A DNA stretch of 64,000 bases from Roseibacillus sp. (GTDB lineage Bacteria > Verrucomicrobiota > Verrucomicrobiia > Verrucomicrobiales > Akkermansiaceae), in the NCBI GenBank assembly GCA_002686085.1, contig NZAC01000049.1:62001-126000 (forward strand), written 5' to 3'. The translations under genes and the position numbers were made by a program. Positions 1-64,000 of the stretch are shown in pieces. Under the pieces are notes generated by a model, which was given only the letters and a program-made list of their open reading frames with translations, had not been told where the DNA came from and did not search any database. Every line of letters starts with the position of its first letter. Positions within the stretch are counted from its first letter, which is position 1.

Positions 1-749
1 AGAAGCGCTACATGGCCGGTGGCGGAACGGAGTTCAGTGCCACGCGCAAGTTTCCGCCGGAAGGACACAAGGAGTATGACGGATCGATTGCTAACGGTTC
101 TTTCCATCTCACTGCCAAGAGCGGCGAGAAAATGGCGCTGAAGAAGGTAGAACGTAAAAGTCCCACCCTAGGCGCCAAGGCTCCCAAAGGTGCAGTAGTG
201 CTCTTTGATGGGAGTAATGTCGACCACTGGAAGAATGGCAAGATCACCGACGGCCTTCTGGGGGCGACGAATGCGATCAGTACAAAACTGTTCAGGGACT
301 GCAAGATCCACGTTGAGTTCCGGACGCCTTATCGGCCGCATTCACGGTCACAGGGGCGGGGAAACAGCGGAGTTTACTACCAGGGGCGCTGGGAGACTCA
401 GGTGCTCGATTCCTTTGGGCTCGAGGGACTGATGAATGAGTGTGGTGGAATCTATTCGATAGCCGCTTCCAAGCTTAACATGTGCCTGCCGCCTCTGACG
501 TGGCAGACCTATGACGTCGAATATACTCACGCCAAGTTCGATAAGGACGGCAAGCGCACAGCATGGCCGCGTATGACAGTCAAGCTGAACGGGGTAACCG
601 TTCACGATGACCAGGAGATGGGTAAAACCCATACCACGGCGGCTCCAGTAAGTGGTCCGCTCAAGCCGGAACTTGGGGGGCCAATCTTCCTGCAAAATCA
701 CGGCAATCCTGTATTTTACCGGAACATCTGGGTCCTTGCAAAGGACTAG
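1..749 (+). CDS. DUF1080 (3-keto-disaccharide hydrolase-like) protein, 5' truncated
   Basis: The reading frame is open from the first bases of the window, with codons for K-R-Y before the first Met at 12, so the true start probably lies upstream. The visible 245 residues contain a DUF1080-type beta-sandwich: an entry strand with VVLFDGSNVDHW (about residues 62-73), then EFRTPYRP, GNSGVYYQGRWETQVLDSFG and a closing GPIFLQNHGNPVFYRNIWV. This fold belongs to the concanavalin-like group annotated as 3-keto-disaccharide hydrolase; members are abundant and usually exported in Planctomycetota and Verrucomicrobiota. The substrate cannot be read from the sequence. No signal peptide is visible because the N-terminus is missing. 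The next gene converges from the other strand. Confidence 0.8.
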   Translation, partial: KRYMAGGGTEFSATRKFPPEGHKEYDGSIANGSFHLTAKSGEKMALKKVERKSPTLGAKAPKGAVVLFDGSNVDHWKNGKITDGLLGATNAISTKLFRDCKIHVEFRTPYRPHSRSQGRGNSGVYYQGRWETQVLDSFGLEGLMNECGGIYSIAASKLNMCLPPLTWQTYDVEYTHAKFDKDGKRTAWPRMTVKLNGVTVHDDQEMGKTHTTAAPVSGPLKPELGGPIFLQNHGNPVFYRNIWVLAKD

Positions 750-785
750 ACCTCTCTGAGCAGGTAGATTTTCTGCTGTCGGTTG

Positions 786-1379
786 CTAGCGTTCGATCAG
801 GATCTGGCAACCCACAGCCTCGGTCACCGCCGTGGCGGGCCTGCGTCCTGCCACGGCAGCCTGTAGGGCGTCTCTCAGTTCATGGCTGGTCGCCTCGGGT
901 CTGCGTTTTCCGTAGGTCGCGTAGGTGTTGTCGATACGTCCGCGGTAGATTCGGCTTCCATCGGGAAGGTAGACGTGAGCCTCAGGAGTCACTTTGGCAG
1001 TGTGCTTTTCTGCAAGAGCCTGCTTTGAGTCGAGGATCACAGGGCTCACGACCTCATATTCTTTCGCGTGAGTCACGAGGGCACTTGGTTCTCCATCTGG
1101 GTCCGGATGGATCTGGTAGAACCGGATTCCCTTGGGTTCGTAGGTCTTGGCCAGACGCCTTAGCAAGGGTTGATAAAAGTTGGCGATCGGGCACGTGATA
1201 TCGACGTAGATAAATACGACAGCAACCGTCTTCTGTGACTTCGAGGGCTCGTGGACAATTCCATGAATATCCGTCATCTTCCCGATACCAGCATCCTGTC
1301 CAGGTTGAGCCCGGGTTAGATGAACTGAGAGCAGGAAGGAGAACAGAACGACCGGGAAAACTCCTCGTTGATTTCGCAT
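786..1379 (-). CDS. Exported redoxin (AhpC/TSA-like thioredoxin fold)
   Basis: A 197-residue protein with an N-terminal signal peptide (hydrophobic residues about 7-24, ending LTRAQ). The thioredoxin-like core starts with VAVVFIYVDITCPIANFY, where a single Cys sits in the CPIANFY motif typical of PVC-group redoxins, and continues through PEAHVYLPDGSRIYRGRIDN, the cis-Pro strand. The C-terminal EAVGCQI supplies a second Cys, a pattern often seen in redoxins linked to cytochrome c domains. It starts 11 bp after the copper-monooxygenase/cytochrome gene at 1391-2938 on the same strand, so the two are probably cotranscribed and act together in the periplasm, for example in copper or thiol redox handling. 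That role is inference. No CXXC active site is present, so it is not a classical thioredoxin. Confidence 0.75.
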   Translation of the reverse strand: MRNQRGVFPVVLFSFLLSVHLTRAQPGQDAGIGKMTDIHGIVHEPSKSQKTVAVVFIYVDITCPIANFYQPLLRRLAKTYEPKGIRFYQIHPDPDGEPSALVTHAKEYEVVSPVILDSKQALAEKHTAKVTPEAHVYLPDGSRIYRGRIDNTYATYGKRRPEATSHELRDALQAAVAGRRPATAVTEAVGCQILIER

Positions 1380-1390
1380 GGGAAAAGATT

Positions 1391-2938
1391 CTATCGCCTG
1401 CGGAACCCTCTGAGCATGGAGTCGAGATACTTCTGAACCTCGGGCTGTTCGATCTTGTCCAGCGTTTTGTCGCCATCCTTGTCAAAGCGGTCGAAGATTC
1501 GGGAGCGCATCCGGCCCGGGACCTCGTCATATTGAATCAGTCCATCTCCGTTCTCATCATAGTTTTTCACATTGAGAAACGATCTTGAGGCCTTCTGGAT
1601 CGCATCTGCAGCGCTAGTGATGAGCTGAGCCCTCTGCGCGTCCTTGATTGCCTGAATCTTCTCATTGTTCTCGGGCACGACTATCAGGGTGACACTGCCC
1701 ATTTCGTCGTCAGACTCCTGCCCCCACGTGATACGCCGGGGAGGACTGTTGGGGTTTTCAGGGTTACTAGCTGAGTTGTCATAGACGAGGCGTGTCTTCA
1801 GGACGGTCCCCGCAGGTAGATCGAGAGGTTTCTCGAACTGATAACGGTCCTGCCAATCAAGATCCCAGTCATTGATATTCATCAGAGTGATCATCTTACC
1901 GTCTGGTAGGGTTGCGGTCATGATCATCGACTTACAGATGTAATGGGCATGGCCTCCAACCGAGACTGCTTTCACAGGGACTGGCAGGGTAATGCTGTCC
2001 TCAACGATGTAACTTTCTTCACCGGCGGGGATATTGATTCCCTTGGTCGCTCCAAAGAATGGAGGAATTTGAATAGGGACAAGATTCACCTTGGGAGACT
2101 CCTCGGCGAAGTAGAGCGCGAGCTCTGCTTCTTCGACCTCTTTCTTTCCAGAAGGATGAAAGTGCGTTTGCATCACGACATCCGAACCGCGGGGCAGAAA
2201 CATGGCGAGGTCGCCCGGGAGTCTTGCCGGCGTAGCGCCAGGAACGTGACCACCCAGTCCTCCGTTACCACCTCCAAAGGCTGATGCAGGGTCAGTGATG
2301 CCCCCTCCCTGCCGGAGAAAGCCCATTCCACTAATCCCAGCTTTGCCATCCCGACCGTCCATTTTCCGTGCTGCTCCGTTTGAATCGATAAAGAAAAGAG
2401 CATGGTGGACTGCTGACTTCGCCTTAGGACGAAGCTCTACCGCCTTGACCCATTTGTCTTCCGGGAGCTGAAGAGGAAAAACAAAGGACCGGTAGATGTC
2501 CCTGCCTTCCGCTGGGACCTCGAATTTTCCCTTCATCTTGATAACAAGGTCGGGCTTTCCGAGATACCAACCACTGGGATACTCCGGAAGTTTTGGTCTT
2601 TTCGACGAGTCTCCCTCCGGCATCCCTTCTTTCACCCATGAGCCAAAAAGATCAATTTGTTCGTCACTGAGACGCCGGTCGTTGGCGTATCGCATCTCCT
2701 TGTTGGTGGGCTTCCATGGAGGCATGTAGCGGTCAAGGATCACATCGTTAATCGTCAATGCGCGTTTTTTGACATCCCGGTAGCTGATGAGATGGAAGGG
2801 TCCGTTCTGCCCGGGCCGATGGCAACCGGTGCAATTCTGGTGAATTAGCGGCGCAATGTGCTCGTTGAACGTCACTTTGGCCGGGCAGGGCAGCAGGGAC
2901 CCGAAGAGTGGGAGGAGAGGAATAAGAGATCTGATCAT
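1391..2938 (-). CDS. Exported cytochrome c / copper type II monooxygenase-like / EF-hand protein
   Basis: A 515-residue protein with a signal peptide (about residues 1-20). One heme c motif, CTGCH, is at 36-40. The middle region carries the copper-ligand pattern of the peptidylglycine hydroxylating monooxygenase fold: HH at 178-179 (AVHHALFF), H-x-H at 259-261 (QTHFH), H-x-H at 330-332 (GGHAHYI) and a Met near 413 (DEMGSV). The C-terminus has two EF-hand loops, DENGDGLIQYDE (about 461-472) and DKDGDKTLDKIE (about 486-497). A cytochrome c fused to a PHM-like domain could feed electrons to the copper site directly, instead of using ascorbate; this is inference. The redoxin gene follows 11 bp downstream. 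The substrate is unknown. Confidence 0.8.
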   Translation of the reverse strand: MIRSLIPLLPLFGSLLPCPAKVTFNEHIAPLIHQNCTGCHRPGQNGPFHLISYRDVKKRALTINDVILDRYMPPWKPTNKEMRYANDRRLSDEQIDLFGSWVKEGMPEGDSSKRPKLPEYPSGWYLGKPDLVIKMKGKFEVPAEGRDIYRSFVFPLQLPEDKWVKAVELRPKAKSAVHHALFFIDSNGAARKMDGRDGKAGISGMGFLRQGGGITDPASAFGGGNGGLGGHVPGATPARLPGDLAMFLPRGSDVVMQTHFHPSGKKEVEEAELALYFAEESPKVNLVPIQIPPFFGATKGINIPAGEESYIVEDSITLPVPVKAVSVGGHAHYICKSMIMTATLPDGKMITLMNINDWDLDWQDRYQFEKPLDLPAGTVLKTRLVYDNSASNPENPNSPPRRITWGQESDDEMGSVTLIVVPENNEKIQAIKDAQRAQLITSAADAIQKASRSFLNVKNYDENGDGLIQYDEVPGRMRSRIFDRFDKDGDKTLDKIEQPEVQKYLDSMLRGFRRR

Positions 2939-3171
2939 TGATGGGGTGAAGACTTGCTATCACAAATTCATCGGCACAGGAATCGAGTTTTGTTGAACTT
3001 TACTGTCACTTTTTGCCTTGGAGGAGCAGAGAGTGGGATTTCACTGGTGCCCGCCGGAGAGCCAGAATTTCCAATGAATGATGCAACTCCCATGCCATTT
3101 TACGGATTGAGCATTGAATGGAGGGGGAAATGGGGGACAATGAAGCCTCACCCTTACCCCCTGCATCCTTG

Positions 3172-6100
3172 ATGAGACGATGTGCGCTGGCAGCGATCGT
3201 GCTGCTCTCCATGCCCGTATTTGGCGCGGAAGGCCTTCTGGGCTACTACCGACACCCCTCTATACACAACGAGACGATTGTCTTCTATGCCGAGAGTGAT
3301 CTCTGGAGGGTTCCCGTGGAGGGTGGAACCGCCCGGCGACTCACAACTCATCTTGAGCGTGAGCGCTTCCCGTGCATCAGCCCCGATGGGAAAACTGTAG
3401 CCTTCACGGCATCGTACGATGGGACTCACGAGATTTATGTCATGCCTCTGGAGGGAGGGCGACCCTCACGCATCACTCACGAGGGCGTTAGTGGGCGTCG
3501 GGGCCCAAGGCCCGTCTCGTGGAAATCCGCTACGGAGCTGGTCTATGCAACCTGGTATTTTGCTACCCGTGACACTCATCAGCTCGCCGTGCTGAATATC
3601 GAGACCGGGAAGAAAAAACTGATTCCTCTGGAGCAGGCCAGTGATGGTGAGTTCTCTGATGACAAGAAGACCTTGTTTTTTACTCGCCTGCCTCGGCAGA
3701 ACAGTTTTGCGAAAAGGTATCGGGGAGGGCTCATCGAAAACCTATGGCGATTCCGGGAGGGAGATGAGGAAGCCGTTCCGCTGACTGCGGATTATGATGG
3801 GACGAGCCGTGAACCCATGGTGTGGAAGGATCGCCTCTACTTCAGTAGTGACCGCGATGGCACGATGAATCTTTGGTCAATGACTCTCGAGGGTAAGGGG
3901 CTGGTTCAGCATACGTCCTTTGCAGGATGGGATCTTCTTTCTCCCTCGCTCCATAATGGGCGGGTTGTCTTCGGTAATCGCGCGGATATCTGGATTTACG
4001 AGATAGCGCAGAACAAATTACGTAAGTTAGATGTTCGATTGGCCTCTGACTTTGATCAGAAGAGGGAGCGATGGGTCAGTAACCCGATGTCCTACCTCAA
4101 TTCCTGGTTTCTTTCCCATGATGGTAAACAGGTAGGCCTCACTATTCGCGGATGTGGCTATGTGTTGCCTGCGAAGGCAGGGCGGATTATACGGCTAAGA
4201 CAAGATAGTAAAAGTCGAACCAGAGACCTTCGCTTTTTGCCCGGAAGCAAGGATGTGATCTACCTCTCGGATCGTAGTGGAGAGATGGAATTCTGGCGGG
4301 AGCCTGCAAATGGGTTGGGGGAACCATCGCCCATCACTTCCGGAGGAACGACCCTGCGGCATGATGGAATTCCCTCACCAGACGGAAAGCTGCTAGCTCA
4401 TACGGATCGGAACCAAGTCTTGTGGATGCGGGACCTTTCCAGTGGTGAGGAGTGGGAGGTGGCACGTTCGGAAGAGGGCAATGAATGGGACTACATAGAT
4501 CTGACATGGTCACCCGATAGTCAGTGGATCGCCTACGCGGATACCATGGAGAATCAGGCCAAGAGAATATTTCTCTATGACACCCAGAAAAGAAATACGC
4601 CTGTGGCGGTTACTACTGCGCGCCTCGATAGCTACAGTCCTGTCTTCGGAGCGGAAGGAAAATGGCTCTACTTTCTTTCGGACCGGACTTTTCGTTCCGT
4701 GCAGGGCTCTCCCTGGGGTGCCCGCCAACCTGAGCCTCTTCTTGACAAGACTGCTGGAATTTATGCTCTCGATCTGATTGGAGGACAGCGCTTTCCCTTT
4801 GCGGCGTCGGATGAGGGTGAGCTCCCACCAGTGGTGGATGGAAAGGAGAACGAGGAAGACGTCAATCTGGAGAATCTCGATGGCCGCCTTTTTGTTTTAC
4901 CGGTGGAGCCTAGTAATTACCGATATCTAACAAGGGCCCGTGGGAACCTCTACTGCCTGTATTCTTCTCTCTCGCTGAGCCGTAAATCATCACTGGTTTC
5001 CTTTCCCATCACCTCTGATTCTGCCCGGCATAAGTGGACCACGGTGATGACAGAGGTGCGTGGTTATGAGATCTCGGGAGATGGCACCACATGTCTGGTG
5101 CGCAAGGGGGACAGTTTTTATGTGTTTCCGGCTACGGGAAAACCACCCAGTAGCTCCACTCAGGCAAAGCTTAGCCTCAGTGGGCTCTCGCTCAGCGTGA
5201 GCCCCGCTCAGGAGTGGGCGCAGATGTTTCGGGACGCCTGGCGCATGCATCGGGATTATTTCTACGATCCAAAGATGCACCGAGTGGACTGGGATGCGAT
5301 GGGTCGCAGGCATGAAGCCCTTCTTCCACGACTTACAACCCGGTGGGAACTTGATCACTTGATTTCCCAGATGGTCGGGGAGCTCTCGGCAATGCATACG
5401 GACATTTATGCTGGGGATATTCGTGATGCCACAGATGGGGCAAGTCTTGGACACCTTGGCGCGCAGCTCTCAAAAGTAGAGGAGGGGTTTCGAATTGAGC
5501 GATTGTATGAAACCGATCCTGATTATCCAACAGAAGTCGGCCCCTTACTCAAGGCTGGGGTGGAGATGGAGGTCGGGGATGTCATTATTTCAGTTGATGG
5601 CGAACCTGCCACCAGAGTTCCGGAGATTGGGGCGCTACTTAAGAACAAGGCTGGTAGAAAAGTCCTTCTAGAGTCACGAAGGATCGGAGTCGGCGGAACC
5701 AGAAAGTCCATAGTGACTCCTTTGAGCTCGAGTGGATTTCGAAATCTCAAGACGAGTCACTGGGAATACACCCGCCGACTTGAAGCTGAAAACAAGGGTA
5801 ATGGGGAGATTGGATATTTCCATATGAGGGGGATGTCTGCCTCCAACTATGCGGAGTTCGTTAAGGGCTATTACCCGGTTTTCAATCGGAAGGGGCTCAT
5901 TATCGATATGCGGCAGAATTATGGAGGGAATATTGATAGCTGGATTCTCAGCCGGTTGAGCAGGAAGCCGTGGATGTATTGGAAAACCCGGACAGGTCGG
6001 CCCTTTGCCAACATGCAGTTTGCCTTTGATGGCCACATGGTCGTCCTGGTAGATGCCTATACTATTTCAGACGGAGAGGCTTTTTCGGAGGGATTCCGGC

Positions 6101-6426
6101 GCCTGGGACTCGGGCCCCTGATTGGGACGAAGACTTGGGGTGGCGGAATTTGGTTGCGGGGCGCAACGCGGCTCATGGACGGAGGTATGGCTCGAAGCCC
6201 GGAGACGGGAGTCTACGCACCGGACCGAACCTGGATTATCGAGGGGACAGGAGTGATGCCTGATATGGTTGTAGATAACCTTCCTCATGAATCCTTCGGT
6301 GGTCGCGACGCCCAACTGGAGGCTGCTCTCGCCTACCTGCAGAAGAGAATTAAGGAAGATCCTCCATCGAGGCCTGAGCCACCGGCCCGTCCCGACAAAT
6401 CGTTTCGCTATCCCGCTCGCCCCTGA
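3172..6426 (+). CDS. Exported tricorn-like S41 protease with beta-propellers and PDZ domain
   Basis: A 1084-residue homologue of tricorn protease, close to the family's usual length. I chose the ATG at 3172 (MRRCALAA) because it opens a signal peptide ending near FGAEG; an upstream in-frame ATG at 3118 would bury it. N-terminal beta-propeller repeats occupy roughly residues 20-680, with TolB/WD-like motifs such as SPDGKTVAFTASYDG and WSPDSQWIAYAD. A C1 helical domain, a PDZ domain (about 790-870, with EVGDVIISVDGEPA) and the S41 core follow. Expected catalytic elements are present: His in SAMHTD (about 742) and the nucleophile Ser in TISDGEAFSEGF (Ser 966). A signal peptide places it in the periplasm, unlike the cytosolic archaeal enzyme, so it probably degrades peptides there. 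Confidence 0.9.
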   Translation: MRRCALAAIVLLSMPVFGAEGLLGYYRHPSIHNETIVFYAESDLWRVPVEGGTARRLTTHLERERFPCISPDGKTVAFTASYDGTHEIYVMPLEGGRPSRITHEGVSGRRGPRPVSWKSATELVYATWYFATRDTHQLAVLNIETGKKKLIPLEQASDGEFSDDKKTLFFTRLPRQNSFAKRYRGGLIENLWRFREGDEEAVPLTADYDGTSREPMVWKDRLYFSSDRDGTMNLWSMTLEGKGLVQHTSFAGWDLLSPSLHNGRVVFGNRADIWIYEIAQNKLRKLDVRLASDFDQKRERWVSNPMSYLNSWFLSHDGKQVGLTIRGCGYVLPAKAGRIIRLRQDSKSRTRDLRFLPGSKDVIYLSDRSGEMEFWREPANGLGEPSPITSGGTTLRHDGIPSPDGKLLAHTDRNQVLWMRDLSSGEEWEVARSEEGNEWDYIDLTWSPDSQWIAYADTMENQAKRIFLYDTQKRNTPVAVTTARLDSYSPVFGAEGKWLYFLSDRTFRSVQGSPWGARQPEPLLDKTAGIYALDLIGGQRFPFAASDEGELPPVVDGKENEEDVNLENLDGRLFVLPVEPSNYRYLTRARGNLYCLYSSLSLSRKSSLVSFPITSDSARHKWTTVMTEVRGYEISGDGTTCLVRKGDSFYVFPATGKPPSSSTQAKLSLSGLSLSVSPAQEWAQMFRDAWRMHRDYFYDPKMHRVDWDAMGRRHEALLPRLTTRWELDHLISQMVGELSAMHTDIYAGDIRDATDGASLGHLGAQLSKVEEGFRIERLYETDPDYPTEVGPLLKAGVEMEVGDVIISVDGEPATRVPEIGALLKNKAGRKVLLESRRIGVGGTRKSIVTPLSSSGFRNLKTSHWEYTRRLEAENKGNGEIGYFHMRGMSASNYAEFVKGYYPVFNRKGLIIDMRQNYGGNIDSWILSRLSRKPWMYWKTRTGRPFANMQFAFDGHMVVLVDAYTISDGEAFSEGFRRLGLGPLIGTKTWGGGIWLRGATRLMDGGMARSPETGVYAPDRTWIIEGTGVMPDMVVDNLPHESFGGRDAQLEAALAYLQKRIKEDPPSRPEPPARPDKSFRYPARP

Positions 6427-6497
6427 TTAGGCGTTGCCTGTGGGAGCCGGGGGAGAAGGCCTAGGCCATGAAGCTTTTCCGCAAGGATGAAGATTGC

Positions 6498-7328
6498 CTA
6501 TAACCGATAGGCCTTTTCGCAATTCTCTTGCAGGATTGCATGTTGCTCTTCCTCAGTGAGATCAGCAACGTAGCCCCGCACAGAATTTGCCCAGTCGACG
6601 TAGGAATCGATCCGGAGCAGGCAGACAGGCCAATCTGTCCCGAAGCAGAGACGCTCGGGCCCGAATATTTCGAGGGACCTCTCGAAGTAGTTCTTCAAAG
6701 TGGCCTCATCGATCTGGCTGTTGGTCACCTCAGTTACCATTCCGCTGATCTTTACGGCGCTGACATTGTCTCGCTCTGCGAGCGCAGTCATGCCGTGTTG
6801 CCATTCATCTTCAATCCGCCCGTTGTGGATAACGGGCTTGGCAATGTGATCGATGACGAAGGATTGACCGGGGTGCCGGTCAACGAACTCAAGAGTTTGA
6901 GGGAGATGCCTTTGAAAGATAAGGATATCGTAGACGAGATCGTAATCCTTGAGCTTGGCAATGCCGCAATTGAATTCAGTGCCGAGTATGAAGTTGTCAT
7001 CGGGTTCGTCCTGTACTACGTGACGCACAGCCTTGAACTTGTGATGTTGGGCGAGGCGGTCGAGGTGGTCGGTGACCTCGGGATCAGCGAGAGGAACCCA
7101 GCCCACTACTCCCCGGATGAGGTCACATTGATCAGATAACTCAAGAAGCCAGTCGGACTCCTCGAGGGTTTGACGAGCTTGAACGACAACTGTGCCAGTC
7201 ACTTCGGCAGCGGTCGTGTTTTCGATAAGTTCCGGAAGGAGGTAGTTCTTAGCGAGGGCGGAAGTTCCTTCGATCCAGGGATATTGAGTGGCATCGTATT
7301 GCCAGAGATGGTGGTGGGCGTCGAGCAT
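6498..7328 (-). CDS. Amidohydrolase-2 family sugar lactonase-like protein
   Basis: A 276-residue cytosolic TIM-barrel hydrolase starting MLDAHHHLWQYD, the metal-binding H-x-H of amidohydrolase family 2. It ends with LCFGTDWPVCLLR, where the Asp is the conserved C-terminal metal or base residue. The core motif FVIDHIAKP is typical of L-fucono-1,5-lactonase and related L-rhamnono or galactono lactonases. The likely reaction is hydrolysis of a sugar lactone to the aldonic acid. Within 7 kb lie an aldo/keto reductase and a TIM-barrel isomerase that would fit a non-phosphorylating deoxy-sugar or uronate route, but they are not in one operon with it. The exact lactone is not determinable from sequence. 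Confidence 0.8.
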   Translation of the reverse strand: MLDAHHHLWQYDATQYPWIEGTSALAKNYLLPELIENTTAAEVTGTVVVQARQTLEESDWLLELSDQCDLIRGVVGWVPLADPEVTDHLDRLAQHHKFKAVRHVVQDEPDDNFILGTEFNCGIAKLKDYDLVYDILIFQRHLPQTLEFVDRHPGQSFVIDHIAKPVIHNGRIEDEWQHGMTALAERDNVSAVKISGMVTEVTNSQIDEATLKNYFERSLEIFGPERLCFGTDWPVCLLRIDSYVDWANSVRGYVADLTEEEQHAILQENCEKAYRL

Positions 7329-7480
7329 GCAGGAAGGTGTCTATGGTGTCAGTCACAGGATCGCGCGATAGAGGCCCTTCTCCAAGCGCGAAGTGCGTTC
7401 TGAACGGGGTCGGGGTCTTGCAATTGTGAGTGCAAATGTCTCAATCAGAGCTCGGGGATTTTCCCCCTTTGTGTTTGCCC

Positions 7481-8245
7481 ATGAGCGATTTATTTCCCTG
7501 GTGCCTTTTCAGCGATCTTGATGACACCCTCACAGGAGACGAGGAGGCATTGGCTGAGCTGCTGGGATACGCAAGTCAGGGAGAGATCTTTCGTCTAGTT
7601 TTGAACTCAAGCCGGCCCCGGATGAGTGTGGAGAAGACTCTCGCAGGATTTCCGGGAAGCTATTTTCCGCGGGACCTTGTGACTGGGATGGGAACCGAAG
7701 TGATGGTTGAGGGAAAGCCCGTTCAGGAGTGGGAAGAGCGTTTTTCCGGATGGCAGCGGGGTCTTGTGGACGAGATTGTAGAGAAACTGGGGGGCGTTCC
7801 GCATGCGCAGGAGTTTCAAACTGCTTACAAAGCAAGTTTTATGGTGGAGGGGAAAGGGCGTCGAGAGAAGGTGAGGGAAGCGATCGCGGGGTGCGGTCAG
7901 CCTTCTCAGATAGTCATTTCGGGACACCACGACGTCGATATATTACCGGCCGAGGCTGGGAAAGGGCAGGCAATGCTCTTTGTGGCAGACTTACTTGGTA
8001 TGGATGTGGCACGGCAAGTGCTCGTTGCCGGTGATTCTGCAAACGATTTGGCCATGTTTGAAATATCTTCCCGGGGTATTATGGTAGGAAATGCCCGGGT
8101 AGAGCTGCGGGAGGCTGTGAAAAGTGAGACAGCCTATCAGGCCTGTGGTCGCCACGCTTCTGGAGTTATTGAGGGATTGCGCCATTGGGGCGTAATTCCC
8201 CGGGGTGAGGTGCTGGGTGAAGAAGTTTGTGATTCCTTTGAATAA
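7481..8245 (+). CDS. HAD phosphatase, sucrose-/mannosylfructose-phosphate phosphatase type
   Basis: A HAD-superfamily phosphatase of about 254 residues. Motif I is SDLDDTL with the nucleophile Asp (about residues 11-17), motif II is the NSSR segment, and motifs III and IV are EAGKGQAM and GDSANDLAMF. The type IIB cap domain and overall length match sucrose-6-phosphate or mannosylfructose-phosphate phosphatases. I chose the ATG at 7481, which puts motif I about 10 residues in, as is usual in the family. A GTG at 7430 and an ATG at 7436 in the same frame are alternatives; none has a clear ribosome binding site. The GT4 synthase begins 12 bp after the stop, so a synthase/phosphatase pair producing a disaccharide solute is likely. 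Confidence 0.8.
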   Translation: MSDLFPWCLFSDLDDTLTGDEEALAELLGYASQGEIFRLVLNSSRPRMSVEKTLAGFPGSYFPRDLVTGMGTEVMVEGKPVQEWEERFSGWQRGLVDEIVEKLGGVPHAQEFQTAYKASFMVEGKGRREKVREAIAGCGQPSQIVISGHHDVDILPAEAGKGQAMLFVADLLGMDVARQVLVAGDSANDLAMFEISSRGIMVGNARVELREAVKSETAYQACGRHASGVIEGLRHWGVIPRGEVLGEEVCDSFE

Positions 8246-8257
8246 TTGAGGAACTTC

Positions 8258-9565
8258 ATGACTGGTCCCCAGCGACAATCAATTCTAATGATTTCGACCC
8301 ACGGTTACGTGGGAGCAGAGCCCGAACTGGGAAAGCCGGACACGGGAGGGCAGGTTGTGTTTGTCCTAGAGCTCGCCAAGCGCTTTGCGCGGCTCGGATA
8401 CGACGTGGATGTGGTGACGCGGCGTTTCGAAGGTCAACCTGAATACGACGAGGTCAATAACAGTCTGCGGGTCTGGAGAATTCCATACGGTGGAGGTGAG
8501 TTCATCCGCAAGGAGGACATGCACGAGTCGATTCAGGATTTTGTGAATAATTTTCTCTCTGAGGTACGCCGGAAGGGTCGGAGGTACGACGTGGTCAATA
8601 GCCATTACTGGGATGCCGGATGGGCGGGACAGCGGATCGCAGAAGAATTGCAACTGCCTCACGTGCACACACCGCATTCACTGGGTTGGTGGAAGAGGCA
8701 GGACATGGAAGGAGCGCGAGGTTCTCAGGATCTGGAGAAGGTTTACCGGTTTAACGAGCGCATCGACAAAGAGTTCCTCGTGTTTCGTAATTGCGACCGC
8801 ATTATCGCAACGACTCATCAGCAAGTTGAGCTGATCACCGAGCATTACGGGATTCCAGAAGACCATATCAACATGATTCCACCTGGTATCGATGTGGGAC
8901 GTTATACCCCCGTGAGGCCTCCTCACCTGGAGGATATCCGGAAGCGCCTGGGATTTGCCCCGACAGATGTTTACACCGTCGCGCGGGCAGCAAATAATAA
9001 GGGAATCGATTTACTCATTCAGGCATTACCCACTCTGCGAACATTGGTGCCCGAAGCGCGAATTCATCTGGCAGTCGGTGCGAATTCGGACCGGGATCGC
9101 GAGAAGCTAGATAAATGGAAGTCCCTTGCCGGGAAGTTGAATATAGGTGGAGCAATAAAGTGGCTGGGCTACATCGAGGATGATGACATGGCCTCTTATT
9201 ACAGGGCTCCCGGGGTATTCGCGCTCCCCTCTCGCTACGAGCCGTTTGGAATGACAGCGATCGAGGCGATGGCGTGTGGTACTCCGACAGTTGTCACGAC
9301 GCACGGAGGATTGCACGAGGCGATCGAGTTCGGCACCCATGCTCTTTACGGCGATCCTAATTGTCCGGAGGAATTCGGAGCGATGCTGGCCATGCCTCTA
9401 CGACACGAGGGTCTGCGGGAGAAACTCTCTGTGGAGGGTGCCCGTTTTGCTCGACGGCAGTTTGGATGGACCGGGGTCGCAAAGCGGACTCTTTCGGTAT
9501 TTGACCAGCTTAGAGGGTGCTACCAGCATCTCGATGAACCAGAGGGGCAGGATTCAGACGTGTGA
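8258..9565 (+). CDS. GT4 glycosyltransferase, sucrose-/mannosylfructose-phosphate synthase type
   Basis: A retaining GT-B glycosyltransferase of 435 residues. The N-terminal ISTHGYVGAEPELGKPDTGG with the following GGQVV loop is the acceptor-side signature of sucrose-phosphate synthase-like enzymes. YWDAGWAGQRIA, HTPHSLG and the C-terminal E-x7-E motif EPFGMTAIE support family 4. I start it at ATG 8258, preceded by GAGGAA, instead of the in-frame TTG at 8246. The ISTHGYV opening and short length resemble bacterial mannosylfructose-phosphate synthase at least as much as cyanobacterial or plant sucrose-phosphate synthase, so the sugar donor (GDP-mannose or NDP-glucose) is undecided. Together with the preceding phosphatase it should make a fructosyl disaccharide, commonly an osmoprotectant. 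Confidence 0.85.
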   Translation: MTGPQRQSILMISTHGYVGAEPELGKPDTGGQVVFVLELAKRFARLGYDVDVVTRRFEGQPEYDEVNNSLRVWRIPYGGGEFIRKEDMHESIQDFVNNFLSEVRRKGRRYDVVNSHYWDAGWAGQRIAEELQLPHVHTPHSLGWWKRQDMEGARGSQDLEKVYRFNERIDKEFLVFRNCDRIIATTHQQVELITEHYGIPEDHINMIPPGIDVGRYTPVRPPHLEDIRKRLGFAPTDVYTVARAANNKGIDLLIQALPTLRTLVPEARIHLAVGANSDRDREKLDKWKSLAGKLNIGGAIKWLGYIEDDDMASYYRAPGVFALPSRYEPFGMTAIEAMACGTPTVVTTHGGLHEAIEFGTHALYGDPNCPEEFGAMLAMPLRHEGLREKLSVEGARFARRQFGWTGVAKRTLSVFDQLRGCYQHLDEPEGQDSDV

Positions 9566-9596
9566 TGTGGTCCCTCAGCAACATTCCGTATCTTGA

Positions 9597-10937
9597 ATGA
9601 ATCATCCTCCTTCAAATTCGAACGAGCCTGCACGGCGTGTTTTGTTTCGCCCTAAAGAATATCGCGAGTTGACACACGATGATCAGGAGTTCCTTGCGAC
9701 CGCCTATGAAAAAGCTCTTGAGGCAGTGAGGCTCAATATCACACCCAAGGGGTTCTCCGCATGCTCGCTGGAGCACAACGAGTATGCGGGAAGTGATGAA
9801 AATTATCGGTCGGTTTGGGCTCGGGATGGGGCGATAACGGCGATATGGACCTTGGATCTGGATGATCAAGAGATTCGCGCCGCACAGGTAGCGACATTTG
9901 ACACACTGATGTCCAAGCAGGCTCCCAACGGACAGATTCCTGCAAACGTGCGGATTGAAACAGGGGAGCCGGAATATATGGGAGTTGGGGGTATCGCTTC
10001 AATCGATAGCGTCATGTGGATCATTATCGGGATTGCAGCCTATGCGAGGGAGACCGGTGACTGGTCAATAGTTGACCGTCATTTTGATGGTTTAAAACTG
10101 GCGATGGACTGGCTTGGCGCTCATGACTCTAATAACTGTGGGCTTCTTGAGATTCCGGAGGCCAGCGACTGGGCGGATCTGTTTGGATTCAGTTATCACG
10201 TGCTTTATGATGAAGTCCTCTGGTATCGCTCGCTTGTCTGCTTCGCGGACATCCTCGAGCAGAGAAAGGAGGTCGAGTTGGCGAAGGAGCGTCGGAAGCA
10301 GGCAGATGTGGTCGCGAAGCTACTCGTCAAGAAATTCTGGCCGTCGACTGCGGGTGGAGGACGCCCTGCAGATGGGGATTCTGAACAGCGATTCTCTTTC
10401 ACTGACGCTCAGAACTCGTTGGGTGACGCACGGTATCTTATGGCCCAGATTTCACCGTTTAGCTTCAGCTGGCGCTGTGATGTGTATGGCAATATCCTAG
10501 CCTATCTTACGGGACTTCTGGATAAGGAAAGGGCATTAATGACCTTCCGTTTTTTGTGGGGTGTGGGTGCTAATGAACCAGGGCTTGTGAAGAATTTGTA
10601 TCCTCCGGTACAGGCGGGGGACCCCGAGTGGCGCAGTTATTATACTGTGAATCTCCTCAACCTACCCAATCACTACCACAACGGAGGAATCTGGCCGTTT
10701 GTGGGTGGCATGTGGGTGCGGTATATTTATAAGTTGGGAATGAAGGGGCTGGCACGTCGGGAGCTCCTGAGGTTAGCCGAGCTCTGCTCGCGTGGAGTTT
10801 CCCATAAATGGGAATTCAACGAGTGGCACCACGGTCAGACGGCTCGCCCAATGGGAAAGGCTTTTCAGGCCTGGAGTGCGGCGAGCTTTATCCGGGCATG
10901 CCACGATCTGCACGTTGATCCCGCATCGATTAGCTGA
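9597..10937 (+). CDS. (alpha/alpha)6-barrel glycoside hydrolase, amylo-1,6-glucosidase/invertase-like
   Basis: A 446-residue cytosolic protein without signal peptide. Conserved segments SVWARDGAIT, EASDWADLFGFSYH and VLYDEVLWYR are those of proteins annotated as amylo-alpha-1,6-glucosidase or glycogen debranching enzyme; neutral invertases (GH100) share the fold. The Asp in WARD and the Asp in SDWAD are candidate catalytic or subsite residues. It follows the disaccharide synthase by 31 bp on the same strand, so it may process the same disaccharide or a related oligosaccharide; that role is inferred from position. A small inverted repeat (AAGCC-GGGA-GGCTT, 10939-10952) sits between its end and the convergent gene and may act as a weak bidirectional terminator. 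Confidence 0.7.
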   Translation: MNHPPSNSNEPARRVLFRPKEYRELTHDDQEFLATAYEKALEAVRLNITPKGFSACSLEHNEYAGSDENYRSVWARDGAITAIWTLDLDDQEIRAAQVATFDTLMSKQAPNGQIPANVRIETGEPEYMGVGGIASIDSVMWIIIGIAAYARETGDWSIVDRHFDGLKLAMDWLGAHDSNNCGLLEIPEASDWADLFGFSYHVLYDEVLWYRSLVCFADILEQRKEVELAKERRKQADVVAKLLVKKFWPSTAGGGRPADGDSEQRFSFTDAQNSLGDARYLMAQISPFSFSWRCDVYGNILAYLTGLLDKERALMTFRFLWGVGANEPGLVKNLYPPVQAGDPEWRSYYTVNLLNLPNHYHNGGIWPFVGGMWVRYIYKLGMKGLARRELLRLAELCSRGVSHKWEFNEWHHGQTARPMGKAFQAWSAASFIRACHDLHVDPASIS

Positions 10938-10951
10938 GAAGCCGGGAGGCT

Positions 10952-12202
10952 TTACCCTCCGAATAGAGGCACCATGTGGCGCTCGTAGATGTTCTCGCAG
11001 ACGTTTTTCCCGATTATCTCAGAATTGGCCTTGAGAGCGTCGAGGTAGGTATCCCCAAGCTCGGCTGCCACCTTAAACCCAACGTGGAGAAGTTGGCGGA
11101 AATGCTGGTTGTAGGCCGGGTTTTTCTGGTCGTGACGGAGGGCGCTGGTATACTGCTCGCTGGACCATCCATCGACTTCTTCGGAGCTCGGAAGCTTCGA
11201 GTCATCGACGTCGATGACCGTAGCATAGGGTTCACATAGCGCCTCTTTTTTCTCCAACGCAGTGGCATAGATCTGTTTGGCGAGAGCAAGAGCGTCCCCT
11301 CCTGCTTCAGCAAGACCGATGAGTTCTTCCAGCCATGTAGTGCCGGCGGTTTTGATATGGAGGCCGGCTCCGGTTCGTGCGAGTGCACGTTTAATTGGCT
11401 CGTAGATGGAGAACTTGTCTGAACCGGAGTGGACGCTAAGCTTGAGAGTTTCGGGTAATCCGTAGGCCTTCACTGCGTGGGCGATGACGGCAAGGTCATC
11501 GTTAAACTCCTGCTCGAACTGGGCGATATCTCCTACGTAATCAACACCCTTATTGAAGCGGCCTGTAAATTTTGGGGCGATTGTCTGAATTGGAAACTTC
11601 TGGTCTGCGATCGCTGCCAGGATAACGAGCATCTCGGGTGGAGTCTGTGGGTCGTCAGTTTCATCCATCGAGACCTCGGCGATAAAGTCTTCCCCTCCTT
11701 TTTCGGTTGCGATGTGCCGATATATCCGGCCGGCAAGCTCACAGGCTTTCAGGAACTGCCTTGCGGTTTGCTCGACCATTTCACGGGTAATTTCAAGCGG
11801 CGCGGCAATTCCCTCGATGGTGATGGTGCCAATCAGCTCGGGATGACGATTGACGAAGTTTGCGATCTCCTCCGGCGAGGCGGGAGTTCCGATATCGTCA
11901 GCGACGTCGATAGTGTAAAAGTCACAGTGCGGCAGGTATCGGTCGACAGTTTCCAGATTGATGTGGTCGGCATCGAGCAGGAAGCCTGCTTGCCAGTCGA
12001 GCTGGGTAATAGCGTTCTCAGCGGCTGTCCGGGTCCCAGCTGGATCGGATCCAACAATGAGATGCTCCCGGTTGGACTTGTTCCACACTGGAGTAACGGA
12101 GACTCCTTCGGACGCCAGCATTTGAAAAGCCCGGAGCTGGGGTGCAGCCTGGTGTGCGAAACGGTCGCCGACCCCGAAGGTGAATTTATCGATTCTTTTC
12201 AT
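10952..12202 (-). CDS. uxaE: Tagaturonate/fructuronate epimerase (UxaE-like)
   Basis: A 416-residue protein matching the UxaE family in length and motifs: KFTFGVGDRFAHQAAPQLRA near the N-terminus, GFLLDADHINLETVDRY, FYTIDVADDIG, and later KFTGRFNKGVDYVGD, KLSVHSGSDKFSIY and HIKTAGTTWLEEL. UxaE interconverts D-tagaturonate and D-fructuronate, linking galacturonate and glucuronate catabolism, and is thought to use a divalent metal. The aldo/keto reductase and TIM-barrel isomerase genes upstream on the same strand start 65 bp and about 1.0 kb before it and could form one sugar-acid operon. Identification is from remembered family motifs, so the substrate is provisional. Confidence 0.75.
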   Translation of the reverse strand: MKRIDKFTFGVGDRFAHQAAPQLRAFQMLASEGVSVTPVWNKSNREHLIVGSDPAGTRTAAENAITQLDWQAGFLLDADHINLETVDRYLPHCDFYTIDVADDIGTPASPEEIANFVNRHPELIGTITIEGIAAPLEITREMVEQTARQFLKACELAGRIYRHIATEKGGEDFIAEVSMDETDDPQTPPEMLVILAAIADQKFPIQTIAPKFTGRFNKGVDYVGDIAQFEQEFNDDLAVIAHAVKAYGLPETLKLSVHSGSDKFSIYEPIKRALARTGAGLHIKTAGTTWLEELIGLAEAGGDALALAKQIYATALEKKEALCEPYATVIDVDDSKLPSSEEVDGWSSEQYTSALRHDQKNPAYNQHFRQLLHVGFKVAAELGDTYLDALKANSEIIGKNVCENIYERHMVPLFGG

Positions 12203-12267
12203 TGGTAGAGTTTTTTAATGTTTTTCGAGGAGAAATCACGTCGTTGAATATAATCGTGTATCCGCTT

Positions 12268-13206
12268 TCAGTTGTTCTCGGGTAGCCCCTCGATGTGCCC
12301 GATATTTTTCACTGGATCGAAGATTTGAAGAACGGTGTCGAGGAGATCCTGAGGAAGAGGTTTGGCCAGCCATTCCGCCCATTTGCGAATATTTTCCGGG
12401 TTGGCTGATCCGGCGACACAAGTAGCAATCTCTTCGTGCGCGCACGAAAATTGCAGGGCCAGCTGGGCGATATCAATACCCTCCTGACTGCAAATCTGGG
12501 CGGCTTTCCGAGCGGCCGCTTTCACTTCCTCAGGCTCCTTGAGCCAATCGGGAAGAGGTGCGTTGGTGAGCAGGCGGGCGGAGAAAGGTCCGGCGTTCAT
12601 GACTCCCAGTTTCTTTTCACGGAGTCGCGGAAGCAGGTCATCTGCCAAGGATGTGTTCTGAAGGGTGTACTGATTGTAGGAAAGGATGCAGTCGAGTTGC
12701 TCCTCGGCGTGGTCGAGCACTTCGTGAAAGGTTTTCATCGGGTAGCAGGAAAAGCCTACGGCCCGAACCAGTCCCTTCTTCTTCAAGGCAAGGGCTGCGG
12801 GAATCGTCTCTTCCCAGATCTGAGGCAATTGTACGAATTCAACATCGTGAAGGAGCAGCACATCTAGGTAGTCCGTTCCCAGACGATGTAGGGAGACATG
12901 AACGCTTTCCTCCACTCGGGAGGCTGAAAAATCGAAATGAGTGAGTGAGTAGCGCCCCAGTTTGGATCCCAGCAGGTAGGATTCTCTCGGAACTCCCCGC
13001 AGTGCAATTCCCAGCAGTACCTCTGACATGCCCCTGCCGTAGAACGGAGAGGTATCCATGAAGTTGATCCCATGGTCCAGGGCGACCCGGACAGAGGACA
13101 GTGCTTCCTCGACAGGAACAGGTCGAAATTCCTGACCCAGGGAGGATGCGCCAAAGCTCAGGATCGGAAGGTTCAGGCCCGTATTTCCTAGAGGACGTGA
13201 TTGCAT
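12268..13206 (-). CDS. Aldo/keto reductase (L-fucose/L-galactose dehydrogenase-like)
   Basis: A 312-residue TIM-barrel oxidoreductase starting MQSRPLGNTGLNLPILSFG. The catalytic tetrad is visible: Asp and Tyr in INFMDTSPFYGRG, Lys in LLGSKLGRY and His in VLLLHDVEF. The C-terminal VAGSANPENI is part of the NADP site. I chose the ATG at 13206; the open frame extends to 13344 but that would overlap the upstream gene and add 46 non-conserved residues. The sequence style resembles L-galactose and L-fucose dehydrogenases, which produce a lactone that a lactonase such as the one at 6498 could open. It lies 37 bp downstream of the TIM-barrel isomerase gene on the same strand. Confidence 0.85.
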   Translation of the reverse strand: MQSRPLGNTGLNLPILSFGASSLGQEFRPVPVEEALSSVRVALDHGINFMDTSPFYGRGMSEVLLGIALRGVPRESYLLGSKLGRYSLTHFDFSASRVEESVHVSLHRLGTDYLDVLLLHDVEFVQLPQIWEETIPAALALKKKGLVRAVGFSCYPMKTFHEVLDHAEEQLDCILSYNQYTLQNTSLADDLLPRLREKKLGVMNAGPFSARLLTNAPLPDWLKEPEEVKAAARKAAQICSQEGIDIAQLALQFSCAHEEIATCVAGSANPENIRKWAEWLAKPLPQDLLDTVLQIFDPVKNIGHIEGLPENN

Positions 13207-13243
13207 TACTTGGCGGAGGGTCGTGGATTGAAAGAAGATGGAC

Positions 13244-14059
13244 CTAGTTGGTGAGAGCCCGGAAAGACTTGATTGTCTGCTCTGCGGCAGCCTCAGGGCT
13301 TGGGAAAGGGAAGATTTCTGCGGAAAGGTAGCCGTCGTATCCAATCTCTTTGAGAGCGGAGATGATGGACGTCATTTCTGTATGTCCGAAGCCGACAGCT
13401 TGGCGGTTGGAGTCCGCAAAGTGAACATGACCGACTCGTGATCCGGCATCGCGGATTGCCTGCCCGGGATCTGCCTCCTCGATATTCATGTGGAAAAGGT
13501 CGGCGAGGAGGACAGTATGACTCAGGCCATGTTCTATAAGATACGCTGCCGCAGTGGACAGGTGATTAAATTGGTTGGTTTCGTAGCGATTAAGAGGCTC
13601 GTAGATGAACTTCACGTCATTCTCAGCTGCCCGAGCGTCGGTCGCATGGAGCGCTTCCGTGAGCCATGCGAGCGACTGTTCCCGGGTGAGATCTCCTCCC
13701 CACTTACCCTGCATGGAACCTAGAATTGCTGGAGCGCCGACCTTGCCGCCAAAGTCGATCATGGAGATAACGAACTCAAGGGCTCGAGACCGCTTGTCAG
13801 GGTCAGCGTCGGTGAGGGAAAGTCCATGCTGGACCATACCTGCTCCCGTGCCGACCGCTGCGATTGAGAGGTTGTGATCAGACGCCATGGAATTCACGGT
13901 CTCGGGATCGATGAAGTCGGGCCCCGGCAGGAAAAGCTCCACGGCGTCAAAACCCAAATTCGCGGCTTCTGAGAAGCTCTCAGTAAGAGGCTGATGAAAG
14001 ACAAAGGGGCCGGCCTTGGCTTCTGCTACCTGAGCGAGGGTAATAGCTGACTTCATCAT
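13244..14059 (-). CDS. Sugar phosphate isomerase/epimerase (xylose isomerase-like TIM barrel)
   Basis: A 271-residue protein of the AP endonuclease 2/xylose isomerase-like TIM-barrel family. Seen: FHQPLTESFSEAANLGFDAVELFLPG at the N-terminus, VKFIYEPLNRYETN in the middle (Glu is a probable metal ligand), LLADLFHMNIEEADPG, VGHVHFADSNRQAVGFG and a final YLSAEIFPFP with another Glu ligand. Members isomerise or epimerise sugars or keto-acids using divalent metals. The start may be either of two adjacent ATG codons (14059 or 14056). It is the first gene of the minus-strand group reaching to 10952. The specific sugar is unknown. Confidence 0.8.
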   Translation of the reverse strand: MMKSAITLAQVAEAKAGPFVFHQPLTESFSEAANLGFDAVELFLPGPDFIDPETVNSMASDHNLSIAAVGTGAGMVQHGLSLTDADPDKRSRALEFVISMIDFGGKVGAPAILGSMQGKWGGDLTREQSLAWLTEALHATDARAAENDVKFIYEPLNRYETNQFNHLSTAAAYLIEHGLSHTVLLADLFHMNIEEADPGQAIRDAGSRVGHVHFADSNRQAVGFGHTEMTSIISALKEIGYDGYLSAEIFPFPSPEAAAEQTIKSFRALTN

Positions 14060-14213
14060 AATTTAGGGAGAATGGGTGGGTGCTGGCTGCATGGGAGTCA
14101 AGGGATTTCCGGGAATTACAATCGTTCTCGACGACAAGGACTCATGGAGTAGAAAGAACGGCGAAAAGTGAGTGTTATTTTTGCATCATTCCTTGCGTAG
14201 TGAGGATAAGCGT

Positions 14214-16562
14214 ATGAGGTCATCAGGTCTTACATTGGCAGCTCTACTGGCGATAGCGGCAACAGCAACGGGCGAAGTTGAGGTAGAGTTCAGGGAAAAG
14301 ATAGAACCCTTTCTTCAGGACTACTGCTACGACTGCCATGGAGATGGGGCCAAAAAGGGAGATATTACCCTGGATGATTTCAAGGATCTCTCAAGTCACC
14401 TCGAGAACCACGAACTATGGTTGCGAATCTGGAGGAATGTCAGGACTCATCTCATGCCTCCCGTAGAGGGGGACTTCCAACCTTCTCCCGAGGAGCGGGC
14501 GGAGTTGATGGCGTGGATAGAGAGTAACGTCCTGAAGTTGGATCCAGAAAACCCGGATCCCGGGAGAGTGACTATCCGGCGTCTCAATCGCGAAGAGTAT
14601 CGAAACACGATATGGGATCTTCTCGGGGTCGAGTATAACGTAGATGACAACTTCCCCCCTGATGATACCGGATTTGGTTTTGATACCATCGGAGATGTAC
14701 TGACAATCTCACCTCTGCTTCTCGAAAAATACCTGCTGGCTGCCGAGACCATTGCGGACCTCGCTCTTCCCGCCACGGTGATACGCCGGCGACCAATCAC
14801 AATTGATGCCGGAAATTTTCGTGAGCGAGGAAACAATCAGCAAAGTGCTCGCTTCATGGAAGCTGACAAGGAGCATACAGTTGGAGCGGAGAGGAGGTTC
14901 AGCAAAGCCGGAGTCTACAATCTGGAGGTTAGTTATCGGATTGAGAACGAACGTGGCCGTCCCGAGGGGCAGACTGCCACCTGGCGCATTCTGGTGGACG
15001 GAAAGGAAATTGAGTCGGTGGAGGTCGATGGAGGGAGGCGCTCGAGTGGCGAGTTCAAAACCGAGATTGAATTAAGTGAGGGAAACCATCGTTTTGAGTT
15101 CTCGATGGTCCCGGGAGCTCCAGGAGAGGGAGAGGGGACCTGGGGAGTTAGAGTGGAGGATTACAAACTGGTCCGTCAGGCAGGAAGCGAATGGGCGCTC
15201 TATCCGGAAAGCTACCGGAGAATATTTTTCAAGGGACTGCCACCAGAGGAGAAGCCGGATCGGGATGCCTATCTACGCGACATCGTCAGAGAGTTTGCCT
15301 CCAAGGCGTTTCGGCGTCCAGTGGAGGATCGCATTGTTGATGCGCTAACGGCCTTGGCTCTCGCTCGGAATCAGGAGGAGGGAGCAAAGTTTGTCGATGG
15401 CGTGAAGCTTGCGGTCACTGCAACTCTTACATCACCGCGGTTCCTTTTTCGACGAGAGGCTCAGGCAGAGCCTGATAATCCTGGCAGAGTCGTTCCGGTT
15501 GATCAGTTCGCGCTGGCGTCACGCCTCTCTTATTTCCTCTGGAGCTCAACCCCCGATGAGGAGCTGCTCCGGTTGGCATCGAAGGGCCAGTTGCGTGCAG
15601 AGCTTCGTTCGCAGGTAGATCGGATGCTGGCTGACGAGAAGGCGAATCGCATGGTAAGCAATTTCGTTGGGCAATGGCTTCAGTCACGGGATCTTGGAAG
15701 CCTAGATATCGATGTGCGTCATATTCTTGGAGAGAGCAATAAGAGGAACGCCGAACGAATTTTTGACCAAGAAATGCGAAAGGATATGGGAAAAGAGACA
15801 GAGCTTTTCTTCCAGCATATTCTCAAGGAGAACCGTCCGATAATCGAGCTGCTCAATGCGAGATACTCTTTTCTTAACGAGAGTCTCGCTAAATTCTACG
15901 GGGTATCAGGCGTGAAAGGAGATACATACCGCCGGGTTGAGTTCGGTGAGGAACAGCAAGCCCGCGGTGGAATTTTGACACAGGGAACGTTTCTGATCGT
16001 CACCTCACAGCCGACCAGAACCTCTCCTGTCAAGCGGGGACTCTTTGTGTTGGAGAATATTCTGGGAACTCCTGCGCCGCCAGCACCACCCGATGTTCCG
16101 GAGCTGGAAGATCCTGAAAAAGAGTCCGTCGAGGGGACAATGAGGGAGCGCATGGTTGCCCATCGTGAAAAGGCTTTATGTAAATCCTGTCACCAGCGAA
16201 TGGACCCCATCGGCCTCGCATTAGAGAATTTCAATGCCATCGGGCAATGGAGAGACGAGGATGCTGGTCAACCAATTGATAGTGCCGGGCAACTGGTAAC
16301 GGGTGAAAAATTCTCTAACGTGATGGAGCTTAAGGAGATTCTCATTAGCTCCCGCAAAGAGGACTTTTACCGGTGTCTGACCGAAAAGATGCTGACTTAC
16401 GCGCTGGGTAGGGGGGTAGAGTATTACGACGCACCGACAGTGGACCGAATCGTGGAGCGATTACTCGACCAGGAAGGTAACATGGCAGATCTGATTTATG
16501 GAGTCGTGGAGAGCATTCCCTTCCAGAAGCGTCGGGGGGATGGAGACAGGCTTCAAAATTAG
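14214..16562 (+). CDS. Exported DUF1592/DUF1588/DUF1585/DUF1587 cytochrome-like protein
   Basis: A 782-residue exported protein with a signal peptide (MRSSGLTLAALLAIAATATG). I chose ATG 14214, preceded by GAGG, over an upstream GTG at 14172. Domain order is as in the planctomycete-cytochrome family: an N-terminal heme c-like motif CYDCHG, a DUF1587 region (RLNREEYRNTIWDLLG), a carbohydrate-binding-like beta domain (about 210-330), DUF1595/DUF1592 (FRRPVEDR, SRLSYFLWSSTPDEEL), DUF1588 (RGGILTQGTFL, SQPTRTSPVKRG) and DUF1585. A second CKSCHQRMDPIG is in the C-terminal part. It is followed 71 bp later by a DUF1552 gene, the standard partner. The function is not established; a periplasmic oxidative attack on a polymer or small molecule is often suggested. 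Confidence 0.9.
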   Translation: MRSSGLTLAALLAIAATATGEVEVEFREKIEPFLQDYCYDCHGDGAKKGDITLDDFKDLSSHLENHELWLRIWRNVRTHLMPPVEGDFQPSPEERAELMAWIESNVLKLDPENPDPGRVTIRRLNREEYRNTIWDLLGVEYNVDDNFPPDDTGFGFDTIGDVLTISPLLLEKYLLAAETIADLALPATVIRRRPITIDAGNFRERGNNQQSARFMEADKEHTVGAERRFSKAGVYNLEVSYRIENERGRPEGQTATWRILVDGKEIESVEVDGGRRSSGEFKTEIELSEGNHRFEFSMVPGAPGEGEGTWGVRVEDYKLVRQAGSEWALYPESYRRIFFKGLPPEEKPDRDAYLRDIVREFASKAFRRPVEDRIVDALTALALARNQEEGAKFVDGVKLAVTATLTSPRFLFRREAQAEPDNPGRVVPVDQFALASRLSYFLWSSTPDEELLRLASKGQLRAELRSQVDRMLADEKANRMVSNFVGQWLQSRDLGSLDIDVRHILGESNKRNAERIFDQEMRKDMGKETELFFQHILKENRPIIELLNARYSFLNESLAKFYGVSGVKGDTYRRVEFGEEQQARGGILTQGTFLIVTSQPTRTSPVKRGLFVLENILGTPAPPAPPDVPELEDPEKESVEGTMRERMVAHREKALCKSCHQRMDPIGLALENFNAIGQWRDEDAGQPIDSAGQLVTGEKFSNVMELKEILISSRKEDFYRCLTEKMLTYALGRGVEYYDAPTVDRIVERLLDQEGNMADLIYGVVESIPFQKRRGDGDRLQN

Positions 16563-16633
16563 GGGTTGGCGGCACGCGAAAATCAGTCAAAAATGTGTGC
16601 GTTTCACTGTAATATTTGCGTATAGTAATAACC

Positions 16634-17995
16634 ATGAAGGCATCGAAGACAGTTCCAGGACGAAGGGCCTTCCTGAGAGGGCTAGGAGCAACTGTTGCCC
16701 TTCCAGGGTTTAGCTCTCTGGGGCTGGCAAAACCACTGGCAGGCGCACGTGGGATAACCGCTACTGGAGCTCCCTTGCGAATGGCATATCTCTGTCTTCC
16801 GAATGGTGTGATCATGGACAAGTGGAGGCCGCAGGGGGTTGGTGAGAACTTCGTTCTCAACGATTCCATGAAGTCTTTGGAGAATTCCCGCCAGGACCTA
16901 CAGGTCCTCAAAGGGCTGGAGCAAGCTAGTGGCTGGGGTGGCAGAGATGGCGCTGGAGACCACGCGCGGGGAAATGCCACCTTTCTCACTGGGGCGCGTC
17001 CTCGGAAAACAGCAGGGTCTGACATTCGCTTGGGAATTTCTGTCGACCAGATGGCGGCCAACTACCTAGCGCAGGAAACGAGACTGCCATCGCTTGAGCT
17101 TTCCTGTGATGGTGTCAGGAAGTCAGGCAGCTGTGATTCAGGCTACTCCTGCGCCTACCAGTATAACATCTCCTGGCGCTCTGCGACACAGCCAATGACG
17201 CCCGAGTCCAACCCACGGTTGGTCTTTGAACGATTGTTCGGGAGCGGAACCAAGTCCGAGCGGGGTGAGAGTCAAGCAAGGCGGCGGGAGGAAAAGCGCT
17301 CGATTCTTGATTTTGTTCTCGAGGATGCGAAGGCAATGGAAAAGAGCCTGGGGAGAAACGACCAGCAGAAACTGGACGAGTATATGACCGGCGTTAGGGA
17401 GATCGAGCGCCAGATCGAGAAGGCTGAAAGCATAGGTCCTCCACCTGACCCGGGTGTAGAAGCGCCTGCGAACGGAGTTCCCAGAGAATACCATGAGCAT
17501 ATCCGGATCATGTTCGAAATGATGATTCTTGCGTTCCAGACAGATCAGACGCGGATTGCCTCTTTCCTGCTGGCTCATGATGGCAGCAATAGAAATTTTC
17601 CCACGCACGGTGTAAGGGAGGGTCACCATGGACTTTCTCACCACGGGGGCAACAGGGATAAAATCGAGAAGATTGCGAAAATTGACACCTTTTATCTCGA
17701 GCAGCTAGCCTACTTCCTCGAGCGAATGCGCAATACCAAGGATGTCGATGGCAAGCCGCTGTTGTATAATTCCATGATTGTCTGGGGTGGAGGACTTTCT
17801 GATGGAGATCGACATACTCACAACGATCTTCCAATTATCCTTGCAGGCCATGCTGGGGGAAAATTCCGTGCTGGAAGGCACGTTGATCTTAAAGGGGATG
17901 TCCCTATGAATAATCTCTACCTGCGGATGCTTGAAGAAATTGGCGTTCCAGCGGGAAGGCTTGGGGACTCTACCGGCATTCTCAGTCAGGTATAG
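16634..17995 (+). CDS. DUF1552 protein with Tat signal
   Basis: A 453-residue DUF1552 protein. The N-terminus has a twin-arginine signal (GRRAFLRGLGATVALPGF), so it should be exported folded, which suggests a bound cofactor or metal. Start at ATG 16634; an in-frame start at 16616 is possible but lacks support. Conserved segments include RMAYLCLPNGVIMDKW, GDHARGNATFLTGA, GISVDQMAA and, near the end, SMIVWGGGLSDGDRHTHNDLPIILAGHAGG. These last motifs resemble the alkaline phosphatase/sulfatase-like fold of DUF1501 and DUF1552 proteins, with several His and Asp residues that could bind metal. It pairs with the preceding DUF1592 gene, with which it is almost always found. Confidence 0.9.
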   Translation: MKASKTVPGRRAFLRGLGATVALPGFSSLGLAKPLAGARGITATGAPLRMAYLCLPNGVIMDKWRPQGVGENFVLNDSMKSLENSRQDLQVLKGLEQASGWGGRDGAGDHARGNATFLTGARPRKTAGSDIRLGISVDQMAANYLAQETRLPSLELSCDGVRKSGSCDSGYSCAYQYNISWRSATQPMTPESNPRLVFERLFGSGTKSERGESQARRREEKRSILDFVLEDAKAMEKSLGRNDQQKLDEYMTGVREIERQIEKAESIGPPPDPGVEAPANGVPREYHEHIRIMFEMMILAFQTDQTRIASFLLAHDGSNRNFPTHGVREGHHGLSHHGGNRDKIEKIAKIDTFYLEQLAYFLERMRNTKDVDGKPLLYNSMIVWGGGLSDGDRHTHNDLPIILAGHAGGKFRAGRHVDLKGDVPMNNLYLRMLEEIGVPAGRLGDSTGILSQV

Positions 17996-18081
17996 GCCCC
18001 GCGTCGACGCTGGGTGTCGGGCTCGAGAGTTTTGCCCGCAGGGATTTCTATCATTTGAAATCCCCTTTCAACCATTGAGTG

Positions 18082-21000
18082 ATGAGGCTCTCCACCAAGC
18101 TACTTCTCACGATCTGCGTTCCCCCAGCGCTCATATGGTTAGTGGGAATGTATGTGGTAAAGATTTCGCAGGATCAGATCCGGGAATCTATCCGGACCTC
18201 GGCAGGAGCAGAGGTCCAGTCCGCTCAGGAAGAAATTGACCGTGTCCTGCAGGCCCGAATCGAGACTTGGGAGGAATTTGTCGAGCAACGAAAAGTCATC
18301 GATGCAGTGATGAGGTCTAACCGGTGTCTTCAAGAGCAGGAAGGCCTTATGGATGAACTCTCGGCTGCTTGGAAAGATCCTGAAAAGAGAGGATCCCTGC
18401 CAGCAGGCAGTGTGGATGAGATCTTGATGGATGAACTTGGAGCAACGCTTGTGAAAATGTCAGAATTCAGTGGAGGAATTCGGATTTTCCGGGAGGTACT
18501 CCTCACGAATGCTTTTGGAGGAATCGTGGCGGAGAGTGGTCGGGGCGAAGACTACTTTCATGGGACGGCCTCCTGGTGGAAGATTACCAAGGCTCAAGGG
18601 CGTTATCTTGGGCCTGTCCGCGTGGAGCGGGACGAGAAGGGGGTAGAGGTTGTAATTATTGACTTCTGCCGAAGGGTTGAGGATTCAGCAGGTCGCTTCC
18701 TCGGGGTCCTGAAGGTGGATATCAACCTCGATGAAGTGCTTGAGATTGTCGACTCCCATGCGAGGAGAGGTGGGCGCAACCGGGGAATGGTGCTTCTGAA
18801 CCGCGAGGCAGAATTGATCCGGATTGGGGGAAGGGGAGAAACACGTACGTTGTCAGACGGAAGTCGCTACCTTGTTCAAAATGCTGATAAAAATGAGGCC
18901 GGCGGCCAATTTTTTGAGGGTGAAATGCCCGCTGGCGAGCAGGTATTTACATACTCGAGGCCGTCCGATGAGGGGCTAATGCATACTTTGGGGTGGATGG
19001 CAGTTCATACTGCGGAGACGGATGCTTTACTTGCACCCGTCAGGCAGCTTCGTAACAGCGTCATCCTCGCGGCAGCGGTTGGGACTTTTCTCGGTGTTGC
19101 GATCATGCTTTGGGTCGTACTTCCAGTGTCTTGGAGAATGGTGCGATTGGTAGAGGCAACGAAGCAGTTCGGAAAAGGATCTCAAGATGTCCCGATTCCG
19201 GTCGTTGGGCATGATGAAATCTCTGAACTGAGTCATGAGTTCAACCAGATGAGGACTCGGCTTGGGGAGACTCAGGAGAACCTGCGGGAAGCCATGGAGC
19301 AGGCCAAGGAGGCTAGTAAAGCTAAGGGGGATTTCCTTGCGAACATGAGCCACGAAATCCGTACTCCAATGAATGCCATCATGGGAATTACAGAGCTAAC
19401 TCTAGGCACGGAACTGACCGAAGAGCAGCTCCATTATCAGGTTCTCGTAGAGCAGTCGGCCCACTCCTTGCTGATGGTTTTGAACGATATTCTTGACTAC
19501 TCAAAGATAGAGGCAGGGAAACTGGAGCTCGAGGATCGCGACTTTGATCTCCGGGATTCCGTGGGAGATATTCTTCATACAATGTCGCCCCGGGCAGTTG
19601 AAAAACATATTGAACTGGTCCTGAGGGTCGGGCGGGATGTGCCTAGGATCCTCACGGGGGATCTTACGCGACTGCGGCAGGTAATAGTAAATCTTGTGGG
19701 AAACGCCCTCAAGTTTACGGATAGTGGAGAGGTTGTTCTGGTGGTTGAACGAGTGAAGGAGATCAAGGGACGGGTGGAAATTCTCTTTGAGGTAAGAGAT
19801 ACGGGTATTGGTGTCAGGGCGGACCGATTAGAGAAAATCTTCGAGGTTTTTGCGCAGGCGGACAGCTCAACTACGCGGGAATTTGGAGGATCCGGGCTTG
19901 GTCTGGCCATCTCAAAGCGGATCGTGAAAAAGATGGGAGGTGAGATTTGGGCAGAAAGCGTTATCGGGGAAGGAAGTGTGTTTCGCTTTACGGCACTACT
20001 GGGACGAGGTTCAGAGGAGTGGGATAAGGAAAGAGATTTTCTGGAGCCGCTTGATAGTCTTGAGGTGCTGGTGGTAGAGGATAATGCGACTCAGCTTGAA
20101 ACCCTTGGGGAAATGCTGAAGTCTTGGGGGCTGGAGCCCATTTTATGTTCAGATGTGGCCGCAGCTTTCGGCGTCCTGAAGCGAAAGGAGGAGATAGGCG
20201 GGGACGTGAAGTTGATGATCGTTGACCGGGTCCTGGGTGAGGCCGACGGCATAGAGCTCGCCACACGAATACACGCCCGCTCCCGCTGGAAAAGCCTGCC
20301 GATGATTCTACTTACCTCGGTGAGCGATGGATTACCGGAGAAGGAATTCAATGAGGTTGGAATCAGCAAGGTAGTTAACAAGCCTATCAAGCAGTCACCT
20401 CTTCTTGATGCTGTGATGCTGGCTACGGGGCTGGGAACACGGAAGCCCAAGAAAGGCAGGAGAGAGTCACGTGGGCGGGAGAGGGCCGTCGAGAGCATGA
20501 GTATTCTTCTCGCGGAGGATGGAAAGGTGAATCAGTTAGTGGCTGTTCGTCTCCTTGAGCGCAGAGGGCACCGGGTGACGGTAGTTGAAAACGGAAAGGA
20601 GGCGGTGAATCAATCTCTCAAGCAGAAATTCGATGTCATTCTTATGGATATACAGATGCCGGTAATGAGTGGCTACGAGGCCTGCCGGAAAATCAGAGAG
20701 CTCGAAAAAAAGACCGAAAGTCGCGTTGCCATCGTTGCGATGACGGCGCACGCAATGCCGGGAGATCGAGAAGAGTGTCTGGGGGTTGGAATGGACGATT
20801 ATATTTCGAAGCCTATCGAGTCCGAGGAGTTTTATGAGGTCATTGAGAAATATGGCTCGATTGATAAAGGGGGAGAAGAAATAGCGACGACGGCGCGAGG
20901 TGATCTGAATGAAAAAAGACACCCGCAGGGTGGTGAGAAGGAATTCGATCGGGCGATCTTTGATCCGGAAGCGTTTAGTCAGCGGATCGGGGACGAGGCT

Positions 21001-21312
21001 CTGATGCGTGAACTGATCCTGATATTCGAGGAAGAAATGGAGGCGATGTGGATTTCTCTCCAAGAAGCTGAAGAGCGTCAGGACATGAAATCAATTTATG
21101 AGTCCGCCCATCGTTTGAAGGGGCTGGTTGGGAATTTCTGTGCTCGTCGTGCCTGGGAGTATGCCACCAAGTTAAATGACCGGGCAAAGACAGGGAGCCA
21201 TAGCGATGAAGTGAGTGAGTCAGTGGAAGGCTTTGAGCGAGAGCTGAGATTGTTGGAATCCTCCTTGTGTGATTTCCGGGAGAATCTTGAGAATAAGGTA
21301 AACTCTCTATGA
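18082..21312 (+). CDS. Hybrid sensor histidine kinase with two receiver domains and HPt
   Basis: A membrane kinase of 1076 residues. Order: TM helix 1 (about 5-27), a periplasmic dCache-like sensor (about 30-310), TM helix 2 (about 320-345), HAMP, a short coiled coil, HisKA with phospho-acceptor His 424 in NMSHEIRTPMN, HATPase with DTGIGV and GSGLGLAIS, a first receiver with Asp 715 (IVDRVLG), a second receiver with Asp 856 (LMDIQMPVMSGYEA), and an HPt domain with His 1010 (SAHRLKGLVGN). The full phosphorelay is thus in one protein. ATG 18082 is preferred over the adjacent GTG 18079. No separate response regulator gene is nearby, so the output is unknown. It follows the DUF1552 gene by 86 bp. 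Confidence 0.92.
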   Translation: MRLSTKLLLTICVPPALIWLVGMYVVKISQDQIRESIRTSAGAEVQSAQEEIDRVLQARIETWEEFVEQRKVIDAVMRSNRCLQEQEGLMDELSAAWKDPEKRGSLPAGSVDEILMDELGATLVKMSEFSGGIRIFREVLLTNAFGGIVAESGRGEDYFHGTASWWKITKAQGRYLGPVRVERDEKGVEVVIIDFCRRVEDSAGRFLGVLKVDINLDEVLEIVDSHARRGGRNRGMVLLNREAELIRIGGRGETRTLSDGSRYLVQNADKNEAGGQFFEGEMPAGEQVFTYSRPSDEGLMHTLGWMAVHTAETDALLAPVRQLRNSVILAAAVGTFLGVAIMLWVVLPVSWRMVRLVEATKQFGKGSQDVPIPVVGHDEISELSHEFNQMRTRLGETQENLREAMEQAKEASKAKGDFLANMSHEIRTPMNAIMGITELTLGTELTEEQLHYQVLVEQSAHSLLMVLNDILDYSKIEAGKLELEDRDFDLRDSVGDILHTMSPRAVEKHIELVLRVGRDVPRILTGDLTRLRQVIVNLVGNALKFTDSGEVVLVVERVKEIKGRVEILFEVRDTGIGVRADRLEKIFEVFAQADSSTTREFGGSGLGLAISKRIVKKMGGEIWAESVIGEGSVFRFTALLGRGSEEWDKERDFLEPLDSLEVLVVEDNATQLETLGEMLKSWGLEPILCSDVAAAFGVLKRKEEIGGDVKLMIVDRVLGEADGIELATRIHARSRWKSLPMILLTSVSDGLPEKEFNEVGISKVVNKPIKQSPLLDAVMLATGLGTRKPKKGRRESRGRERAVESMSILLAEDGKVNQLVAVRLLERRGHRVTVVENGKEAVNQSLKQKFDVILMDIQMPVMSGYEACRKIRELEKKTESRVAIVAMTAHAMPGDREECLGVGMDDYISKPIESEEFYEVIEKYGSIDKGGEEIATTARGDLNEKRHPQGGEKEFDRAIFDPEAFSQRIGDEALMRELILIFEEEMEAMWISLQEAEERQDMKSIYESAHRLKGLVGNFCARRAWEYATKLNDRAKTGSHSDEVSESVEGFERELRLLESSLCDFRENLENKVNSL

Positions 21313-21408
21313 TCGAGTGACCCTGAGAAGGTTAGCGGTGTTGGTAGGATCAAAGAGCAGAGAGGAGTCGGGGTTGCAAAAAGTGGTTCGTTATTATGTT
21401 CTCGGAGG

Positions 21409-22257
21409 ATGAAGTCCTTGGTTTGGATGAATGGCTCACTTCAGCCCTCTGAGGAAATATGTATTTCGCCATTCGATCACGGATTTACGGTAGGTAATGG
21501 GGTCTTTGAGACTATGATCTCCTATGAGGAGGCCCCGTTCGCTTTCACGAGGCATTATGAACGGCTTGAGCGTTCAGCATCAGTCATGGGGCTATCGCTG
21601 CGCCCGCAAAATGAGCTTTTTGAGGCAAGCCTTCAGGTTCTAGAAGTCAATGATTTGACGGGAAGTCGGGCTCGCTTGCGAGTCACGGTCACCGGGGGAC
21701 CTGCTCCATTAGGGAGCGAGCGGGGGAATTCCGGGGAGACCACGCTGGTTGCTGCCAGCCCCACGTTGGAATGGAGCGATATGGAGGATGTGATCGTGGT
21801 GTCTCACTCACGCAACGAGAATGGTGCTCTTGTTGGAGTGAAATCGACCTCTTATGGAGAAAATGTGGTGGCTCTGGAGGAAGCGAGATCTCTTGGGGCC
21901 GGTGAGGCGATCTTCCCCAATACGAGAGGTGAGTTGTGTGAGGGTACGGGTTCCAACGTGTTTCTTGTGAGCGAGGGAGTGCTTCTGACTCCTCCACTGA
22001 GTGGGGGATGTCTGGCTGGCGTTACCAGGGCTCTGGTCATCGAGTTGTGTATGCGTGAGGGGATTGAGGTCAGCGAGAAAGCTGTTCCCGTGACGCTCTT
22101 GGAACGGGCAGAGGAGGCGTTCCTGACCTCGACCACAAGGGGAGTGCACGCGATCAGGGAAGTGAATGGAAAAATCCTAGGCCGTGAGCCGGGCCAGATT
22201 ACGAGAAGACTCGGAAGAGCCTTCCGAGCGCTAGCAGAAACAGAGATAGACCCTTGA
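21409..22257 (+). CDS. Class IV PLP aminotransferase (BCAT/aminodeoxychorismate lyase-like)
   Basis: A 282-residue fold-type IV PLP enzyme. Seen: the opening VWMNGSLQP, FDHGFTVGNGVFETM, the PLP-binding Lys in VGVKSTSYGENVVALEEA (about residue 147), NTRGELCEGTGSNVFLV with the conserved Glu, and AFLTSTTRGVHAI. The family includes branched-chain aminotransferases, D-amino acid aminotransferases and 4-amino-4-deoxychorismate lyase (PabC). The length and the STTRGV segment do not settle which. No folate or branched-chain genes are adjacent, so no symbol is given. It converges with the PIN toxin gene, with 11 bp between the stops. Confidence 0.8.
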   Translation: MKSLVWMNGSLQPSEEICISPFDHGFTVGNGVFETMISYEEAPFAFTRHYERLERSASVMGLSLRPQNELFEASLQVLEVNDLTGSRARLRVTVTGGPAPLGSERGNSGETTLVAASPTLEWSDMEDVIVVSHSRNENGALVGVKSTSYGENVVALEEARSLGAGEAIFPNTRGELCEGTGSNVFLVSEGVLLTPPLSGGCLAGVTRALVIELCMREGIEVSEKAVPVTLLERAEEAFLTSTTRGVHAIREVNGKILGREPGQITRRLGRAFRALAETEIDP

Positions 22258-22268
22258 GGCCACTCAGA

Positions 22269-22655
22269 TCACCAGACACGCTTCACACCGTAGGAGTCAA
22301 AGATTTGATTGGGACTGATAAGCGAAGCGCCTTGCTCCAGAGCTTCAGCAACCAGAAGGCGATCGAAAGGGTCCCGATGATGCCTAGGGAGGCGGGTAGT
22401 TCGGGCGAGAGCCGCTGAGCTCAAGGGGAGTATCTCGAGTCCTATGGACTCGATAGTAGTGTTGAATTCTTCCCCGAGACCGTAGGGAATTCTCAGACGC
22501 CCAAGTCCTGTTTTTACCGCAAGTTCCCAGGACGTAACGGAACTGACGAGGGATCTGGAATCCCCTTGCTCAATCAGGTTTGCCGCGGTTTCTGAAAGCT
22601 CGGGGGCACCCTCGAGAAACCAGACGACCGTATTGGAGTCGAGTAGAAGATTCAT
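22269..22655 (-). CDS. PIN-domain ribonuclease toxin (VapC-like)
   Basis: A 128-residue PIN domain protein. Acidic metal-binding residues are at LLLDSNTVVWFLEG (Asp 5), SVTSWELAVK (Glu) and HHRDPFDRLLVAEAL (Asp residues), followed by SLISPNQIFDSYGVKRVW. This is the 'type II toxin-antitoxin system VapC family' pattern usually paired with Phd/YefM-type antitoxins. I use ATG 22655 because it opens the PIN fold directly; a longer frame to 22733 begins inside a strong hairpin and is unlikely. The antitoxin gene lies upstream on the same strand, but 258 bp away instead of the usual overlap or few bases. Toxins of this kind cleave tRNA or rRNA. Confidence 0.85.
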   Translation of the reverse strand: MNLLLDSNTVVWFLEGAPELSETAANLIEQGDSRSLVSSVTSWELAVKTGLGRLRIPYGLGEEFNTTIESIGLEILPLSSAALARTTRLPRHHRDPFDRLLVAEALEQGASLISPNQIFDSYGVKRVW

Positions 22656-22680
22656 TAGTACAGCAGGGTGAATTCTCAAT

Positions 22681-22730
22681 AGTCGTTTGCGACTAGGAGA
22701 CCGGACCCCGGGATCAGTCCCGGGGTCCGG
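22681..22730. repeat. Two adjacent perfect hairpins between antitoxin and toxin
   Basis: A small palindrome (AGTCG-TTTG-CGACT, 22681-22694) is followed by a 13-bp perfect GC-rich stem with tetraloop TCAG (22701-22713 pairing with 22718-22730). Neither strand has a T-run next to the stem, so a standard intrinsic terminator is unlikely. The pair sits in the 258-bp stretch separating the antitoxin gene from the toxin gene and would be in their shared transcript. It may be a REP-like element or a structure limiting toxin expression. The rest of the stretch holds no convincing gene. Confidence 0.75.
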
Positions 22731-22913
22731 CAAGGCAGGGGGTTTCAGGGCAGCAGTAAAGTGAGATCAGTCGTAGAGACTTTTCAGCTCGGGGTAACTC
22801 AATCTGAGGATAGAGAATCCAGATATCGGAGAGTGAATTTCGAGAGGCTTCGGGCGCGGAGGACTCGTGCGGCACGACCGAGAAACAGGGGCACAGCTAA
22901 GAGGCGATTCGCT

Positions 22914-23123
22914 TCAGAGGGGTTCATCGAAGTCGTCAGCCATCCAGAACTCAGATCCGCTTGCCATGCCTCGTCTTGGTAGATTCGGTTGCGTCGTGGG
23001 TGGGCGAAGTTCGGCTACGGTGCGACCATGCTTCGTGATCTGGAACACTTCGCCGTCGGTCATAATCTCTGCCACGATAGAGCTCAGTTTGGTCTTGGCT
23101 TCAAAGATTCCAATTCTCCTCAC
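22914..23123 (-). CDS. Phd/YefM-family antitoxin
   Basis: A 69-residue protein starting at GTG 23123 with RRIGIFEAKTKLSSIVAEI, the DNA-binding N-terminus of Phd/YefM antitoxins, followed by QITKHGRTVAEL. It ends MADDFDEPL. In many relatives this DDFDEPL motif is followed by further residues that contact the toxin, so this copy may have a slightly short toxin-binding tail. The PIN toxin gene follows on the same strand after 258 bp. A perfect inverted repeat 8 bp upstream of the start is a likely autoregulatory operator. Confidence 0.8.
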   Translation of the reverse strand: MRRIGIFEAKTKLSSIVAEIMTDGEVFQITKHGRTVAELRPPTTQPNLPRRGMASGSEFWMADDFDEPL

Positions 23124-23131
23124 GGAAAATA

Positions 23132-23148
23132 AACTAGTCTAACTAGTT
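23132..23148. promoter_or_regulatory. Probable antitoxin operator (AACTAGT-CTA-ACTAGTT)
   Basis: A perfect inverted repeat with 7-bp arms and a 3-bp centre lies 8 bp upstream of the GTG start of the Phd/YefM-type antitoxin. Each half contains the palindrome ACTAGT. Antitoxins of this family bind palindromes over their own promoters, so autoregulation is the simplest reading. The role is inferred from position and symmetry. Confidence 0.6.
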
Positions 23149-23298
23149 CAAATAGAAAAGAGAAAAGTAAAGCGCCTCTGTTTTTCACACAAAATCTTGT
23201 CTATTAGAGTGTTACAATGAATTGAGTCGATCAGATCTACCTAGAGATAGGCAAAACACTACCGATTTTGAGGCTAGGTTGGCCTCGATTCCCGCTGC

Positions 23299-24675
23299 TC
23301 AGGGTCTAAGAAACTTTCTTAGGCGACTCAGTTTATCTCTGTAGGGCGGCTTGACCGTGAATGGGTCGCGGGTCAGCCAGCGGCGGGTAAAGGAGCGCTC
23401 ATGGCTGAACTGCTCGAATCCTGACCGGCCCCGATAACGGCCCATTCCGCTTTTGCCTAGTCCGCCGATGGGAAGCAGGTGATTCGTCCCGGTCTTCATG
23501 ACGTCGTTGAAGCAAACCGAGCCTGATGGGAGAGATTTCGCGATTTGCTCACTTTCTCCTCGATTGTTCGAGAAGATATAGAGGGCGAGGGGGGCGGGCA
23601 TGCTTTTCAGATGCTGGAGAGCCTGCGCAAGATTTGCACAGGGCAGGATAGGAAGCAGGGGGCCGAAGATCTCTTCCTGCATTACAGGAGAGTCCCATTG
23701 TGTGTTTGGGAGAAGGCGGGGTGCGAGAGAGAGTTTCCCATTGTCATCCGGGCCAATGGATATTGTATCAGAGGTAGTAAGATTTTGCAGCCTCTGGTAG
23801 TGCCTCCTATTTACGATTTTCGCTAAATCCCGATCAGAAGTTACCCCGTATAACCGCCGGATCTCTTCTTCACAGAGTTGGAGGAAAGTATCGTGGAGCT
23901 CAGAGGGCAGAACTACAAAGTCTGGGGCGATACATGTTTGTCCTGCATTAAAGAATTTCCCGGCAATAATACGCTCTGCAGCTTTCTCCAGATCCACATC
24001 GTGGTCGACTAGACAGGGGCATTTTCCACCCAGTTCCAGAAGAACTGGGGAGAGATTCCTGGCTCCGGCTTCAGCATAGAGGCGTCCCACCTTTTCGCCG
24101 CCCGTATAGCAAAAGAATTCAAAAGGAAGAGTGAGCAGAGCTTCTCCGGTTGCGGAGCCGCCCGTGATCACGGTGGCGTGGCCCGGGTCAAATACGGATG
24201 CGATCAGATCTGAAACAAAGGCGGAGGTTGCTGGGGCACATTCAGACGGTTTGAGAATGACGCAGTTTCCAGACGCAATAGCAGAGATCAGGGGGCTTAG
24301 TGAGAGTTGCAGGGGATAATTCCAGGGGGAAGCGATCAGCACTCGTCCGAAGGGTTGTCTTCGAATTTCGCTACGTGCCGGCCAGAAATAAAATGGATTT
24401 GCGGCGCGTCGGGGCTTCTGCCACCGCTTCAGGTTCTTCAGGCAATGTCTGAGTTCGCATCTGAGAAAGTGTATTTCTGCCAGCCAGGCCTCAAGTGCAG
24501 GTTTGCCAAGGTCGGCCTGTAGGGCCTCGAGCGCCTCATCAGTCCGCTTTTCCAGCTCTTGGGAAAGTCGGGCCAAGCTCTTGTGGCGGAGGGTCAGATC
24601 CTGAGATTTGCCGGTCTCGAAGAACTCCTTCTGCTTGTGGAATATCGCTTGAAAATCGTGGGTATGTTCGGCCAT
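23299..24675 (-). CDS. Aldehyde dehydrogenase, probably carotenoid (diaponeurosporenal-type)
   Basis: A 458-residue NAD(P)-dependent aldehyde dehydrogenase of the short, class 3-like type. Seen: FGRVLIASPWNYPLQLSLSP, NCVILKPSECAPAT, the general-base Glu in PVLLELGGKCP, and the catalytic Cys in FNAGQTCIAPDF. ATG 24675 (MAEHTHDF) is preferred; the frame extends to 24786 but without family similarity. It is divergent from the carotenoid-type operon, with 148 bp between the starts. In staphyloxanthin synthesis an aldehyde dehydrogenase oxidises 4,4'-diaponeurosporenal to the acid before glycosylation; the genes next door supply the other steps, so I infer that role here. Alone, the sequence would only say fatty or aromatic aldehyde dehydrogenase. 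Confidence 0.8.
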   Translation of the reverse strand: MAEHTHDFQAIFHKQKEFFETGKSQDLTLRHKSLARLSQELEKRTDEALEALQADLGKPALEAWLAEIHFLRCELRHCLKNLKRWQKPRRAANPFYFWPARSEIRRQPFGRVLIASPWNYPLQLSLSPLISAIASGNCVILKPSECAPATSAFVSDLIASVFDPGHATVITGGSATGEALLTLPFEFFCYTGGEKVGRLYAEAGARNLSPVLLELGGKCPCLVDHDVDLEKAAERIIAGKFFNAGQTCIAPDFVVLPSELHDTFLQLCEEEIRRLYGVTSDRDLAKIVNRRHYQRLQNLTTSDTISIGPDDNGKLSLAPRLLPNTQWDSPVMQEEIFGPLLPILPCANLAQALQHLKSMPAPLALYIFSNNRGESEQIAKSLPSGSVCFNDVMKTGTNHLLPIGGLGKSGMGRYRGRSGFEQFSHERSFTRRWLTRDPFTVKPPYRDKLSRLRKFLRP

Positions 24676-24823
24676 GGCCCGGTCTACCCCACCAGTGTGG
24701 CCGAGAATGGGGAGGTGCTCAACCTTTGTAGGCCTAAGAAAGGGTCGAAATCCGCTTTGCGGTTGAATCGCTGGAGATCTCGCCAATCATAGCGGTGGTT
24801 CAAGTATCCGAAAGAATATCCTT

Positions 24824-26350
24824 ATGGTCGCTTCCCCTACGCAAAGAAACAAATCTGTCCTCGTCATAGGGGCAGGGCTGGGAGGGCTTGCAGCAGCCAT
24901 CTCCCTTCGTGCGGAAGGTTTTGACGTTCAGATTGTCGAAAAGAACACCCAAGTCGGGGGCAAGCTGAACTTCAAGGAGATCGAAGGTTTTGGTTTTGAT
25001 CTGGGGCCATCCATTTTCACGCTGCCTCACCTCTTTCGAAGCCTGTTCGAGCGAGCCGGAAGAAAAATGGAAGACTACCTCGAGTTAGAGTCGGTGAGTC
25101 CTCATTGGCGGAACTTTTTTGAGGATGGAACGACTCTTGATCTTGAGGAGAACCCGAAGCTCATGCGTGCGGAGTTAGACAAATTGCCAGGAAATGGGGA
25201 GCACCACTGGCGGCAATTCCAAAAGTTCATGACCTATGCACGGGGTCAATACGATCTCGTTAACGAAGGATATTTTAGCAAGGGACTGGATAATGTGTGG
25301 GAGTTCATCCGTCACTATGGGTGGCGCAAACTGTTGTTCCAGATGGACCATCGAAACAGCATGGCGGGCTCCATTGCCGATCACTTTGATGACGAATACC
25401 TGAGAAGGATATTCGAATACTTCATCAAATATGTGGGCTCGTCGGCTCATGATGCCCCCGGCTACATGAACATGATGCCGGTGATCCAGTTCGATTACGG
25501 GCTTTGGTACGTAAAAGGTGGAATGTATAATCTCGCACGAGGACTCGAGCGTCTCGTTCGTGAGCTTGGGATCGGACTGCGACTGGGTGAGGAAGTGTGT
25601 AAGATTAATCGAGCAGGGGGACGGGCCGTGAGTGGAGTGACGCTCGAGGGGGGCGAAGAGCTCAGCGCTGATTACGTGGTTTGCAACATGGAAGTCCTGC
25701 CTGCATATCGCCGACTCCTGAGTGAGCCGCCAGCTTTCATGAGGAAGCTGGAGCGTTTCAAGCCAGCCTGCTCCGGGCTTGTTCTCCACCTTGGGACAGA
25801 TCGGATCTACCCAGAACTGGCTCATCACAATTTCTTTTATTCGCAAAAACAGAGTGATCATTTTAATTCGGTTTTCCAGGAGGGAAAACTCCCGGAGGAT
25901 CCTACGATTTATCTCGTTGCGCCGACTCGGACCGACCCAAGCAAAGCTCCGGAGGGTCATGACAACCTGAAGATTCTTCCGCATATACCGCCAATCGATC
26001 CGGAGAACCCGCATACTATCGAGGATTATATGAGGCTCAAGGAGCGGGTAATTGATAAGCTGGAGAGGATGGGTCTTGAAAACCTCCGAAAGCACACAGT
26101 GGTGGAAGACCTCCTTACACCCGTTGATATCGAGGAGCTGTACAACTCGAACCAGGGGTCCATATACGGGGTGGTCACTGACTGGAAATTGAACAGGGGC
26201 TTCAAGGCTCCGAAGCAGTCTAGCAAGTATCGCAATCTCTTTTTTACCGGGGGAAGTGTTAATCCGGGCGGAGGAATGCCGATGGCGATCCTCTGCGGGC
26301 AGAAAGTGTCCGACAGGGTGGTCTCTTCCGAGGAAAAGTATCGCTCCTGA
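24824..26350 (+). CDS. CrtI-family carotenoid desaturase/oxygenase (CrtN/CrtP type), first copy
   Basis: A 508-residue flavoprotein. The N-terminal dinucleotide fold is VLVIGAGLGGLAAAISLRAEG followed by VEKNTQVGGKL. The substrate half includes FDLGPSIFTLP and WYVKGGMYNLARGLERL, and the C-terminal FAD motif is FFTGGSVNPGGGMPMAILCG. This is the phytoene-desaturase superfamily, which contains the C30 desaturase CrtN and the terminal oxidase CrtP. A second member is at 31075-32619, so one probably desaturates and the other oxidises the end group. The PGGG variant here against PGSG in the other copy hints at different roles, but I cannot assign them. It is the first gene of the carotenoid-type operon. 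Confidence 0.88.
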   Translation: MVASPTQRNKSVLVIGAGLGGLAAAISLRAEGFDVQIVEKNTQVGGKLNFKEIEGFGFDLGPSIFTLPHLFRSLFERAGRKMEDYLELESVSPHWRNFFEDGTTLDLEENPKLMRAELDKLPGNGEHHWRQFQKFMTYARGQYDLVNEGYFSKGLDNVWEFIRHYGWRKLLFQMDHRNSMAGSIADHFDDEYLRRIFEYFIKYVGSSAHDAPGYMNMMPVIQFDYGLWYVKGGMYNLARGLERLVRELGIGLRLGEEVCKINRAGGRAVSGVTLEGGEELSADYVVCNMEVLPAYRRLLSEPPAFMRKLERFKPACSGLVLHLGTDRIYPELAHHNFFYSQKQSDHFNSVFQEGKLPEDPTIYLVAPTRTDPSKAPEGHDNLKILPHIPPIDPENPHTIEDYMRLKERVIDKLERMGLENLRKHTVVEDLLTPVDIEELYNSNQGSIYGVVTDWKLNRGFKAPKQSSKYRNLFFTGGSVNPGGGMPMAILCGQKVSDRVVSSEEKYRS

Positions 26351-26374
26351 GCTGGATTATCGGTTTTCCTTTTT

Positions 26375-27478
26375 GTGATGGAGGCTGCGCTTTGGATTGT
26401 CACCGGGTTGAGCTTTCTCTCGTGGGTGGTCTCATGGAGTCTTTTCATCCGGTTTCGGCGGGTTCCGGCCGTTCCGGGAGGGGTCCACACAATCCCGCGA
26501 ATATCCATTGTGATTCCAGCTCGTAACGAAGAGGCGAACATCAAGGTTCTCCTGAAGTCTCTACAGGAGAGCAGAGTCCACGAAATAATCGTGGTAGACG
26601 ATCAATCAGAAGACCGGACAGAAGCGGTCGCTCGGGAGCTCGGGGCCCGGGTCCTATCTGGCGAAATTCCTCCATCTGGCTGGTTAGGCAAGCCCTGGGC
26701 CTGCCAGCAGGGTGCCGAGGCAGCTACCGGGGACTGGCTCCTTTTTGTTGATGCCGATACGAGATTTGTGAAAGGTGGTTTCGAGCGGATCATGGGATTA
26801 GCAGAAGGAGATTCCAAGGTCCATTCGGTCTGTCCCTACCATGAGATTCGGTCGCTCTATGAGCAATTGTCAGCTTTCTTCAACGTTACAATGATTCTCG
26901 GGATGAATGCGTTTACGGCGAAGGGTGCATCTGCCCGGGATATCGGCTTGTTCGGACAAGTCATGCTGGTTTCAAGGAAGGACTATGATCTCGTTGGTGG
27001 GCACTCTCAGGTCAAGGGTGATATATTAGAGAACTTTCAACTCTCACGGTGTTTCGCTTCTGCCGGTGTAGAGCGCTCCTGTTGGCTCGGTAAAGATACC
27101 ATTTCCATGAGGATGTTTCCCGGGGGAGTCCGCGATCTGATAGCGGGATGGAGTAAAGGAACGGTCTCCGGGGCGGTCAATACTCCCAAGGGGGCCCTTC
27201 TGGGGATTTCCGTATGGATGTCCGGTCTTTTCATGTCCGCCATACCCCTGTGTTTCGGGATTTTGTCCTCTCCAACTCTCTTGGTTGTGATGGGGTCTCT
27301 GTATGTTCTTTGGGCTCTTCAGTGTGTGTATTTGTTCAGGGCTTCCGGGAGGTATTCCATTCTGGCAGCCTTAGTATTTCCTGTGGGTCTCTTATTCTAT
27401 CAGGTCGTGTTCTTTCAAGCTGTCAGAAGGAAGAAACAAGGAGGAACAGTTCAGTGGAAGGGGCGTGATGTTTCTTGA
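26375..27478 (+). CDS. crtQ: CrtQ-like carotenoid-acid glycosyltransferase (GT2)
   Basis: A 367-residue membrane-bound family 2 glycosyltransferase. One N-terminal TM helix (about 5-27) precedes RISIVIPARNEEANI, IIVVDDQSEDRT, the DXD motif LLFVDADTRF, and a region with GGHSQVKGDILENFQLSR. Two or three C-terminal TM helices follow, and the end VQWKGRDVS resembles the VEWKGR ending of staphylococcal CrtQ. CrtQ transfers glucose to the carboxyl group of diaponeurosporenoate. The neighbours (CrtI-family enzymes, CrtO-like acyltransferase, divergent aldehyde dehydrogenase) support the assignment. The sugar actually used is unknown. Its end overlaps the next gene by 11 bp, indicating coupled translation. 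Confidence 0.85.
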   Translation: MMEAALWIVTGLSFLSWVVSWSLFIRFRRVPAVPGGVHTIPRISIVIPARNEEANIKVLLKSLQESRVHEIIVVDDQSEDRTEAVARELGARVLSGEIPPSGWLGKPWACQQGAEAATGDWLLFVDADTRFVKGGFERIMGLAEGDSKVHSVCPYHEIRSLYEQLSAFFNVTMILGMNAFTAKGASARDIGLFGQVMLVSRKDYDLVGGHSQVKGDILENFQLSRCFASAGVERSCWLGKDTISMRMFPGGVRDLIAGWSKGTVSGAVNTPKGALLGISVWMSGLFMSAIPLCFGILSSPTLLVVMGSLYVLWALQCVYLFRASGRYSILAALVFPVGLLFYQVVFFQAVRRKKQGGTVQWKGRDVS

Positions 27479-27971
27479 GGTTCCAAATGTCATGATTGTG
27501 GTTCTCAATCTGACCGTGATACCGATATGTCATGTAGTGCCCTCATGGCTTCTTACGCGTAAGGAGGGTAGCATGTTCCGCCCGGAATCGTGTTTGTTCC
27601 GTGAGAGGAAATGGGAAATGGGAGGGCGAATCTACGAGCGTTGTCTTGCGATACGCCTCTGGAAGGACCTTTTGCCTGACGGCGCTCCTTGGCTTGGCGG
27701 ATTTGCGAAAAAATCTCTCGTAGGTCGTGACTTGGAATATATCTGCCGGTTCCGAATGGAAACTTGTCGTGGTGAATTAGCTCACCACATCCAGATTCCC
27801 TGTGTGCTCATAGCACTCCTTTGGAATCCGTGGCCGCTGGCGGCAATCGTTATTACGGCATACGCCTTTATCTCAAATGTTCCATGTATCGTGGTTCAGC
27901 GGCATACACGGCACCGGTTGTCCCGCCTTATATCTAATCTCCAGGGTGACCTCAATCAGGGCGGGGCATGA
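27468..27971 (+). CDS. crtO: CrtO-like glycosyl-carotenoid acyltransferase
   Basis: A 167-residue membrane protein. It begins with a hydrophobic helix (about 9-27, NVMIVVLNLTVIPICH), then the conserved soluble part RERKWEMGGRIYERCLAIRLWKDLLPD and FAKKSLVGRDLEY, and ends with one or two hydrophobic helices and NVPCIVVQRHTRHRL. Length and the RIYERCLAIRLWKDLLPD segment fit the glycosyl-4,4'-diaponeurosporenoate acyltransferase family, which esterifies the sugar with a fatty acid in staphyloxanthin. The start could be GTG 27465 or ATG 27468. It overlaps crtQ by 11 bp and the exporter gene by 4 bp (ATGA), a tightly packed operon. Confidence 0.8.
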   Translation: MFLEVPNVMIVVLNLTVIPICHVVPSWLLTRKEGSMFRPESCLFRERKWEMGGRIYERCLAIRLWKDLLPDGAPWLGGFAKKSLVGRDLEYICRFRMETCRGELAHHIQIPCVLIALLWNPWPLAAIVITAYAFISNVPCIVVQRHTRHRLSRLISNLQGDLNQGGA

Positions 27972-30385
27972 GAAGAGTTCTACCTGCAGCGATCGTTATT
28001 CTTATTTCGGTCATGGCGGTTCTTGCGATCGTGCGTGTTCGCTTCTCATCGGATGTTTTTGAATTGCTTCCTCAGGACCTTCCAGAAGCACGAGGCTTGG
28101 AGCAGATCAATAGGTATTTCAGTCGAGATGCTCAGTTGATCATCACTTTAGATGGGCAGTCCGCTAGATCTGTGAGTGAAGCAACGGCCTCTTTGGCGAG
28201 CGCTCTCAGTCAGCAGAAGGTCTTCATTGCGGATGTGTTCCGGGAGGTTGATATGGAAAGAATCGTTGCGGAGGGCGGACCACTTGTCGCCTGGGCTTGG
28301 TTCAACGGATCTCCTGAGCGCCTGGCTCTTCTGAAGCGCCGGCTGGCCCACCCCCAATCAAAGGAAACCCTCGAGAAGTCGCTGGAAGAGATCAATGACG
28401 CCTTTGATACGGAGAGCGCTCTAGTAAGAAGTTACGACCCACTCCAGCTTTCGCAGTTCGGATCCAATCCTGAAGGTGAAGGTGGCCCCTCTCTTGATCC
28501 GATGAGGTCATCATCCGGCAAGTTCGAAATTCTTTACGTGGAGGGGAGCGGGGTTGATTTTTCGGATTACAGGGAGGTAAGAGGCTGGTTGGACAAAGTT
28601 CAGGGTTTGGTAAGCCAGTGGCTCAAGGAGTGGAATGGAACAGGAGCGGAGGATATGGAGGTGGAGGTTGGATATACCGGAACGCCGGCTTTCATGTCAG
28701 AGGTTGGAGCTGGGATGGAGCGAGACATGACCATTTCAGTTCTTCTGACCCTCGTCTTGATCTCTGCCCTGTTCTTCCTAGTCCATCGGCAGGTGACTCC
28801 TCTCATCTGGCTGTTAGCAGCGATGATGGGCATTCTCGCTATCACCCTTACTATTGCTGAGATGGCACTTGGGGAGCTGAGTGTGATCAGTGTAGGTTTT
28901 GCTGCGATTCTGATGGGGTTGTCGGTAGACTATGCCATCGTTCTTTATCGGGAGGCTCTTGGTAATCCGGGGTCTCCCAGAACGCTTCGAAGGGCGGTGG
29001 GTCCGGGGATAGCTTGGGCAGCCGTGACAACTGCGGCGGTCTTTCTCAGCCTGAACTTAAGTTCCCTTCCGGGGCTGGCCGAGCTCGGCAATCTTGTTGC
29101 CTTGGGAATACTGGTTGGGGCCTTGGTGATGTTGTTTGGGTTTGCTCCAGTCGCAGTGCGATTTGCAGGGAAACGGTCTCGTGGTAGTGCTCGCGACTGG
29201 GTTCCTTCCTCGATGAGGAAGGGGGCGGCAGGAGTTGTCGCTGTGCTCGTCCCGCTCGCTGCGATCTGGTCGGCCCTTATGATTGAGAAGCCAGTCATTG
29301 AGGCGGAATTCCATCCATTCAGAATGAAGGAGAGCCCAGCCCTGATCGCATGGAATGAAATGCGTGAAAAATTGCATGGTGAGAGCCAGACTACCCCGGC
29401 GGTGATTACTGCCGCAAATTTTGGAGAGCTGCACACCCAGCTCCAAGCCTTTAAGCAGAGGTCTTCAAGGGCGCAGGAGGCAGGGTTGATTGAGAGTGTT
29501 ATTCTCCCGGATTCCTGGGTGCCGCACCCTGAATATCAACGCAGGAATGCCAAGCTCCTAAGAGCGTTGATCAAGGAAGGGCCACGTCTTCTCTCAGAGA
29601 TTGATGAGGCAGGATTCACGAAGGAAGGGATGGATCTGACGCGTGAGGTGATTAATTCGTGGACACACTACCTCGACCAGCATGATGGCAAGCAGCCAGT
29701 CCGTCCGTCTGGGAGTTTGGCGAAATGGACTGTCGACCAGATCGTAACGGAAAGTGAAGATATGGTTGCAGCTGTGGTGGCCTTGACACCGGTGAATCCG
29801 AGTGAAAGGGAGTGGGTTACTGCGATCTGTGATGACCATTCCAATGTCGCAAGCTTGCCCTCGCTCGGGACGGCCTTGAACGAGCGGATCGGTGATGATT
29901 TGTGGAAGATATTCGTGCCAATGCTCGTGCTTTTAACGGCTGTACTGGCTCTGGTCTATCGCTCATGGAAGGATCTGTTCCTGACCCTTCTGGCCCTTTG
30001 CTTTGGTGGGTCTGTGATCGTTATTCTCACGGTCTGGACTCCGTTGTCGTGGAACTCATTTAATGTCTGTGGAATTCCACTTTTGTTCGGTATCGGCCTC
30101 GATTTCAGTATCCATATGCTTTTTGCGTTGAGGCGGAGCGGAGGTGACATTGGAGCAGTACGAAAGAGAATGGGAAAAGCAGTGGCCTTTTGTGGGCTCT
30201 CTTCTGCAGTTGGATTTGGGTCACTGGCAACGGCTTCGGCGGATGGTCTCTCCAGCCTTGGAGTAGTCTGTGCGATAGGAATTCTTGCTAATACTTTTGT
30301 TGCAGTGATTCTCCTGCCTTCTTGGTATTGCCTCGCACATCCGGTTTCGAATTCTGCGGCTGACAGCGTGGATCAAGTTGATTAG
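27968..30385 (+). CDS. MMPL/RND-family exporter
   Basis: An 805-residue polytopic transporter with the two-repeat RND architecture. Each half has one TM helix (N-terminus about 5-25; second half near 410-430), a large periplasmic domain (FSSDVFELLPQDLPEARGLEQ in the first), and five more TM helices. Conserved TM4-like motifs GLSVDYAIVLYREAL and FGIGLDFSIHMLFALRRSGG carry the acidic proton-relay residues. MMPL proteins move lipids and polyenes across the inner membrane. Placed between carotenoid-modifying genes and a LolA-like carrier, it probably moves the finished glycolipid-like carotenoid outward; the same MMPL plus LolA pair occurs in aryl polyene clusters. The cargo assignment is inference. 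Confidence 0.85.
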   Translation: MRRVLPAAIVILISVMAVLAIVRVRFSSDVFELLPQDLPEARGLEQINRYFSRDAQLIITLDGQSARSVSEATASLASALSQQKVFIADVFREVDMERIVAEGGPLVAWAWFNGSPERLALLKRRLAHPQSKETLEKSLEEINDAFDTESALVRSYDPLQLSQFGSNPEGEGGPSLDPMRSSSGKFEILYVEGSGVDFSDYREVRGWLDKVQGLVSQWLKEWNGTGAEDMEVEVGYTGTPAFMSEVGAGMERDMTISVLLTLVLISALFFLVHRQVTPLIWLLAAMMGILAITLTIAEMALGELSVISVGFAAILMGLSVDYAIVLYREALGNPGSPRTLRRAVGPGIAWAAVTTAAVFLSLNLSSLPGLAELGNLVALGILVGALVMLFGFAPVAVRFAGKRSRGSARDWVPSSMRKGAAGVVAVLVPLAAIWSALMIEKPVIEAEFHPFRMKESPALIAWNEMREKLHGESQTTPAVITAANFGELHTQLQAFKQRSSRAQEAGLIESVILPDSWVPHPEYQRRNAKLLRALIKEGPRLLSEIDEAGFTKEGMDLTREVINSWTHYLDQHDGKQPVRPSGSLAKWTVDQIVTESEDMVAAVVALTPVNPSEREWVTAICDDHSNVASLPSLGTALNERIGDDLWKIFVPMLVLLTAVLALVYRSWKDLFLTLLALCFGGSVIVILTVWTPLSWNSFNVCGIPLLFGIGLDFSIHMLFALRRSGGDIGAVRKRMGKAVAFCGLSSAVGFGSLATASADGLSSLGVVCAIGILANTFVAVILLPSWYCLAHPVSNSAADSVDQVD

Positions 30386-30396
30386 CTTTCCCTGAG

Positions 30397-31062
30397 ATGC
30401 AGAGGGTTACATTTCAGTTTCTGATCCTCATATCCCTCATTTCGGGAGTTAGGCTCATGGCGGATACCAAGGGCGGAGGGGAGCAGGTGGTGCGACGTTG
30501 GCTGTCGACCAATGCCGGGGTTGATGTGCTCAAAGTCGAGTTCACCCAGATAAGGAAACTGACCAGCCTTAAATCCGTGATCCGTCAGCATGGAGTCCTG
30601 TGGATGGATCGGAGGGCAGGTGCGAGATTTCGTTGGCAGATTGGTAATCCGCCGAGAACAATTGTGACACGAGTTAAAGATGAGTTGCTGGTTATGCGGC
30701 CCCGGTCTCTGCAGTATGAGAAAAGTCCGGCGGGCGAGAGCAAAAACAGCATGGCGATTTTAGCTGGGGGCTTTCCTCGGGACTGGGAGGAATTTCAGAA
30801 AAAATACGAATTACTTGGAGTGAAAAGTCTGAATGGAACTCACCGGATCAATGTTCAGCCCAGAGGGCAGCTGGCCCATGGAGTCCGGGTTCTTACCTTC
30901 GTCACGGGGAGCGCCAAAGGGATCCTGCAATCCATAGACCTGACTCTTCGGGATGGATCCTCGCAGCAGATCGTATTTGACCGGGTGGTGACGGGCCCTC
31001 AACTGAGCGACAATCTTTTTGAGCCAGACCTGACAGGCTATCGTGCTGCGAATTTCAAGTAA
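30397..31062 (+). CDS. LolA-like periplasmic carrier
   Basis: A 221-residue exported protein with a signal peptide (about 1-21, ending RLMA). It has the LolA-type beta-sheet signature: VLKVEFTQIRKLTSLKSVIRQHGVLWMDRRAGARFRWQI, then RTIVTRVKDELLVM, and a final DGSSQQIVFDRVVTGPQLSDNLFEPDL. LolA-fold proteins carry lipoproteins or other hydrophobic cargo across the periplasm. Located 11 bp after the MMPL exporter gene and 12 bp before the second CrtI-family gene, it is likely a dedicated carrier for the carotenoid product and not the housekeeping LolA. A clear LolB partner is not visible in the window. Confidence 0.8.
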   Translation: MQRVTFQFLILISLISGVRLMADTKGGGEQVVRRWLSTNAGVDVLKVEFTQIRKLTSLKSVIRQHGVLWMDRRAGARFRWQIGNPPRTIVTRVKDELLVMRPRSLQYEKSPAGESKNSMAILAGGFPRDWEEFQKKYELLGVKSLNGTHRINVQPRGQLAHGVRVLTFVTGSAKGILQSIDLTLRDGSSQQIVFDRVVTGPQLSDNLFEPDLTGYRAANFK

Positions 31063-31074
31063 TTGAACAGTATC

Positions 31075-32619
31075 ATGGCTGATTCACTTAAGAATGGAGA
31101 CAGACATGTAGTGGTGGTTGGAGCTGGTCCCGGGGGAATCACAGCGGCAATGATCCTCGCCCACCGGGGCTACCGCGTCACAGTAGTAGAAAAGGCCGGG
31201 CAGGTCGGAGGACGTAGTGCCTGTCTGCATGCGGGCCCTTATGCCTTCGATACTGGACCGACGTTTCTTCATCAGAAATTCACCCTTGAAGAAATGTTTC
31301 AGGAGGCAGGGCGTAATCTGGATGATGAACTCGACCTGATTCAGCTAGATCCGATGACGCGCTTGAAGTGGGGGCAGACCTCGATGGAAACGACTTCAGA
31401 TCCTGTGAAAATGGCGGCAGAGATCGAGCGGGTATTTCCCGGGGAGAGCGAGGGATTTCATCGTTTCATGGCTGATCAGGAGGAGAAGTTCCGCTTGCTC
31501 GTTCCTTGTCTGACGGCTTCCTACAGTAAGTTCCGGGATCTCTTTAGGAAGTGCCTGCTTGACGCCTTGCCGTATGTTGCAACCAAGCATTCTGTGTTTT
31601 CGCTGCTGGGGGAGTATTTTTCTGATGAGCGCTTGCGACTCGCATTCACCTTTCAGTCAAAATATCTTGGGATGTCCCCATGGAAGTGTCCGGCACTCTT
31701 CAGCATACTCGCTTTTCTTGAGTATCGATTTGGGATTTATCATGTCCAGGGAGGTATCAGCAGAATTTCGGAGAAGATGGCAGAAATTGCAGAGAGGGAC
31801 GGAGCGGAGATACGTCTTGAGGCCTCCGTTAGAGAGGTCCTCAGTGAGGGGTGGGAAACCAGTGGTGTGCTTCTTGAATCGGGAGAAGTGATCAAAGCCG
31901 ACGCTGTGATTCTGAATGCGGATTATGGGTATGCGGTCACCCAGTTGTTGCGTGGGCATAATGTTCAGGAGCACAAGGTGCGCCGGAAGGGTTTTTCCTG
32001 CTCGACCTTCATGCTCTACCTTGGTCTCGATACGCTCTATAAGGCAGAGCCGCATCATCAGATTCTTTTCGCGGATGACTACCGGAAAAATGTGACTGAG
32101 ATTCAGGAGGAGCGTGCCGTTTCTGAGGATATGTCCGTTTATGTGAGAAACTCCTCCGTGACAGATCCACTGGTAGCACCTGCAGGACACTCCAACCTTT
32201 ACGTTCTGGTGCCTACAATCAATACCCGCCATGAAGTTGACTGGCCTGGTATGCAATCGGCCTACCGGGACAAGGTTTTGGACCGGATCGAGGCGCAGAC
32301 GGGCATGAAAGATCTTCGCGAACGGATTGTGGAGGAGCGCATGATCACTCCTCAGAACTGGCGCGAGGATGGCTCAATTTTCATGGGTGCGACGTTCAAT
32401 CTGAAGCATACCCTCAACCAGCTTCTCTATCTGCGGCCGCACAACCGGTATTCTAAGTTTCGCAATCTCTATCTGACCGGTGGAGGAACTCACCCTGGTA
32501 GTGGATTACCGACAATTTATGAGTCCGCTCGAATAAGTGCGAACATGATATCTGAGCAGTTCGGATCAAAATATGACCGGATTGACCTGACAATGCCTCT
32601 CTTAAGATCAGGTTCCTGA
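31075..32619 (+). CDS. CrtI-family carotenoid desaturase/oxygenase (CrtN/CrtP type), second copy
   Basis: A 514-residue flavoprotein. FAD motif [21 protein letters not shown] with [12 protein letters not shown], then [31 protein letters not shown], and a C-terminal [22 protein letters not shown] 31075 is preferred over TTG 31063. THPGSGLP is closer to typical desaturases (THPGAGIP) than the PGGGMP of the first copy, so this one may be the C30 desaturase and the first the end-group oxidase; this is only suggestive. It closes the carotenoid-type operon. No dehydrosqualene synthase or squalene-forming enzyme is in view, so the C30 backbone must come from elsewhere in the genome. Confidence 0.87.
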
Positions 32620-32704
32620 GGTAAGAAGAATTCTGTGGGTGGTGATAGCCCCATCCATGGAAGACGCTGTGAGCTCGGAAGATCTCCGATTTATTTCTGG
32701 CAGG

Positions 32705-32736
32705 CAGGGAGGGCGCTTTGTAGCGTCCGGGCCCTG
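32705..32736. other. Hairpin between carotenoid operon and xylA
   Basis: A two-part stem: CAGGG (32705-32709) pairs with CCCTG (32732-32736), and inside it GGGCGCT (32711-32717) pairs with AGCGTCC (32722-32728) with one G-U pair and a TTGT loop. It lies in the 157-bp gap before xylA. No T-run follows, so it may be a leader structure or a Rho-independent terminator of poor quality. Confidence 0.5.
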
Positions 32737-32776
32737 CTGCAAGAGCGGTGTGGAACATCGAACAACCTTGAATATC

Positions 32777-34096
32777 ATGTCAGACCACTTTCCCGACGTC
32801 TCCAAGATTGAATTTGAAGGTCCGGGCTCGGACAACCCGCTCGCTTTCCGGCACTACAACCCGGACGAACTCGTTGCCGGTAAGAGCATGAAGGATCACC
32901 TGCGCTTCGGTGCTGCTTACTGGCATTGTATGCGCAATCCCCTGGGAGATCCGTTTGGAGCGGGTACGGCTCACATGCCATGGGATGATGGGAGTGAGTC
33001 CCTCGACAATGCGCTCGCGAGGGTGCCGGTCTTTTTTGAGTTTCTGGAGAAGAGTCAGATTGATTTCTACTGCTTTCACGATCGGGATGTTTCTCCAGAA
33101 GGTTCCAATTGGTCCGAGACGCATTCAAATCTTGAGCGGGTCACTGAAGAATTGAAGCGGGCCCAAGACAGCAGTGGGAAGAAACTGCTCTGGGGAACTG
33201 CCTGTCTTTTTGCGCATCCGCGTTATGCTCAGGGAGCGGCTACCTCGCCTAGTGCCGATGTGTTTTCCTATGCCGCAAGCCAAGTAAAGCACGCGCTTGA
33301 GGCGACCCACGCTCTGGGCGGTGAAGGATACGTATTCTGGGGAGGCAGAGAGGGTTACGCTTCTTTGATCAATACGGACATGAAGCGCGAACTCGACCAC
33401 CTCGCCCGGCTGCTGCACATGGCAGTAGACCATGCCAAGAAGATCGGATTTACCGGACAGTTCTACATTGAGCCGAAACCCCGCGAGCCCTCCACTCATC
33501 AATATGACTCTGATGCGGCGGCCTGTCTTAACTTTCTCAGGGAGTATGACCTGATCGATCACCTTAAGCTCAACATTGAGACCAATCACGCGGAGCTGGC
33601 TGGACACACGATGGAGCATGAACTGGACGTTGCTTCTGCTGCAGGAGCCCTCGGGTCAATCGATGCAAATCGTGGGGATCAGCTGATCGGGTGGGATACA
33701 GATCAGTTCCCGACGAATATTTACCAGTGTGCAAATATCATGCTCAGGGTTCTGAAAATGAACGATGGTGCGGGCTTCACAACTGGGGGCCTGAACTTTG
33801 ATGCCAAGAGGCGGAGAGAGTCGCATCTCCCGGACGATCTTTTCCACGCTCATGTGGGAGGGATGGATGCTTTTGCCCGGGGACTAAAGATTGCCGGCAG
33901 GATCATAGCGGATGGCCGGTTCGATGAGTTTGTCCGGGCTCGTTATCAATCTTTCGATTCAGGAGTAGGGGCAGAGATTGAGGCGGGGCAAACCAGCCTT
34001 GAGTCGTTGGACGCCTACGCACTGGGCATAGAAGCGCCGGTCCTCGAGAGTGGCCGCCAGGAAATGCTTGAAAACCTTCTTAACGATTACCTTTAG
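32777..34096 (+). CDS. xylA: Xylose isomerase
   Basis: A 439-residue TIM-barrel isomerase converting D-xylose to D-xylulose. Seen: [19 protein letters not shown], the catalytic His in [26 protein letters not shown], the metal ligands in [55 protein letters not shown] and [12 protein letters not shown]. All are diagnostic for the class II type. ATG 32777 is chosen because it begins the fold ([15 protein letters not shown]); the frame is open further upstream but with no family similarity. The xylulokinase gene follows after a 463-bp region with a tandem structured repeat, so the two may not be simply cotranscribed. Confidence 0.95.
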
Positions 34097-34132
34097 GTCT
34101 TCCGGGGTTTTGGAGGCTTCGGTCAGCATCTT

Positions 34133-34300
34133 GAGTGGCGCGGATGACCGGTCCGGAACCCAAGATCACCGGCCGACCTTCCGCGCCACTACTAGCTACA
34201 CGGCAGAGTGCTGGAGCATGAGGCATGCCAATTGTTCGCCTGATTGGCTTCGGTGCCGGTCGCAGAGAAGGCGGCTTGGAAGGTTTCTTCGAAAAGCCAA
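34133..34300. repeat. Structured intergenic repeat, copy A
   Basis: This lies in the 463-bp gene-free stretch between xylA and xylB. Copy A starts with GAGTGGCGCGGATGACC; GTGGCGCGG (34135-34143) pairs perfectly with CCGCGCCAC (34181-34189). Then come ACTACTAGCTACACGG (34188-34203), a hairpin GCCAAT (34227-34232) with ATTGGC (34243-34248), and TTTCTTCGAAAAGCCAA (34284-34300). Copy B begins exactly 180 bp downstream. Conserved blocks separated by diverged loops suggest a structured RNA or palindromic repeat family. No convincing coding frame is present. Confidence 0.8.
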
Positions 34301-34312
34301 CCCGTGAGTGCC

Positions 34313-34473
34313 GAGTGGCGCGGATGACCCTCGCAAGAAAAACCCAAAAATCCAGGGAGGCCACCGCGCCACTACTAGACACACGGAGATTTGTTTAAAG
34401 CATCTGCCGTGCCAACCTGCCTCAGATTGGGGTATCCGAGTGTCTGATTCGGGCGATTTCTACGAAAAGCCAA
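34313..34473. repeat. Structured intergenic repeat, copy B
   Basis: The second tandem copy has the same opening GAGTGGCGCGGATGACC, arms GTGGCGCGG (34315-34323) and CCGCGCCAC (34364-34372), then ACTACTAGACACACGG (34371-34386), a CCAA/TTGG stem, and TTTCTACGAAAAGCCAA (34457-34473). The loop of the first hairpin is unrelated to that of copy A but keeps an inner CCCT/AGGG pairing. From 34474 to the xylB start at 34560 I see nothing further. Confidence 0.8.
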
Positions 34474-34559
34474 GATTGAAGGGTGTCGGTTTGGGTAAAA
34501 TCTCGCAGTGTAAGGCTGTCCTGCTATGAAAGTCTTCGTTCCTATCACCGCGTAAAATC

Positions 34560-36134
34560 ATGCCCTTAGTCCTTGGTTTAGACTCTTCCACACAGAGCGT
34601 TTCTGCCGTCGTTCTTGATACAGATTCGGATTCGATCATCCATGAGGAGTCAGTCAGTTTCGGTGCTGACCTGCCGGACTATTGTCAGCCCTCGGGCTTC
34701 ATCCCGGGTGGAGAAAACGGAGAAGTCCATAGTGACCCAATGATGTGGCTGGATGCCCTGGAGCTCGTATTCTCCCGCCTTGCGCAAAGTTCCGTAGAGA
34801 TGTCGGACATAGTCGCGGTCTCCGGTTCAGGCCAGCAGCATGGAAGTGTCTATCTCGACGAGGGCTTTATCGACACGGTAGGCAATCTGGATCCACGGGA
34901 GACACTCAAGGGGCAGATTCTTTCCCATCTTACGAGGCAGACAGCGCCAATCTGGATGGATAGTTCTACAACCGTGGAATGCGGTGAAATCACCCGGGCG
35001 CTTGGGGGTGATACGGAAGTGTGCAGTCGGAGTGGGTCTATTGCGATCGAACGCTTCACGGGACCACAAATCCGTCGATTTGCGAAGACGAGTTACGACG
35101 GCTGGGAATTGACGGGAGTAGTCCACCTCGTGAGCTCCTTCATGGCGTCAGTCGTTGCCGGTAAAAGTGTTGCAATTGATCATGGAGATGGCGCGGGGAT
35201 GAACCTGCTCAATCTCGCTTCGGGATGCTGGGATAACGAGTTGCTGGAAGCGACTGCTCCGGGTTTACGGGCAAAGCTTCCCTCCCCGGAGCCATCCGCA
35301 ACGGTGGTTGGTAATGTCAGCCAGTTCTTTGTTGAGAACCATGGAATGGATCCGAATTGCAAAGTCGTCCTCTTCTCGGGAGATAACCCCTGCAGTCTTG
35401 TTGGTATGGGAGCCTCAAAGCCCGGGAAGGTGGTTATCAGCCTCGGCACGAGTGACACTCTTTTTGCTGCAATGCCGGAGCCTCGGACGGACCCGAATGG
35501 CTTCGGGCATGTGTTCGGCAATCCTATGGGAGGCTTTATGAGCCTCATATGCTTTTTGAACGGGTCACTTGCGCGGGAAAGGGTGAAGCATAGCTTGGGG
35601 CTGAGCTGGTCAGATTTTGATCGGGAGGGACTGGCGCAGACGCCGATCGGCAACCTGGGACGCGGCATGCTCCCGTTCTTTGGATCAGAGATTACACCCA
35701 GAGTAACCTCTTCCGAGGCGGTATATTTTGGCTGGCCGGAGGGGGAGAGGGAGCCGGCTGCGGTGGTAAGGGCTCTTCTCGAAGGACAATTTCTGAACAT
35801 GAAGGTCTCTTCGAGGTGGCTGGGAGTCTCTCCAGAGACCATTTATCTTACCGGTGGGGCATCGAAAAATACGGGGATCGCTCAGACGGTAGCAGATGTT
35901 TTTGGGGTCCCGGTCTCCCGGTTGAGCGTGCCCGGTTCGGCGGCTCTAGGAGCTGCCATGAGGGCTGCCAACGCGGTGTGTGGAATTCCCTTGGACTCCC
36001 TTGAAGCGTCTTTTTGCCAGCCTGATAGTGGTTCAACCGTGCAGCCGAGGGACGGAACAAGGGAAATCTACGAGGAATTGGAGCAAAAATGGGTCTCAGC
36101 CTTGCACGAAGCGTTTCCGCTCCTTAAGGACTGA
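34560..36134 (+). CDS. xylB: Xylulokinase (FGGY-family sugar kinase)
   Basis: A 524-residue FGGY kinase phosphorylating D-xylulose. N-terminal ATPase motif LGLDSSTQSVSAVVLDTD, substrate-site segment AVSGSGQQHGSVYLD, GPQIRRFAKT, DHGDGAGMNLLNLASG, then the second ATPase half with KVVISLGTSDTLFAAM and IYLTGGASKNTGIAQTVADVFGVPVSRL. The QQHG motif and the length fit xylulokinase, and xylA lies upstream. It begins 86 bp after the second intergenic repeat copy and is followed 25 bp later by a TIM-barrel isomerase gene, so it probably heads an operon of sugar catabolism genes. Confidence 0.9.
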   Translation: MPLVLGLDSSTQSVSAVVLDTDSDSIIHEESVSFGADLPDYCQPSGFIPGGENGEVHSDPMMWLDALELVFSRLAQSSVEMSDIVAVSGSGQQHGSVYLDEGFIDTVGNLDPRETLKGQILSHLTRQTAPIWMDSSTTVECGEITRALGGDTEVCSRSGSIAIERFTGPQIRRFAKTSYDGWELTGVVHLVSSFMASVVAGKSVAIDHGDGAGMNLLNLASGCWDNELLEATAPGLRAKLPSPEPSATVVGNVSQFFVENHGMDPNCKVVLFSGDNPCSLVGMGASKPGKVVISLGTSDTLFAAMPEPRTDPNGFGHVFGNPMGGFMSLICFLNGSLARERVKHSLGLSWSDFDREGLAQTPIGNLGRGMLPFFGSEITPRVTSSEAVYFGWPEGEREPAAVVRALLEGQFLNMKVSSRWLGVSPETIYLTGGASKNTGIAQTVADVFGVPVSRLSVPGSAALGAAMRAANAVCGIPLDSLEASFCQPDSGSTVQPRDGTREIYEELEQKWVSALHEAFPLLKD

Positions 36135-36159
36135 GGGCACTACGTAACTAACCAGAACA

Positions 36160-37212
36160 ATGGCACGACCAGTAACACTCTTCACCGGCCAGTGGGCCGA
36201 TCTCTCTCTCTCCGATCTTCTGCCTAAGGTAAAGGACATGGGCTATGACGGAGTCGAACTTGCCTGTTGGGGCGATCACTTTGATGTTCAGCGGGCCCTC
36301 AACGAGGATGGCTACGTCGAAGGGCGGTGGGAGCTGCTCGCGAAAAATGACATGGTGTGCTATGCGATTTCGAATCACTTGGTCGGACAAGCTGTTTGTG
36401 ACCTGATCGATGAACGGCACCAATCGATTCTCTCCCCTGAGGTTTGGGGCGACGGCGATCCTGAGGGGGTAAGGCAACGGGCTGCACAGGAGATGATTGA
36501 TACAGGCAAGGCCTGTCGCAAATTCATCGATGCAGGAGCGTCTTTCATGGCCGATAAGCCAGTGGGATCTGGAAGAGCAGTGGTCAATGGATTTACCGGG
36601 TCCAGTATCTGGCACTCCATTTATGCCTTTCCGCCGACAAGTCAGGAATATTACCAGAAGGGCTTTGACGATTTTGCAACTCGCTGGAAGCCGATTCTGG
36701 ATGAGTTCGACGCAGTTAATGTCGACTTCGGCCTAGAAGTTCACCCGACAGAGATCGCCTTCGACATCGCGTCTGCAGCACGAGCCGTTGAGGCCGTCGG
36801 GGGGCATTCGAGATTTGGATTCAATTATGACCCCAGCCACCTTGGCTATCAGGGGGTTGACTATGTAAAGTTTATCCGTGACTTCCCTGACAGGATCTTC
36901 CATGTCCATATGAAGGACGCGTGGTGGGGGCATGGAGATGGAAGCGTGGGCGTCTTCGGTGGCCATACTGACTTTACGGACGCGCGCCGTTTCTGGGATT
37001 TTCGCTCGGTGGGCCGGGGCGATACAGATTTTGAGGAAATCATGGTGGCTCTCAATGACATTGCCTACGCAGGACCGTTGTCCGTAGAGTGGGAAGATGG
37101 GCGGATGGACCGATTCCACGGTGCAGCCGAGAGCTGTGCCTTCACCAAGGATCTTGATTTTGCGCCCAGTGACGTGATTTTCGATTCGGCTTTCGACAAG
37201 GATAATCAGTAA
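36160..37212 (+). CDS. Sugar phosphate isomerase/epimerase (TIM barrel)
   Basis: A 350-residue TIM-barrel protein of the xylose isomerase-like/AP endonuclease 2 family, longer than the usual 270-300. Opening [34 protein letters not shown], the metal ligand Glu in [33 protein letters not shown] (Asp and His ligands), [10 protein letters not shown], and [14 protein letters not shown] near the end. The family uses divalent metals on sugars, inosose or keto-sugars. It sits between xylB and two Gfo/Idh/MocA genes, a common arrangement for oxidation and isomerisation of sugars or inositol in this group. The substrate cannot be specified. Confidence 0.85.
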
Positions 37213-37232
37213 CACCGAACGAGAGAGAAATC

Positions 37233-38309
37233 ATGGCAACAAGAGTGGGAGTAATCGGAGCGGGTGGAATGCTCCAGTATCATGCGCCCGGTTTCCGGCA
37301 GGGTGGTGGTGAGTTGGTCGCAATTGCTGATGTAAATAAGGAGGCTGCACAGGCTTCCGCGGACGAGTGGAACGTTTCACAGGTGTTTGGAAATACCGGG
37401 GAGCTTCTTGATTCGGACATTGATGCCGTAAGCATTATCGTCCCGAACAAGTTTCATGCTCCGCTTGCTATTCAGGCTCTTGAGTCAGGGAAACATGTTT
37501 TCTGCGAAAAACCTCCCGCTCTCAACGCGGGAGAGGTTGAAGACATGATTGCCGCGGCTGAAAAGTCCGGCAAGGTCCTGATGTTCAACTTTAACAACCG
37601 TGCCCGTCCGGAGTCCCAGGCTATGATGAAGCACATCGAGGATGGAACTGTAGGGCGAATTAACTCGGCACAGGCGCAGTGGATCCGGAGGACAGGAATA
37701 CCAGGATTCGGAGGCTGGTTCACAACAAAGGAGCTGTCCGGTGGCGGCCCGGTTATCGACCTGCTCCACATGATCGATCTCGCTCTTTACTTCATGGGAT
37801 ACCCGGAGCCGGCTCATGTCCTCGGCCAGACTTTCGACGACTTTATTACGGACAAGGCGTTCAAGGGACCGTGGGGGATTCCAGACAATGCGGATGGAAA
37901 AACTGATGTGGAGGCCGCAGCTCATGGGTTCGTGACCTTCAAGAGTGGACAGGTTCTCAGTTTACGGAACTCGTGGGCTGAGATGATAGAAAGAGAAGTT
38001 GTGTCCGTTGTCTTCCAGGGAAGCAGAGCGGGTGGCAAGGTGGAGCGTCTCTTTGGGAGCGACGGCTTGGACGACACCGCGATCGATACTTGTGAGCTTT
38101 ACACGCAGGAAGAGGGGAAGTCGGTTAATCAGAAGATTGAAACGGAACCATGTGAGGACATGGGACGGATCGCTTCGGCAGCTAATTTCGTGGAGACCAT
38201 TGAGGGTAGTGCAGCTCCTCTTAATACTCCGCAGGAAGCCCTGAAGCTCATGCAGATCATCGACGCGCTCTACAAGTCTGCGGAGACTGGATCCCCGGTA
38301 GCGCTCTAG
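37233..38309 (+). CDS. Gfo/Idh/MocA-family oxidoreductase, first copy
   Basis: A 358-residue NAD(P)-dependent sugar oxidoreductase. The Rossmann motif is VGVIGAGGMLQYHAPGF; the catalytic-loop signature is HVFCEKPPALNAGE with the EKP Lys; the C-terminal domain holds GGGPVIDLLHMIDLALYFMG with the conserved Asp/His. No Tat or Sec signal is present, so it is cytosolic. It lies 20 bp after the isomerase gene and 54 bp before a second Gfo/Idh/MocA gene with different sequence, so the two probably act at different steps of the same pathway. Confidence 0.88.
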   Translation: MATRVGVIGAGGMLQYHAPGFRQGGGELVAIADVNKEAAQASADEWNVSQVFGNTGELLDSDIDAVSIIVPNKFHAPLAIQALESGKHVFCEKPPALNAGEVEDMIAAAEKSGKVLMFNFNNRARPESQAMMKHIEDGTVGRINSAQAQWIRRTGIPGFGGWFTTKELSGGGPVIDLLHMIDLALYFMGYPEPAHVLGQTFDDFITDKAFKGPWGIPDNADGKTDVEAAAHGFVTFKSGQVLSLRNSWAEMIEREVVSVVFQGSRAGGKVERLFGSDGLDDTAIDTCELYTQEEGKSVNQKIETEPCEDMGRIASAANFVETIEGSAAPLNTPQEALKLMQIIDALYKSAETGSPVAL

Positions 38310-38363
38310 GACCTCTGGAGGGTCTTCTCTTTTCAGAACTTCACAAGTAACAGGACACGTAAA

Positions 38364-39524
38364 ATGGCACTTAATAGAAAACTTCGAATGGGAATGGTTG
38401 GCGGTGGACGCGGTGCGTTTATCGGTGCGGTACATCGCATGGCCGCTAATCTGGATGGGAAAATTGAATTAGTCGCGGGGGCGTTCTCCTCAGATCCCGA
38501 GAAATCAAAACTCAGCGGAGAGGATTTCTTCCTGTCGCCGGACAGGGTCTACGGATCTTACGAGGAGATGGCAGAGAAAGAAGCAGCTCGGGAAGACCGG
38601 ATCGATTTTGTTACGATTGTAGTGCAGAACCACCTTCATGTCGCTGTTGCGAAAACCTTCCTTGAGGCAGGGTTCAATGTTATATGTGACAAGCCCCTTT
38701 CGAGTAATCTTGAGGACGCCAAGGATCTACAGAAACTTGTGCACTCGAGTGGTAAGGTCTTTTGCCTGACTCATAATTACACGGGATATCCGATGGTGAA
38801 AGAGGCTCGGAGAATGGTCCAGGATGGAGAACTAGGCAGGCTCCTCAAGGTTGTAGCGGAATATCCACAAGGCTATGCGGTTGGAGATGTCGAGGGTGAA
38901 GGGCAGGGACAGATTTCGAACTGGCGGGCAGATCCGGCAATTGCAGGGTCGTCTAACTGCATGGGAGATATCGGTACTCATGCTCATAATCTCGTGCGCT
39001 ATATCTGTGGAATCGAAGTAGATGAACTGGCCGCCGAACTTTCAGCCTTCATCCCTGGTCGTGAACTTGATGATGATGGGAACTGCCTCGTGCGGTTTAC
39101 CGATGGAGTGAAGGGTATTATTTACGCGTCCCAGATTTCGAATGGTGACGAAAACAATCTCAACATCCGGGCGTATGGAACGAAGGCCTCGATCGAGTGG
39201 CATCAGGAAGATCCGAACGAGTTGATCGTGAAGTATGCGAATGCTCCACGGAAAATATATCGTCGGGGTAATGAGTATCTGGGGGAGGCAGCATCGTCAA
39301 ATTCCCGGACTCCTTTTGCACACCCGGAGGGCTTCATCGAGGCTTTCGCCAACGTATATCTCGCGGCCGCAGCTGCCATTGCTGATCAGATCGAGGGGAA
39401 CGACCCGCCTGCGGGAGGCTACGATTTCCCGACAGTTGACGATGGAGTTGCAGGTAATGCCTTTATCAAGGCGTGCGTAGACTCTTCCCGGAGCAATGCG
39501 GCTTGGACCAAGCTGGACCTTTAA
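38364..39524 (+). CDS. Gfo/Idh/MocA-family oxidoreductase, second copy
   Basis: A 386-residue NAD(P)-dependent oxidoreductase. RMGMVGGGRGAFIGAVHRMAA is the nucleotide-binding motif, FNVICDKPLSSNLEDA the Lys-containing catalytic signature (DKP in place of EKP), and SSNCMGDIGTHAHNLVRYI supplies the active-site Asp/His. The VGGGRGAFIGAVHR opening marks a common PVC and Bacteroidota subgroup distinct from the preceding gene. It is probably cotranscribed with the isomerase and first oxidoreductase. The substrate is unknown. Confidence 0.88.
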   Translation: MALNRKLRMGMVGGGRGAFIGAVHRMAANLDGKIELVAGAFSSDPEKSKLSGEDFFLSPDRVYGSYEEMAEKEAAREDRIDFVTIVVQNHLHVAVAKTFLEAGFNVICDKPLSSNLEDAKDLQKLVHSSGKVFCLTHNYTGYPMVKEARRMVQDGELGRLLKVVAEYPQGYAVGDVEGEGQGQISNWRADPAIAGSSNCMGDIGTHAHNLVRYICGIEVDELAAELSAFIPGRELDDDGNCLVRFTDGVKGIIYASQISNGDENNLNIRAYGTKASIEWHQEDPNELIVKYANAPRKIYRRGNEYLGEAASSNSRTPFAHPEGFIEAFANVYLAAAAAIADQIEGNDPPAGGYDFPTVDDGVAGNAFIKACVDSSRSNAAWTKLDL

Positions 39525-39620
39525 TCTCAGCAGGAGAGGGCTCTGGATTGCCGCAATGTAATTCCGTGATTGCGATTTTCAGTCGCAGTCTTCATCCTGA
39601 CTGGAATCATTCAGATTACC

Positions 39621-40520
39621 ATGAAGCAGCGACTATCACTCATTCTTCCAATCGCTTTGGCGGCGACCATGGTTCCCCTTGCGATCGGCCAGAAGGACGG
39701 TGAGTCCAAGGGAAAGAATGCGGATAAGATTGCCCCAAATCTACCAGAGAAGGCTTTCGCCGAGGCCAAGAAAAAGCGTAAGTTGCTCGTTTTCTCGCGA
39801 ACCACGGGTTTCCGCCATGGATCCATCGCAACCGGTCTCACCGCGATGAAGATGATGGGTGAGAAAACCGGTGCCTTTGAAGCGATTCTGAGCGACGACT
39901 TGGATAATTTTGAGAGCGATAAGATCAATCAGTTTGATGCTATTCTCTTTCTCAACACCACTGGGGATCCTTTCATGGAGAAGGGCAAGGCTGACGCCAA
40001 GGCTCGGTCTGAGAGGCTGCAGAAGAACCTGCAGGATTTTGTGAAAAGTGGAAAGGGTTTTGCGGGCTTTCACTCCGCCACAGATACCTTGAAGCCTGGT
40101 GGTGGAAAGACTCCGGAATACTCCAAGATGATCAATGGTGCGTTCGATGGGCACCCCTGGGGGGGTGGCAGTAATGTGACGATCGCGGTGGAAAAGGGAC
40201 AGGAAAAGCACCCAATCGTCGCCCATCTCGGCGGCAAGAGCATGAGCTTCAAAGAAGAAATCTACCAACTCCGAGACCCCTACGATTCGAGTAAGGTGCA
40301 GATGTTGCTTCGGCTTGACTTGGAGAGAAGCGATAAGAAAAATCTGAAGCGGGCAGACCGTGATTACGGGGTGGCTTGGGTCAGGAAGTGGGGAGAAGGG
40401 CGTGTGTTTTACTGCTCTCTGGGACATAATGACGCAATGTACTGGCATCCGGAGGTCCTGAAGGTGTATCTGGGCGGGCTGCAATATGCGCTTGGGGACT
40501 ATGATGTGCCCTCCAAGTAG
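39621..40520 (+). CDS. Exported ThuA-domain protein
   Basis: A 299-residue exported protein with a signal peptide (MKQRLSLILPIALAATMVPLAIG); ATG 39621 is chosen for that reason over an upstream frame start at 39570. The ThuA fold, a class I glutamine amidotransferase-like domain, is seen in KLLVFSRTTGFRHGSIATGL, FDAILFLNTTGDPF, GKGFAGFHSATDTL, HPWGGGSNVTIAVEKG, KHPIVAHL and GEGRVFYCSLGHNDAMYWHPEVL. ThuA proteins are linked to trehalose and sugar metabolism, but the biochemical role of exported forms is not known. It ends the sugar operon. Confidence 0.85.
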   Translation: MKQRLSLILPIALAATMVPLAIGQKDGESKGKNADKIAPNLPEKAFAEAKKKRKLLVFSRTTGFRHGSIATGLTAMKMMGEKTGAFEAILSDDLDNFESDKINQFDAILFLNTTGDPFMEKGKADAKARSERLQKNLQDFVKSGKGFAGFHSATDTLKPGGGKTPEYSKMINGAFDGHPWGGGSNVTIAVEKGQEKHPIVAHLGGKSMSFKEEIYQLRDPYDSSKVQMLLRLDLERSDKKNLKRADRDYGVAWVRKWGEGRVFYCSLGHNDAMYWHPEVLKVYLGGLQYALGDYDVPSK

Positions 40521-40705
40521 TGGTTCTCGCCAATTTCGATCGCAGGACCAAGGTCCCCAAACGCTCGAGGCTTCTTGGGCCGGTCTCGTTTTGCCTCGCA
40601 GAACGTTCATTTCGAGTGCTTTGTATCAGGGGCGCGGTGGAGCCTGATTTCCTAGAGAAATGGTCCCTCTAATTAAGGCTCTGCCCCTGCTCTGGTTACC
40701 GTGTG

Positions 40706-40770
40706 GGATTGCTTAATCCGGGCTTGTGAAAAATTTCACAAAGGCCTTGTGAAAAATTTCACAAGGCCTT
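40706..40770. promoter_or_regulatory. Twin CRP/FNR-type palindromes upstream of actA
   Basis: Two identical copies of TTGTGAAAAATTTCACAA lie at 40724-40741 and 40747-40764, 23 bp apart. Each contains TGTGA-N6-TCACA, the consensus of E. coli CRP and similar to FNR/CRP-superfamily sites. The second is enclosed in a larger 30-bp palindrome (AAGGCC...GGCCTT, 40741-40770). A further GGATT-GCTT-AATCC palindrome is at 40706-40719. The second site ends 26 bp before the actA start, close for activation, so repression or a transcript hairpin are alternatives. They precede the whole ACIII-oxidase cluster. The rest of 40521-40705 shows only a GGACC-AA-GGTCC palindrome at 40545-40556. Confidence 0.7.
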
Positions 40771-40790
40771 AGCTTCGGGCAGTTAAGCCC

Positions 40791-41507
40791 ATGGCCAATT
40801 TCTTCCCGCGTTGGACGAACATTTTGCCGCTAAAAATAGCGGTGTGCCTAGGAGTTGCCGGTGCGAGTGTGGTTGTAGGTTTTACCTACTATGCCACGCC
40901 CAAAGCGCAACGGGTAGGATACATGCCTTCGCAGCCCATCCCGTATGACCACGCATTACACGTGAACCAGTTGGGCATGGATTGCCGATATTGCCATAGC
41001 TTTGTCGAACACTCAGGGCATGCAAACGTTCCCTCGGCGAGCACTTGTTGGAACTGTCACCAGCACGTCCGGAAGGACAGCGATAAGCTGCAGCCTCTGC
41101 GACGGGCATTCGACAAGGACTACGAGCATTACGATGGAGAACCGATCAAGTGGGTGCGGATCCATCAGAGTCCGGACTACGTGTTCTTCAATCACTCGGC
41201 TCACGTCAACCGGGGAGTTTCCTGTGAATCTTGTCACGGCAAGGTGAATGAGATGAAAGTGGTCTACCAGGCTGAGGCGCACTCCATGGGCTGGTGTCTT
41301 GATTGTCACCGGAATCCGGAAAAGCATCTTCGCCCCCTCGAGGAGGTCTATAACCTTGATTACGACGCAGAGGATTGGCTGGCAGAGAACAAAATGGTTC
41401 ATCCAGAGACTGGGAAACAACTAAAGAGCCAGAAGGATCTCGGGCTTTACCTCAAGGAGCATTGGAACATCAAGGCAAAGGAGAGCTGTTGGACCTGCCA
41501 CCGTTGA
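40791..41507 (+). CDS. actA: Alternative complex III subunit ActA, pentaheme cytochrome c
   Basis: A 238-residue protein with one N-terminal TM helix (about 13-33) and five CXXCH heme motifs: CRYCH, CWNCH, CESCH, CLDCH and CWTCH. The opening NFFPRWTNILPLKIAVCLGV and the VGYMPSQPIPYDHALHVNQLGMDCRYCH segment are typical of ActA. In ACIII, a quinol oxidase unrelated to bc1, this subunit passes electrons from the iron-sulfur subunit ActB to the downstream cytochrome. First gene of the respiratory cluster, preceded by the twin palindromes. Confidence 0.95.
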   Translation: MANFFPRWTNILPLKIAVCLGVAGASVVVGFTYYATPKAQRVGYMPSQPIPYDHALHVNQLGMDCRYCHSFVEHSGHANVPSASTCWNCHQHVRKDSDKLQPLRRAFDKDYEHYDGEPIKWVRIHQSPDYVFFNHSAHVNRGVSCESCHGKVNEMKVVYQAEAHSMGWCLDCHRNPEKHLRPLEEVYNLDYDAEDWLAENKMVHPETGKQLKSQKDLGLYLKEHWNIKAKESCWTCHR

Positions 41508-41510
41508 AAC

Positions 41511-44500
41511 ATGAGTAAGCGTGTTTTCCATCACCCAGAAGCGCCTTCCGATGATTCGGGAGTTGCTTCTTGGCGTAGTGTGGGAGAGCTGGAGAGTACG
41601 CCCTCTTTCAGGGCACATGTTGAGCGTGAGTTTCCCGAGGGGTCCGGCCATCTGAGCGAAGAAGATCAGAAGGCCACGAGGAGAAGTTTTATGAAGCTGA
41701 TGGGCGCATCCTCAGCTTTGAGTGGGCTCACCCTTGTTTCATGCCGTCGGCCCGAATCCTACATTGTCCCCTACAAGAAGGCTCCTGAGTGGGTGATTCC
41801 CGGCAAGCCGTTGTATTACGCGTCAACCCGTCCTCGAGCAGAAGGATCGGTCCCGCTGGTGGTCACAACGTATGAGGGGCGTCCGACCACCCTTGCCCCA
41901 AACGGTGAACACAATGATGGGTGCGGTGCAGACGCGCTCACTCATGCCTCGGTGCTCAACCTTTATGATCCAAAGCGATCAAGGAATTTCCTCCGGAAAG
42001 GCAAAAAGTCCTCGCAGAGGGAATTCGAGCAGGTTTTGGGCTCTCTTGCTCGTGAAGGTGCCAAGTTGGCGGTCCTTGTCGGCGAGGATGACAGCCCTAC
42101 CCGAAATCGCTTGAAAGCGGAGCTTGAACAAGCCTACCCGGGATCCAAATTTTACAGCTATGAGGCCTTGTGTGGAGAAGCGAGGCGGTCGGTCCAAGAC
42201 CAAGTATTCGGAAAGGGGACTCGCACATCAGTAGATTTTTCAAAGGCTGATCGAATTCTTTCCCTCGACTGCGATTTCCTTGGTCTTGACGCGATCGGAA
42301 GTGCCTCTGATTTCTCCAGAAAAAGGCAGGGGGGTGGTGAAGATTACAGAGAGGATATCGCGGCGGACGCCATGAACCGACTTTACATGATCGAGTCCGC
42401 TTTCAGCCTAACAGGAGGTATGGCGGACCACCGGATGCGTGCGAAACCCAGCCAGATGACGGCGGTAGCGGCTCAAGTAGCGAGTGAGCTTGGAGTTCAG
42501 GTGACGGGCTACGAGTCTGGAACACTTTCAAGCGAGGAAAAGGCGAAGTTGCTGGGAAGTGCAGAAAATTTTGACTCATGGATCAGAGAGTGCGTTGCAG
42601 ATTTGAAGGCGCATCAGGGCAAGGCAGTTGTTCTCGCCGGTAGCAGACACAGTGAAGAGCTTCAGCGGATCGTCATCGCCATAAACAACCAAATCGGGTC
42701 TTACGGGGGACCCATGGTCGTCTACGAAACAGGCCGTGCCGAATATGGGACTATCGAGGATTTTGAGGCGGACGTTGATGAGGAGACATCCGTAGTTCTT
42801 TTGGGACCGGCTAATCCGCTCTTTGATCGTCCTGGTGAGCGTTTCGCGAGGGTGCTGAAAAAGGCCAAGGTGAGTATTCATCTGGGCGTGAGAACCGACG
42901 CTACCGCATTGGGATGTGACTGGCATATTCCTGCAGCCCACTACCTTGAGAGCTGGGGTGATACCAGAACGGCCAGTGGAACATACTCCTTGATCCAGCC
43001 CATGATCCTGCCTCTCTATGGAGGGTTTTCAGAACTTGAGGTTCTCTCGCAGCTACTGAGTTGGAGAAAATTTGACTGGGACAGTCTGGAAGCCGATGAT
43101 TCAGAGGATCCGGCCGTGCCTCCCACTCTGATTGCTGGGGAGGGAATGGGCGGGGAACCATCGCCAGCCCTCGCTGAGGTGAGGAAGACCTTTTCCCTTC
43201 CAGAAAATGCCAACGATGATGGCGACGTTGCATGGAAAGAAGCTCTTAAGAACGGATATCTCCAGAGTAGCTCTTACCAGACCGTTGATGCAGACAACGC
43301 CAAGGATCCTGCACCTAGCGTAAGCAGGCCTGCCTCCAAGGGTATCGAAATCAACTTTCTCCCAGATGCCTCGGTCTGGGATGGTCGCTATATCGACAAC
43401 GGCTGGCTTCAAGAGGCTCCGGATCCCATTTCGAAGCTCTCGTGGGACAACGCTGCTTTGGTGTCTCCGAAAACTGCCAAGGAGCTTGGCGTCTACGAAT
43501 CGGTTGAGCAGCTTGAGCCAGAAACCGATATTCCCGTCCTCGGTAAGGTGAAAAACGCTCCTCAGCCTTCTATCGGAGAGGGCAAGGGGGCGAGGGCGCC
43601 GATGGTTCTCATCAAGACTCAGTCTGGACGAATGGAGGTTCCCGTTTTGGTTGCCTTCGGTCATGCAGATGACTGTATCTCTGTTGCTTTGGGCTATGGT
43701 CAGGGTGCTTCAGATGGTCGGGATGGGGTTCGGGTTGCCCGCGATGATGACCCTCTGGCCCCAGTGAGTGCGGTAGGACTAAACACAGGATTTAATGCAA
43801 ACCAGTTGAGGGGAGACGCGTCGTTCAATATCGAGGCGGCTTCGGTCACCAAGCTTCAGGAACGATATCCTGTCGCGCTCGTTCAGGAGCATAATGCGAT
43901 GAACGGGCGAGCCCTTGCCCGGGAGATTTCCACTAACGATGTGGAGCATCATGGCCACAAGGTGTCCTTCGAGGAACAGGTCGCCAAGGTTCGGGAGCAG
44001 GGTCCGGTCGACTCCCACGCACCTGAGAATATTTCACTCTACAAACGTCGTGGATCCACGACGTGGGAAAGCGATAAAGACAAACAGGACGATCTCATTA
44101 GTGATAAGATTCACCAGTGGGGTATGACTATTGATCTCAATACCTGTGTGGGATGCAACGCCTGCCTGATTGCTTGTCAGGCTGAAAACAATATTCCAAT
44201 CGTCGGTAAAGAGCAGGTGGCCATGGGTCGGGAAATGCACTGGGTGCGAATGGATCGCTATTATGCGGCTCCCATGACGGAGATGGATGAAAAAACCCAC
44301 AAGAAGGTTCCGACTCCTGACTGGGTTCAGCAGAACCCCGAGATGATCCCTCAACCGGTGTCCTGCATGCAGTGCGAGAATGCCCCATGTGAGACCGTCT
44401 GTCCGGTAAACGCCACAGTGCACAGTGAGGAGGGTCTTAATACGATGGCCTACAACCGGTGTATCGGAACCCGCTATTGCGCGAACAACTGTCCCTATAA

Positions 44501-45071
44501 GGCGAGGCGGTTTAATTATTTCGACTACAACAAGCGGAACCCTGTCATAGCTAACAATCTCTACAAGGGACCGTTCGGTGAGAAGCAAGTTGGAGAAGCT
44601 CCTCATCTGCAGCGTAATCCGAATGTGTCGGTCCGGATGCGGGGAGTGATGGAAAAGTGCACCTACTGTGTGCAGCGGCTTGAGAGTGCCAAGATCAAGC
44701 AGAAGCAGATTGGCCGGATGAAAACCCTGCGAGCAGGGCAAAATTCGACCAACGTGAAAATCAAACCGGAGGACCTGAGGGTGAAGGCGGACTCGATCAA
44801 GATGGCTTGCCAAGATGCTTGCGAGGCGAATTCGGTAAGTTTTGGAAACCTCTTGGACAAGGAAGATGCGCAAGTCTGGCGGGCCAAATACAAGGGAGAA
44901 AAGAAAACTAAAAGTGGAGCGCTTGAGCTCATCCACAACCCAAGGAACTACGATGTGCTGCAGTATATCGGAACGGCTCCAAGGACCAGTTATCTTGCTC
45001 GTGTGAAGAATCCAAATCCTGCTATGCCCGATGCGGTTTATCGCGGCCTGGCAACAATTAACACCGGCTGA
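41511..45071 (+). CDS. actB: Alternative complex III subunit ActB (molybdopterin-like/iron-sulfur)
   Basis: An 1186-residue periplasmic subunit. The N-terminal twin-arginine-like motif RRSFMKLMGASSALSGLTLVSC ends in a Cys that could be lipidated. Residues about 60-850 form a molybdopterin-oxidoreductase-like region (ActB is known to lack the cofactor). From about 870 comes a NrfC/PsrB-like domain with four Cys clusters: CVGCNACLIAC (from Cys 879), CMQCENAPCETVC, CIGTRYCANNC and the later CTYC...C group. These should bind three [4Fe-4S] and one [3Fe-4S] clusters, as in characterised ACIII. It begins 3 bp after actA. Confidence 0.95.
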   Translation: MSKRVFHHPEAPSDDSGVASWRSVGELESTPSFRAHVEREFPEGSGHLSEEDQKATRRSFMKLMGASSALSGLTLVSCRRPESYIVPYKKAPEWVIPGKPLYYASTRPRAEGSVPLVVTTYEGRPTTLAPNGEHNDGCGADALTHASVLNLYDPKRSRNFLRKGKKSSQREFEQVLGSLAREGAKLAVLVGEDDSPTRNRLKAELEQAYPGSKFYSYEALCGEARRSVQDQVFGKGTRTSVDFSKADRILSLDCDFLGLDAIGSASDFSRKRQGGGEDYREDIAADAMNRLYMIESAFSLTGGMADHRMRAKPSQMTAVAAQVASELGVQVTGYESGTLSSEEKAKLLGSAENFDSWIRECVADLKAHQGKAVVLAGSRHSEELQRIVIAINNQIGSYGGPMVVYETGRAEYGTIEDFEADVDEETSVVLLGPANPLFDRPGERFARVLKKAKVSIHLGVRTDATALGCDWHIPAAHYLESWGDTRTASGTYSLIQPMILPLYGGFSELEVLSQLLSWRKFDWDSLEADDSEDPAVPPTLIAGEGMGGEPSPALAEVRKTFSLPENANDDGDVAWKEALKNGYLQSSSYQTVDADNAKDPAPSVSRPASKGIEINFLPDASVWDGRYIDNGWLQEAPDPISKLSWDNAALVSPKTAKELGVYESVEQLEPETDIPVLGKVKNAPQPSIGEGKGARAPMVLIKTQSGRMEVPVLVAFGHADDCISVALGYGQGASDGRDGVRVARDDDPLAPVSAVGLNTGFNANQLRGDASFNIEAASVTKLQERYPVALVQEHNAMNGRALAREISTNDVEHHGHKVSFEEQVAKVREQGPVDSHAPENISLYKRRGSTTWESDKDKQDDLISDKIHQWGMTIDLNTCVGCNACLIACQAENNIPIVGKEQVAMGREMHWVRMDRYYAAPMTEMDEKTHKKVPTPDWVQQNPEMIPQPVSCMQCENAPCETVCPVNATVHSEEGLNTMAYNRCIGTRYCANNCPYKARRFNYFDYNKRNPVIANNLYKGPFGEKQVGEAPHLQRNPNVSVRMRGVMEKCTYCVQRLESAKIKQKQIGRMKTLRAGQNSTNVKIKPEDLRVKADSIKMACQDACEANSVSFGNLLDKEDAQVWRAKYKGEKKTKSGALELIHNPRNYDVLQYIGTAPRTSYLARVKNPNPAMPDAVYRGLATINTG

Positions 45072-45093
45072 AATCCACATTTGACTCTAGAGC

Positions 45094-46587
45094 ATGGCAG
45101 ACACCGCCACAAAGACCACGAGTGAGACGACCGCACCAAGGGAGGTGAAGATCCCGGTGTTGGAGCGCGAGACGCTCGTGCTTAACAAGCGGTCCTACCA
45201 CTGGATCACCGAGCGGGTGTGTGGAGTGATCGAAAATAAGCAGCCGGCCTTTTGGTGGCAGTTATTCATTCCTTGTGTTATCATGGCTGCTATTGGGGTC
45301 GGTGGTGGACTCATTTATCTCGTCAGTACCGGAGTAGGGGTCTGGGGAAACACCAACCGCGTGATGTGGGGTTGGCCCATTGTGAATTTCGTCTTCTGGA
45401 TCGGGATCGGTCATGCCGGCACCCTGATCTCCGCAATCCTTTTCCTTACCCGACAGAATTGGAGGACCTCGATCAACCGGGCTGCAGAGGCGATGACGAT
45501 TTTTGCGGTCGTCTGTGCAGGTATTTTTCCGGCTTTCCACGTCGGACGAGTGTGGATGGCGTGGTATCTCGCTCCGATTCCAAATGCGAACGCGATCTGG
45601 CAAAACTTCAAGTCCCCGCTGCTCTGGGACGTCTTCGCGGTTTCGACATATTTCACGGTTTCTTTGATCTTTTGGTTTCTGGGGATGGTTCCGGATCTGG
45701 CCACAATCAGAGATCGTTGTAAGAGAGGCCTGAAGAAGTTCCTCTACGGTTTATTCTCCTTAGGGTGGAGGGGAAGTAACCGCCACTGGAGTCACTACGA
45801 GATGACCTATCTCCTTCTCGCGGCTCTTTCGACGCCCCTTGTCCTTTCGGTTCACTCGGTGGTGAGTTTTGACTTTGCCACTTCGGTGGTGCCAGGATGG
45901 CACACAACGATTTTTCCTCCTTATTTCGTGGCAGGAGCTATTTTTGGAGGTTTTGCGATGGTGTTGACGATCATGATTCCCGCCAGGTTCATCTATGGGC
46001 TGGGGGACATGATCACGATGAAGCACATCGACAACATGGCGAAGATCATTCTGCTGACCGGGACGATCGTGGGCTACGCCTACCTGATGGAGCTCTTCGT
46101 AGCCTTCTACTCCGGGGCCACCTACGAAATGGCTGCCTTTACCTACCGAATCACCGGTCCTTACTGGTGGGCGTATGTAGCAATGATGAGCTGCAACGTA
46201 TTGTCTCCTCAACTTTTCTGGTTCCGGTGGTGCCGGGAAAACCTCTGGGTCGTGATGGGAGTATGTATGGCGGTAAACGCCGGGATGTGGTTCGAGCGCT
46301 TCGTCATCATCGTGACAACGCTGGCCCGTGACTTCATGCCCGCAAACTGGAAGTATTACAATCCGAGCTGGGTAGACATCATTCTTTTCCTCGGAACGAT
46401 CGGACTGTTTACTTCGCTCTTCCTCCTCTTCCTCAGGTTTTTACCCTGCATCAATATTGCTGAGGTGAAGTGGGCCAAAAAGGAGAGTGATGTGCTTTAT
46501 GACGACAAACAGGCACATCCGGATGAAGGAACGGTAGTGGAAGCTGCCTACCAGCAGGAAGTTGAGAAAGGAACCGCTGAAATCTGA
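45094..46587 (+). CDS. actC: Alternative complex III subunit ActC (NrfD-like quinol-site subunit)
   Basis: A 497-residue integral membrane protein of the NrfD/PsrC family with about ten TM helices from residue 55 to 460. Typical segments are [90 protein letters not shown] and [21 protein letters not shown]. In ACIII, ActC forms the main quinol-binding site next to ActB. The 3' end overlaps the start of actD by one base. Confidence 0.95.
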
Positions 46588-47144
46588 TGAGTAGTTCTGT
46601 CAAACGCGTCTACGGCTATCTCGCTGAGTTCGAAAGTGCCTCCGCCCTTTATAAGGCAGCGGAAAAAGTGCGTGATGCCGGGTTCCGTAAATGGGACTGC
46701 TATACACCGTATCCAGTCCATGGTCTGGACGACGCGATGGGCATTAAGAGATCGATCCTGCCCTATTTTGTCTTCTTCGGAGGGCTCACCGGTCTTACAA
46801 CAGCCTTTATCCTTTCCTATGTGACTCAGGTGGGGATTTATCCCACTGTAGTACAAGGAAAGCCGGCCAATATTTTCACGGTTCCCGCATTTTTCCCGAT
46901 CATGTTTGAGCTTACGGTGCTTTTTTCGGGATTCACCACGCTCTTTGGTTTTCTGGGACTGACTCAGCTACCCCGCTGGAATCATCCTATATTCGCGAGT
47001 CGTCAGATTCATCGCGCAACTGATGACGGATACTTTATTGAGATAGAGGCCCGGGATCCAAAGTTCTCCGCGGAGGGGACACGGGGGTTTCTTGATGAAA
47101 TTGGGGGAGGAAATATTGAACTGGTGGAGGACGACGGAACCTAG
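46587..47144 (+). CDS. actD: Alternative complex III subunit ActD (DUF3341)
   Basis: A 185-residue membrane protein. It starts with a small soluble domain (VYGYLAEFESASALYKAAEKVRDAGF, CYTPYPVHGLDDAMG), then two TM helices (about 58-82 and 105-128), and ends with a soluble region (DDGYFIEIEARDPKFSAEGTRGFLDEIGGGNIELVED). This is the DUF3341 arrangement; ActD is a small structural subunit of ACIII. It is translationally coupled to actC by a one-base overlap. Confidence 0.93.
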   Translation: MSSSVKRVYGYLAEFESASALYKAAEKVRDAGFRKWDCYTPYPVHGLDDAMGIKRSILPYFVFFGGLTGLTTAFILSYVTQVGIYPTVVQGKPANIFTVPAFFPIMFELTVLFSGFTTLFGFLGLTQLPRWNHPIFASRQIHRATDDGYFIEIEARDPKFSAEGTRGFLDEIGGGNIELVEDDGT

Positions 47145-47153
47145 GCTGTAACC

Positions 47154-47852
47154 ATGAAGTATTTCTTTCTTGCTCTTGCTGGGTTGATCACCCTCACGGT
47201 GGGTGTGTTCGGGCTGCGTGGTCAGAAGACCGTCAAAACTCCCATTGAGATTTTTCCGGATATGGATCGCATGGATTATGTGAAAAGTCAGAAGCCAAGC
47301 GACTTTTTTCACGATGGACAGGGAGCGCGGCTGCCAGTGCCGGGGACAGTCCCCCACTCCAGTGATGACGGGGTATTTCCCGTTGAGTTTGGAGAGGGAA
47401 GAACGGGTCATTACTACACGGGGGCCATCAATGACTACTTTGCGAGCGGACTCCCACTTGAGGAGCTTGGACTAGTCGGTGACGAAGCGTCGGAAGACAT
47501 GCAGGCGTTGTTAAGGCGCGGTCAGGAACGCTATGCGGTCTTCTGCGCGATCTGTCATGGGGGTTCGGGCGACGGAAACGGCACGATCAGCAATTATATG
47601 GCGGCAAAGATCGCGAACCTCCATGAGCCTCGATTTGCCAGTGGGGCGTATCCTGATGGAAAGCTGTATCACGTGATCACTTATGGACAGGGTTTGATGA
47701 GCGGATACGGGGCAAGCATTCCGGTGCGGGATCGGTGGGCCATCGTGGCCTACGTCAGGGCTTTGCAGGATGCTAAGAAAGCGCCGGCCTCGCCGGCGAC
47801 GGCCTCGGTTTCATCAGAAAATAAGGAAGAGGCAGGAGGGCCAAGCAACTAA
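47154..47852 (+). CDS. actE: Alternative complex III subunit ActE, monoheme cytochrome c
   Basis: A 232-residue protein with an N-terminal membrane anchor or signal (about 2-22) and one heme c motif, CAICHGGSGDGNG. The preceding DMDRMDYVKSQKPSDFF and LPVPGTVPHSS match ActE-type cytochromes, and the axial Met probably lies in LMSGYGASIP. ActE is the electron exit cytochrome of ACIII. It begins 9 bp after actD. The Ala/Ser-rich C-terminus (PASPATASVSSENKEEAGGPSN) is low complexity. Confidence 0.93.
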   Translation: MKYFFLALAGLITLTVGVFGLRGQKTVKTPIEIFPDMDRMDYVKSQKPSDFFHDGQGARLPVPGTVPHSSDDGVFPVEFGEGRTGHYYTGAINDYFASGLPLEELGLVGDEASEDMQALLRRGQERYAVFCAICHGGSGDGNGTISNYMAAKIANLHEPRFASGAYPDGKLYHVITYGQGLMSGYGASIPVRDRWAIVAYVRALQDAKKAPASPATASVSSENKEEAGGPSN

Positions 47853-47859
47853 ACTCGTC

Positions 47860-49206
47860 ATGGCACATCATCTTGTTACATCCGCAGACATCCCAGAGGA
47901 GGGCGAAAGGCTGGATGCTGGGAGGCTGAAGAAAATCAGAACGATCTGCCTGGCCGTAGCTGTAGGAGGTGGGCTCTTAAGCGCACCTGCTCTGTTTGGA
48001 CTGTTCGGACAGGGCGTTCAGGGTTCATTCAGCTTCTCGTGGCTCTATGGGTTCTTCTTTTTCGCGACCCTTGCGATGGGAGGTTGTTTCTGGACCTTGC
48101 TTCACAATGTGTCCAACTCGGGATGGGGCGTCTCCGTTCGGAGGGTTATGGAAAATGTGGGGTTTGTCTTTCCTTGGATGTTTATTCCGATGCTTCCTTT
48201 GCTCTTGCCTGAGGTTCAGAAGTTTCTCTTCGAATGGATGCCAAAGCACCGAGAGGCAGCAGAATATGCAGCTCGATACGGCGAGTCCGCCAAATATGGA
48301 CTACACCACGGACCAAAAACAGATCACCTCCTCTATGTTAAGTATTGGTATCTGAATCTCGATTTTTGGTATGTTCGGATGGTCGCCTATTTCCCGCTAC
48401 TTGGGTTTACAATATACTTTCTTCGGAAGCTATCTGTTGACCAGGACAGTGATCCTAATCCAGGGACAAGCCGTCTCAAACGGGCACGGTGGCATTCTTG
48501 CTGGGGGGTGCCTGTGTTCGCTGTGGTTCTAACGTTCCTCGCGATCGACGTCGTCAAGACACTCGACTATAAATGGTTTTCTACCATGTGGGGAGTCTAT
48601 GTCTTTGCAGGAAGCGCCCTGAACGCAATGGCAGTTATCATTCTCATAACTATTGCGCTGCGGCGGATGGGGTATCTCAAAAACGTCGTCGGTCCCGAGC
48701 ATGACCACCTCATGGGGAAGCTTGTGTTCGCCTTCACAGTGTTCTGGGCTTATATCTCCTTCGACCAGTATTTCCTGTATTGGTATGCTAATATCACGGA
48801 GGAGACCCGCTACTTCATTCTTCGCAATACCGCGGGATGGAATTATGTCAGTGTTGTCTTAGTATTCGGTCACTTCGTCGCTCCATTTCTCCTGCTCATC
48901 AGACAAGATCTCAAACGTCGGAATGGCTATATGATCGTGATCGCCTGCTACCTGCTGTTCATGCACATGATTGATCTTTATCATATGATAATGCCGGAAC
49001 GTGGACCTTCGGTAACGAAAGTCCTCCACCCTGGCAACCCTGACAGCTGGTCTCTTTGGCTCAATATGTCGGGTGTGGGTGACGTCGTGGCATTTATGAC
49101 AGTGGGTTGTTTTTTCGTCTATATTCTCCTTCGTAACCTTGGGTCTGCGGCTCTCTACCCGCACCGAGATCCACGTATTCTAGAATCTGCGAACGTTCAT
49201 AACTGA
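47860..49206 (+). CDS. actF: Alternative complex III subunit ActF (NrfD-like)
   Basis: A 448-residue integral membrane protein with about ten TM helices, a second NrfD-like subunit. ATG 47860 (MAHHLVTSADIPEEGERL) is chosen because it starts 7 bp after the actE stop; the open frame continues upstream into actE but is not family-like. Segments such as RVMENVGFVFPWMFIPMLPLLL, YLNLDFWYVRMVAYFPLLGFTIY and MHMIDLYHMIMPE are typical of ActF. It completes actABCDEF; its stop overlaps the next cytochrome start (TGATG). Confidence 0.93.
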   Translation: MAHHLVTSADIPEEGERLDAGRLKKIRTICLAVAVGGGLLSAPALFGLFGQGVQGSFSFSWLYGFFFFATLAMGGCFWTLLHNVSNSGWGVSVRRVMENVGFVFPWMFIPMLPLLLPEVQKFLFEWMPKHREAAEYAARYGESAKYGLHHGPKTDHLLYVKYWYLNLDFWYVRMVAYFPLLGFTIYFLRKLSVDQDSDPNPGTSRLKRARWHSCWGVPVFAVVLTFLAIDVVKTLDYKWFSTMWGVYVFAGSALNAMAVIILITIALRRMGYLKNVVGPEHDHLMGKLVFAFTVFWAYISFDQYFLYWYANITEETRYFILRNTAGWNYVSVVLVFGHFVAPFLLLIRQDLKRRNGYMIVIACYLLFMHMIDLYHMIMPERGPSVTKVLHPGNPDSWSLWLNMSGVGDVVAFMTVGCFFVYILLRNLGSAALYPHRDPRILESANVHN

Positions 49207-50036
49207 TGGAATCTCAGCCGCAAAACCGTCCTGGTTCTTCGGAATCTCCTCAAAAAGGGGATGTGAATAACGGCCTTAAGCGCTTCTCGACTTTCTGGAT
49301 CGGATGTATTCTCTTCGTGGCCTTTGGATTAGCCAGTCTGGTGCTGGGAATTGGATTCAACAAGCCAGCCGTCAACAACATCGATAAGGTGAATGCGAAA
49401 CGGAGAGGAATGATCAAGAGGGAAGTCGATAAAGCCCATGCTGGAGCGCGCGAAAATGCGCTTCTGAGCTTCGAGCGGGTCGGTTCTCACTTTCTCAATA
49501 CCGCGCCGGCGCCTGACGAGAAGCCAGAATTTGTCTTGCCCGGTTCTGCGACGCAAAAGAGAAAAGCGTCCGGCGGATCCGGGATTGTAGTTCCTGCCGA
49601 CTTCCCGAAGGTTGATCCGGACGCTCCGGTGGATGTAGCGGTAATGGAGAGGGGAAAGGCGACATTCGCCATATGCTCAGCTTGTCATGGCCTTGAGGGA
49701 GAGGGGATGTATCACATCAACAAGACAGGTCCTCCTTTAGCCAATTCAGAGTGGGTCACCGGCCCGGTTGCTAATTTGATCGCCATTCAATTTCGTGGGC
49801 TGAGTGGGCCAATTGAGGTAAACGGCGAGAAATATACTCCTGTGGCACCAATGGCGCCTCTGCCTTTGGACAACGATTCTATCGCTGCAGTTCTGACCTA
49901 CATCAGGAACAGTTTTGGTAATAAGGCATCCCCGGTCACGCCGGAGCAGGTAGAAGCTATGAGGGGGGAGCTCGGTAAGCCGATGTTGAGCCCCGCAGAT
50001 CTCATCCCTCCAACTGTGGCGGCTGGTTCAAATTAA
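49206..50036 (+). CDS. Membrane-anchored monoheme cytochrome c, first paralogue
   Basis: A 276-residue protein with one N-terminal TM helix (about 26-50), a flexible linker and a C-terminal cytochrome c domain with CSACHGLEGEGMYHINKTGP. The region after the heme, NSEWVTGPVANLIAIQFRGLSGPIEVNGEKY and LTYIRNSFG, closely parallels the cytochrome at 52303-53070. It overlaps actF by one base and precedes the CcoN-like gene by 14 bp, so it probably links ACIII to what follows. Not part of the standard six-subunit ACIII. Confidence 0.85.
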   Translation: MESQPQNRPGSSESPQKGDVNNGLKRFSTFWIGCILFVAFGLASLVLGIGFNKPAVNNIDKVNAKRRGMIKREVDKAHAGARENALLSFERVGSHFLNTAPAPDEKPEFVLPGSATQKRKASGGSGIVVPADFPKVDPDAPVDVAVMERGKATFAICSACHGLEGEGMYHINKTGPPLANSEWVTGPVANLIAIQFRGLSGPIEVNGEKYTPVAPMAPLPLDNDSIAAVLTYIRNSFGNKASPVTPEQVEAMRGELGKPMLSPADLIPPTVAAGSN

Positions 50037-50050
50037 GATCACGATTTTCC

Positions 50051-51547
50051 ATGACCTCCGAGAGCAATACCCGGACACCAGATCAGAATGATCTAAAGCT
50101 ACGGGCAAGTATTGACCGCTCCCTGCGCCAGCCCGTGATGTTCTTTTTTGCGAGCGGGGCGGTTTGGCTGGCTGTTGCAATTATTCTTGGTTTCATTGCG
50201 TCCTACAAGAGTCACAGCTCCGACTTTCTCTCCGGGATCGAGTTTTTGACCTACGGGCGAGCATATCCTGCACATATCAATCTTCTATTTTACGGGTGGG
50301 GGTGTCAGGCCGCTTTCGGACTGATCGTATGGCTTTTAGCGAGGCTGTCCCGCAGTGAGTGCCGAGCCACTGGAATTATCCTTACCGCCGGTCATCTTTG
50401 GAATTTCGGCGTCATGGCAGGAACGCTGGGCATTCTTTGCGGCTTCGGATCCGGAAAGCCACTCATGGAGTTTCCGCCGGCAATCTGGCCGGTCCTCCTT
50501 CTGTCTTACGTCTTTATCACGGTATGGTCATTCATTCAGGTCCGCTGTAGTTATGGAGGTAAAACCTATGTGGGGCAGTGGTACCTTCTCGCCGCGGTAT
50601 TCTGGTTTCCGTGGGTGTATCTCACAGGACACCTGTTTGTGTTTGTTTTCAATGGTCATCCCGTGATGGCTGCAGGGATTAACGCCTGGTACAAATATGC
50701 GCTCATTCTTCTGTTCTTCACGCCAGTTGCGCTGGGGACGGCTTACTACCTTGTTCCGAAAATTACAGGTCGCCCCATCTACAGTTACTCTCTGGCTCTC
50801 TACGGGTTCTGGGCGCTGGCGGTGATTGGACCGTGGGCAGGAATGCAGAAGCTTGCAGGGGCGCCACTCCCACAGTTCATGCCCTATGTCGGAGCAACCG
50901 CGACTAGCCTGATCCTCATTCCTGGAATTGCGGTGGGCGTCAATCTCCTCATGACACTGCGCGGGCATCAGGCCCACGTTGTGGCCAGTCCGTCCTTGCG
51001 GTTTACGATTGCAGGAGTAGTTGGCTTCCTTCTGCTAGGATTCACGGGAATGTTCCTGAGCACTCCGGCGGCCCTGAAGATGACTCAGTTTGCCCTTACG
51101 GGCTATGGGTTTGAGATTCTTGCCGTCTGTGGATTTTTCAGCATGTGTGCGTTTGGAGGCATCTATTTCATTGTCCCGCGGATCACCCGGCGTGAATGGC
51201 TGTCCCGTCGCTTCATTGGATGGCACTTCTGGTTGACGACTTATGGAGTTCTGACGGTAGTTGTCTGCTCCATCATGGGCGGTCTGTTCCAAGGTGCTGC
51301 GCAGGAAGCTTATAGCAGTTCGTGGAGCGATGCTGCTTCTCGGAGCTATGCTTACAATGTCGGGACTACCGTTGCCTGGGGTTTTATCGCTGTCGGTAGT
51401 TTTTTCTTCCTGATTCACCTTCTTCTCATGTGGGCTAGACTGGGGAGACGGAGCCAGCATCCGACCCTTCTTGGGGGAAGCCATAGTGAACAGTCACCCC
51501 ATGGTCCCGACCATGAGGTAGAGGAACTCCAAACCGTGGAAGCCTGA
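50051..51547 (+). CDS. CcoN-like oxidase subunit I lacking the catalytic histidine motifs
   Basis: A 498-residue protein with about 12 TM helices and the overall layout of cbb3 subunit I (CcoN). Alignable segments are YPAHINLLFYGWGCQAAFG, YYLVPKITGRPIYSYSLALYGFWAL and YFIVPRITRREW. By eye, His 75 (low-spin heme ligand in helix II) remains, but the CuB His of WYGHN reads W213-Y-K-Y216, the HH pair reads around M265-Q-K267, and the GHVH ligands for the high-spin and low-spin hemes read G351-Y-G-F354. It should therefore not reduce oxygen. Paired with the CcoO-like gene 4 bp downstream, it may be an electron-transfer or scaffolding subunit between ACIII and the real oxidase. Confidence 0.8.
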   Translation: MTSESNTRTPDQNDLKLRASIDRSLRQPVMFFFASGAVWLAVAIILGFIASYKSHSSDFLSGIEFLTYGRAYPAHINLLFYGWGCQAAFGLIVWLLARLSRSECRATGIILTAGHLWNFGVMAGTLGILCGFGSGKPLMEFPPAIWPVLLLSYVFITVWSFIQVRCSYGGKTYVGQWYLLAAVFWFPWVYLTGHLFVFVFNGHPVMAAGINAWYKYALILLFFTPVALGTAYYLVPKITGRPIYSYSLALYGFWALAVIGPWAGMQKLAGAPLPQFMPYVGATATSLILIPGIAVGVNLLMTLRGHQAHVVASPSLRFTIAGVVGFLLLGFTGMFLSTPAALKMTQFALTGYGFEILAVCGFFSMCAFGGIYFIVPRITRREWLSRRFIGWHFWLTTYGVLTVVVCSIMGGLFQGAAQEAYSSSWSDAASRSYAYNVGTTVAWGFIAVGSFFFLIHLLLMWARLGRRSQHPTLLGGSHSEQSPHGPDHEVEELQTVEA

Positions 51548-51551
51548 ACTG

Positions 51552-52283
51552 ATGACATTCAAATCCTTCATTACGGCGTTGGGGTTGAGCTTTGGAATCC
51601 CCTGGCTGTTGATCATCCTCATTCCCTTCGGGAAAATGCGAGATCTGGAGCCTGTCTATTTCGAAACAGAGAATGATGGGAAGGACGAGGTTTACGTCCC
51701 TCGCCGCTCGGGGCTTATAACCACTGGTTCCTCGGTGTATGGCTCCAATGGTTGTTATATCTGTCATACACAGCTCATCAGGGCTGGGTATGCCGGGTCA
51801 GAGCTTGGCCGCGCGGATTGGGCTGGTTTTCAGGTCAAGGATGAGAACGGAGTGAGCGTGAACACCGCCCGTGAAACCACTCCTTTCGACTACGTCGACG
51901 AGCCGTTCGCGCACATCGGCCTCATGCGGATCGGTCCGGATCTCACAAATGTCGCTGGAAGGATCCAGAAATACCTCAAGGAGCCACTGACAAAGGCGAA
52001 ATCTCCTGAGAGCTGGCTCTATCTACATCTTTTCAATTCTTCGTTGAAGACAAAGACTCTGAACAACTCCTTTGCGTGTCCGCCGCAGCCTCATTTTTTC
52101 AAGGAACAGCCGGTTCACGGGCAGGGAAGCCCTCATGCTGTTCCAAGCTTGAGCAAGGAGGGGAGAGAGGTTCTCCCGACTCCAAAAGCGAAGGCCCTCG
52201 TCAGTTATCTGCTATCTTTGAGAAAAGACGATGCGGTACCCTATTCCCTGAATTATAGTCGCAATAAGAAGAAGGCGGATTAA
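51552..52283 (+). CDS. CcoO-like monoheme cytochrome c
   Basis: A 243-residue protein with one N-terminal TM helix (about 7-28) and one heme c motif in YGSNGCYICHTQLIRAGYAG, as in CcoO of cbb3 oxidases. LMRIGPDLTNVAGRIQ and a C-terminal KAKALVSYLLSLR also fit; the axial Met candidate is in the LMRIGPD region. It is the natural partner of the CcoN-like protein encoded 4 bp upstream. No CcoP with two hemes follows; a monoheme cytochrome does. Confidence 0.85.
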   Translation: MTFKSFITALGLSFGIPWLLIILIPFGKMRDLEPVYFETENDGKDEVYVPRRSGLITTGSSVYGSNGCYICHTQLIRAGYAGSELGRADWAGFQVKDENGVSVNTARETTPFDYVDEPFAHIGLMRIGPDLTNVAGRIQKYLKEPLTKAKSPESWLYLHLFNSSLKTKTLNNSFACPPQPHFFKEQPVHGQGSPHAVPSLSKEGREVLPTPKAKALVSYLLSLRKDDAVPYSLNYSRNKKKAD

Positions 52284-52302
52284 TGACCGACCAAATGAGC
52301 TG

Positions 52303-53070
52303 ATGGCGAAATCGCAGCATACGAACAAGATCGATCGACCTGATCTCGAAGACTCGACCAACGTGGTTGAGAAACACGAGAAGCTGTTGGAAATCAGTGC
52401 CTCACAGGCCAGAGAAAATCAGATATCGGAGACCGGAATGGAGCCTGTCTCTCTCTGGGTCTTCCTCGCAAGCGCGATCGTTCTGCTAATTGGGGGTGGA
52501 GTTCTCGGAGCGGGCGGAAAACTCTTTAGTTATAATCCTCATCCAGAGGGCTACACGCGCCCAGATTTCGCCAGTGACGCCGATACGGGGCCAACGATCG
52601 GCCCGATTGTGGAAGCCCTCGCAAAACGGGGAAAAAATATTTATGCCAAGTGCAGTGGTTGTCACGGGTCGACTGGAAGCGGGGATGGAAATCAATACCC
52701 ACCCCTTGCCGGATCGGAGTGGGTGACCGGGAATACCGCGCGGCTAGCCCAGATTATCCTGAACGGCCTCAGTGGGCCCATCGATGTTGCCGGCAAGACC
52801 TACAATGGGAACATGCCGGCGCAAGCCCCCCTCACAGCGGCAGAACTTGCAGCCGTCATGACCTACATCCGGAATGAATTCAACGATGTGGGTGATGTAG
52901 TCAGCGTCGAGCAGGCGGCCGGCGCAATCAAGGTCTATGAGAGTCGCCCCCAGGGCGCAATTACGGTGAAGGAACTGGATGCGGACCACGATCAAATGCT
53001 CGAAGGAGAAGTCGTGGATCCTTCTACGAGCGTGAACTTCGAGACGCTCCAACCCGCAGCGGCTGAATAG
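52303..53070 (+). CDS. Membrane-anchored monoheme cytochrome c, second paralogue
   Basis: A 255-residue protein with a TM helix at about 48-68 and a cytochrome c domain starting CSGCHGSTGSGDGNQYPPL. GSEWVTGNTARLAQIILNGLSGPIDVAGKTY and LAAVMTYIRNEFNDVGDVVSVEQA parallel the cytochrome at 49206-50036. The likely heme axial Met is in YNGNMPAQAPL. It lies 24 bp before ctaD, so it may be the direct donor to the CuA site of the oxidase or take the place of CcoP beside the CcoN/CcoO-like pair. Confidence 0.85.
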   Translation: MAKSQHTNKIDRPDLEDSTNVVEKHEKLLEISASQARENQISETGMEPVSLWVFLASAIVLLIGGGVLGAGGKLFSYNPHPEGYTRPDFASDADTGPTIGPIVEALAKRGKNIYAKCSGCHGSTGSGDGNQYPPLAGSEWVTGNTARLAQIILNGLSGPIDVAGKTYNGNMPAQAPLTAAELAAVMTYIRNEFNDVGDVVSVEQAAGAIKVYESRPQGAITVKELDADHDQMLEGEVVDPSTSVNFETLQPAAAE

Positions 53071-53094
53071 AAATTACCCCCCAAACGAAGGACG

Positions 53095-54981
53095 ATGAGC
53101 GCAGAAGCGGTAGCAACAGATCATGGGCACGATCATGATGATCATCATCACGATCTTCCCTTCTACAAAAAGTATATCTGGTCGACAGACCACAAGGTGA
53201 TCGGGATTCAATATGCCATCACGGCATTACTCTTCCTCGCCTTTGGCTTCTTCCTGATGATGGTGATGCGGTGGAGCATCGCATATCCAGAGGAGCCACT
53301 CCCAGGATACCTCAGTTGGATTTTCAGTGATGAATGGAAGGCTCGGTGGCTTCAGGATGGTCGAGTGACAGGTGAGACTTACAATATGTTCGGTGCCATG
53401 CACGGTACGATCATGGTTTTCCTTGGAATCGTGCCTCTCGGATTTGCCGCCTTTGGAAATTATATCACTCCGCTGCAGATTGGGACCATCGATATGGCAT
53501 TTCCGAAGCTCAACATGATGAGCTACTGGCTCTACCTTGCTGGAGGCCTTACCATGTGTGCCAGCTTTTTCATGGAATCAGGCGCCGCGAAATCCGGGTG
53601 GACGAATTATGCCCCGCTCGCGAACTTTGCCGACGGTCAGATCGTTAATCAATTTCTTGCAGGCCAGACGCAATGGCTCCTGGGAATGGTACTTCTGATC
53701 ACGTCGTCTCTTCTTGGTGCCGTGAACTTCCTCACCACTCTCATCAATCTCCGAGCGAAGGGAATGACATGGATGCGAATGCCCTTTTTCTGCTGGGCGA
53801 TGCTTGTTACGGGGTTCCTTCTGCTGCTCGCCTTTCCTCCTCTTGAGGTGGCAGCAATCATGCAGTTGATGGACCGGACAGTCGGTTCCAGTTTCTTCAC
53901 GCCAAGTGGTCTTTATACTTCTACAGCCGGGGTGATCGAAGCCTCGGGAGGGGGTAGTCCTCTTCTCTATCAGCACCTGTTCTGGTTCCTCGGACATCCA
54001 GAAGTGTATGTCCTTCTGCTGCCCGCCATTGCTTGTGTGGCTGAAATCATTCCAGTGAACACCAGAAAGCCCCTCTGGGGTTACAAGCCCATGGTGTGGT
54101 CGATAGTCATTCTGGGTTTTCTCAGCTTCATCGTCTGGGCTCACCACATGTATCTAACGGGGATGGGACCGGTAATATCCACGTGGTTCCAAACCACGAC
54201 CGTGTTGATTTCTGTGCCCTCAGTCATCCTCCTGACTTCGTTAATTGTTTCGCTGTGGGGTGGCTCGATCCGGTTTAACATGCCCATGCTCTGGGCGGCG
54301 GCCTTTCTCCCGATGTTTGGGATAGGGGGGCTGACTGGCCTGCCCTTAGCATTCAACCTGGTTGATCTCCATTTGCACGACACCTACTATGTGATTGGGC
54401 ACTTCCACTACGTGGTTGCACCAGGAATTCTCTTCGGACTCTTCGCAGGTCTCTATCACTGGTTCCCGAAGGTTACCGGGAGGCACATGAATACCTTCCT
54501 CGGACACCTTCATTTCTGGCCCTCTCTGGTCTTTATGAATGTGCTCTTTTTCCCAATGCTCATCCAAGGGATGGCTGGATTCCACCGGCGATGGTATAAC
54601 GGGGGGGACGCTTATCTCTCCAAGGCAGCTGACAGTGAGAATGTCTTCGGGAATACCGTGGCAGAATGGATTCATCTAAACCCCGTCATGAGTTTCGGGG
54701 CATTCATGCTGGCGATTGCCCAAATCCCGTTCTGCATCAACTTCTTCCTGAGCATTTTCGCAGGGAAAAAAATCAAAAATGACAACCCGTATGATGCAAC
54801 AACCTTGGAATGGGCCACGCCTACGCCTCCGCCGCACGGGAACTTCACTTTTGATGTCGCAGCCTACCGAGGCCCTTACGAATACAGCCGAGATGATCAT
54901 GAGGGTGATTTCTTCCCTCAGTGGGAGGAGCCGAAAAGGAACAAGCCAGCCAAAGAACCCAAGACCTCGCCTGTTTCCTGA
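53095..54981 (+). CDS. ctaD: Cytochrome c oxidase subunit I (aa3/caa3 type)
   Basis: A 628-residue catalytic subunit with 12 or more TM helices. Ligands are in place: MFGAMHGTIMVF (low-spin heme), HPEVYVLLLP with the cross-linked His-Tyr, AHHMYLTGM (CuB His pair), and HDTYYVIGHFHYVVAPG (high-spin and low-spin heme His). It reduces oxygen to water and pumps protons. The N-terminus is unusual: a His/Asp-rich run of 12 residues (DHGHDHDDHHHD) before the first helix, which may bind metal. The gene order ctaD, subunit III, subunit IV, small proteins, subunit II is uncommon. Confidence 0.95.
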   Translation: MSAEAVATDHGHDHDDHHHDLPFYKKYIWSTDHKVIGIQYAITALLFLAFGFFLMMVMRWSIAYPEEPLPGYLSWIFSDEWKARWLQDGRVTGETYNMFGAMHGTIMVFLGIVPLGFAAFGNYITPLQIGTIDMAFPKLNMMSYWLYLAGGLTMCASFFMESGAAKSGWTNYAPLANFADGQIVNQFLAGQTQWLLGMVLLITSSLLGAVNFLTTLINLRAKGMTWMRMPFFCWAMLVTGFLLLLAFPPLEVAAIMQLMDRTVGSSFFTPSGLYTSTAGVIEASGGGSPLLYQHLFWFLGHPEVYVLLLPAIACVAEIIPVNTRKPLWGYKPMVWSIVILGFLSFIVWAHHMYLTGMGPVISTWFQTTTVLISVPSVILLTSLIVSLWGGSIRFNMPMLWAAAFLPMFGIGGLTGLPLAFNLVDLHLHDTYYVIGHFHYVVAPGILFGLFAGLYHWFPKVTGRHMNTFLGHLHFWPSLVFMNVLFFPMLIQGMAGFHRRWYNGGDAYLSKAADSENVFGNTVAEWIHLNPVMSFGAFMLAIAQIPFCINFFLSIFAGKKIKNDNPYDATTLEWATPTPPPHGNFTFDVAAYRGPYEYSRDDHEGDFFPQWEEPKRNKPAKEPKTSPVS

Positions 54982-55002
54982 AGATTCTCAAATTCCCCTA
55001 TT

Positions 55003-56889
55003 ATGGAGATTCCATACACAGTCACTGCCCGTAAAGACACCGGTCTTTTCAACTCAAAGGTTGGAATCTGGCTCTTTCTGGCGTCCGAGGTGATGCTATT
55101 TGGCGGACTGTTCTCAGGGTATGTATTTCTGAGGATCTATGCAGACTATCCTTGGCCAGAGCGGGCTCTTCCGATCGTGCCTGGATTGATCAATACGTTT
55201 GTGCTGATCGGGTCTTCTGTGACAGTAGTCTTCGCGTGGGCTGCCCTCAAAATGAGGGAATGGAGAAAATTCCAAATTTACATGGGGATAACGATCGCTT
55301 GTGCGGCAATATTCATGGTCCTCAAGGGAATTGAGTATAAGGCAAAACTTGAGCACCAGGCGGTTCGGATGGATGATTTTGCCATCATTGAGGGTCACGC
55401 CCACTACGCCGTAGTTGGCGATGACGGCAAGATCTCTCATGCGGATACCAAAACGAAGGCTAAGAAACTGAGCGATTCGGGTGCAAAGCCGTTCAAGGCC
55501 AATGCTATTCTCTTCAAGCCGCAGACTATTGATTTCTCAGTGGCAAGGGCGCACCAGCCCTGGGTCGAAGCAGTTCTGGAGCAGGCAGCAAAGAGAAAGT
55601 CCAAGCTGGTTACAGCTGAAGACCTCTTCCTTTACGGGAGCATCAGAGATTATGCTGGAACGGAACAGGAGCCTCTTTCCAGCAAGGGCCGCACCAATTC
55701 AGAGGCCGAACTAGTCGCGAAGTATGCGAACGCGGAGGAAAAGGCAGGGCACACCTTTGGGGAGCGATCTCTCTACATCCCGGCGGGTACTGAACTAAGC
55801 TACGATCTCGTGAAACAGGCTCGTGAAGTTTATGTTTCGGGGCGTTCCCACAATGCAGTCGCGCGAACGGCGATCCTGAAAGCGAACTGGAAAAAAGTAA
55901 AAGCAGCTCGTCCTGAGGACAAATACTGGGAGCAGGCCCCTGACGCGAGGATTGACTCGGCAACCCAGCTGGATGAGCAGTTTGACTCCGAGGGAAACTG
56001 CATTTCAGGCAGCAAAGTTGTCTCTGTGGTTTCTACCCTGTCTTTTCAGATGAGTCCCCCACAGCCCATCGTCATTGACAGAGGATGGGTCAAGCGTCCG
56101 GTGAAGGCGCAGGAGGGAAAAGCAGAGCTGAGGGATGATACCTCCTTCAATGCCGGAAGCGCCGGGGATTCGGCTCCGGGACTCCTCAGTAGTCCGCTGA
56201 TCCTCGCGGTGGATGCGATCGACTTTCGCTGGATGGCTCAGAAAGCTGAGGAGGCGGGTAAGGAGCCTTTGGAAGTGATCGAGAAAAGTTGGATTTTCTC
56301 GGAGGAAAACAAGCATGCGAAATACTACAAAAGGATCTGGAAAAACCATAAGGCTCGAATTGCCGAACTGGAGAAAGAGCTTCTCGAGGGGTATGGCAGG
56401 GACAAGGAAGGAAACGCGAAGCGGGTTCCAACGGAGACGGATCGCTATCGTATCACTTGGCAGGATCTTGTGCATTACGCGAGGGTCGATCAGCACGAAG
56501 GGCGCCCTCCTAAGCCGAGCGATAAAGAGTATGCCGATCTTCGCCCGAAGTTCTGGGACGGTTTCGCCGGACCGAATCATAAAGATGAGGAAATTCATGA
56601 ACTGCATGCGTTTCCTGAGTTGGAGATCCCCCACCAGAAAGTGTCATTGCAGTCGATGTTTACGCCGAAGTGGAACACCTACTATGCCGTATATTTCACG
56701 ATTACCGGCTTACATGGCCTTCACGTGATTGGTGGTGCTATTGTTCTAGGGTATTACCTCTTTTTCAGTAAGGGGTTGTACCGTCGTAATCCTGAATGGC
56801 TTGCCAACAGGGTAGAAGTCGGCGGCCTTTTCTGGCACTTCGTTGATCTGGTCTGGATCTTCCTGTTCCCAATCCTTTACCTCATGTAA
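55003..56889 (+). CDS. ctaE: Cytochrome c oxidase subunit III with a ~435-residue insertion
   Basis: A 628-residue protein, against about 200-290 normally. Residues 1-117 hold three helices (GIWLFLASEVMLFGGLFSGYV; LPIVPGLINTFVLIGSSVTVV; IYMGITIACAAIFMVLKGIEY). Residues from about 556 hold the last two (YFTITGLHGLHVIGGAIVLGYY; GGLFWHFVDLVWIFLFPILYL). All conserved subunit III motifs are present. Between them is a soluble, charged segment (about 118-552) with no heme or metal motif that I recognise and a helical stretch near 420-450. The reading frame is continuous, so this is not a frameshift artefact. In the standard topology the loop would face the periplasm; that is inferred. Confidence 0.92.
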   Translation: MEIPYTVTARKDTGLFNSKVGIWLFLASEVMLFGGLFSGYVFLRIYADYPWPERALPIVPGLINTFVLIGSSVTVVFAWAALKMREWRKFQIYMGITIACAAIFMVLKGIEYKAKLEHQAVRMDDFAIIEGHAHYAVVGDDGKISHADTKTKAKKLSDSGAKPFKANAILFKPQTIDFSVARAHQPWVEAVLEQAAKRKSKLVTAEDLFLYGSIRDYAGTEQEPLSSKGRTNSEAELVAKYANAEEKAGHTFGERSLYIPAGTELSYDLVKQAREVYVSGRSHNAVARTAILKANWKKVKAARPEDKYWEQAPDARIDSATQLDEQFDSEGNCISGSKVVSVVSTLSFQMSPPQPIVIDRGWVKRPVKAQEGKAELRDDTSFNAGSAGDSAPGLLSSPLILAVDAIDFRWMAQKAEEAGKEPLEVIEKSWIFSEENKHAKYYKRIWKNHKARIAELEKELLEGYGRDKEGNAKRVPTETDRYRITWQDLVHYARVDQHEGRPPKPSDKEYADLRPKFWDGFAGPNHKDEEIHELHAFPELEIPHQKVSLQSMFTPKWNTYYAVYFTITGLHGLHVIGGAIVLGYYLFFSKGLYRRNPEWLANRVEVGGLFWHFVDLVWIFLFPILYLM

Positions 56890-56903
56890 CCCCTGTATCG
56901 CCC

Positions 56904-57281
56904 ATGGCTGACACACCTGAAGCAATCCAGAAGGCAAAGAAGCAGTATATACTGATAGGCCTCATCCTGTTCGTTTTCACAGTGGTGACGGTTGCGGTGG
57001 CAACTGTGCCCTGGCTGGATTTCGGCGATCATGGCTTTGACTCAAAGGATGCAGTCATTGGACTTCTGATTGCTACATTCAAAGCCAGTCTCGTGGCCTC
57101 GATCTTCATGCACCTCAACCATGAGAGAAAGACGATCTACCTTGTTCTTTTGATTAGTGCGGTAATGGGCATCGTTTTGTTTTTTTTGACGGGTTGGGCC
57201 TTCGTTGATCCGATTGAGTATGGCAATACCGTCGAGGGGGATCGATTTTATAACCCCGAGAAACCAATTACCTCAGACTAA
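56904..57281 (+). CDS. ctaF: Cytochrome c oxidase subunit IV (prokaryotic COX4)
   Basis: A 125-residue protein with three TM helices (about 15-37, 50-72, 75-98). The sequence AVIGLLIATFKASLVASIFMHLNHERKTIYLVLL is the signature of prokaryotic subunit IV. It stabilises the oxidase. It begins 14 bp after the subunit III gene. The end is a short tail (YGNTVEGDRFYNPEKP) of unknown relevance. Confidence 0.9.
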   Translation: MADTPEAIQKAKKQYILIGLILFVFTVVTVAVATVPWLDFGDHGFDSKDAVIGLLIATFKASLVASIFMHLNHERKTIYLVLLISAVMGIVLFFLTGWAFVDPIEYGNTVEGDRFYNPEKPITSD

Positions 57282-57288
57282 ACCAACA

Positions 57289-57492
57289 ATGTCACTTCGC
57301 GGATTTCATATCGTTTTCGTCATCGTGACGACTCTTCTCAGCCTCTTCCTGACGGGTTGGGCCCTGTTCCTTGCTCCGGTTACGGTAGGAGTCATTCGGC
57401 CCATTCTCATGGTGGCCGGAATAGCAGGAACAATTGGATTTCCCGTCTATGGGGTCTACTTTTACCGTAAGGCACGAAAGTTAATTCTCTAA
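57289..57492 (+). CDS. Small two-helix membrane protein in the oxidase operon
   Basis: A 67-residue protein with two TM helices (about 5-28 and 35-55) and a basic end (YFYRKARKLIL). ATG 57289 starts 7 bp after ctaF; the longer open frame overlapping ctaF is not used. I do not recognise the family. Position inside the oxidase operon suggests a small subunit or assembly factor. Confidence 0.7.
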   Translation: MSLRGFHIVFVIVTTLLSLFLTGWALFLAPVTVGVIRPILMVAGIAGTIGFPVYGVYFYRKARKLIL

Positions 57493-57510
57493 GTTCACAC
57501 CATCCAAGTC

Positions 57511-57705
57511 ATGCTTTTTGAATCTCTTAATATCGCTTGCACCACCTGCGCCAAATCCTTTCAGGAAGCCGGTGGCGACGCCGCGGGCTGGTCCATATTT
57601 TTCCTGCTCGCGACGGTCATTCCAGTGCTGGGAGCGACAGGGATCTGCATGGTTCGAATGGTGCGCCGCGAGCGAGAAGCACTGGACCCCAAGTATGCCG
57701 ATTAG
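57511..57705 (+). CDS. Small single-helix membrane protein in the oxidase operon
   Basis: A 64-residue protein with one TM helix (about 26-48, WSIFFLLATVIPVLGATGI) and a basic C-terminal segment (RMVRREREALDPKYAD). The N-terminal part has a Cys pair, CTTC, which might bind a metal or form a disulfide. I do not recognise the family. It lies between the other small protein and ctaC, 18 bp after the former. Confidence 0.65.
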   Translation: MLFESLNIACTTCAKSFQEAGGDAAGWSIFFLLATVIPVLGATGICMVRMVRREREALDPKYAD

Positions 57706-57744
57706 GAACGTTTTCTCATCTTTTGTTCTACAACCTGAGCACTC

Positions 57745-58641
57745 ATGCCAATTCTAGCCAAGACCATCGTTGAATTCCTAGGTATTCCGGAAAATTTCTC
57801 GGAACATGGAGGAAGTGTCGATCACCTGATCGATCTTGTGCACTGGTTCATGCTCGCCCTTTTCGTAGGTTGGACGACTTTTTTCCTCTTTGCCTGCTGG
57901 AGATTCTGGCGCAAAAGAAATCCAAAGGCTTCATATCATGGGGTGCAGAATCACGTCACTACTCACCTCGAGGTCGGAGTAGCGATTTTTGAGGCTGTTC
58001 TCCTGCTTGGTTTTGCATTTCCGCTCTGGGCTGAAAGGACCGATCGGTTCGAGGACATTCAGGTGCAGGACCCGGCCCGGGTCAGGGTGATTGGATATCA
58101 GTTCGGTTGGAACTATCACTATCCTGGATTAGACGGGAAATTCGGAAGGATTGACCGTCACCTGGTGGAAAGAGCTGGGGATCCCTGTATCGATCCGGAA
58201 GACCCAAACGGTTGGGATGATTTTGTTTCGCCAATTCTCAAGCTCCCAGTATTGGAGCCGGCGATCCTCCAAATCACATCAACTGATGTGATTCATGGTT
58301 ACGCCATTGTGCCCATGCGGATCCAGCAGGATGCCATTCCCGGAACCGACATTCCCATGTGGTTTCGCCCCTTGAAAAAACTGGAAACAAGCGTTGTCTG
58401 TGCCCAGCTGTGCGGTGAGGGTCATGGAGACATGGTCGGCGTGATGGAGGTTATTGGTAAGGGGGCCTACAACACATGGTTGGCGGAACAGAGTAACGCA
58501 GCCTACGCACGGAACTCCAAGAAGGCAGAGGAAGATTCCTCTTCAGTTGGGGAAGACGACGCCTCTGACGAGGCCGCAGGATCCTCTCTGGGCGCGGGAG
58601 AGGAGGCCGACGAGTCGGCTGGTGGTGAAGGGGCCGAGTGA
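57745..58641 (+). CDS. ctaC: Cytochrome c oxidase subunit II with CuA site
   Basis: A 298-residue protein with two TM helices (about 28-52 and 70-92) and a periplasmic cupredoxin domain. The CuA ligands are visible: His in DVIHGYAI, then CAQLCGEGHGDMVG with two Cys, His and Met. VIGYQFGWNYHYPG is the conserved aromatic motif. There is no fused cytochrome c domain, so it depends on separate cytochromes such as those encoded upstream. The C-terminal about 45 residues are acidic and low complexity (Glu/Asp/Ser/Gly/Ala). It is the last gene of the cluster; 58642-58776 shows only a weak CCCC/GGGG hairpin. Confidence 0.95.
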   Translation: MPILAKTIVEFLGIPENFSEHGGSVDHLIDLVHWFMLALFVGWTTFFLFACWRFWRKRNPKASYHGVQNHVTTHLEVGVAIFEAVLLLGFAFPLWAERTDRFEDIQVQDPARVRVIGYQFGWNYHYPGLDGKFGRIDRHLVERAGDPCIDPEDPNGWDDFVSPILKLPVLEPAILQITSTDVIHGYAIVPMRIQQDAIPGTDIPMWFRPLKKLETSVVCAQLCGEGHGDMVGVMEVIGKGAYNTWLAEQSNAAYARNSKKAEEDSSSVGEDDASDEAAGSSLGAGEEADESAGGEGAE

Positions 58642-58776
58642 AAGCTCGGAGGCCCTGCTGAAAATAGAAAGCTTATCCCCTGAATGGGGTGTAAATGCTT
58701 CTAAGGGCTGTCTTTTGTAGGAATTGAGGCCTATAAAAAGCTGTTCATTAGAACATTTTTTCACTGATCTCATGAA

Positions 58777-59505
58777 ATGGCGATCAACGATCTTCCTCGT
58801 GGCACGCGACCAAGGGAAAAAATGGCAGCGCAGGGCCCAGAGGCCCTGACTGATGAGGAGTTGGTCGCTGTATTCCTGAGAGTGGGGGTAAAAGGGCAGA
58901 GCGCTGTTGATCTGGGCCGAAAGTTACTGAAGGACTACGGAAGCCTCATGGCCCTCGGTGGGCTTGAAGTGAGAGAACTGTGCAGCCACCATGGCCTCGG
59001 AATTGCCAAGGCGGCTCAGCTTGTGGCCTCCTTCGAGCTGGGTGCACGGGTTGCCCGAGAGAGAATGGTCCTGAAGCATCTGGATGGGCCGAGGGCTGTT
59101 TTTGAAATTTTCTTTCCACAGGTTGGGCACCTCCGACACGAGACCCTCCGAATCGCTTTGATCGATGCTCGGCTGCGGATTACTCGATCACTGATTCTCA
59201 CCGAAGGAAGCTTGAATGAGACAGTTGCGCACCCGCGGGATATCCTTCACCCAGTGGTTCTCCATAAGGCGTATGGCTTTGTTCTGATTCATAATCATCC
59301 CTCGGGAGATCCTTCTCCGAGCGGAGCGGACCGGGAGATGACAGAACGGATTGCCTGCGCAGCCGACCTTCTCGGAGTCGACTTTCTCGACCATATCATC
59401 ATAGGTCGACCCGCCGGAAAGCATGAAGGCTTCTTCTCTTTCAGGGAGGCTGGGATGCTGGCAGCAGCCTCTTGGGCAGATGCCTCTTTGAAGTCCCCGG
59501 GATGA
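58777..59505 (+). CDS. radC: RadC-family protein (JAB/MPN domain)
   Basis: A 242-residue RadC/YicR-type protein. The N-terminal helix-hairpin-helix region is RPREKMAAQGPEALTDEELVAVFLRVGVKGQSAVDLGRKLL, with LCSHHGLGIAKAAQLVASFELG. The MPN+ metal motif is IHNHPSGDPSPSGADREMTERI, with the Glu near GSLNETVAHPRDIL. The family was named for DNA repair, but its biochemical role remains unsettled. It stands alone between the oxidase cluster and the convergent ABC transporter genes. Confidence 0.93.
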   Translation: MAINDLPRGTRPREKMAAQGPEALTDEELVAVFLRVGVKGQSAVDLGRKLLKDYGSLMALGGLEVRELCSHHGLGIAKAAQLVASFELGARVARERMVLKHLDGPRAVFEIFFPQVGHLRHETLRIALIDARLRITRSLILTEGSLNETVAHPRDILHPVVLHKAYGFVLIHNHPSGDPSPSGADREMTERIACAADLLGVDFLDHIIIGRPAGKHEGFFSFREAGMLAAASWADASLKSPG

Positions 59506-59525
59506 TCTTATCAGGACGATAGAAT

Positions 59526-60524
59526 TTAATCCTTGGAGGCTTTGGGGTCCAGAGCGTCACGCAGGCCATCGCCGAGGAAGTTCAGGGCAAACAGCGTCAG
59601 AGTAAAAAAGATACCAGGGAGGATGAGCAGTTGTGGGTTGGTCTCCAGATAGTTGGCGCCCTCCTTGATAAGGATTCCCCAGGAACTGTTGGGAGACTCC
59701 ACGCCGAGGCCGAGGTAGGACAGAGTTGCCTCATACATGATAAAGCCTGGAACAGTCAGGGTAGCGTAAACGACGGTCGGTCCAAGGGTGTTGGGAATGA
59801 TATGGCGGAAAAGTACCCGGAGCTTGGAAAGACCAAGGGATGTAGCGGCTTCGACGAATTCCCGTTCCTTGAGGCTCAATACCTGAGCGCGGACAATACG
59901 TGCCAGAGTCAGCCAGCCGAACAGGCCGAGGGCAAAGAAGAGGGGTAGGACATTGGTTGCCCTGTTGGTGAACTCCTTGTTCCACCCCCACGTATCCACA
60001 ATCCATTTTGAGGTATTTCCCGACCACTCCGAGAGCACCGCTTGTAGGACAATGACAACCATCAGGAAAGGAATAGACAGCAAAGTATCTACGGTGCGCA
60101 TCATGAGCGCATCAACACGTCCCCCATAAAATCCGGAGATTGCACCGTAGGCGACACCGATGGTAACTGCGACAAAAGTAGCGACCAAACCAACGAGGAT
60201 GGAGACCTGCCCGCCGTAGAGGATTCGGGAAAATAGATCCCGTCCCATGGCGTCGGTGCCCATCCAGTGCTCGCCGGAGGGCGAGGCAAACTTATTAGTT
60301 AAATCCTGCTGAATGGGATCCTTACATAACCAGGCAAACCCGAAGCAGAGCAGGCAGGTGATGACGAAGAGAATCAGGCTTATAACGGCGACCTTGTTTT
60401 TTCCCATGCGGATCCAGGCGTCCCGCCATAGTGACGAACCACGCTCAGCATGTAGCGACGAGTCATCGCCTTGGAAAGGATCTCGGCTCTCTGCTTTTTC
60501 GGTTCCTTGGGTTGCGGCAGTCAT
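59526..60524 (-). CDS. oppC: Peptide ABC transporter permease (OppC/DppC type)
   Basis: A 332-residue inner-membrane permease with an N-terminal cytosolic tail, a first helix near 43-65 (VAVISLILFVITCLLCFGFAW) and five more. Markers are GTDAMGRDLFSRILYGGQVSILVGLVATF, and the EAA loop EREFVEAATSLGLSKLRVLFRHIIPNT for contact with the ATPase. It ends GDGLRDALDPK, typical of OppC. It starts 3 bp downstream of the OppB-like gene stop. No ATPase gene follows; the next gene (radC) is on the other strand. Confidence 0.9.
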   Translation of the reverse strand: MTAATQGTEKAESRDPFQGDDSSLHAERGSSLWRDAWIRMGKNKVAVISLILFVITCLLCFGFAWLCKDPIQQDLTNKFASPSGEHWMGTDAMGRDLFSRILYGGQVSILVGLVATFVAVTIGVAYGAISGFYGGRVDALMMRTVDTLLSIPFLMVVIVLQAVLSEWSGNTSKWIVDTWGWNKEFTNRATNVLPLFFALGLFGWLTLARIVRAQVLSLKEREFVEAATSLGLSKLRVLFRHIIPNTLGPTVVYATLTVPGFIMYEATLSYLGLGVESPNSSWGILIKEGANYLETNPQLLILPGIFFTLTLFALNFLGDGLRDALDPKASKD

Positions 60525-60527
60525 GTG

Positions 60528-61460
60528 TTATTTGGAGGAGTCTCCGGTAATGCGTACCCGCGGGTCGAGAATGCCGGTCAGGAGATCGGCGGCAAGGTTC
60601 ATGATCACGATTAAAAAACCGAAGAAGAGGGCCACGCCGAGGAGTAGGAACTCATCTCGTGAGATGACAGCATTCACAAAATGCTGCCCCATGCCCGGGA
60701 CCTGAAAGATGGTCTCGACAATAAAGGATCCGCTGATCAAGGCGGCAAAGGCCGGACCGATGAAAGCCACCGAGGGGAGGATTCCTCCGCGCAGTGCATG
60801 GCGTATGATGACTTTGCTTGCTGGAATTCCCTTAGCGCGTGCGGTGCGGATGTAGTCCTGAGAAAGGATTTCGAGCATCCCGCCACGAGTTAGGCGGGCA
60901 AGGTAGGCTGCCGTTGAGAGGCCCAGGGTAATAGCCGGCAGCAGGATGTCCTGCGGATTCCCCCAGCCGGCCACCTTGATTCCCGGGAGATTGGCAGCAA
61001 TGAAAATCTGGAATAATGGTCCAATGGTGAATGCCGGTACACAGATTCCTATCATGGCGATGGTCATGGTCCCCCAGTCCACCCAGCTGTTTTTGCGGAC
61101 TGCGGAGATCATACCGATGGGAACACCGATGCAGATCGCGATGCCAAGAGCGCTAAGGCCTAGAATAACTGACACCTTGAAGGACTGGGAGATGATGTCC
61201 TTGACCGGCCGGCCCTTGCTGGTGGAGACCGCTAATGAGCCCTCGGTGATGATGTTTTTCGGATAGATGAGATATTGGTGAAGGAGGGGTTTGTCGAGTC
61301 CATAGAGGGCACGCTGATAGGACTTGGATTCCTCAGAGAGATTTTTTTCTCCAGTGAACGGTTCCCCCGGCATAGCCTTGGATAGGAAGAACGTGATCGT
61401 ATAGAGGGCGAAGAGGACAAACAGGCCCTGCAGAAGTCGACTGGCAATAAAGCGGAGCAT
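60528..61460 (-). CDS. oppB: Peptide ABC transporter permease (OppB/DppB type)
   Basis: A 310-residue permease with six TM helices. The start MLRFIASRLLQGLFVLFALYTITFFLSKAMPGEPF is characteristic, and the EAA loop is DYIRTARAKGIPASKVIIRHALRGGILP. ATG 61460 is preferred, 19 bp after the oppA stop; the frame remains open to 61502, which would overlap oppA. Characteristic of OppB is the long periplasmic loop after the first helix. Middle gene of a three-gene minus-strand operon. Confidence 0.9.
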   Translation of the reverse strand: MLRFIASRLLQGLFVLFALYTITFFLSKAMPGEPFTGEKNLSEESKSYQRALYGLDKPLLHQYLIYPKNIITEGSLAVSTSKGRPVKDIISQSFKVSVILGLSALGIAICIGVPIGMISAVRKNSWVDWGTMTIAMIGICVPAFTIGPLFQIFIAANLPGIKVAGWGNPQDILLPAITLGLSTAAYLARLTRGGMLEILSQDYIRTARAKGIPASKVIIRHALRGGILPSVAFIGPAFAALISGSFIVETIFQVPGMGQHFVNAVISRDEFLLLGVALFFGFLIVIMNLAADLLTGILDPRVRITGDSSK

Positions 61461-61479
61461 CAGCAAAGGGGTTCTGCAG

Positions 61480-63360
61480 TTAGAGCTCCGAGTTTCGTTC
61501 AAGTCGGAGGAACTTGTAGGGATGGTTGTCCAGGATCAGCGGATCCCAGCCCTTGACGTCGGGGTGAATGAGGTAGTTACGGGTGTACCAGAAGAGGGGC
61601 AGGATGGGGGTCTCGGAGAGGAAGAGAGCCTCAGCCTCCTCCAGTATCCGGTAGCGTGCTCCGGGCTCACCGGTATTACCGGCCTTTTTCAAAAGGGCCT
61701 CAAAGTCTTCGTTATGCCAGCCCGTACGATTATTGCCGCCGTCCTTCATCCACATATCCAGAAATGTCAGAGGGTCCAGATAATCACCAATCCAACCTCC
61801 CGCCGCGAGGCCGTAATCCTTCTCGAACATGGTGGTGATATAGGACGTCCATTCCATTTGTTTGATCCGAACGCTTACTCCCAGATTGTCCTTCCACATC
61901 GCCTGTAAAGCCTCGGCGGTGGCCTTCGATGTTTCCTTGTCGGTGGTGAGATACTCAATTTCCGGGATTCCTTCGCCCCCTGGGTAACCAGCCTCAGCAA
62001 GGAGTTTGCGGGCTCCCTCCGGATCAAAGCCTATTGTCTTGGCCGGTCGGTAATCTCCGAAGGGCGGAACCAGCCCACCGGCTGGTTTCTGACCGCCTTT
62101 CAGGACGTTGGTAATCATGGACTGCTGGTCGATCGCCTTGGAGAAGGCCATGCGCACGCGCGGGTCGGTAAAGGGCTCCCGGGTGACATTTGCGCGGATA
62201 AAGTAGGTTCCCAGATAGAGCTCGTTGCGGACCTCGTCGGGATAGCGTTCCCGGGCATATTCAATCAGCTCAGGTGCCAGCGTGTAGGTGACGTGCATCT
62301 GCCCGTCAAAATACATCCGGTCCTCGGTGTACAGGTTTGAAATCGGCAGGTAGCGGATACCGTTGATGCCAACATTGGACCGGTCCCAGTAGCGGGGATT
62401 ACGCTCTACCTGGATATGGTCATTGAATTTCCAAGAGGTGAGAATGAAGGCCCCGTTGCTCACGATGTTCTTAGGCTTGGTCCAGTCGGTAAAGCGATCT
62501 CCAATTCTGCCGTGTTGAAGGATGCTGTGCTTGGGGACCGGATACCATGTGTAGTGCTTGGTGATCTCGGGAAGAAAGGCGATTGGAGAGTTGAGTTTTA
62601 CCTTCAGTGTGAAGGGGTCAGGTGCCGTGGCACCGAAATCAATCAGGTCCCAGAGATCCTTTCCGCTTTCCGCAAATTCCAGATTTTTTTGAATAAGGGT
62701 CTCGCGTACTTCCTGACTTACGTCTTCGGGCCACTCGAACAGCCCTGGATCTGATTGCAGGACGCGGATCTGCTCCGCCTTGAGGTGGTCGAGTCCTTTT
62801 TTGTTGAAGTCAGTTGATCCCTTCTCATTCGGACCAAAGTCGACTTTTTTCAGCGTCTCCCACTCCACCGGAAAGGATTCATCGTTGCGGCAGGTGAGGT
62901 AGGATCGCTGTGACTTGTGGTAGGGTTCCGCATCCCTGATGTAGTAAAGCATGAACGAATAATCCGAGGCCAGTGACGGGCTGAGGATACGGCGGAAGGA
63001 GAAGAGAAAATCCTCGGCGGTTAGGGGGGTGCCATCTGACCATTTGGCATCCTTGCGCAACTCAAAGACCCACTCGTCAGGTTTTTGGGGATCAGTCGGA
63101 TACCATTTCTCTGCTACTCCAGGCAATGCCACTCCGTCCTTCGAAGGGTGGCCGACCACCAGTCCCTCAAAAAGGGCTCTGATGATGTTACTCTCGAGGA
63201 CCCCGCTGACGATATGCGGATCCAAGCCCTTTGGCTCGGAAGTGTTGCCCATGATCAGGATGCCTTCTCTGGTGGCGCGATCGACCGCAGTCTCGCCTTG
63301 CTTACACGCTCCCGTGAAAAGAGAGGCTGTCAGCAGGCACAGGATCGTGAAGATACGCAT
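61480..63360 (-). CDS. oppA: Peptide-binding lipoprotein (OppA/SBP_bac_5 family)
   Basis: A 626-residue extracytoplasmic binding protein. ATG 63360 opens a lipoprotein signal (MRIFTILCLLTASLFTGAC); the frame is open to 63543 but would add a non-signal extension. Family motifs are EPKGLDPHIVSGVLESNIIRALFEGL, DAKWSDGTPLTAEDFLFSFRRIL, DPRVRMAFSKAIDQ and EIEYLTTDK. An insertion of about 90 residues around 140-230 makes it longer than typical OppA (about 540). The 63361-63629 gap to the divergent permease gene should contain both promoters; I see no distinctive site there. Confidence 0.9.
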   Translation of the reverse strand: MRIFTILCLLTASLFTGACKQGETAVDRATREGILIMGNTSEPKGLDPHIVSGVLESNIIRALFEGLVVGHPSKDGVALPGVAEKWYPTDPQKPDEWVFELRKDAKWSDGTPLTAEDFLFSFRRILSPSLASDYSFMLYYIRDAEPYHKSQRSYLTCRNDESFPVEWETLKKVDFGPNEKGSTDFNKKGLDHLKAEQIRVLQSDPGLFEWPEDVSQEVRETLIQKNLEFAESGKDLWDLIDFGATAPDPFTLKVKLNSPIAFLPEITKHYTWYPVPKHSILQHGRIGDRFTDWTKPKNIVSNGAFILTSWKFNDHIQVERNPRYWDRSNVGINGIRYLPISNLYTEDRMYFDGQMHVTYTLAPELIEYARERYPDEVRNELYLGTYFIRANVTREPFTDPRVRMAFSKAIDQQSMITNVLKGGQKPAGGLVPPFGDYRPAKTIGFDPEGARKLLAEAGYPGGEGIPEIEYLTTDKETSKATAEALQAMWKDNLGVSVRIKQMEWTSYITTMFEKDYGLAAGGWIGDYLDPLTFLDMWMKDGGNNRTGWHNEDFEALLKKAGNTGEPGARYRILEEAEALFLSETPILPLFWYTRNYLIHPDVKGWDPLILDNHPYKFLRLERNSEL

Positions 63361-63629
63361 GGGTGGAAGCTTTCCACGGTGTTTTGGGAAAGCTATTTGG
63401 GCGACACAGGGGAGCGAGAGCGCACTCCGAAGAGTAAGGGCGTTGAGAGCGAGCGCGCGCATTGGTGAGACGATGCAACAGATCTCCCCCTCTTGGCAAA
63501 GCTCTTTGCGGTATCGGCTGCTTTTTTGGCAAATTTCAGGCACATGTGAGGATGAATAGCCCGCAGGCTTGATTCGTCCCCCGGGGAGGCTAGAACCGGG
63601 AGGGTTCCTCCTCTTCGAGGCTCTATTCC

Positions 63630-64000
63630 ATGAAGGTTTATTTTCTCCGGCGTCTACTTCTGGTTCCTGTGACGCTGCTCGGGATTACGATGCTGGTTTT
63701 CATTCTGATGCGGGCTGCCCCGGGCGGGCCAGTGCAGAAGGATCTGCAGGAAATGATGGGGGCCGCTGCCAGTGAGCAAGGCGGGGTCTCGGGAATGAAG
63801 GAGTCAGAAGGGGTGGCAATCAGCCCGGAACAGCTTTTTGAGATTGAGGAGAAGCATCGGCGAGAGAAGGGAGCATTGCGCTCTTATTTCGAATGGGTGG
63901 GCGTGTTGCCCAGGGATGTGCAGCGGACCGCGCGGAGCTTCAAGAAGGGCGAGGTTAAGGTCTCGGTTCCGGTGCCTGGCACGATCATGGTTGCTGAGGT
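63630..64000 (+). CDS. OppB/YejB-type ABC permease, 3' truncated by the window end
   Basis: An open frame from ATG 63630 to the window end (123 codons, no stop). It starts MKVYFLRRLLLVPVTLLGITMLVFILMRAAPGGP, the first helix and loop typical of OppB/YejB permeases, then a charged stretch (EEKHRREKGALRSYFEWVGVLP) and VSVPVPGTIMVAE. The inserted segment after APGGP, with about 90 residues before the next expected helix, resembles the YejB subgroup. It is divergent from oppABC, so two peptide transporter operons share this intergenic region. ATPase genes may lie beyond the window. Confidence 0.85.
   Translation, partial: MKVYFLRRLLLVPVTLLGITMLVFILMRAAPGGPVQKDLQEMMGAAASEQGGVSGMKESEGVAISPEQLFEIEEKHRREKGALRSYFEWVGVLPRDVQRTARSFKKGEVKVSVPVPGTIMVAE

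What the first reader, a model, noticed from the sequence alone, without database searches (positions are those of the whole stretch)
40706..40770. Twin identical TGTGA-N6-TCACA palindromes before the respiratory cluster
Seen: two identical 18-bp palindromes 23 bp apart, the second enclosed in a perfect 30-bp palindrome, ending 26 bp before actA. Known: TGTGA-N6-TCACA is the binding consensus of CRP and close to that of FNR-type regulators. Inference: a CRP/FNR-family regulator controls the 18-kb ACIII/oxidase cluster, with the position favouring repression or a leader hairpin.
Basis: partly seen in the sequence, partly recalled or inferred. Interest (0 to 1): 0.66.

Follow-up and report, generated by a model that had tools for sequence, protein, structure and literature searches.

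The report
Rex redox switch on respiration genes
The twin palindromes are most likely landing sites for Rex, a repressor that senses the NADH/NAD+ balance, and the same site stands before the main energy-generating respiratory genes of these bacteria, so one sensor probably tunes the whole chain.

Summary
The twin 18-mers are exact Rex operators (published consensus TTGTGAA-N4-TTCACAA), not CRP/FNR sites. The genome has no CRP/FNR protein detectable by PF13545 or PF00027, and one Rex gene. Its six exact boxes all stand before respiratory operons: nuoB, nuoDEF, nuoGHIJ, atpB and, twice, actA. Across 189 genomes of the order, boxes and rex go together (149 both, 29 neither, 11 box only, 0 rex only). 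Three close relatives that keep actA but lack its box also lack rex and any box.

Comparison exposes the promoter. At nuo/atp the box ends just before a -35 that starts CTTG. At actA, box 2 itself supplies that -35 (CTTGTGA, 17 bp, TA), so Rex should block RNA polymerase, while box 1 sits in the nuo/atp position. This explains the fixed 23-25 bp twin spacing, and puts the palindrome upstream of the predicted start, so no leader hairpin.

Best reading: a whole-chain Rex regulon, known in kind from Streptomyces. New, as far as my searches went: the phylum, control of alternative complex III, the two-slot promoter layout. Binding, sign of regulation and transcription start are inferred.

The parts
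40724..40741 (.). Rex box 1, TTGTGAAAAATTTCACAA; lies in the same slot relative to the -35 (TTG begins at the 6th base after it) as the single boxes of nuoB, nuoD, nuoG and atpB
40747..40764 (.). Rex box 2, identical 18-mer; its first half CTTGTGA is the inferred -35 of the actA promoter
40741..40770 (.). extended inverted repeat around box 2 (14/14 arms, central AA unpaired); the extension is not a general feature of boxes in relatives
40747..40752 (+). inferred -35 hexamer TTGTGA
   Evidence: TA at spacer 17 or 16 in 26 of 26 distinct twin promoters
40770..40775 (+). inferred -10 hexamer TAGCTT (spacer 17); predicted start of transcription near 40782 (inference)
40791..41507 (+). actA, multihaem cytochrome c subunit of alternative complex III, first gene of the cluster
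41511..45071 (+). actB, iron-sulfur subunit (name by position and by its relatives)
45094..50036 (+). actC (NrfD-like, 45094-46587), actD (46587-47144), cytochrome c subunit actE-like (47154-47852), an ORF without Pfam match in the actF place (47770-49206; name inferred), cytochrome c (49206-50036)
50051..58641 (+). oxidase genes: COX1 (50051), FixO-like (51552), cytochrome c (52303), second COX1 (53095), COX3 (55003), COX4_pro (56904), COX2 (57745)
39570..40520 (+). upstream gene, ThuA family; not part of the cluster
40569..40605 (+). two terminator-like hairpins, better candidates than the palindrome for ending the upstream operon

Best explanation
The twin palindromes are two operators for the redox-sensing repressor Rex. 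When NAD+ is plentiful, Rex dimers bind; the dimer on box 2 covers the -35 and the spacer of the actA promoter and keeps RNA polymerase off, and the dimer on box 1, 23 bp upstream, strengthens this. When NADH builds up, Rex lets go and the alternative complex III/cytochrome oxidase operon is made, together with complex I (three operons) and ATP synthase, which carry the same box. Shown here by computation: the sites, the Rex gene, the regulon, the co-occurrence and co-loss, the promoter spacing. Inferred: binding, its control by NAD(H) (from Rex of other bacteria), repression rather than activation, the start of transcription.
For: Sequence equals the Rex consensus TTGTGAANNNNTTCACAA (quoted in PMC5317091, passages; S. 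aureus TTGTGAAW4TTCACAA, PMC2883068, abstract). One Rex gene in the genome, L020:6113-6757, with scores over the cut-offs of several NCBIfam Rex models, PF06971 64.9 bits, closest solved chain Rex 5zz5 E 1.4e-45. All 6 exact boxes of the genome stand before nuoB, nuoD, nuoG, atpB and actA. In 13 same-family genomes with all boxes read, the five targets are complete in 11 and four of five are present in 2. Rex and box by genome, 189 genomes: 149 both, 0 Rex only, 11 box only, 29 neither (20 of the 40 Rex-less genomes were not listed by the tool and are inferred by elimination). Exact box before actA in 61 of 70 usable ActB loci. Prediction test: the three box-less loci with ActB 48-52% identical (L051, L071, L073) lie in genomes with 0 Rex and 0 boxes, while 5 of 5 box-bearing comparison genomes have both. 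Promoter: TTG begins 6-8 bp after the box in 49 of 49 nuo/atp sites; twin gap 5-7 bp in 29 of 29 twins although 0-30 was allowed, all 29 before actA. Streptomyces avermitilis Rex represses nuo, atp, cyd and ndh2, and its operators at rex, nuoA1 and atpI cover the -35 (PMC5355995, abstract and passages).
Against: No binding or expression data exist for this organism in what I saw. 11 of 160 box-bearing genomes show no Rex gene (8 are under 90% complete; G058, G130 and G136 are 90-95%). The nuo/atp boxes lie upstream of the inferred -35 (about -60 to -42), which is not the classical repressing position. The consensus scan finds no strong sigma-70 promoter at actA. No exact box lies before actA in 9 of 70 usable loci (one of them has a single-mismatch box), four of which (L095, L096, L097, L099) are from genomes that do have Rex. 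The species are related, so the co-occurrence counts are not independent.
Confidence: 0.86

Rival explanations
1. The sites bind a CRP/FNR-family regulator (TGTGA-N6-TCACA).
For: The core TGTGA-N6-TCACA fits the CRP consensus (recalled); S. aureus Rex sites were first described just as TGTGAn6TCACA (PMC2883068 passage).
Against: 0 matches to PF13545 and 0 to PF00027 in a genome 96.46% complete; in the family only 3 of 60 genomes have a full-length HTH_Crp_2 match, 12 of 60 any match over the cut-off. The box tracks Rex instead.
Confidence: 0.02
2. The 30-bp palindrome works as RNA: a leader hairpin or a terminator.
For: If transcribed it would fold strongly (85 nt, -38.3 kcal/mol, z -6.7).
Against: No T-run; terminator-like sites lie upstream at 40569-40605. 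The box is upstream of the inferred start of transcription. Over 79 distinct sites, outer flanks are about as complementary as column composition predicts (46 against 43.4 at offset 1, 40 against 37.8 at offset 2; the largest excesses are 32 against 22.1 at offset 3 and 27 against 18.3 at offset 5; offsets 4, 7 and 8 fall below). The box disappears when rex is lost although actA stays.
Confidence: 0.04
3. Rex binds, but in the upstream slot (box 1 and all nuo/atp boxes, about -60 to -42) it activates, touching RNA polymerase at a promoter with a poor -35, while in the -35 slot (box 2) it represses.
For: Distance from box to TTG held at 6-8 bp in 49 of 49 sites and, as CTTG, in 159 of 189 genomes of the order; weak -35 (TTGCCG, TTGCGC) and -10 (CATATT, CATAGT); the fixed twin spacing of 23-25 bp gives the same distance.
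Against: Rex is described as a repressor in the papers seen; one phrase search for Rex as activator listed only PMC2883068. A dimer ending 5-7 bp before the -35 could equally exclude RNA polymerase.
Confidence: 0.17

Closest known systems
Rex regulon of Streptomyces avermitilis (PMC5355995: abstract and passages seen)
   Same: Same operator TTGTGAA-N4-TTCACAA; targets include complex I (nuo), ATP synthase (atp) and ndh2; operators at rex, nuoA1 and atpI cover the -35 region, as box 2 does here
   Different: Other phylum; target here is alternative complex III with its oxidases rather than cytochrome bd; no box with up to 2 mismatches on the contig of rex in this genome; nuo/atp boxes lie upstream of the inferred -35; twin box at actA
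Rex regulon of Staphylococcus aureus (PMC2883068: abstract and passages seen)
   Same: Identical operator consensus TTGTGAAW4TTCACAA; exact sites bind best; one gene, ldh1, has two putative sites
   Different: Targets there are mostly fermentation and anaerobic genes
Ravcheev et al. 2012 comparative Rex regulons (paper not held; seen only as quoted in PMC5317091)
   Same: Generalised consensus TTGTGAANNNNTTCACAA
   Different: Whether Verrucomicrobiota were covered could not be checked
CRP/FNR operators (recalled)
   Same: Core TGTGA-N6-TCACA
   Different: No CRP/FNR protein detected in the genome

Membership tests
Rex operator and regulon | 18-bp site TTGTGAA-N4-TTCACAA | tested here: met
   two exact copies at 40724 and 40747; consensus
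Rex operator and regulon | rex gene in the same genome, matching Rex over its DNA-binding and NAD-binding parts | tested here: met
   L020:6113-6757, 214 aa, full-length match to NCBIfam Rex models and to solved Rex chains over residues 5-205
Rex operator and regulon | targets are NADH-oxidising and respiratory genes | tested here: met
   nuoB, nuoD, nuoG, atpB, actA
Rex operator and regulon | site and rex gene occur and vanish together | tested here: met
   149/0/11/29 in 189 genomes; three rex-less genomes with box-less actA; 11 box-only genomes are exceptions
Rex operator and regulon | site overlaps the promoter so that binding blocks transcription | tested here: inconclusive
   met in the inferred actA promoter; nuo/atp boxes lie upstream of the inferred -35; no transcription start is mapped
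Rex operator and regulon | binding enhanced by NAD+, relieved by NADH | not testable with these tools
   needs purified protein
CRP/FNR-regulated site | a CRP/FNR protein (PF00027 plus PF13545) in the genome | tested here: not met
   0 and 0 matches; control genomes ring in 10 of 14 and 14 of 14
Intrinsic terminator | GC-rich hairpin followed by a T-run | tested here: not met
   no hit at the palindrome

The most novel reading that the evidence does not exclude
In Verrucomicrobiota, Rex is a two-slot regulator of the whole respiratory chain. In an upstream slot at fixed distance from a weak CTTG -35 (nuo, atp, box 1 of act) NAD+-bound Rex activates, and in the -35 slot (box 2 of act) it represses, so that the twin operator makes complex III/oxidase output respond to the NADH/NAD+ ratio in a graded or non-monotonic way, unlike complex I and ATP synthase.
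Probability: 0.17. Interest if true: 0.78.

Novelty: new variant of a known kind. Interest (0 to 1): 0.56.

Why it matters
It gives a phylum with little regulatory data a concrete, genome-wide respiratory regulon with a named sensor, adds alternative complex III to the likely targets of Rex, and yields a promoter layout precise enough to predict transcription starts. It also offers a natural experiment: lineages that lost rex lost the boxes, in some cases while keeping complex III, which can be compared for what NADH-linked control of respiration is worth.

Tried and rejected
CRP/FNR: rejected on absence of the protein families. Terminator and leader hairpin: disfavoured as above. A box of up to 2 mismatches at rex itself: none on that contig, so a strong autoregulatory box is not seen. 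Two-mismatch sites in the own genome (10 places) were not treated as operators: the backwards control gives 3 at up to 2 mismatches. I first expected a -10 at spacer 17 from every box's own TTGTGA; that failed for nuo/atp, where it led to the CTTG element after the box instead. The class-wide pattern fixed the distance at 7 bp only and so undercounts (21 of 286 genomes); (order) used 4-6 free bases plus CTTG. Literature searches for Rex with Verrucomicrobia, Rex with Akkermansia (one unrelated paper), alternative complex III with repressor/promoter/regulon and Rex with alternative complex III (two papers, PMC5317091 read in passages, PMC4215793 seen in the listing only) gave no description of this regulon; only open-licence papers are in that library.

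The box targets in the box-rich genomes G024 and G032 (13 and 12 boxes) were not read. No structure was predicted.

Full report
What is there. The window holds TTGTGAAAAATTTCACAA twice, at 40724-40741 and 40747-40764, 23 bp start to start, the second ending 26 bp before the ATG of actA. The 18-mers and the 30-bp inverted repeat 40741-40770 are symmetric except for a central A-A. The genes downstream are an alternative complex III cluster with two COX1 genes and other oxidase subunits; the upstream neighbour is a ThuA-family gene. Relatives in named records are Roseibacillus and Akkermansiaceae genomes (Verrucomicrobiota); the best ActB match is 98% identical.

Which regulator. TTGTGAA-N4-TTCACAA is the consensus of the redox-sensing repressor Rex, quoted in PMC5317091 from Ravcheev et al. 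2012 (passages) and reported for S. aureus as TTGTGAAW4TTCACAA (PMC2883068, abstract, passages). The genome (3.95 Mb, 73 contigs, 96.46% complete) has one protein with the Rex N-terminal domain, a full-length Rex by NCBIfam and by comparison with solved Rex chains. It has no match to the HTH of CRP/FNR or to the cNMP-binding domain of that family. In the family survey 43 of 60 genomes have some HTH_Crp_2 match at E 0.001, 12 of 60 over the cut-off, and 3 of 60 a full-length one.

The regulon. The genome holds six exact boxes and none with one mismatch. They lie before nuoB (C14:52715), nuoDEF (C24:28689), nuoGHIJ (C24:25238), atpB (C26:52062) and actA (C49:102724 and 102747). By base composition 0.0096 would be expected. 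All boxes of 12 further genomes of the family were fetched and their neighbours identified by comparison with this genome's proteins. With the own genome, 11 of 13 have all five targets and 2 (G094, G137) have four, lacking nuoB. In G129 the atpB box (L145) was missed by the rule but is seen. Additional targets are a Pyr_redox_2 protein, probably type II NADH dehydrogenase (6 of 13 genomes), and a polyprenyl synthetase, perhaps for the quinone tail (6 of 13). Two boxes stayed unassigned (L153, L174); their neighbours are a DUF5690 gene and a TetR gene. In three other loci (L125-L127) the neighbouring gene is a 446-aa ORF, identified as COX1 for L125.

Co-occurrence. In 189 genomes of the order, PF06971 is found in 149 and the exact box in 160: 941 boxes in all, against one site for the backwards control. 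The table is 149 both, 0 Rex only, 11 box only, 29 neither (Fisher p 2e-25; the genomes are related, so this is not a true probability). The tool did not list 20 of the 40 Rex-less genomes; I assigned them by elimination. Of the 29 without either, 26 are one genus (g2, probably Akkermansia by its genome size and family; names are hidden) and three are in two other genera (G077, G149, G183). Eight of the 11 box-only genomes are under 90% complete; G058, G130 and G136 are 90-95%.

The actA site in relatives. Of 80 ActB loci, 10 were dropped for too little upstream DNA without a box; of the 70 kept, 61 have an exact box within 1.1 kb before actB, one (L059) has a single-mismatch box, 8 have none. 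Five of the 61 have under 1.1 kb upstream and were kept because they showed a box; without them the count is 56 of 65 (from the same call and the positions). Of the 8 without a box, three have ActB 48-52% identical to this one (L051, L071, L073) and five are more distant (L095-L099, 37-40%). I then asked whether those genomes have Rex (14 genomes). L051, L071 and L073: no Rex and no exact box anywhere in the three genomes (two are small, 1.5-1.6 Mb, and may be incomplete). L098: neither. L095, L096, L097 and L099: Rex present, 0-3 boxes, none at actA. L059: Rex present and four exact boxes. Five of five comparison genomes with the box have Rex and 6-7 boxes. So among nearer relatives the actA box goes when Rex goes, though actA stays; in more distant lineages Rex does not hold actA everywhere. 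Some other families of the class do have box and actA together (L202, L203, L207).

Promoter layout. In gene orientation, the nuoB, nuoD, nuoG and atpB boxes are followed by TTG beginning 6-8 bp after the box in 49 of 49 sites from 13 genomes (TTG at offsets 5-8 in shuffles: mean 2.6, maximum 9), always at 8 for nuoG (13/13) and atpB (12/12). The best -10 lies at spacer 17 in 8 of 11 nuoB, 9 of 13 nuoD and 12 of 13 nuoG sites (ties counted); for atpB it is not clear, spacer 13 scoring best in 10 of 12 and 16-18 being alternatives. The composite box-N4-6-CTTG occurs in 159 of 189 genomes of the order, with no backwards match; in the own genome 5 of 6 boxes have it, the sixth being box 2. At actA, the box itself is preceded by C in 75 of 79 distinct sites, giving CTTGTGA, and TA stands at spacer 17 in 34 of 60 distinct sequences, against at most 5 at any other distance. 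In the twin promoters TA is at spacer 17 in 23 and at 16 in 3 of 26 distinct sequences. So box 2 probably carries the -35, and Rex on it would cover -35 to -18, as Rex does at rex, nuoA1 and atpI of S. avermitilis (PMC5355995, passages).

Why two boxes. In 145 genomes of the family a search allowing 0-30 bp between two boxes found 29 with a pair; all gaps are 5, 6 or 7 bp (13, 1 and 15 genomes) and all 29 pairs precede actA. These gaps place the TTG of box 2 at the 6th, 7th or 8th base after box 1, the same distances as between the nuo/atp boxes and their -35. The twin is therefore best read as the two slots of this regulon superimposed: box 1 in the nuo/atp slot, box 2 in the -35 slot. One near relative, L021 (ActB 98%), shows only box 2, but its contig ends 96 bp upstream, so an assembly fault at the repeat is possible.

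Mechanism and limits. NADH reduces the DNA binding of Rex and NAD+ competes with it (PMC5355995, abstract passage). The expected behaviour is that respiration genes are released when NADH accumulates. Binding, sign and start of transcription were not measured. The upstream slot is compatible with exclusion of RNA polymerase but also with activation; the constant spacing and weak -35 make activation worth testing.

Novelty. Rex control of nuo and atp is known from Streptomyces. My searches of the open-licence library found no paper on Rex in Verrucomicrobiota or on Rex and alternative complex III in this sense. Ravcheev et al. 2012 was not available, so its coverage of this phylum is unknown to me.

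Noticed in passing
L017:7389-8657 (own genome, C14): The nuoB box lies between nuoB and a divergent gene for a nickel-dependent putative hexonate epimerase (NF052594), 58 bp from the latter's start; Rex may touch both.
   Followed up: no
window 50051-58641: Two COX1 genes in one cluster: one followed by a weak FixO-like gene (cbb3-like), one with COX3, COX4 and COX2 (caa3-like).
   Followed up: partly
L208, L211, L215 (other families of the class): Box plus CTTG stands before small proteins with a weak CarboxypepD_reg-like domain in three genomes; not an obvious respiratory gene.
   Followed up: partly
L214: Box plus CTTG upstream of a region with a CtaA/COX15 (haem A synthesis) gene in another family of the class; the gene lies about 800 bp from the box.
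   Followed up: partly
L120 and L132 (relatives): A Rex box beside a polyprenyl synthetase; in six genomes of the family it ends about 10-15 bp before an apparent start codon, so quinone side-chain synthesis may belong to the regulon.
   Followed up: partly
G024 and G032: 13 and 12 exact boxes, an enlarged regulon in one genus of another family; targets not read.
   Followed up: no
L020:4021-8147 (own genome, C12): rex is followed by an ECF sigma factor gene and faces a PP2C phosphatase gene; it is not near the respiratory genes.
   Followed up: no
L021:1-97: Contig of the nearest relative ends just upstream of box 2 with box 1 missing; possible misassembly at the repeated 18-mer.
   Followed up: no

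Follow-up and report, generated by a model that had tools for sequence, protein, structure and literature searches.

A CcoN-like subunit without its catalytic metal ligands in the alternative complex III gene clusters of the Verrucomicrobiae

Why does a gene cluster for alternative complex III (ACIII) encode, beside an intact aa3-type oxidase, a second oxidase core that has lost nearly all of its metal ligands? We analyzed a 64-kb stretch of DNA (the window), whose closest named relatives are Roseibacillus sp. MAGs at 93% identity, which places it in the Akkermansiaceae (Verrucomicrobiales). ActA-F and oxidase genes share one cluster in the window, as expected for the genes of an ACIII-oxidase supercomplex. 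A CcoN-like gene (N) and a CcoO-like gene (O) lie in the middle, flanked upstream by actABCDEF and cytX1 and downstream by cytX2 and coxA-C-D-B. The coordinates of the open reading frames agree with an earlier reading made from the letters alone (the sequence-only reading), which had O starting 4 bp 3' of N and the pair between actABCDEF and an aa3 oxidase. The genes are:

40791..41507, + strand: ActA, penta-heme c subunit of ACIII; 5 CXXCH motifs; syntenic first gene of the cluster
41511..45071, + strand: ActB, Mo-bisMGD-like/FeS subunit of ACIII; open reading frame, syntenic
45094..46587, + strand: ActC, NrfD-like membrane subunit of ACIII; syntenic; query of our ActC census
46587..47144, + strand: ActD; Pfam PF11821 (ActD), E 2e-59
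47154..47852, + strand: ActE, mono-heme cytochrome c; 1 CXXCH motif, syntenic
47860..49206, + strand: ActF, NrfD-like membrane subunit; open reading frame, syntenic; start placed at the ATG of MAHHLVTS
49206..50036, + strand: cytX1, membrane-anchored mono-heme cytochrome c between ActF and N; PF00034, E 8e-9
50051..51547, + strand: N, CcoN-like subunit I without catalytic ligands, 498 aa; COX1 (PF00115, E 1.6e-44), ligand table, AF2/Foldseek
51552..52283, + strand: O, CcoO-like mono-heme cytochrome c; weak FixO/CcoO match, heme motif C68YIC71H72, Cys176
52303..53070, + strand: cytX2, membrane-anchored mono-heme cytochrome c; PF00034, E 7e-14; best NCBIfam match ccoP, weak; syntenic after O
53095..54981, + strand: CoxA, A-type oxidase subunit I with all metal ligands present; TIGR02891, 553 bits; motifs GHPEVY, AHH and GHFHY
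55003..56889, + strand: CoxC, subunit III with a large insertion, 628 aa; PF00510 in two stretches
56904..57281, + strand: CoxD-like, subunit IV; open reading frame, syntenic
57745..58641, + strand: CoxB, CuA subunit II (CAQLCGEGHGDM); PF00116, E 1e-8

N and coxA are the only two COX1-family genes in the window's genome, and we found no bd oxidase there. CoxA is the oxidase of this genome. As a side observation, CoxC has 628 aa here, 540-610 aa in other sampled Akkermansiaceae and about 263 aa in methanotrophs; in the window, the COX3 matches fall in two stretches around an insertion of roughly 350-400 residues.

The best named relatives of N are subunit I of cbb3 oxidases, but its score against TIGR00780 (cbb3 subunit I) is 109.8 bits, far below the equivalog cut-off of 583. 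We aligned N to CcoN of P. stutzeri (3mk7), which also provides the ligand numbering. One of the six metal ligands is retained: the low-spin-heme ligand H60, which is H75 in N (50273-50275). The CuB ligand H207 is replaced by Y216 (50696-50698), the CuB ligands H257 and H258 by Q266 and K267 (50846-50851), the heme b3 ligand H345 by F354 (51110-51112), and the heme b ligand H347 by I356 (51116-51118). The cross-link Tyr251 is replaced by a glycine. The alignment bears out the sequence-only reading, including its numbering: W213-Y-K-Y216, M265-Q-K267 and G351-Y-G-F354 stand in place of the catalytic motifs, and His 75 is the sole remaining heme ligand. Misalignment does not account for the losses, as an alignment-free check for the HH and [GAS]HxH motifs agrees with the ligand table. 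Judging from these residues, the CuB site, the ligation of heme b3 and the bis-His heme b cannot form in N with the usual ligands.

The overall structure is another matter. An AF2 model of N (42 sequences) has a pLDDT of 84.9 and a pTM of 0.87, and its top PDB match in Foldseek is CcoN (3mk7_A, TM 0.85/0.90, rmsd 2.8 Å). Together with the PF00115 match, this identifies the 12-TM fold of COX1/CcoN. Many structural residues of CcoN from 3mk7 are kept as well (W213, K237, P376 and H392). N has retained the CcoN fold and lost the active site. We also considered a NorB/NorC pair, but NorB ranks below CcoN in the fold search (TM 0.77 vs. 0.85) and the His ligands are absent.

The same positions are replaced in relatives. 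Across 42 homologues from the Akkermansiaceae, residue 216 is mostly S (H in 3), residue 266 is Q in 40 and H in 2, residue 354 is always F, Y, L, M or V, and residue 356 is always I, V, L or M. Because the replaced positions recur across these homologues, chance or sequencing error is ruled out. Other residues are conserved in the same set: H75 in 40/42, H115 in 42/42, K or R at 215 in 39/42, and D or E at 355 in 40/42. The sequence-only reading would have been undermined if histidines near 115, 194 or 203 had restored the CuB or heme sites, and none of them does. H194 and H203 both vary among homologues; H115 is conserved in the Akkermansiaceae only and aligns to a Trp of TM III in CcoN. Separately, N from the Akkermansiaceae has a conserved His-bearing C-terminal tail (H470, H478 and H484, within residues 469-488, 51455-51516), which is missing from most other lineages and where the AF2 confidence is low.

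O has changed too. Its CXXCH motif is present at all loci, and C68, C71 and H72 are found in 80/80 aligned homologues. In CcoO/NorC-type cytochromes, the Met of an SxMP motif is the axial heme ligand. This Met, which lines up with the conserved one of CcoO (3mk7_B), is present in all 13 O proteins that are encoded beside an N with all of its ligands. At its place, O of the window has Cys176 (52077-52079), and so do 75/75 O proteins from the Akkermansiaceae; the five loci without the Cys (L165-L167, L169 and L170) are from more distant Verrucomicrobiales. Profile-profile alignment also sets this Cys on the Met of CcoO, and we found no alternative conserved Met in O from the Akkermansiaceae. In other lineages whose N lacks ligands, O has Met, Ala, His or Arg at this place. 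His/Cys ligation should give heme c a low potential, which makes a relay of electrons via O to the oxidase doubtful in the Akkermansiaceae. The sequence-only reading had suggested that the pair might relay electrons. For N this fails, as the bis-His heme site is absent, and for O it is doubtful in this family, given the change from Met to Cys.

A redox role of another kind is conceivable. The N-O pair of the Akkermansiaceae might be a repurposed redox or sensing module, in which O carries a low-potential His/Cys heme c and N provides either a new site with H75/H115 or a path for ions along buried charges (K/R215, K267 and D/E355). The uniform Cys176, at a position where Met is invariant beside an intact N, and the conservation of H115, H75, Q266, K/R215 and D/E355 argue against plain drift. 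However, this proposal is limited to the Akkermansiaceae: other lineages without the ligands differ in both O and N, and their retention of N would be left unexplained. We view it as unlikely, but as the leading alternative to our own proposal below. A combined role seems unlikely to us as well; here the pair of the Akkermansiaceae would be a scaffold and also a redox-linked module, with a low-potential His/Cys heme c in O and with the old heme pockets of N refilled by conserved charged residues and H75/H115, and this module would gate or sense the flow of electrons (or the movement of ions) between ACIII and aa3.

How widespread is the arrangement? In our sample of the phylum, N was detected in the sampled families of the class Verrucomicrobiae that bear this ACIII. 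The order ActF-(cytochrome)-N-O-cytochrome c is found in 48 fetched ACIII-linked loci, with exceptions that are small upstream rearrangements of act genes, cuts at contig ends, or divergent flanks. Comparing our list of N proteins to the ActC census, N is kept in 65/66 ACIII-bearing genomes of the Verrucomicrobiae, a count that leaves out genus g2, whose ActC is divergent. The sole exception is G008, where N, O, cytX2 and coxA are missing as a block between ActF and CoxC. We found no N in the ACIII clusters that we looked at in the phylum outside this class. Since the N-O order is common within the class and absent from the ACIII clusters that we looked at outside it, N-O would have become part of ACIII a single time, close to the base of the Verrucomicrobiae.

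There are several variations on this layout. Genus g2, which is from the same family and is probably Akkermansia, has a divergent ACIII-like cluster (ActC 42-49% identity) with no N (L180, L181 and L182); in L180 and L182 it lies beside a gene for a protein of 785-822 aa with two heme c motifs. In L189 and L190 (from G191 and G188, family f2), the act operon is split, with ActABCD apart from ActEF-N-O-cytX2-cox, and N-O stays with the ActEF-cox half. Outside of ACIII clusters, we noticed two further types of CcoN with all ligands, unlike canonical fused CcoNO (L075-L079, L084 and L085): one, of 453-461 aa, comes from f24 and from one f57 genome in another class; the other, of 546-618 aa, comes from f5.

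Cox genes directly follow the cluster in families f1, f2 and f4 and in loci L046 and L062, but most clusters from f3 and f5 have no adjoining cox genes. This bears on whether N-O could be an assembly factor for the neighboring aa3 oxidase or for its heme insertion, as was proposed for a ligand-less COX1-like protein of Acetobacter (PMC10715153). By analogy this might explain both the adjoining cox genes and the joint absence of N, O, cytX2 and coxA from G008. It would not explain the many f3 and f5 clusters, and we consider it very unlikely. Similarly, attachment of N-O to aa3 specifically remains only a candidate: apart from those with the window's order and those of the methanotrophs, ACIII-N-O clusters mostly lack adjoining cox genes. 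Nor do adjacent cox genes predict a ligand-less N: N of L046 is intact with cox genes adjacent, and members of f5 and f3 have lost ligands without them.

We compared 49 ACIII-linked N proteins, including the window's. Thirteen are intact (six His and Tyr251) and 36 are stripped, each of the latter without at least three ligands. HH and [GAS]HxH are both present in 13/13 intact proteins, and [GAS]HxH is present in none of the stripped ones. In a tree of N that was computed with the ligand columns excluded, the ACIII-linked proteins group together (SH-aLRT 99) and the ligand state changes four times; a single clade of all stripped proteins is rejected (AU test, p = 0.001). The ActABC tree demands eight changes of ligand state. 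We do not rely on the 8 to 10 losses that the ActABC tree alone would give, as a single loss within f5 is what the trees of N and of O call for. In that family, N strongly rejects the ActABC grouping (AU test, p = 1.6e-57). We also observed that the N and O trees conflict strongly with the ActABC tree for f5 loci L049-L074, which suggests that part of the ACIII operon recombined or was replaced within f5. Overall, these trees point to at least three to four independent events of ligand loss in N. The direction of change is loss, because all of the outgroup CcoN proteins are intact and regain of six ligands is implausible.

The clearest pair is L044 and L045. N of L044 has A, A, V, N, Q and Q at the ligand positions, and it is nested with the intact proteins of L045 and L056. 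The ActABC branches of L044 and L045 are 0.11 each, vs. N branches of 0.52 for L044 and 0.088 for L045. The sequence-only reading had held that relatives in the same context with all ligands would count against it. Such relatives do exist (13/49), but the loss in the window's N stands. Rather, intact relatives in the same cluster imply descent from a genuine ACIII-CcoNO oxidase, with catalysis lost on several occasions.

Two small genomes, G001 and G146, show what the intact protein may do. They are 1.7 and 1.3 Mb and about 98-99% complete, the ACIII-linked N is their sole COX1-family gene, and we found no CydA or bd oxidase in either. All six ligands are confirmed in N of G001 (L056). G146 is a congener, and its N has the same length and a COX1 score within the range of intact proteins. 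If these bacteria respire oxygen, then by gene content the intact N must be their terminal oxidase. With no second oxidase in these two genomes, whose N is intact, it is very likely that ACIII-CcoNO truly worked as an oxidase in the ancestor. More broadly, an A-type oxidase is encoded in 47 of the 50 surveyed genomes, N is intact in all of the other three (G001, G128 and G229), and every surveyed genome with a stripped N has another (A-type) oxidase. This pattern, from small counts that are uncorrected for kinship, fits with catalysis being lost only where it was dispensable.

Could stripped N proteins still reduce O2 or NO via unconventional ligands? We give this hardly any credence. The retained H75 and the invariant H115 of the Akkermansiaceae could be taken as support, but each stripped N is missing at least three of the ligands, no conserved replacement is common to the lineages, and another HCO is always present. 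Some of these proteins have few histidines in total (4 in L064, 5 in L083, and 6 in L044 and in L081).

Another idea is that N is a decaying relic of an oxidase, kept only for translation coupling or the integrity of the transcript. N does evolve faster than ACIII in several stripped pairs, with N/ACIII distance ratios of up to 3.2, and the long branch of L044 is an example. However, all 36 stripped proteins are encoded by full-length open frames, and dN/dS of N in stripped pairs is about 0.03-0.19, within the range of the neighboring act genes (dS is close to saturation in many cases, and we left out the ActF comparisons to L091-L097, which were in a wrong frame). Since the frames are open throughout and dN/dS is well below 1, N is not a pseudogene. 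Constraint on stripped N is relaxed yet present, and N is under purifying selection. Loss of N from only one of the 66 ACIII genomes and the spread of the stripped state over several families also speak against a relic, which we consider quite unlikely.

We propose that the catalytically dead CcoN is probably kept as a structural subunit of ACIII, with aa3 as the oxidase; here we infer the membership of N-O in ACIII, the absence of heme from N, and the electron route. In the ancestor of the Verrucomicrobiae, a C-type CcoNO oxidase would have been inserted behind actF and would have worked as an ACIII-coupled oxygen reductase. In several lineages, N would then have lost the ligands of CuB and of heme b3, as well as one low-spin-heme ligand or both, with the metal sites decaying where another oxidase was at hand. 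The gene would have been retained because its fold had become a fixed structural part of the ACIII assembly: N may hold the membrane helix of O, and probably also ActF and cytX2, in place. Electrons from menaquinol would pass through ActB/ActA and the His/Met cytochromes ActE, cytX1 and cytX2 to CuA and CoxA of aa3.

N is best read as having a structural or docking role, since it is non-oxygen-reducing, kept across the class in the ACIII cluster, and under purifying selection. The docking half of the earlier suggestion of a repurposed docking or relay module thus survives, without the relay. Two findings weigh against a scaffold. The conserved new residues in N (H115, Q266, K/R215 and D/E355) could mean some other active function. 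Also, ACIII exists without N in G008 and in the clusters that were checked elsewhere in the phylum.

The window's pair resembles the CcoNO core of the cbb3 oxidase of P. stutzeri (3mk7) in its fold (TM 0.90), in the order of N and then O, and in the heme c motif of O. Unlike that core, it lacks five of the six ligands and the cross-link Tyr, the axial Met of O is a Cys, and there is no CcoP or CcoQ gene with the pair. Its gene context is like that of the ACIII-aa3/caa3 supercomplexes of F. johnsoniae and R. marinus, with clustered genes for ActA-F and an A-type oxidase, but the window has the additional N-O, cytX1 and cytX2 between ActF and CoxA. An orphan CcoN of Pseudomonas aeruginosa is reportedly treated as a functional subunit isoform. 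Like N, that protein is a CcoN paralogue outside of a standard operon (PMC5697931). Retention of a respiratory subunit after loss of its metal ligands has precedents in Acetobacter, where a ligand-less COX1-like protein is kept next to CtaB and a structural or assembly role was proposed, and in the deranged bc1 of acidophilic Acetobacteraceae (PMC10715153). Those cases involve a COX1-like protein beside ctaB or a subunit of bc1, whereas the protein in the window is a CcoN in ACIII, and here intact and stripped forms occur in the same operon across one class. We found no description of an ACIII-linked, ligand-less CcoN in the open-licence literature.

In verrucomicrobial methanotrophs and Opitutaceae, a "cbb3-type" oxidase adjoining ACIII has been counted among three working oxidases (PMC8498564, PMC6688271, PMC10205796, PMC11102522); PMC8498564 cites Refojo 2010 for it. 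This is the same protein family as N, with the same gene order (PMC8498564, PMC6688271). Contrary to the published view of it as working, the pmoA-bearing genomes in our data have a ligand-less N. The five pmoA-bearing genomes of family f4 have no match to TIGR00780 at 1e-15, their ACIII-linked N, read at four loci (L080-L083), retains one of the six ligands at most, and they contain no other CcoN. For G152, one of the five, the further COX1-family genes that we examined are NorB, B-type and A-type. Several genome papers thus appear to count a stripped-type N as a working high-affinity cbb3 oxidase (we infer the link to the named strains). As a separate observation, the ACIII cluster of another of these pmoA-bearing methanotroph genomes (G072, L178:6843-12533) has a nos cluster inserted between ActF and N, including a protein of 660 aa that matches nos_propeller from Pfam (nitrous oxide reductase). 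A comparable insertion has been published for M. caldifontis IT6.

Across one class, the same operon carries either an intact or a dead oxidase core, and two near-sisters differ in this. The case is unusually clear, and whether ACIII needs the CcoNO fold for something beyond oxygen reduction becomes directly testable. From the change of Met to Cys, we predict that O brings an unusual heme c into a respiratory complex. G001 and G146, with their intact ACIII-CcoNO, seem to possess a minimal quinol-to-oxygen machine. And if the "cbb3" of the methanotrophs is unable to bind metals in the usual way, this affects how their high affinity for oxygen (PMC6688271) is explained.
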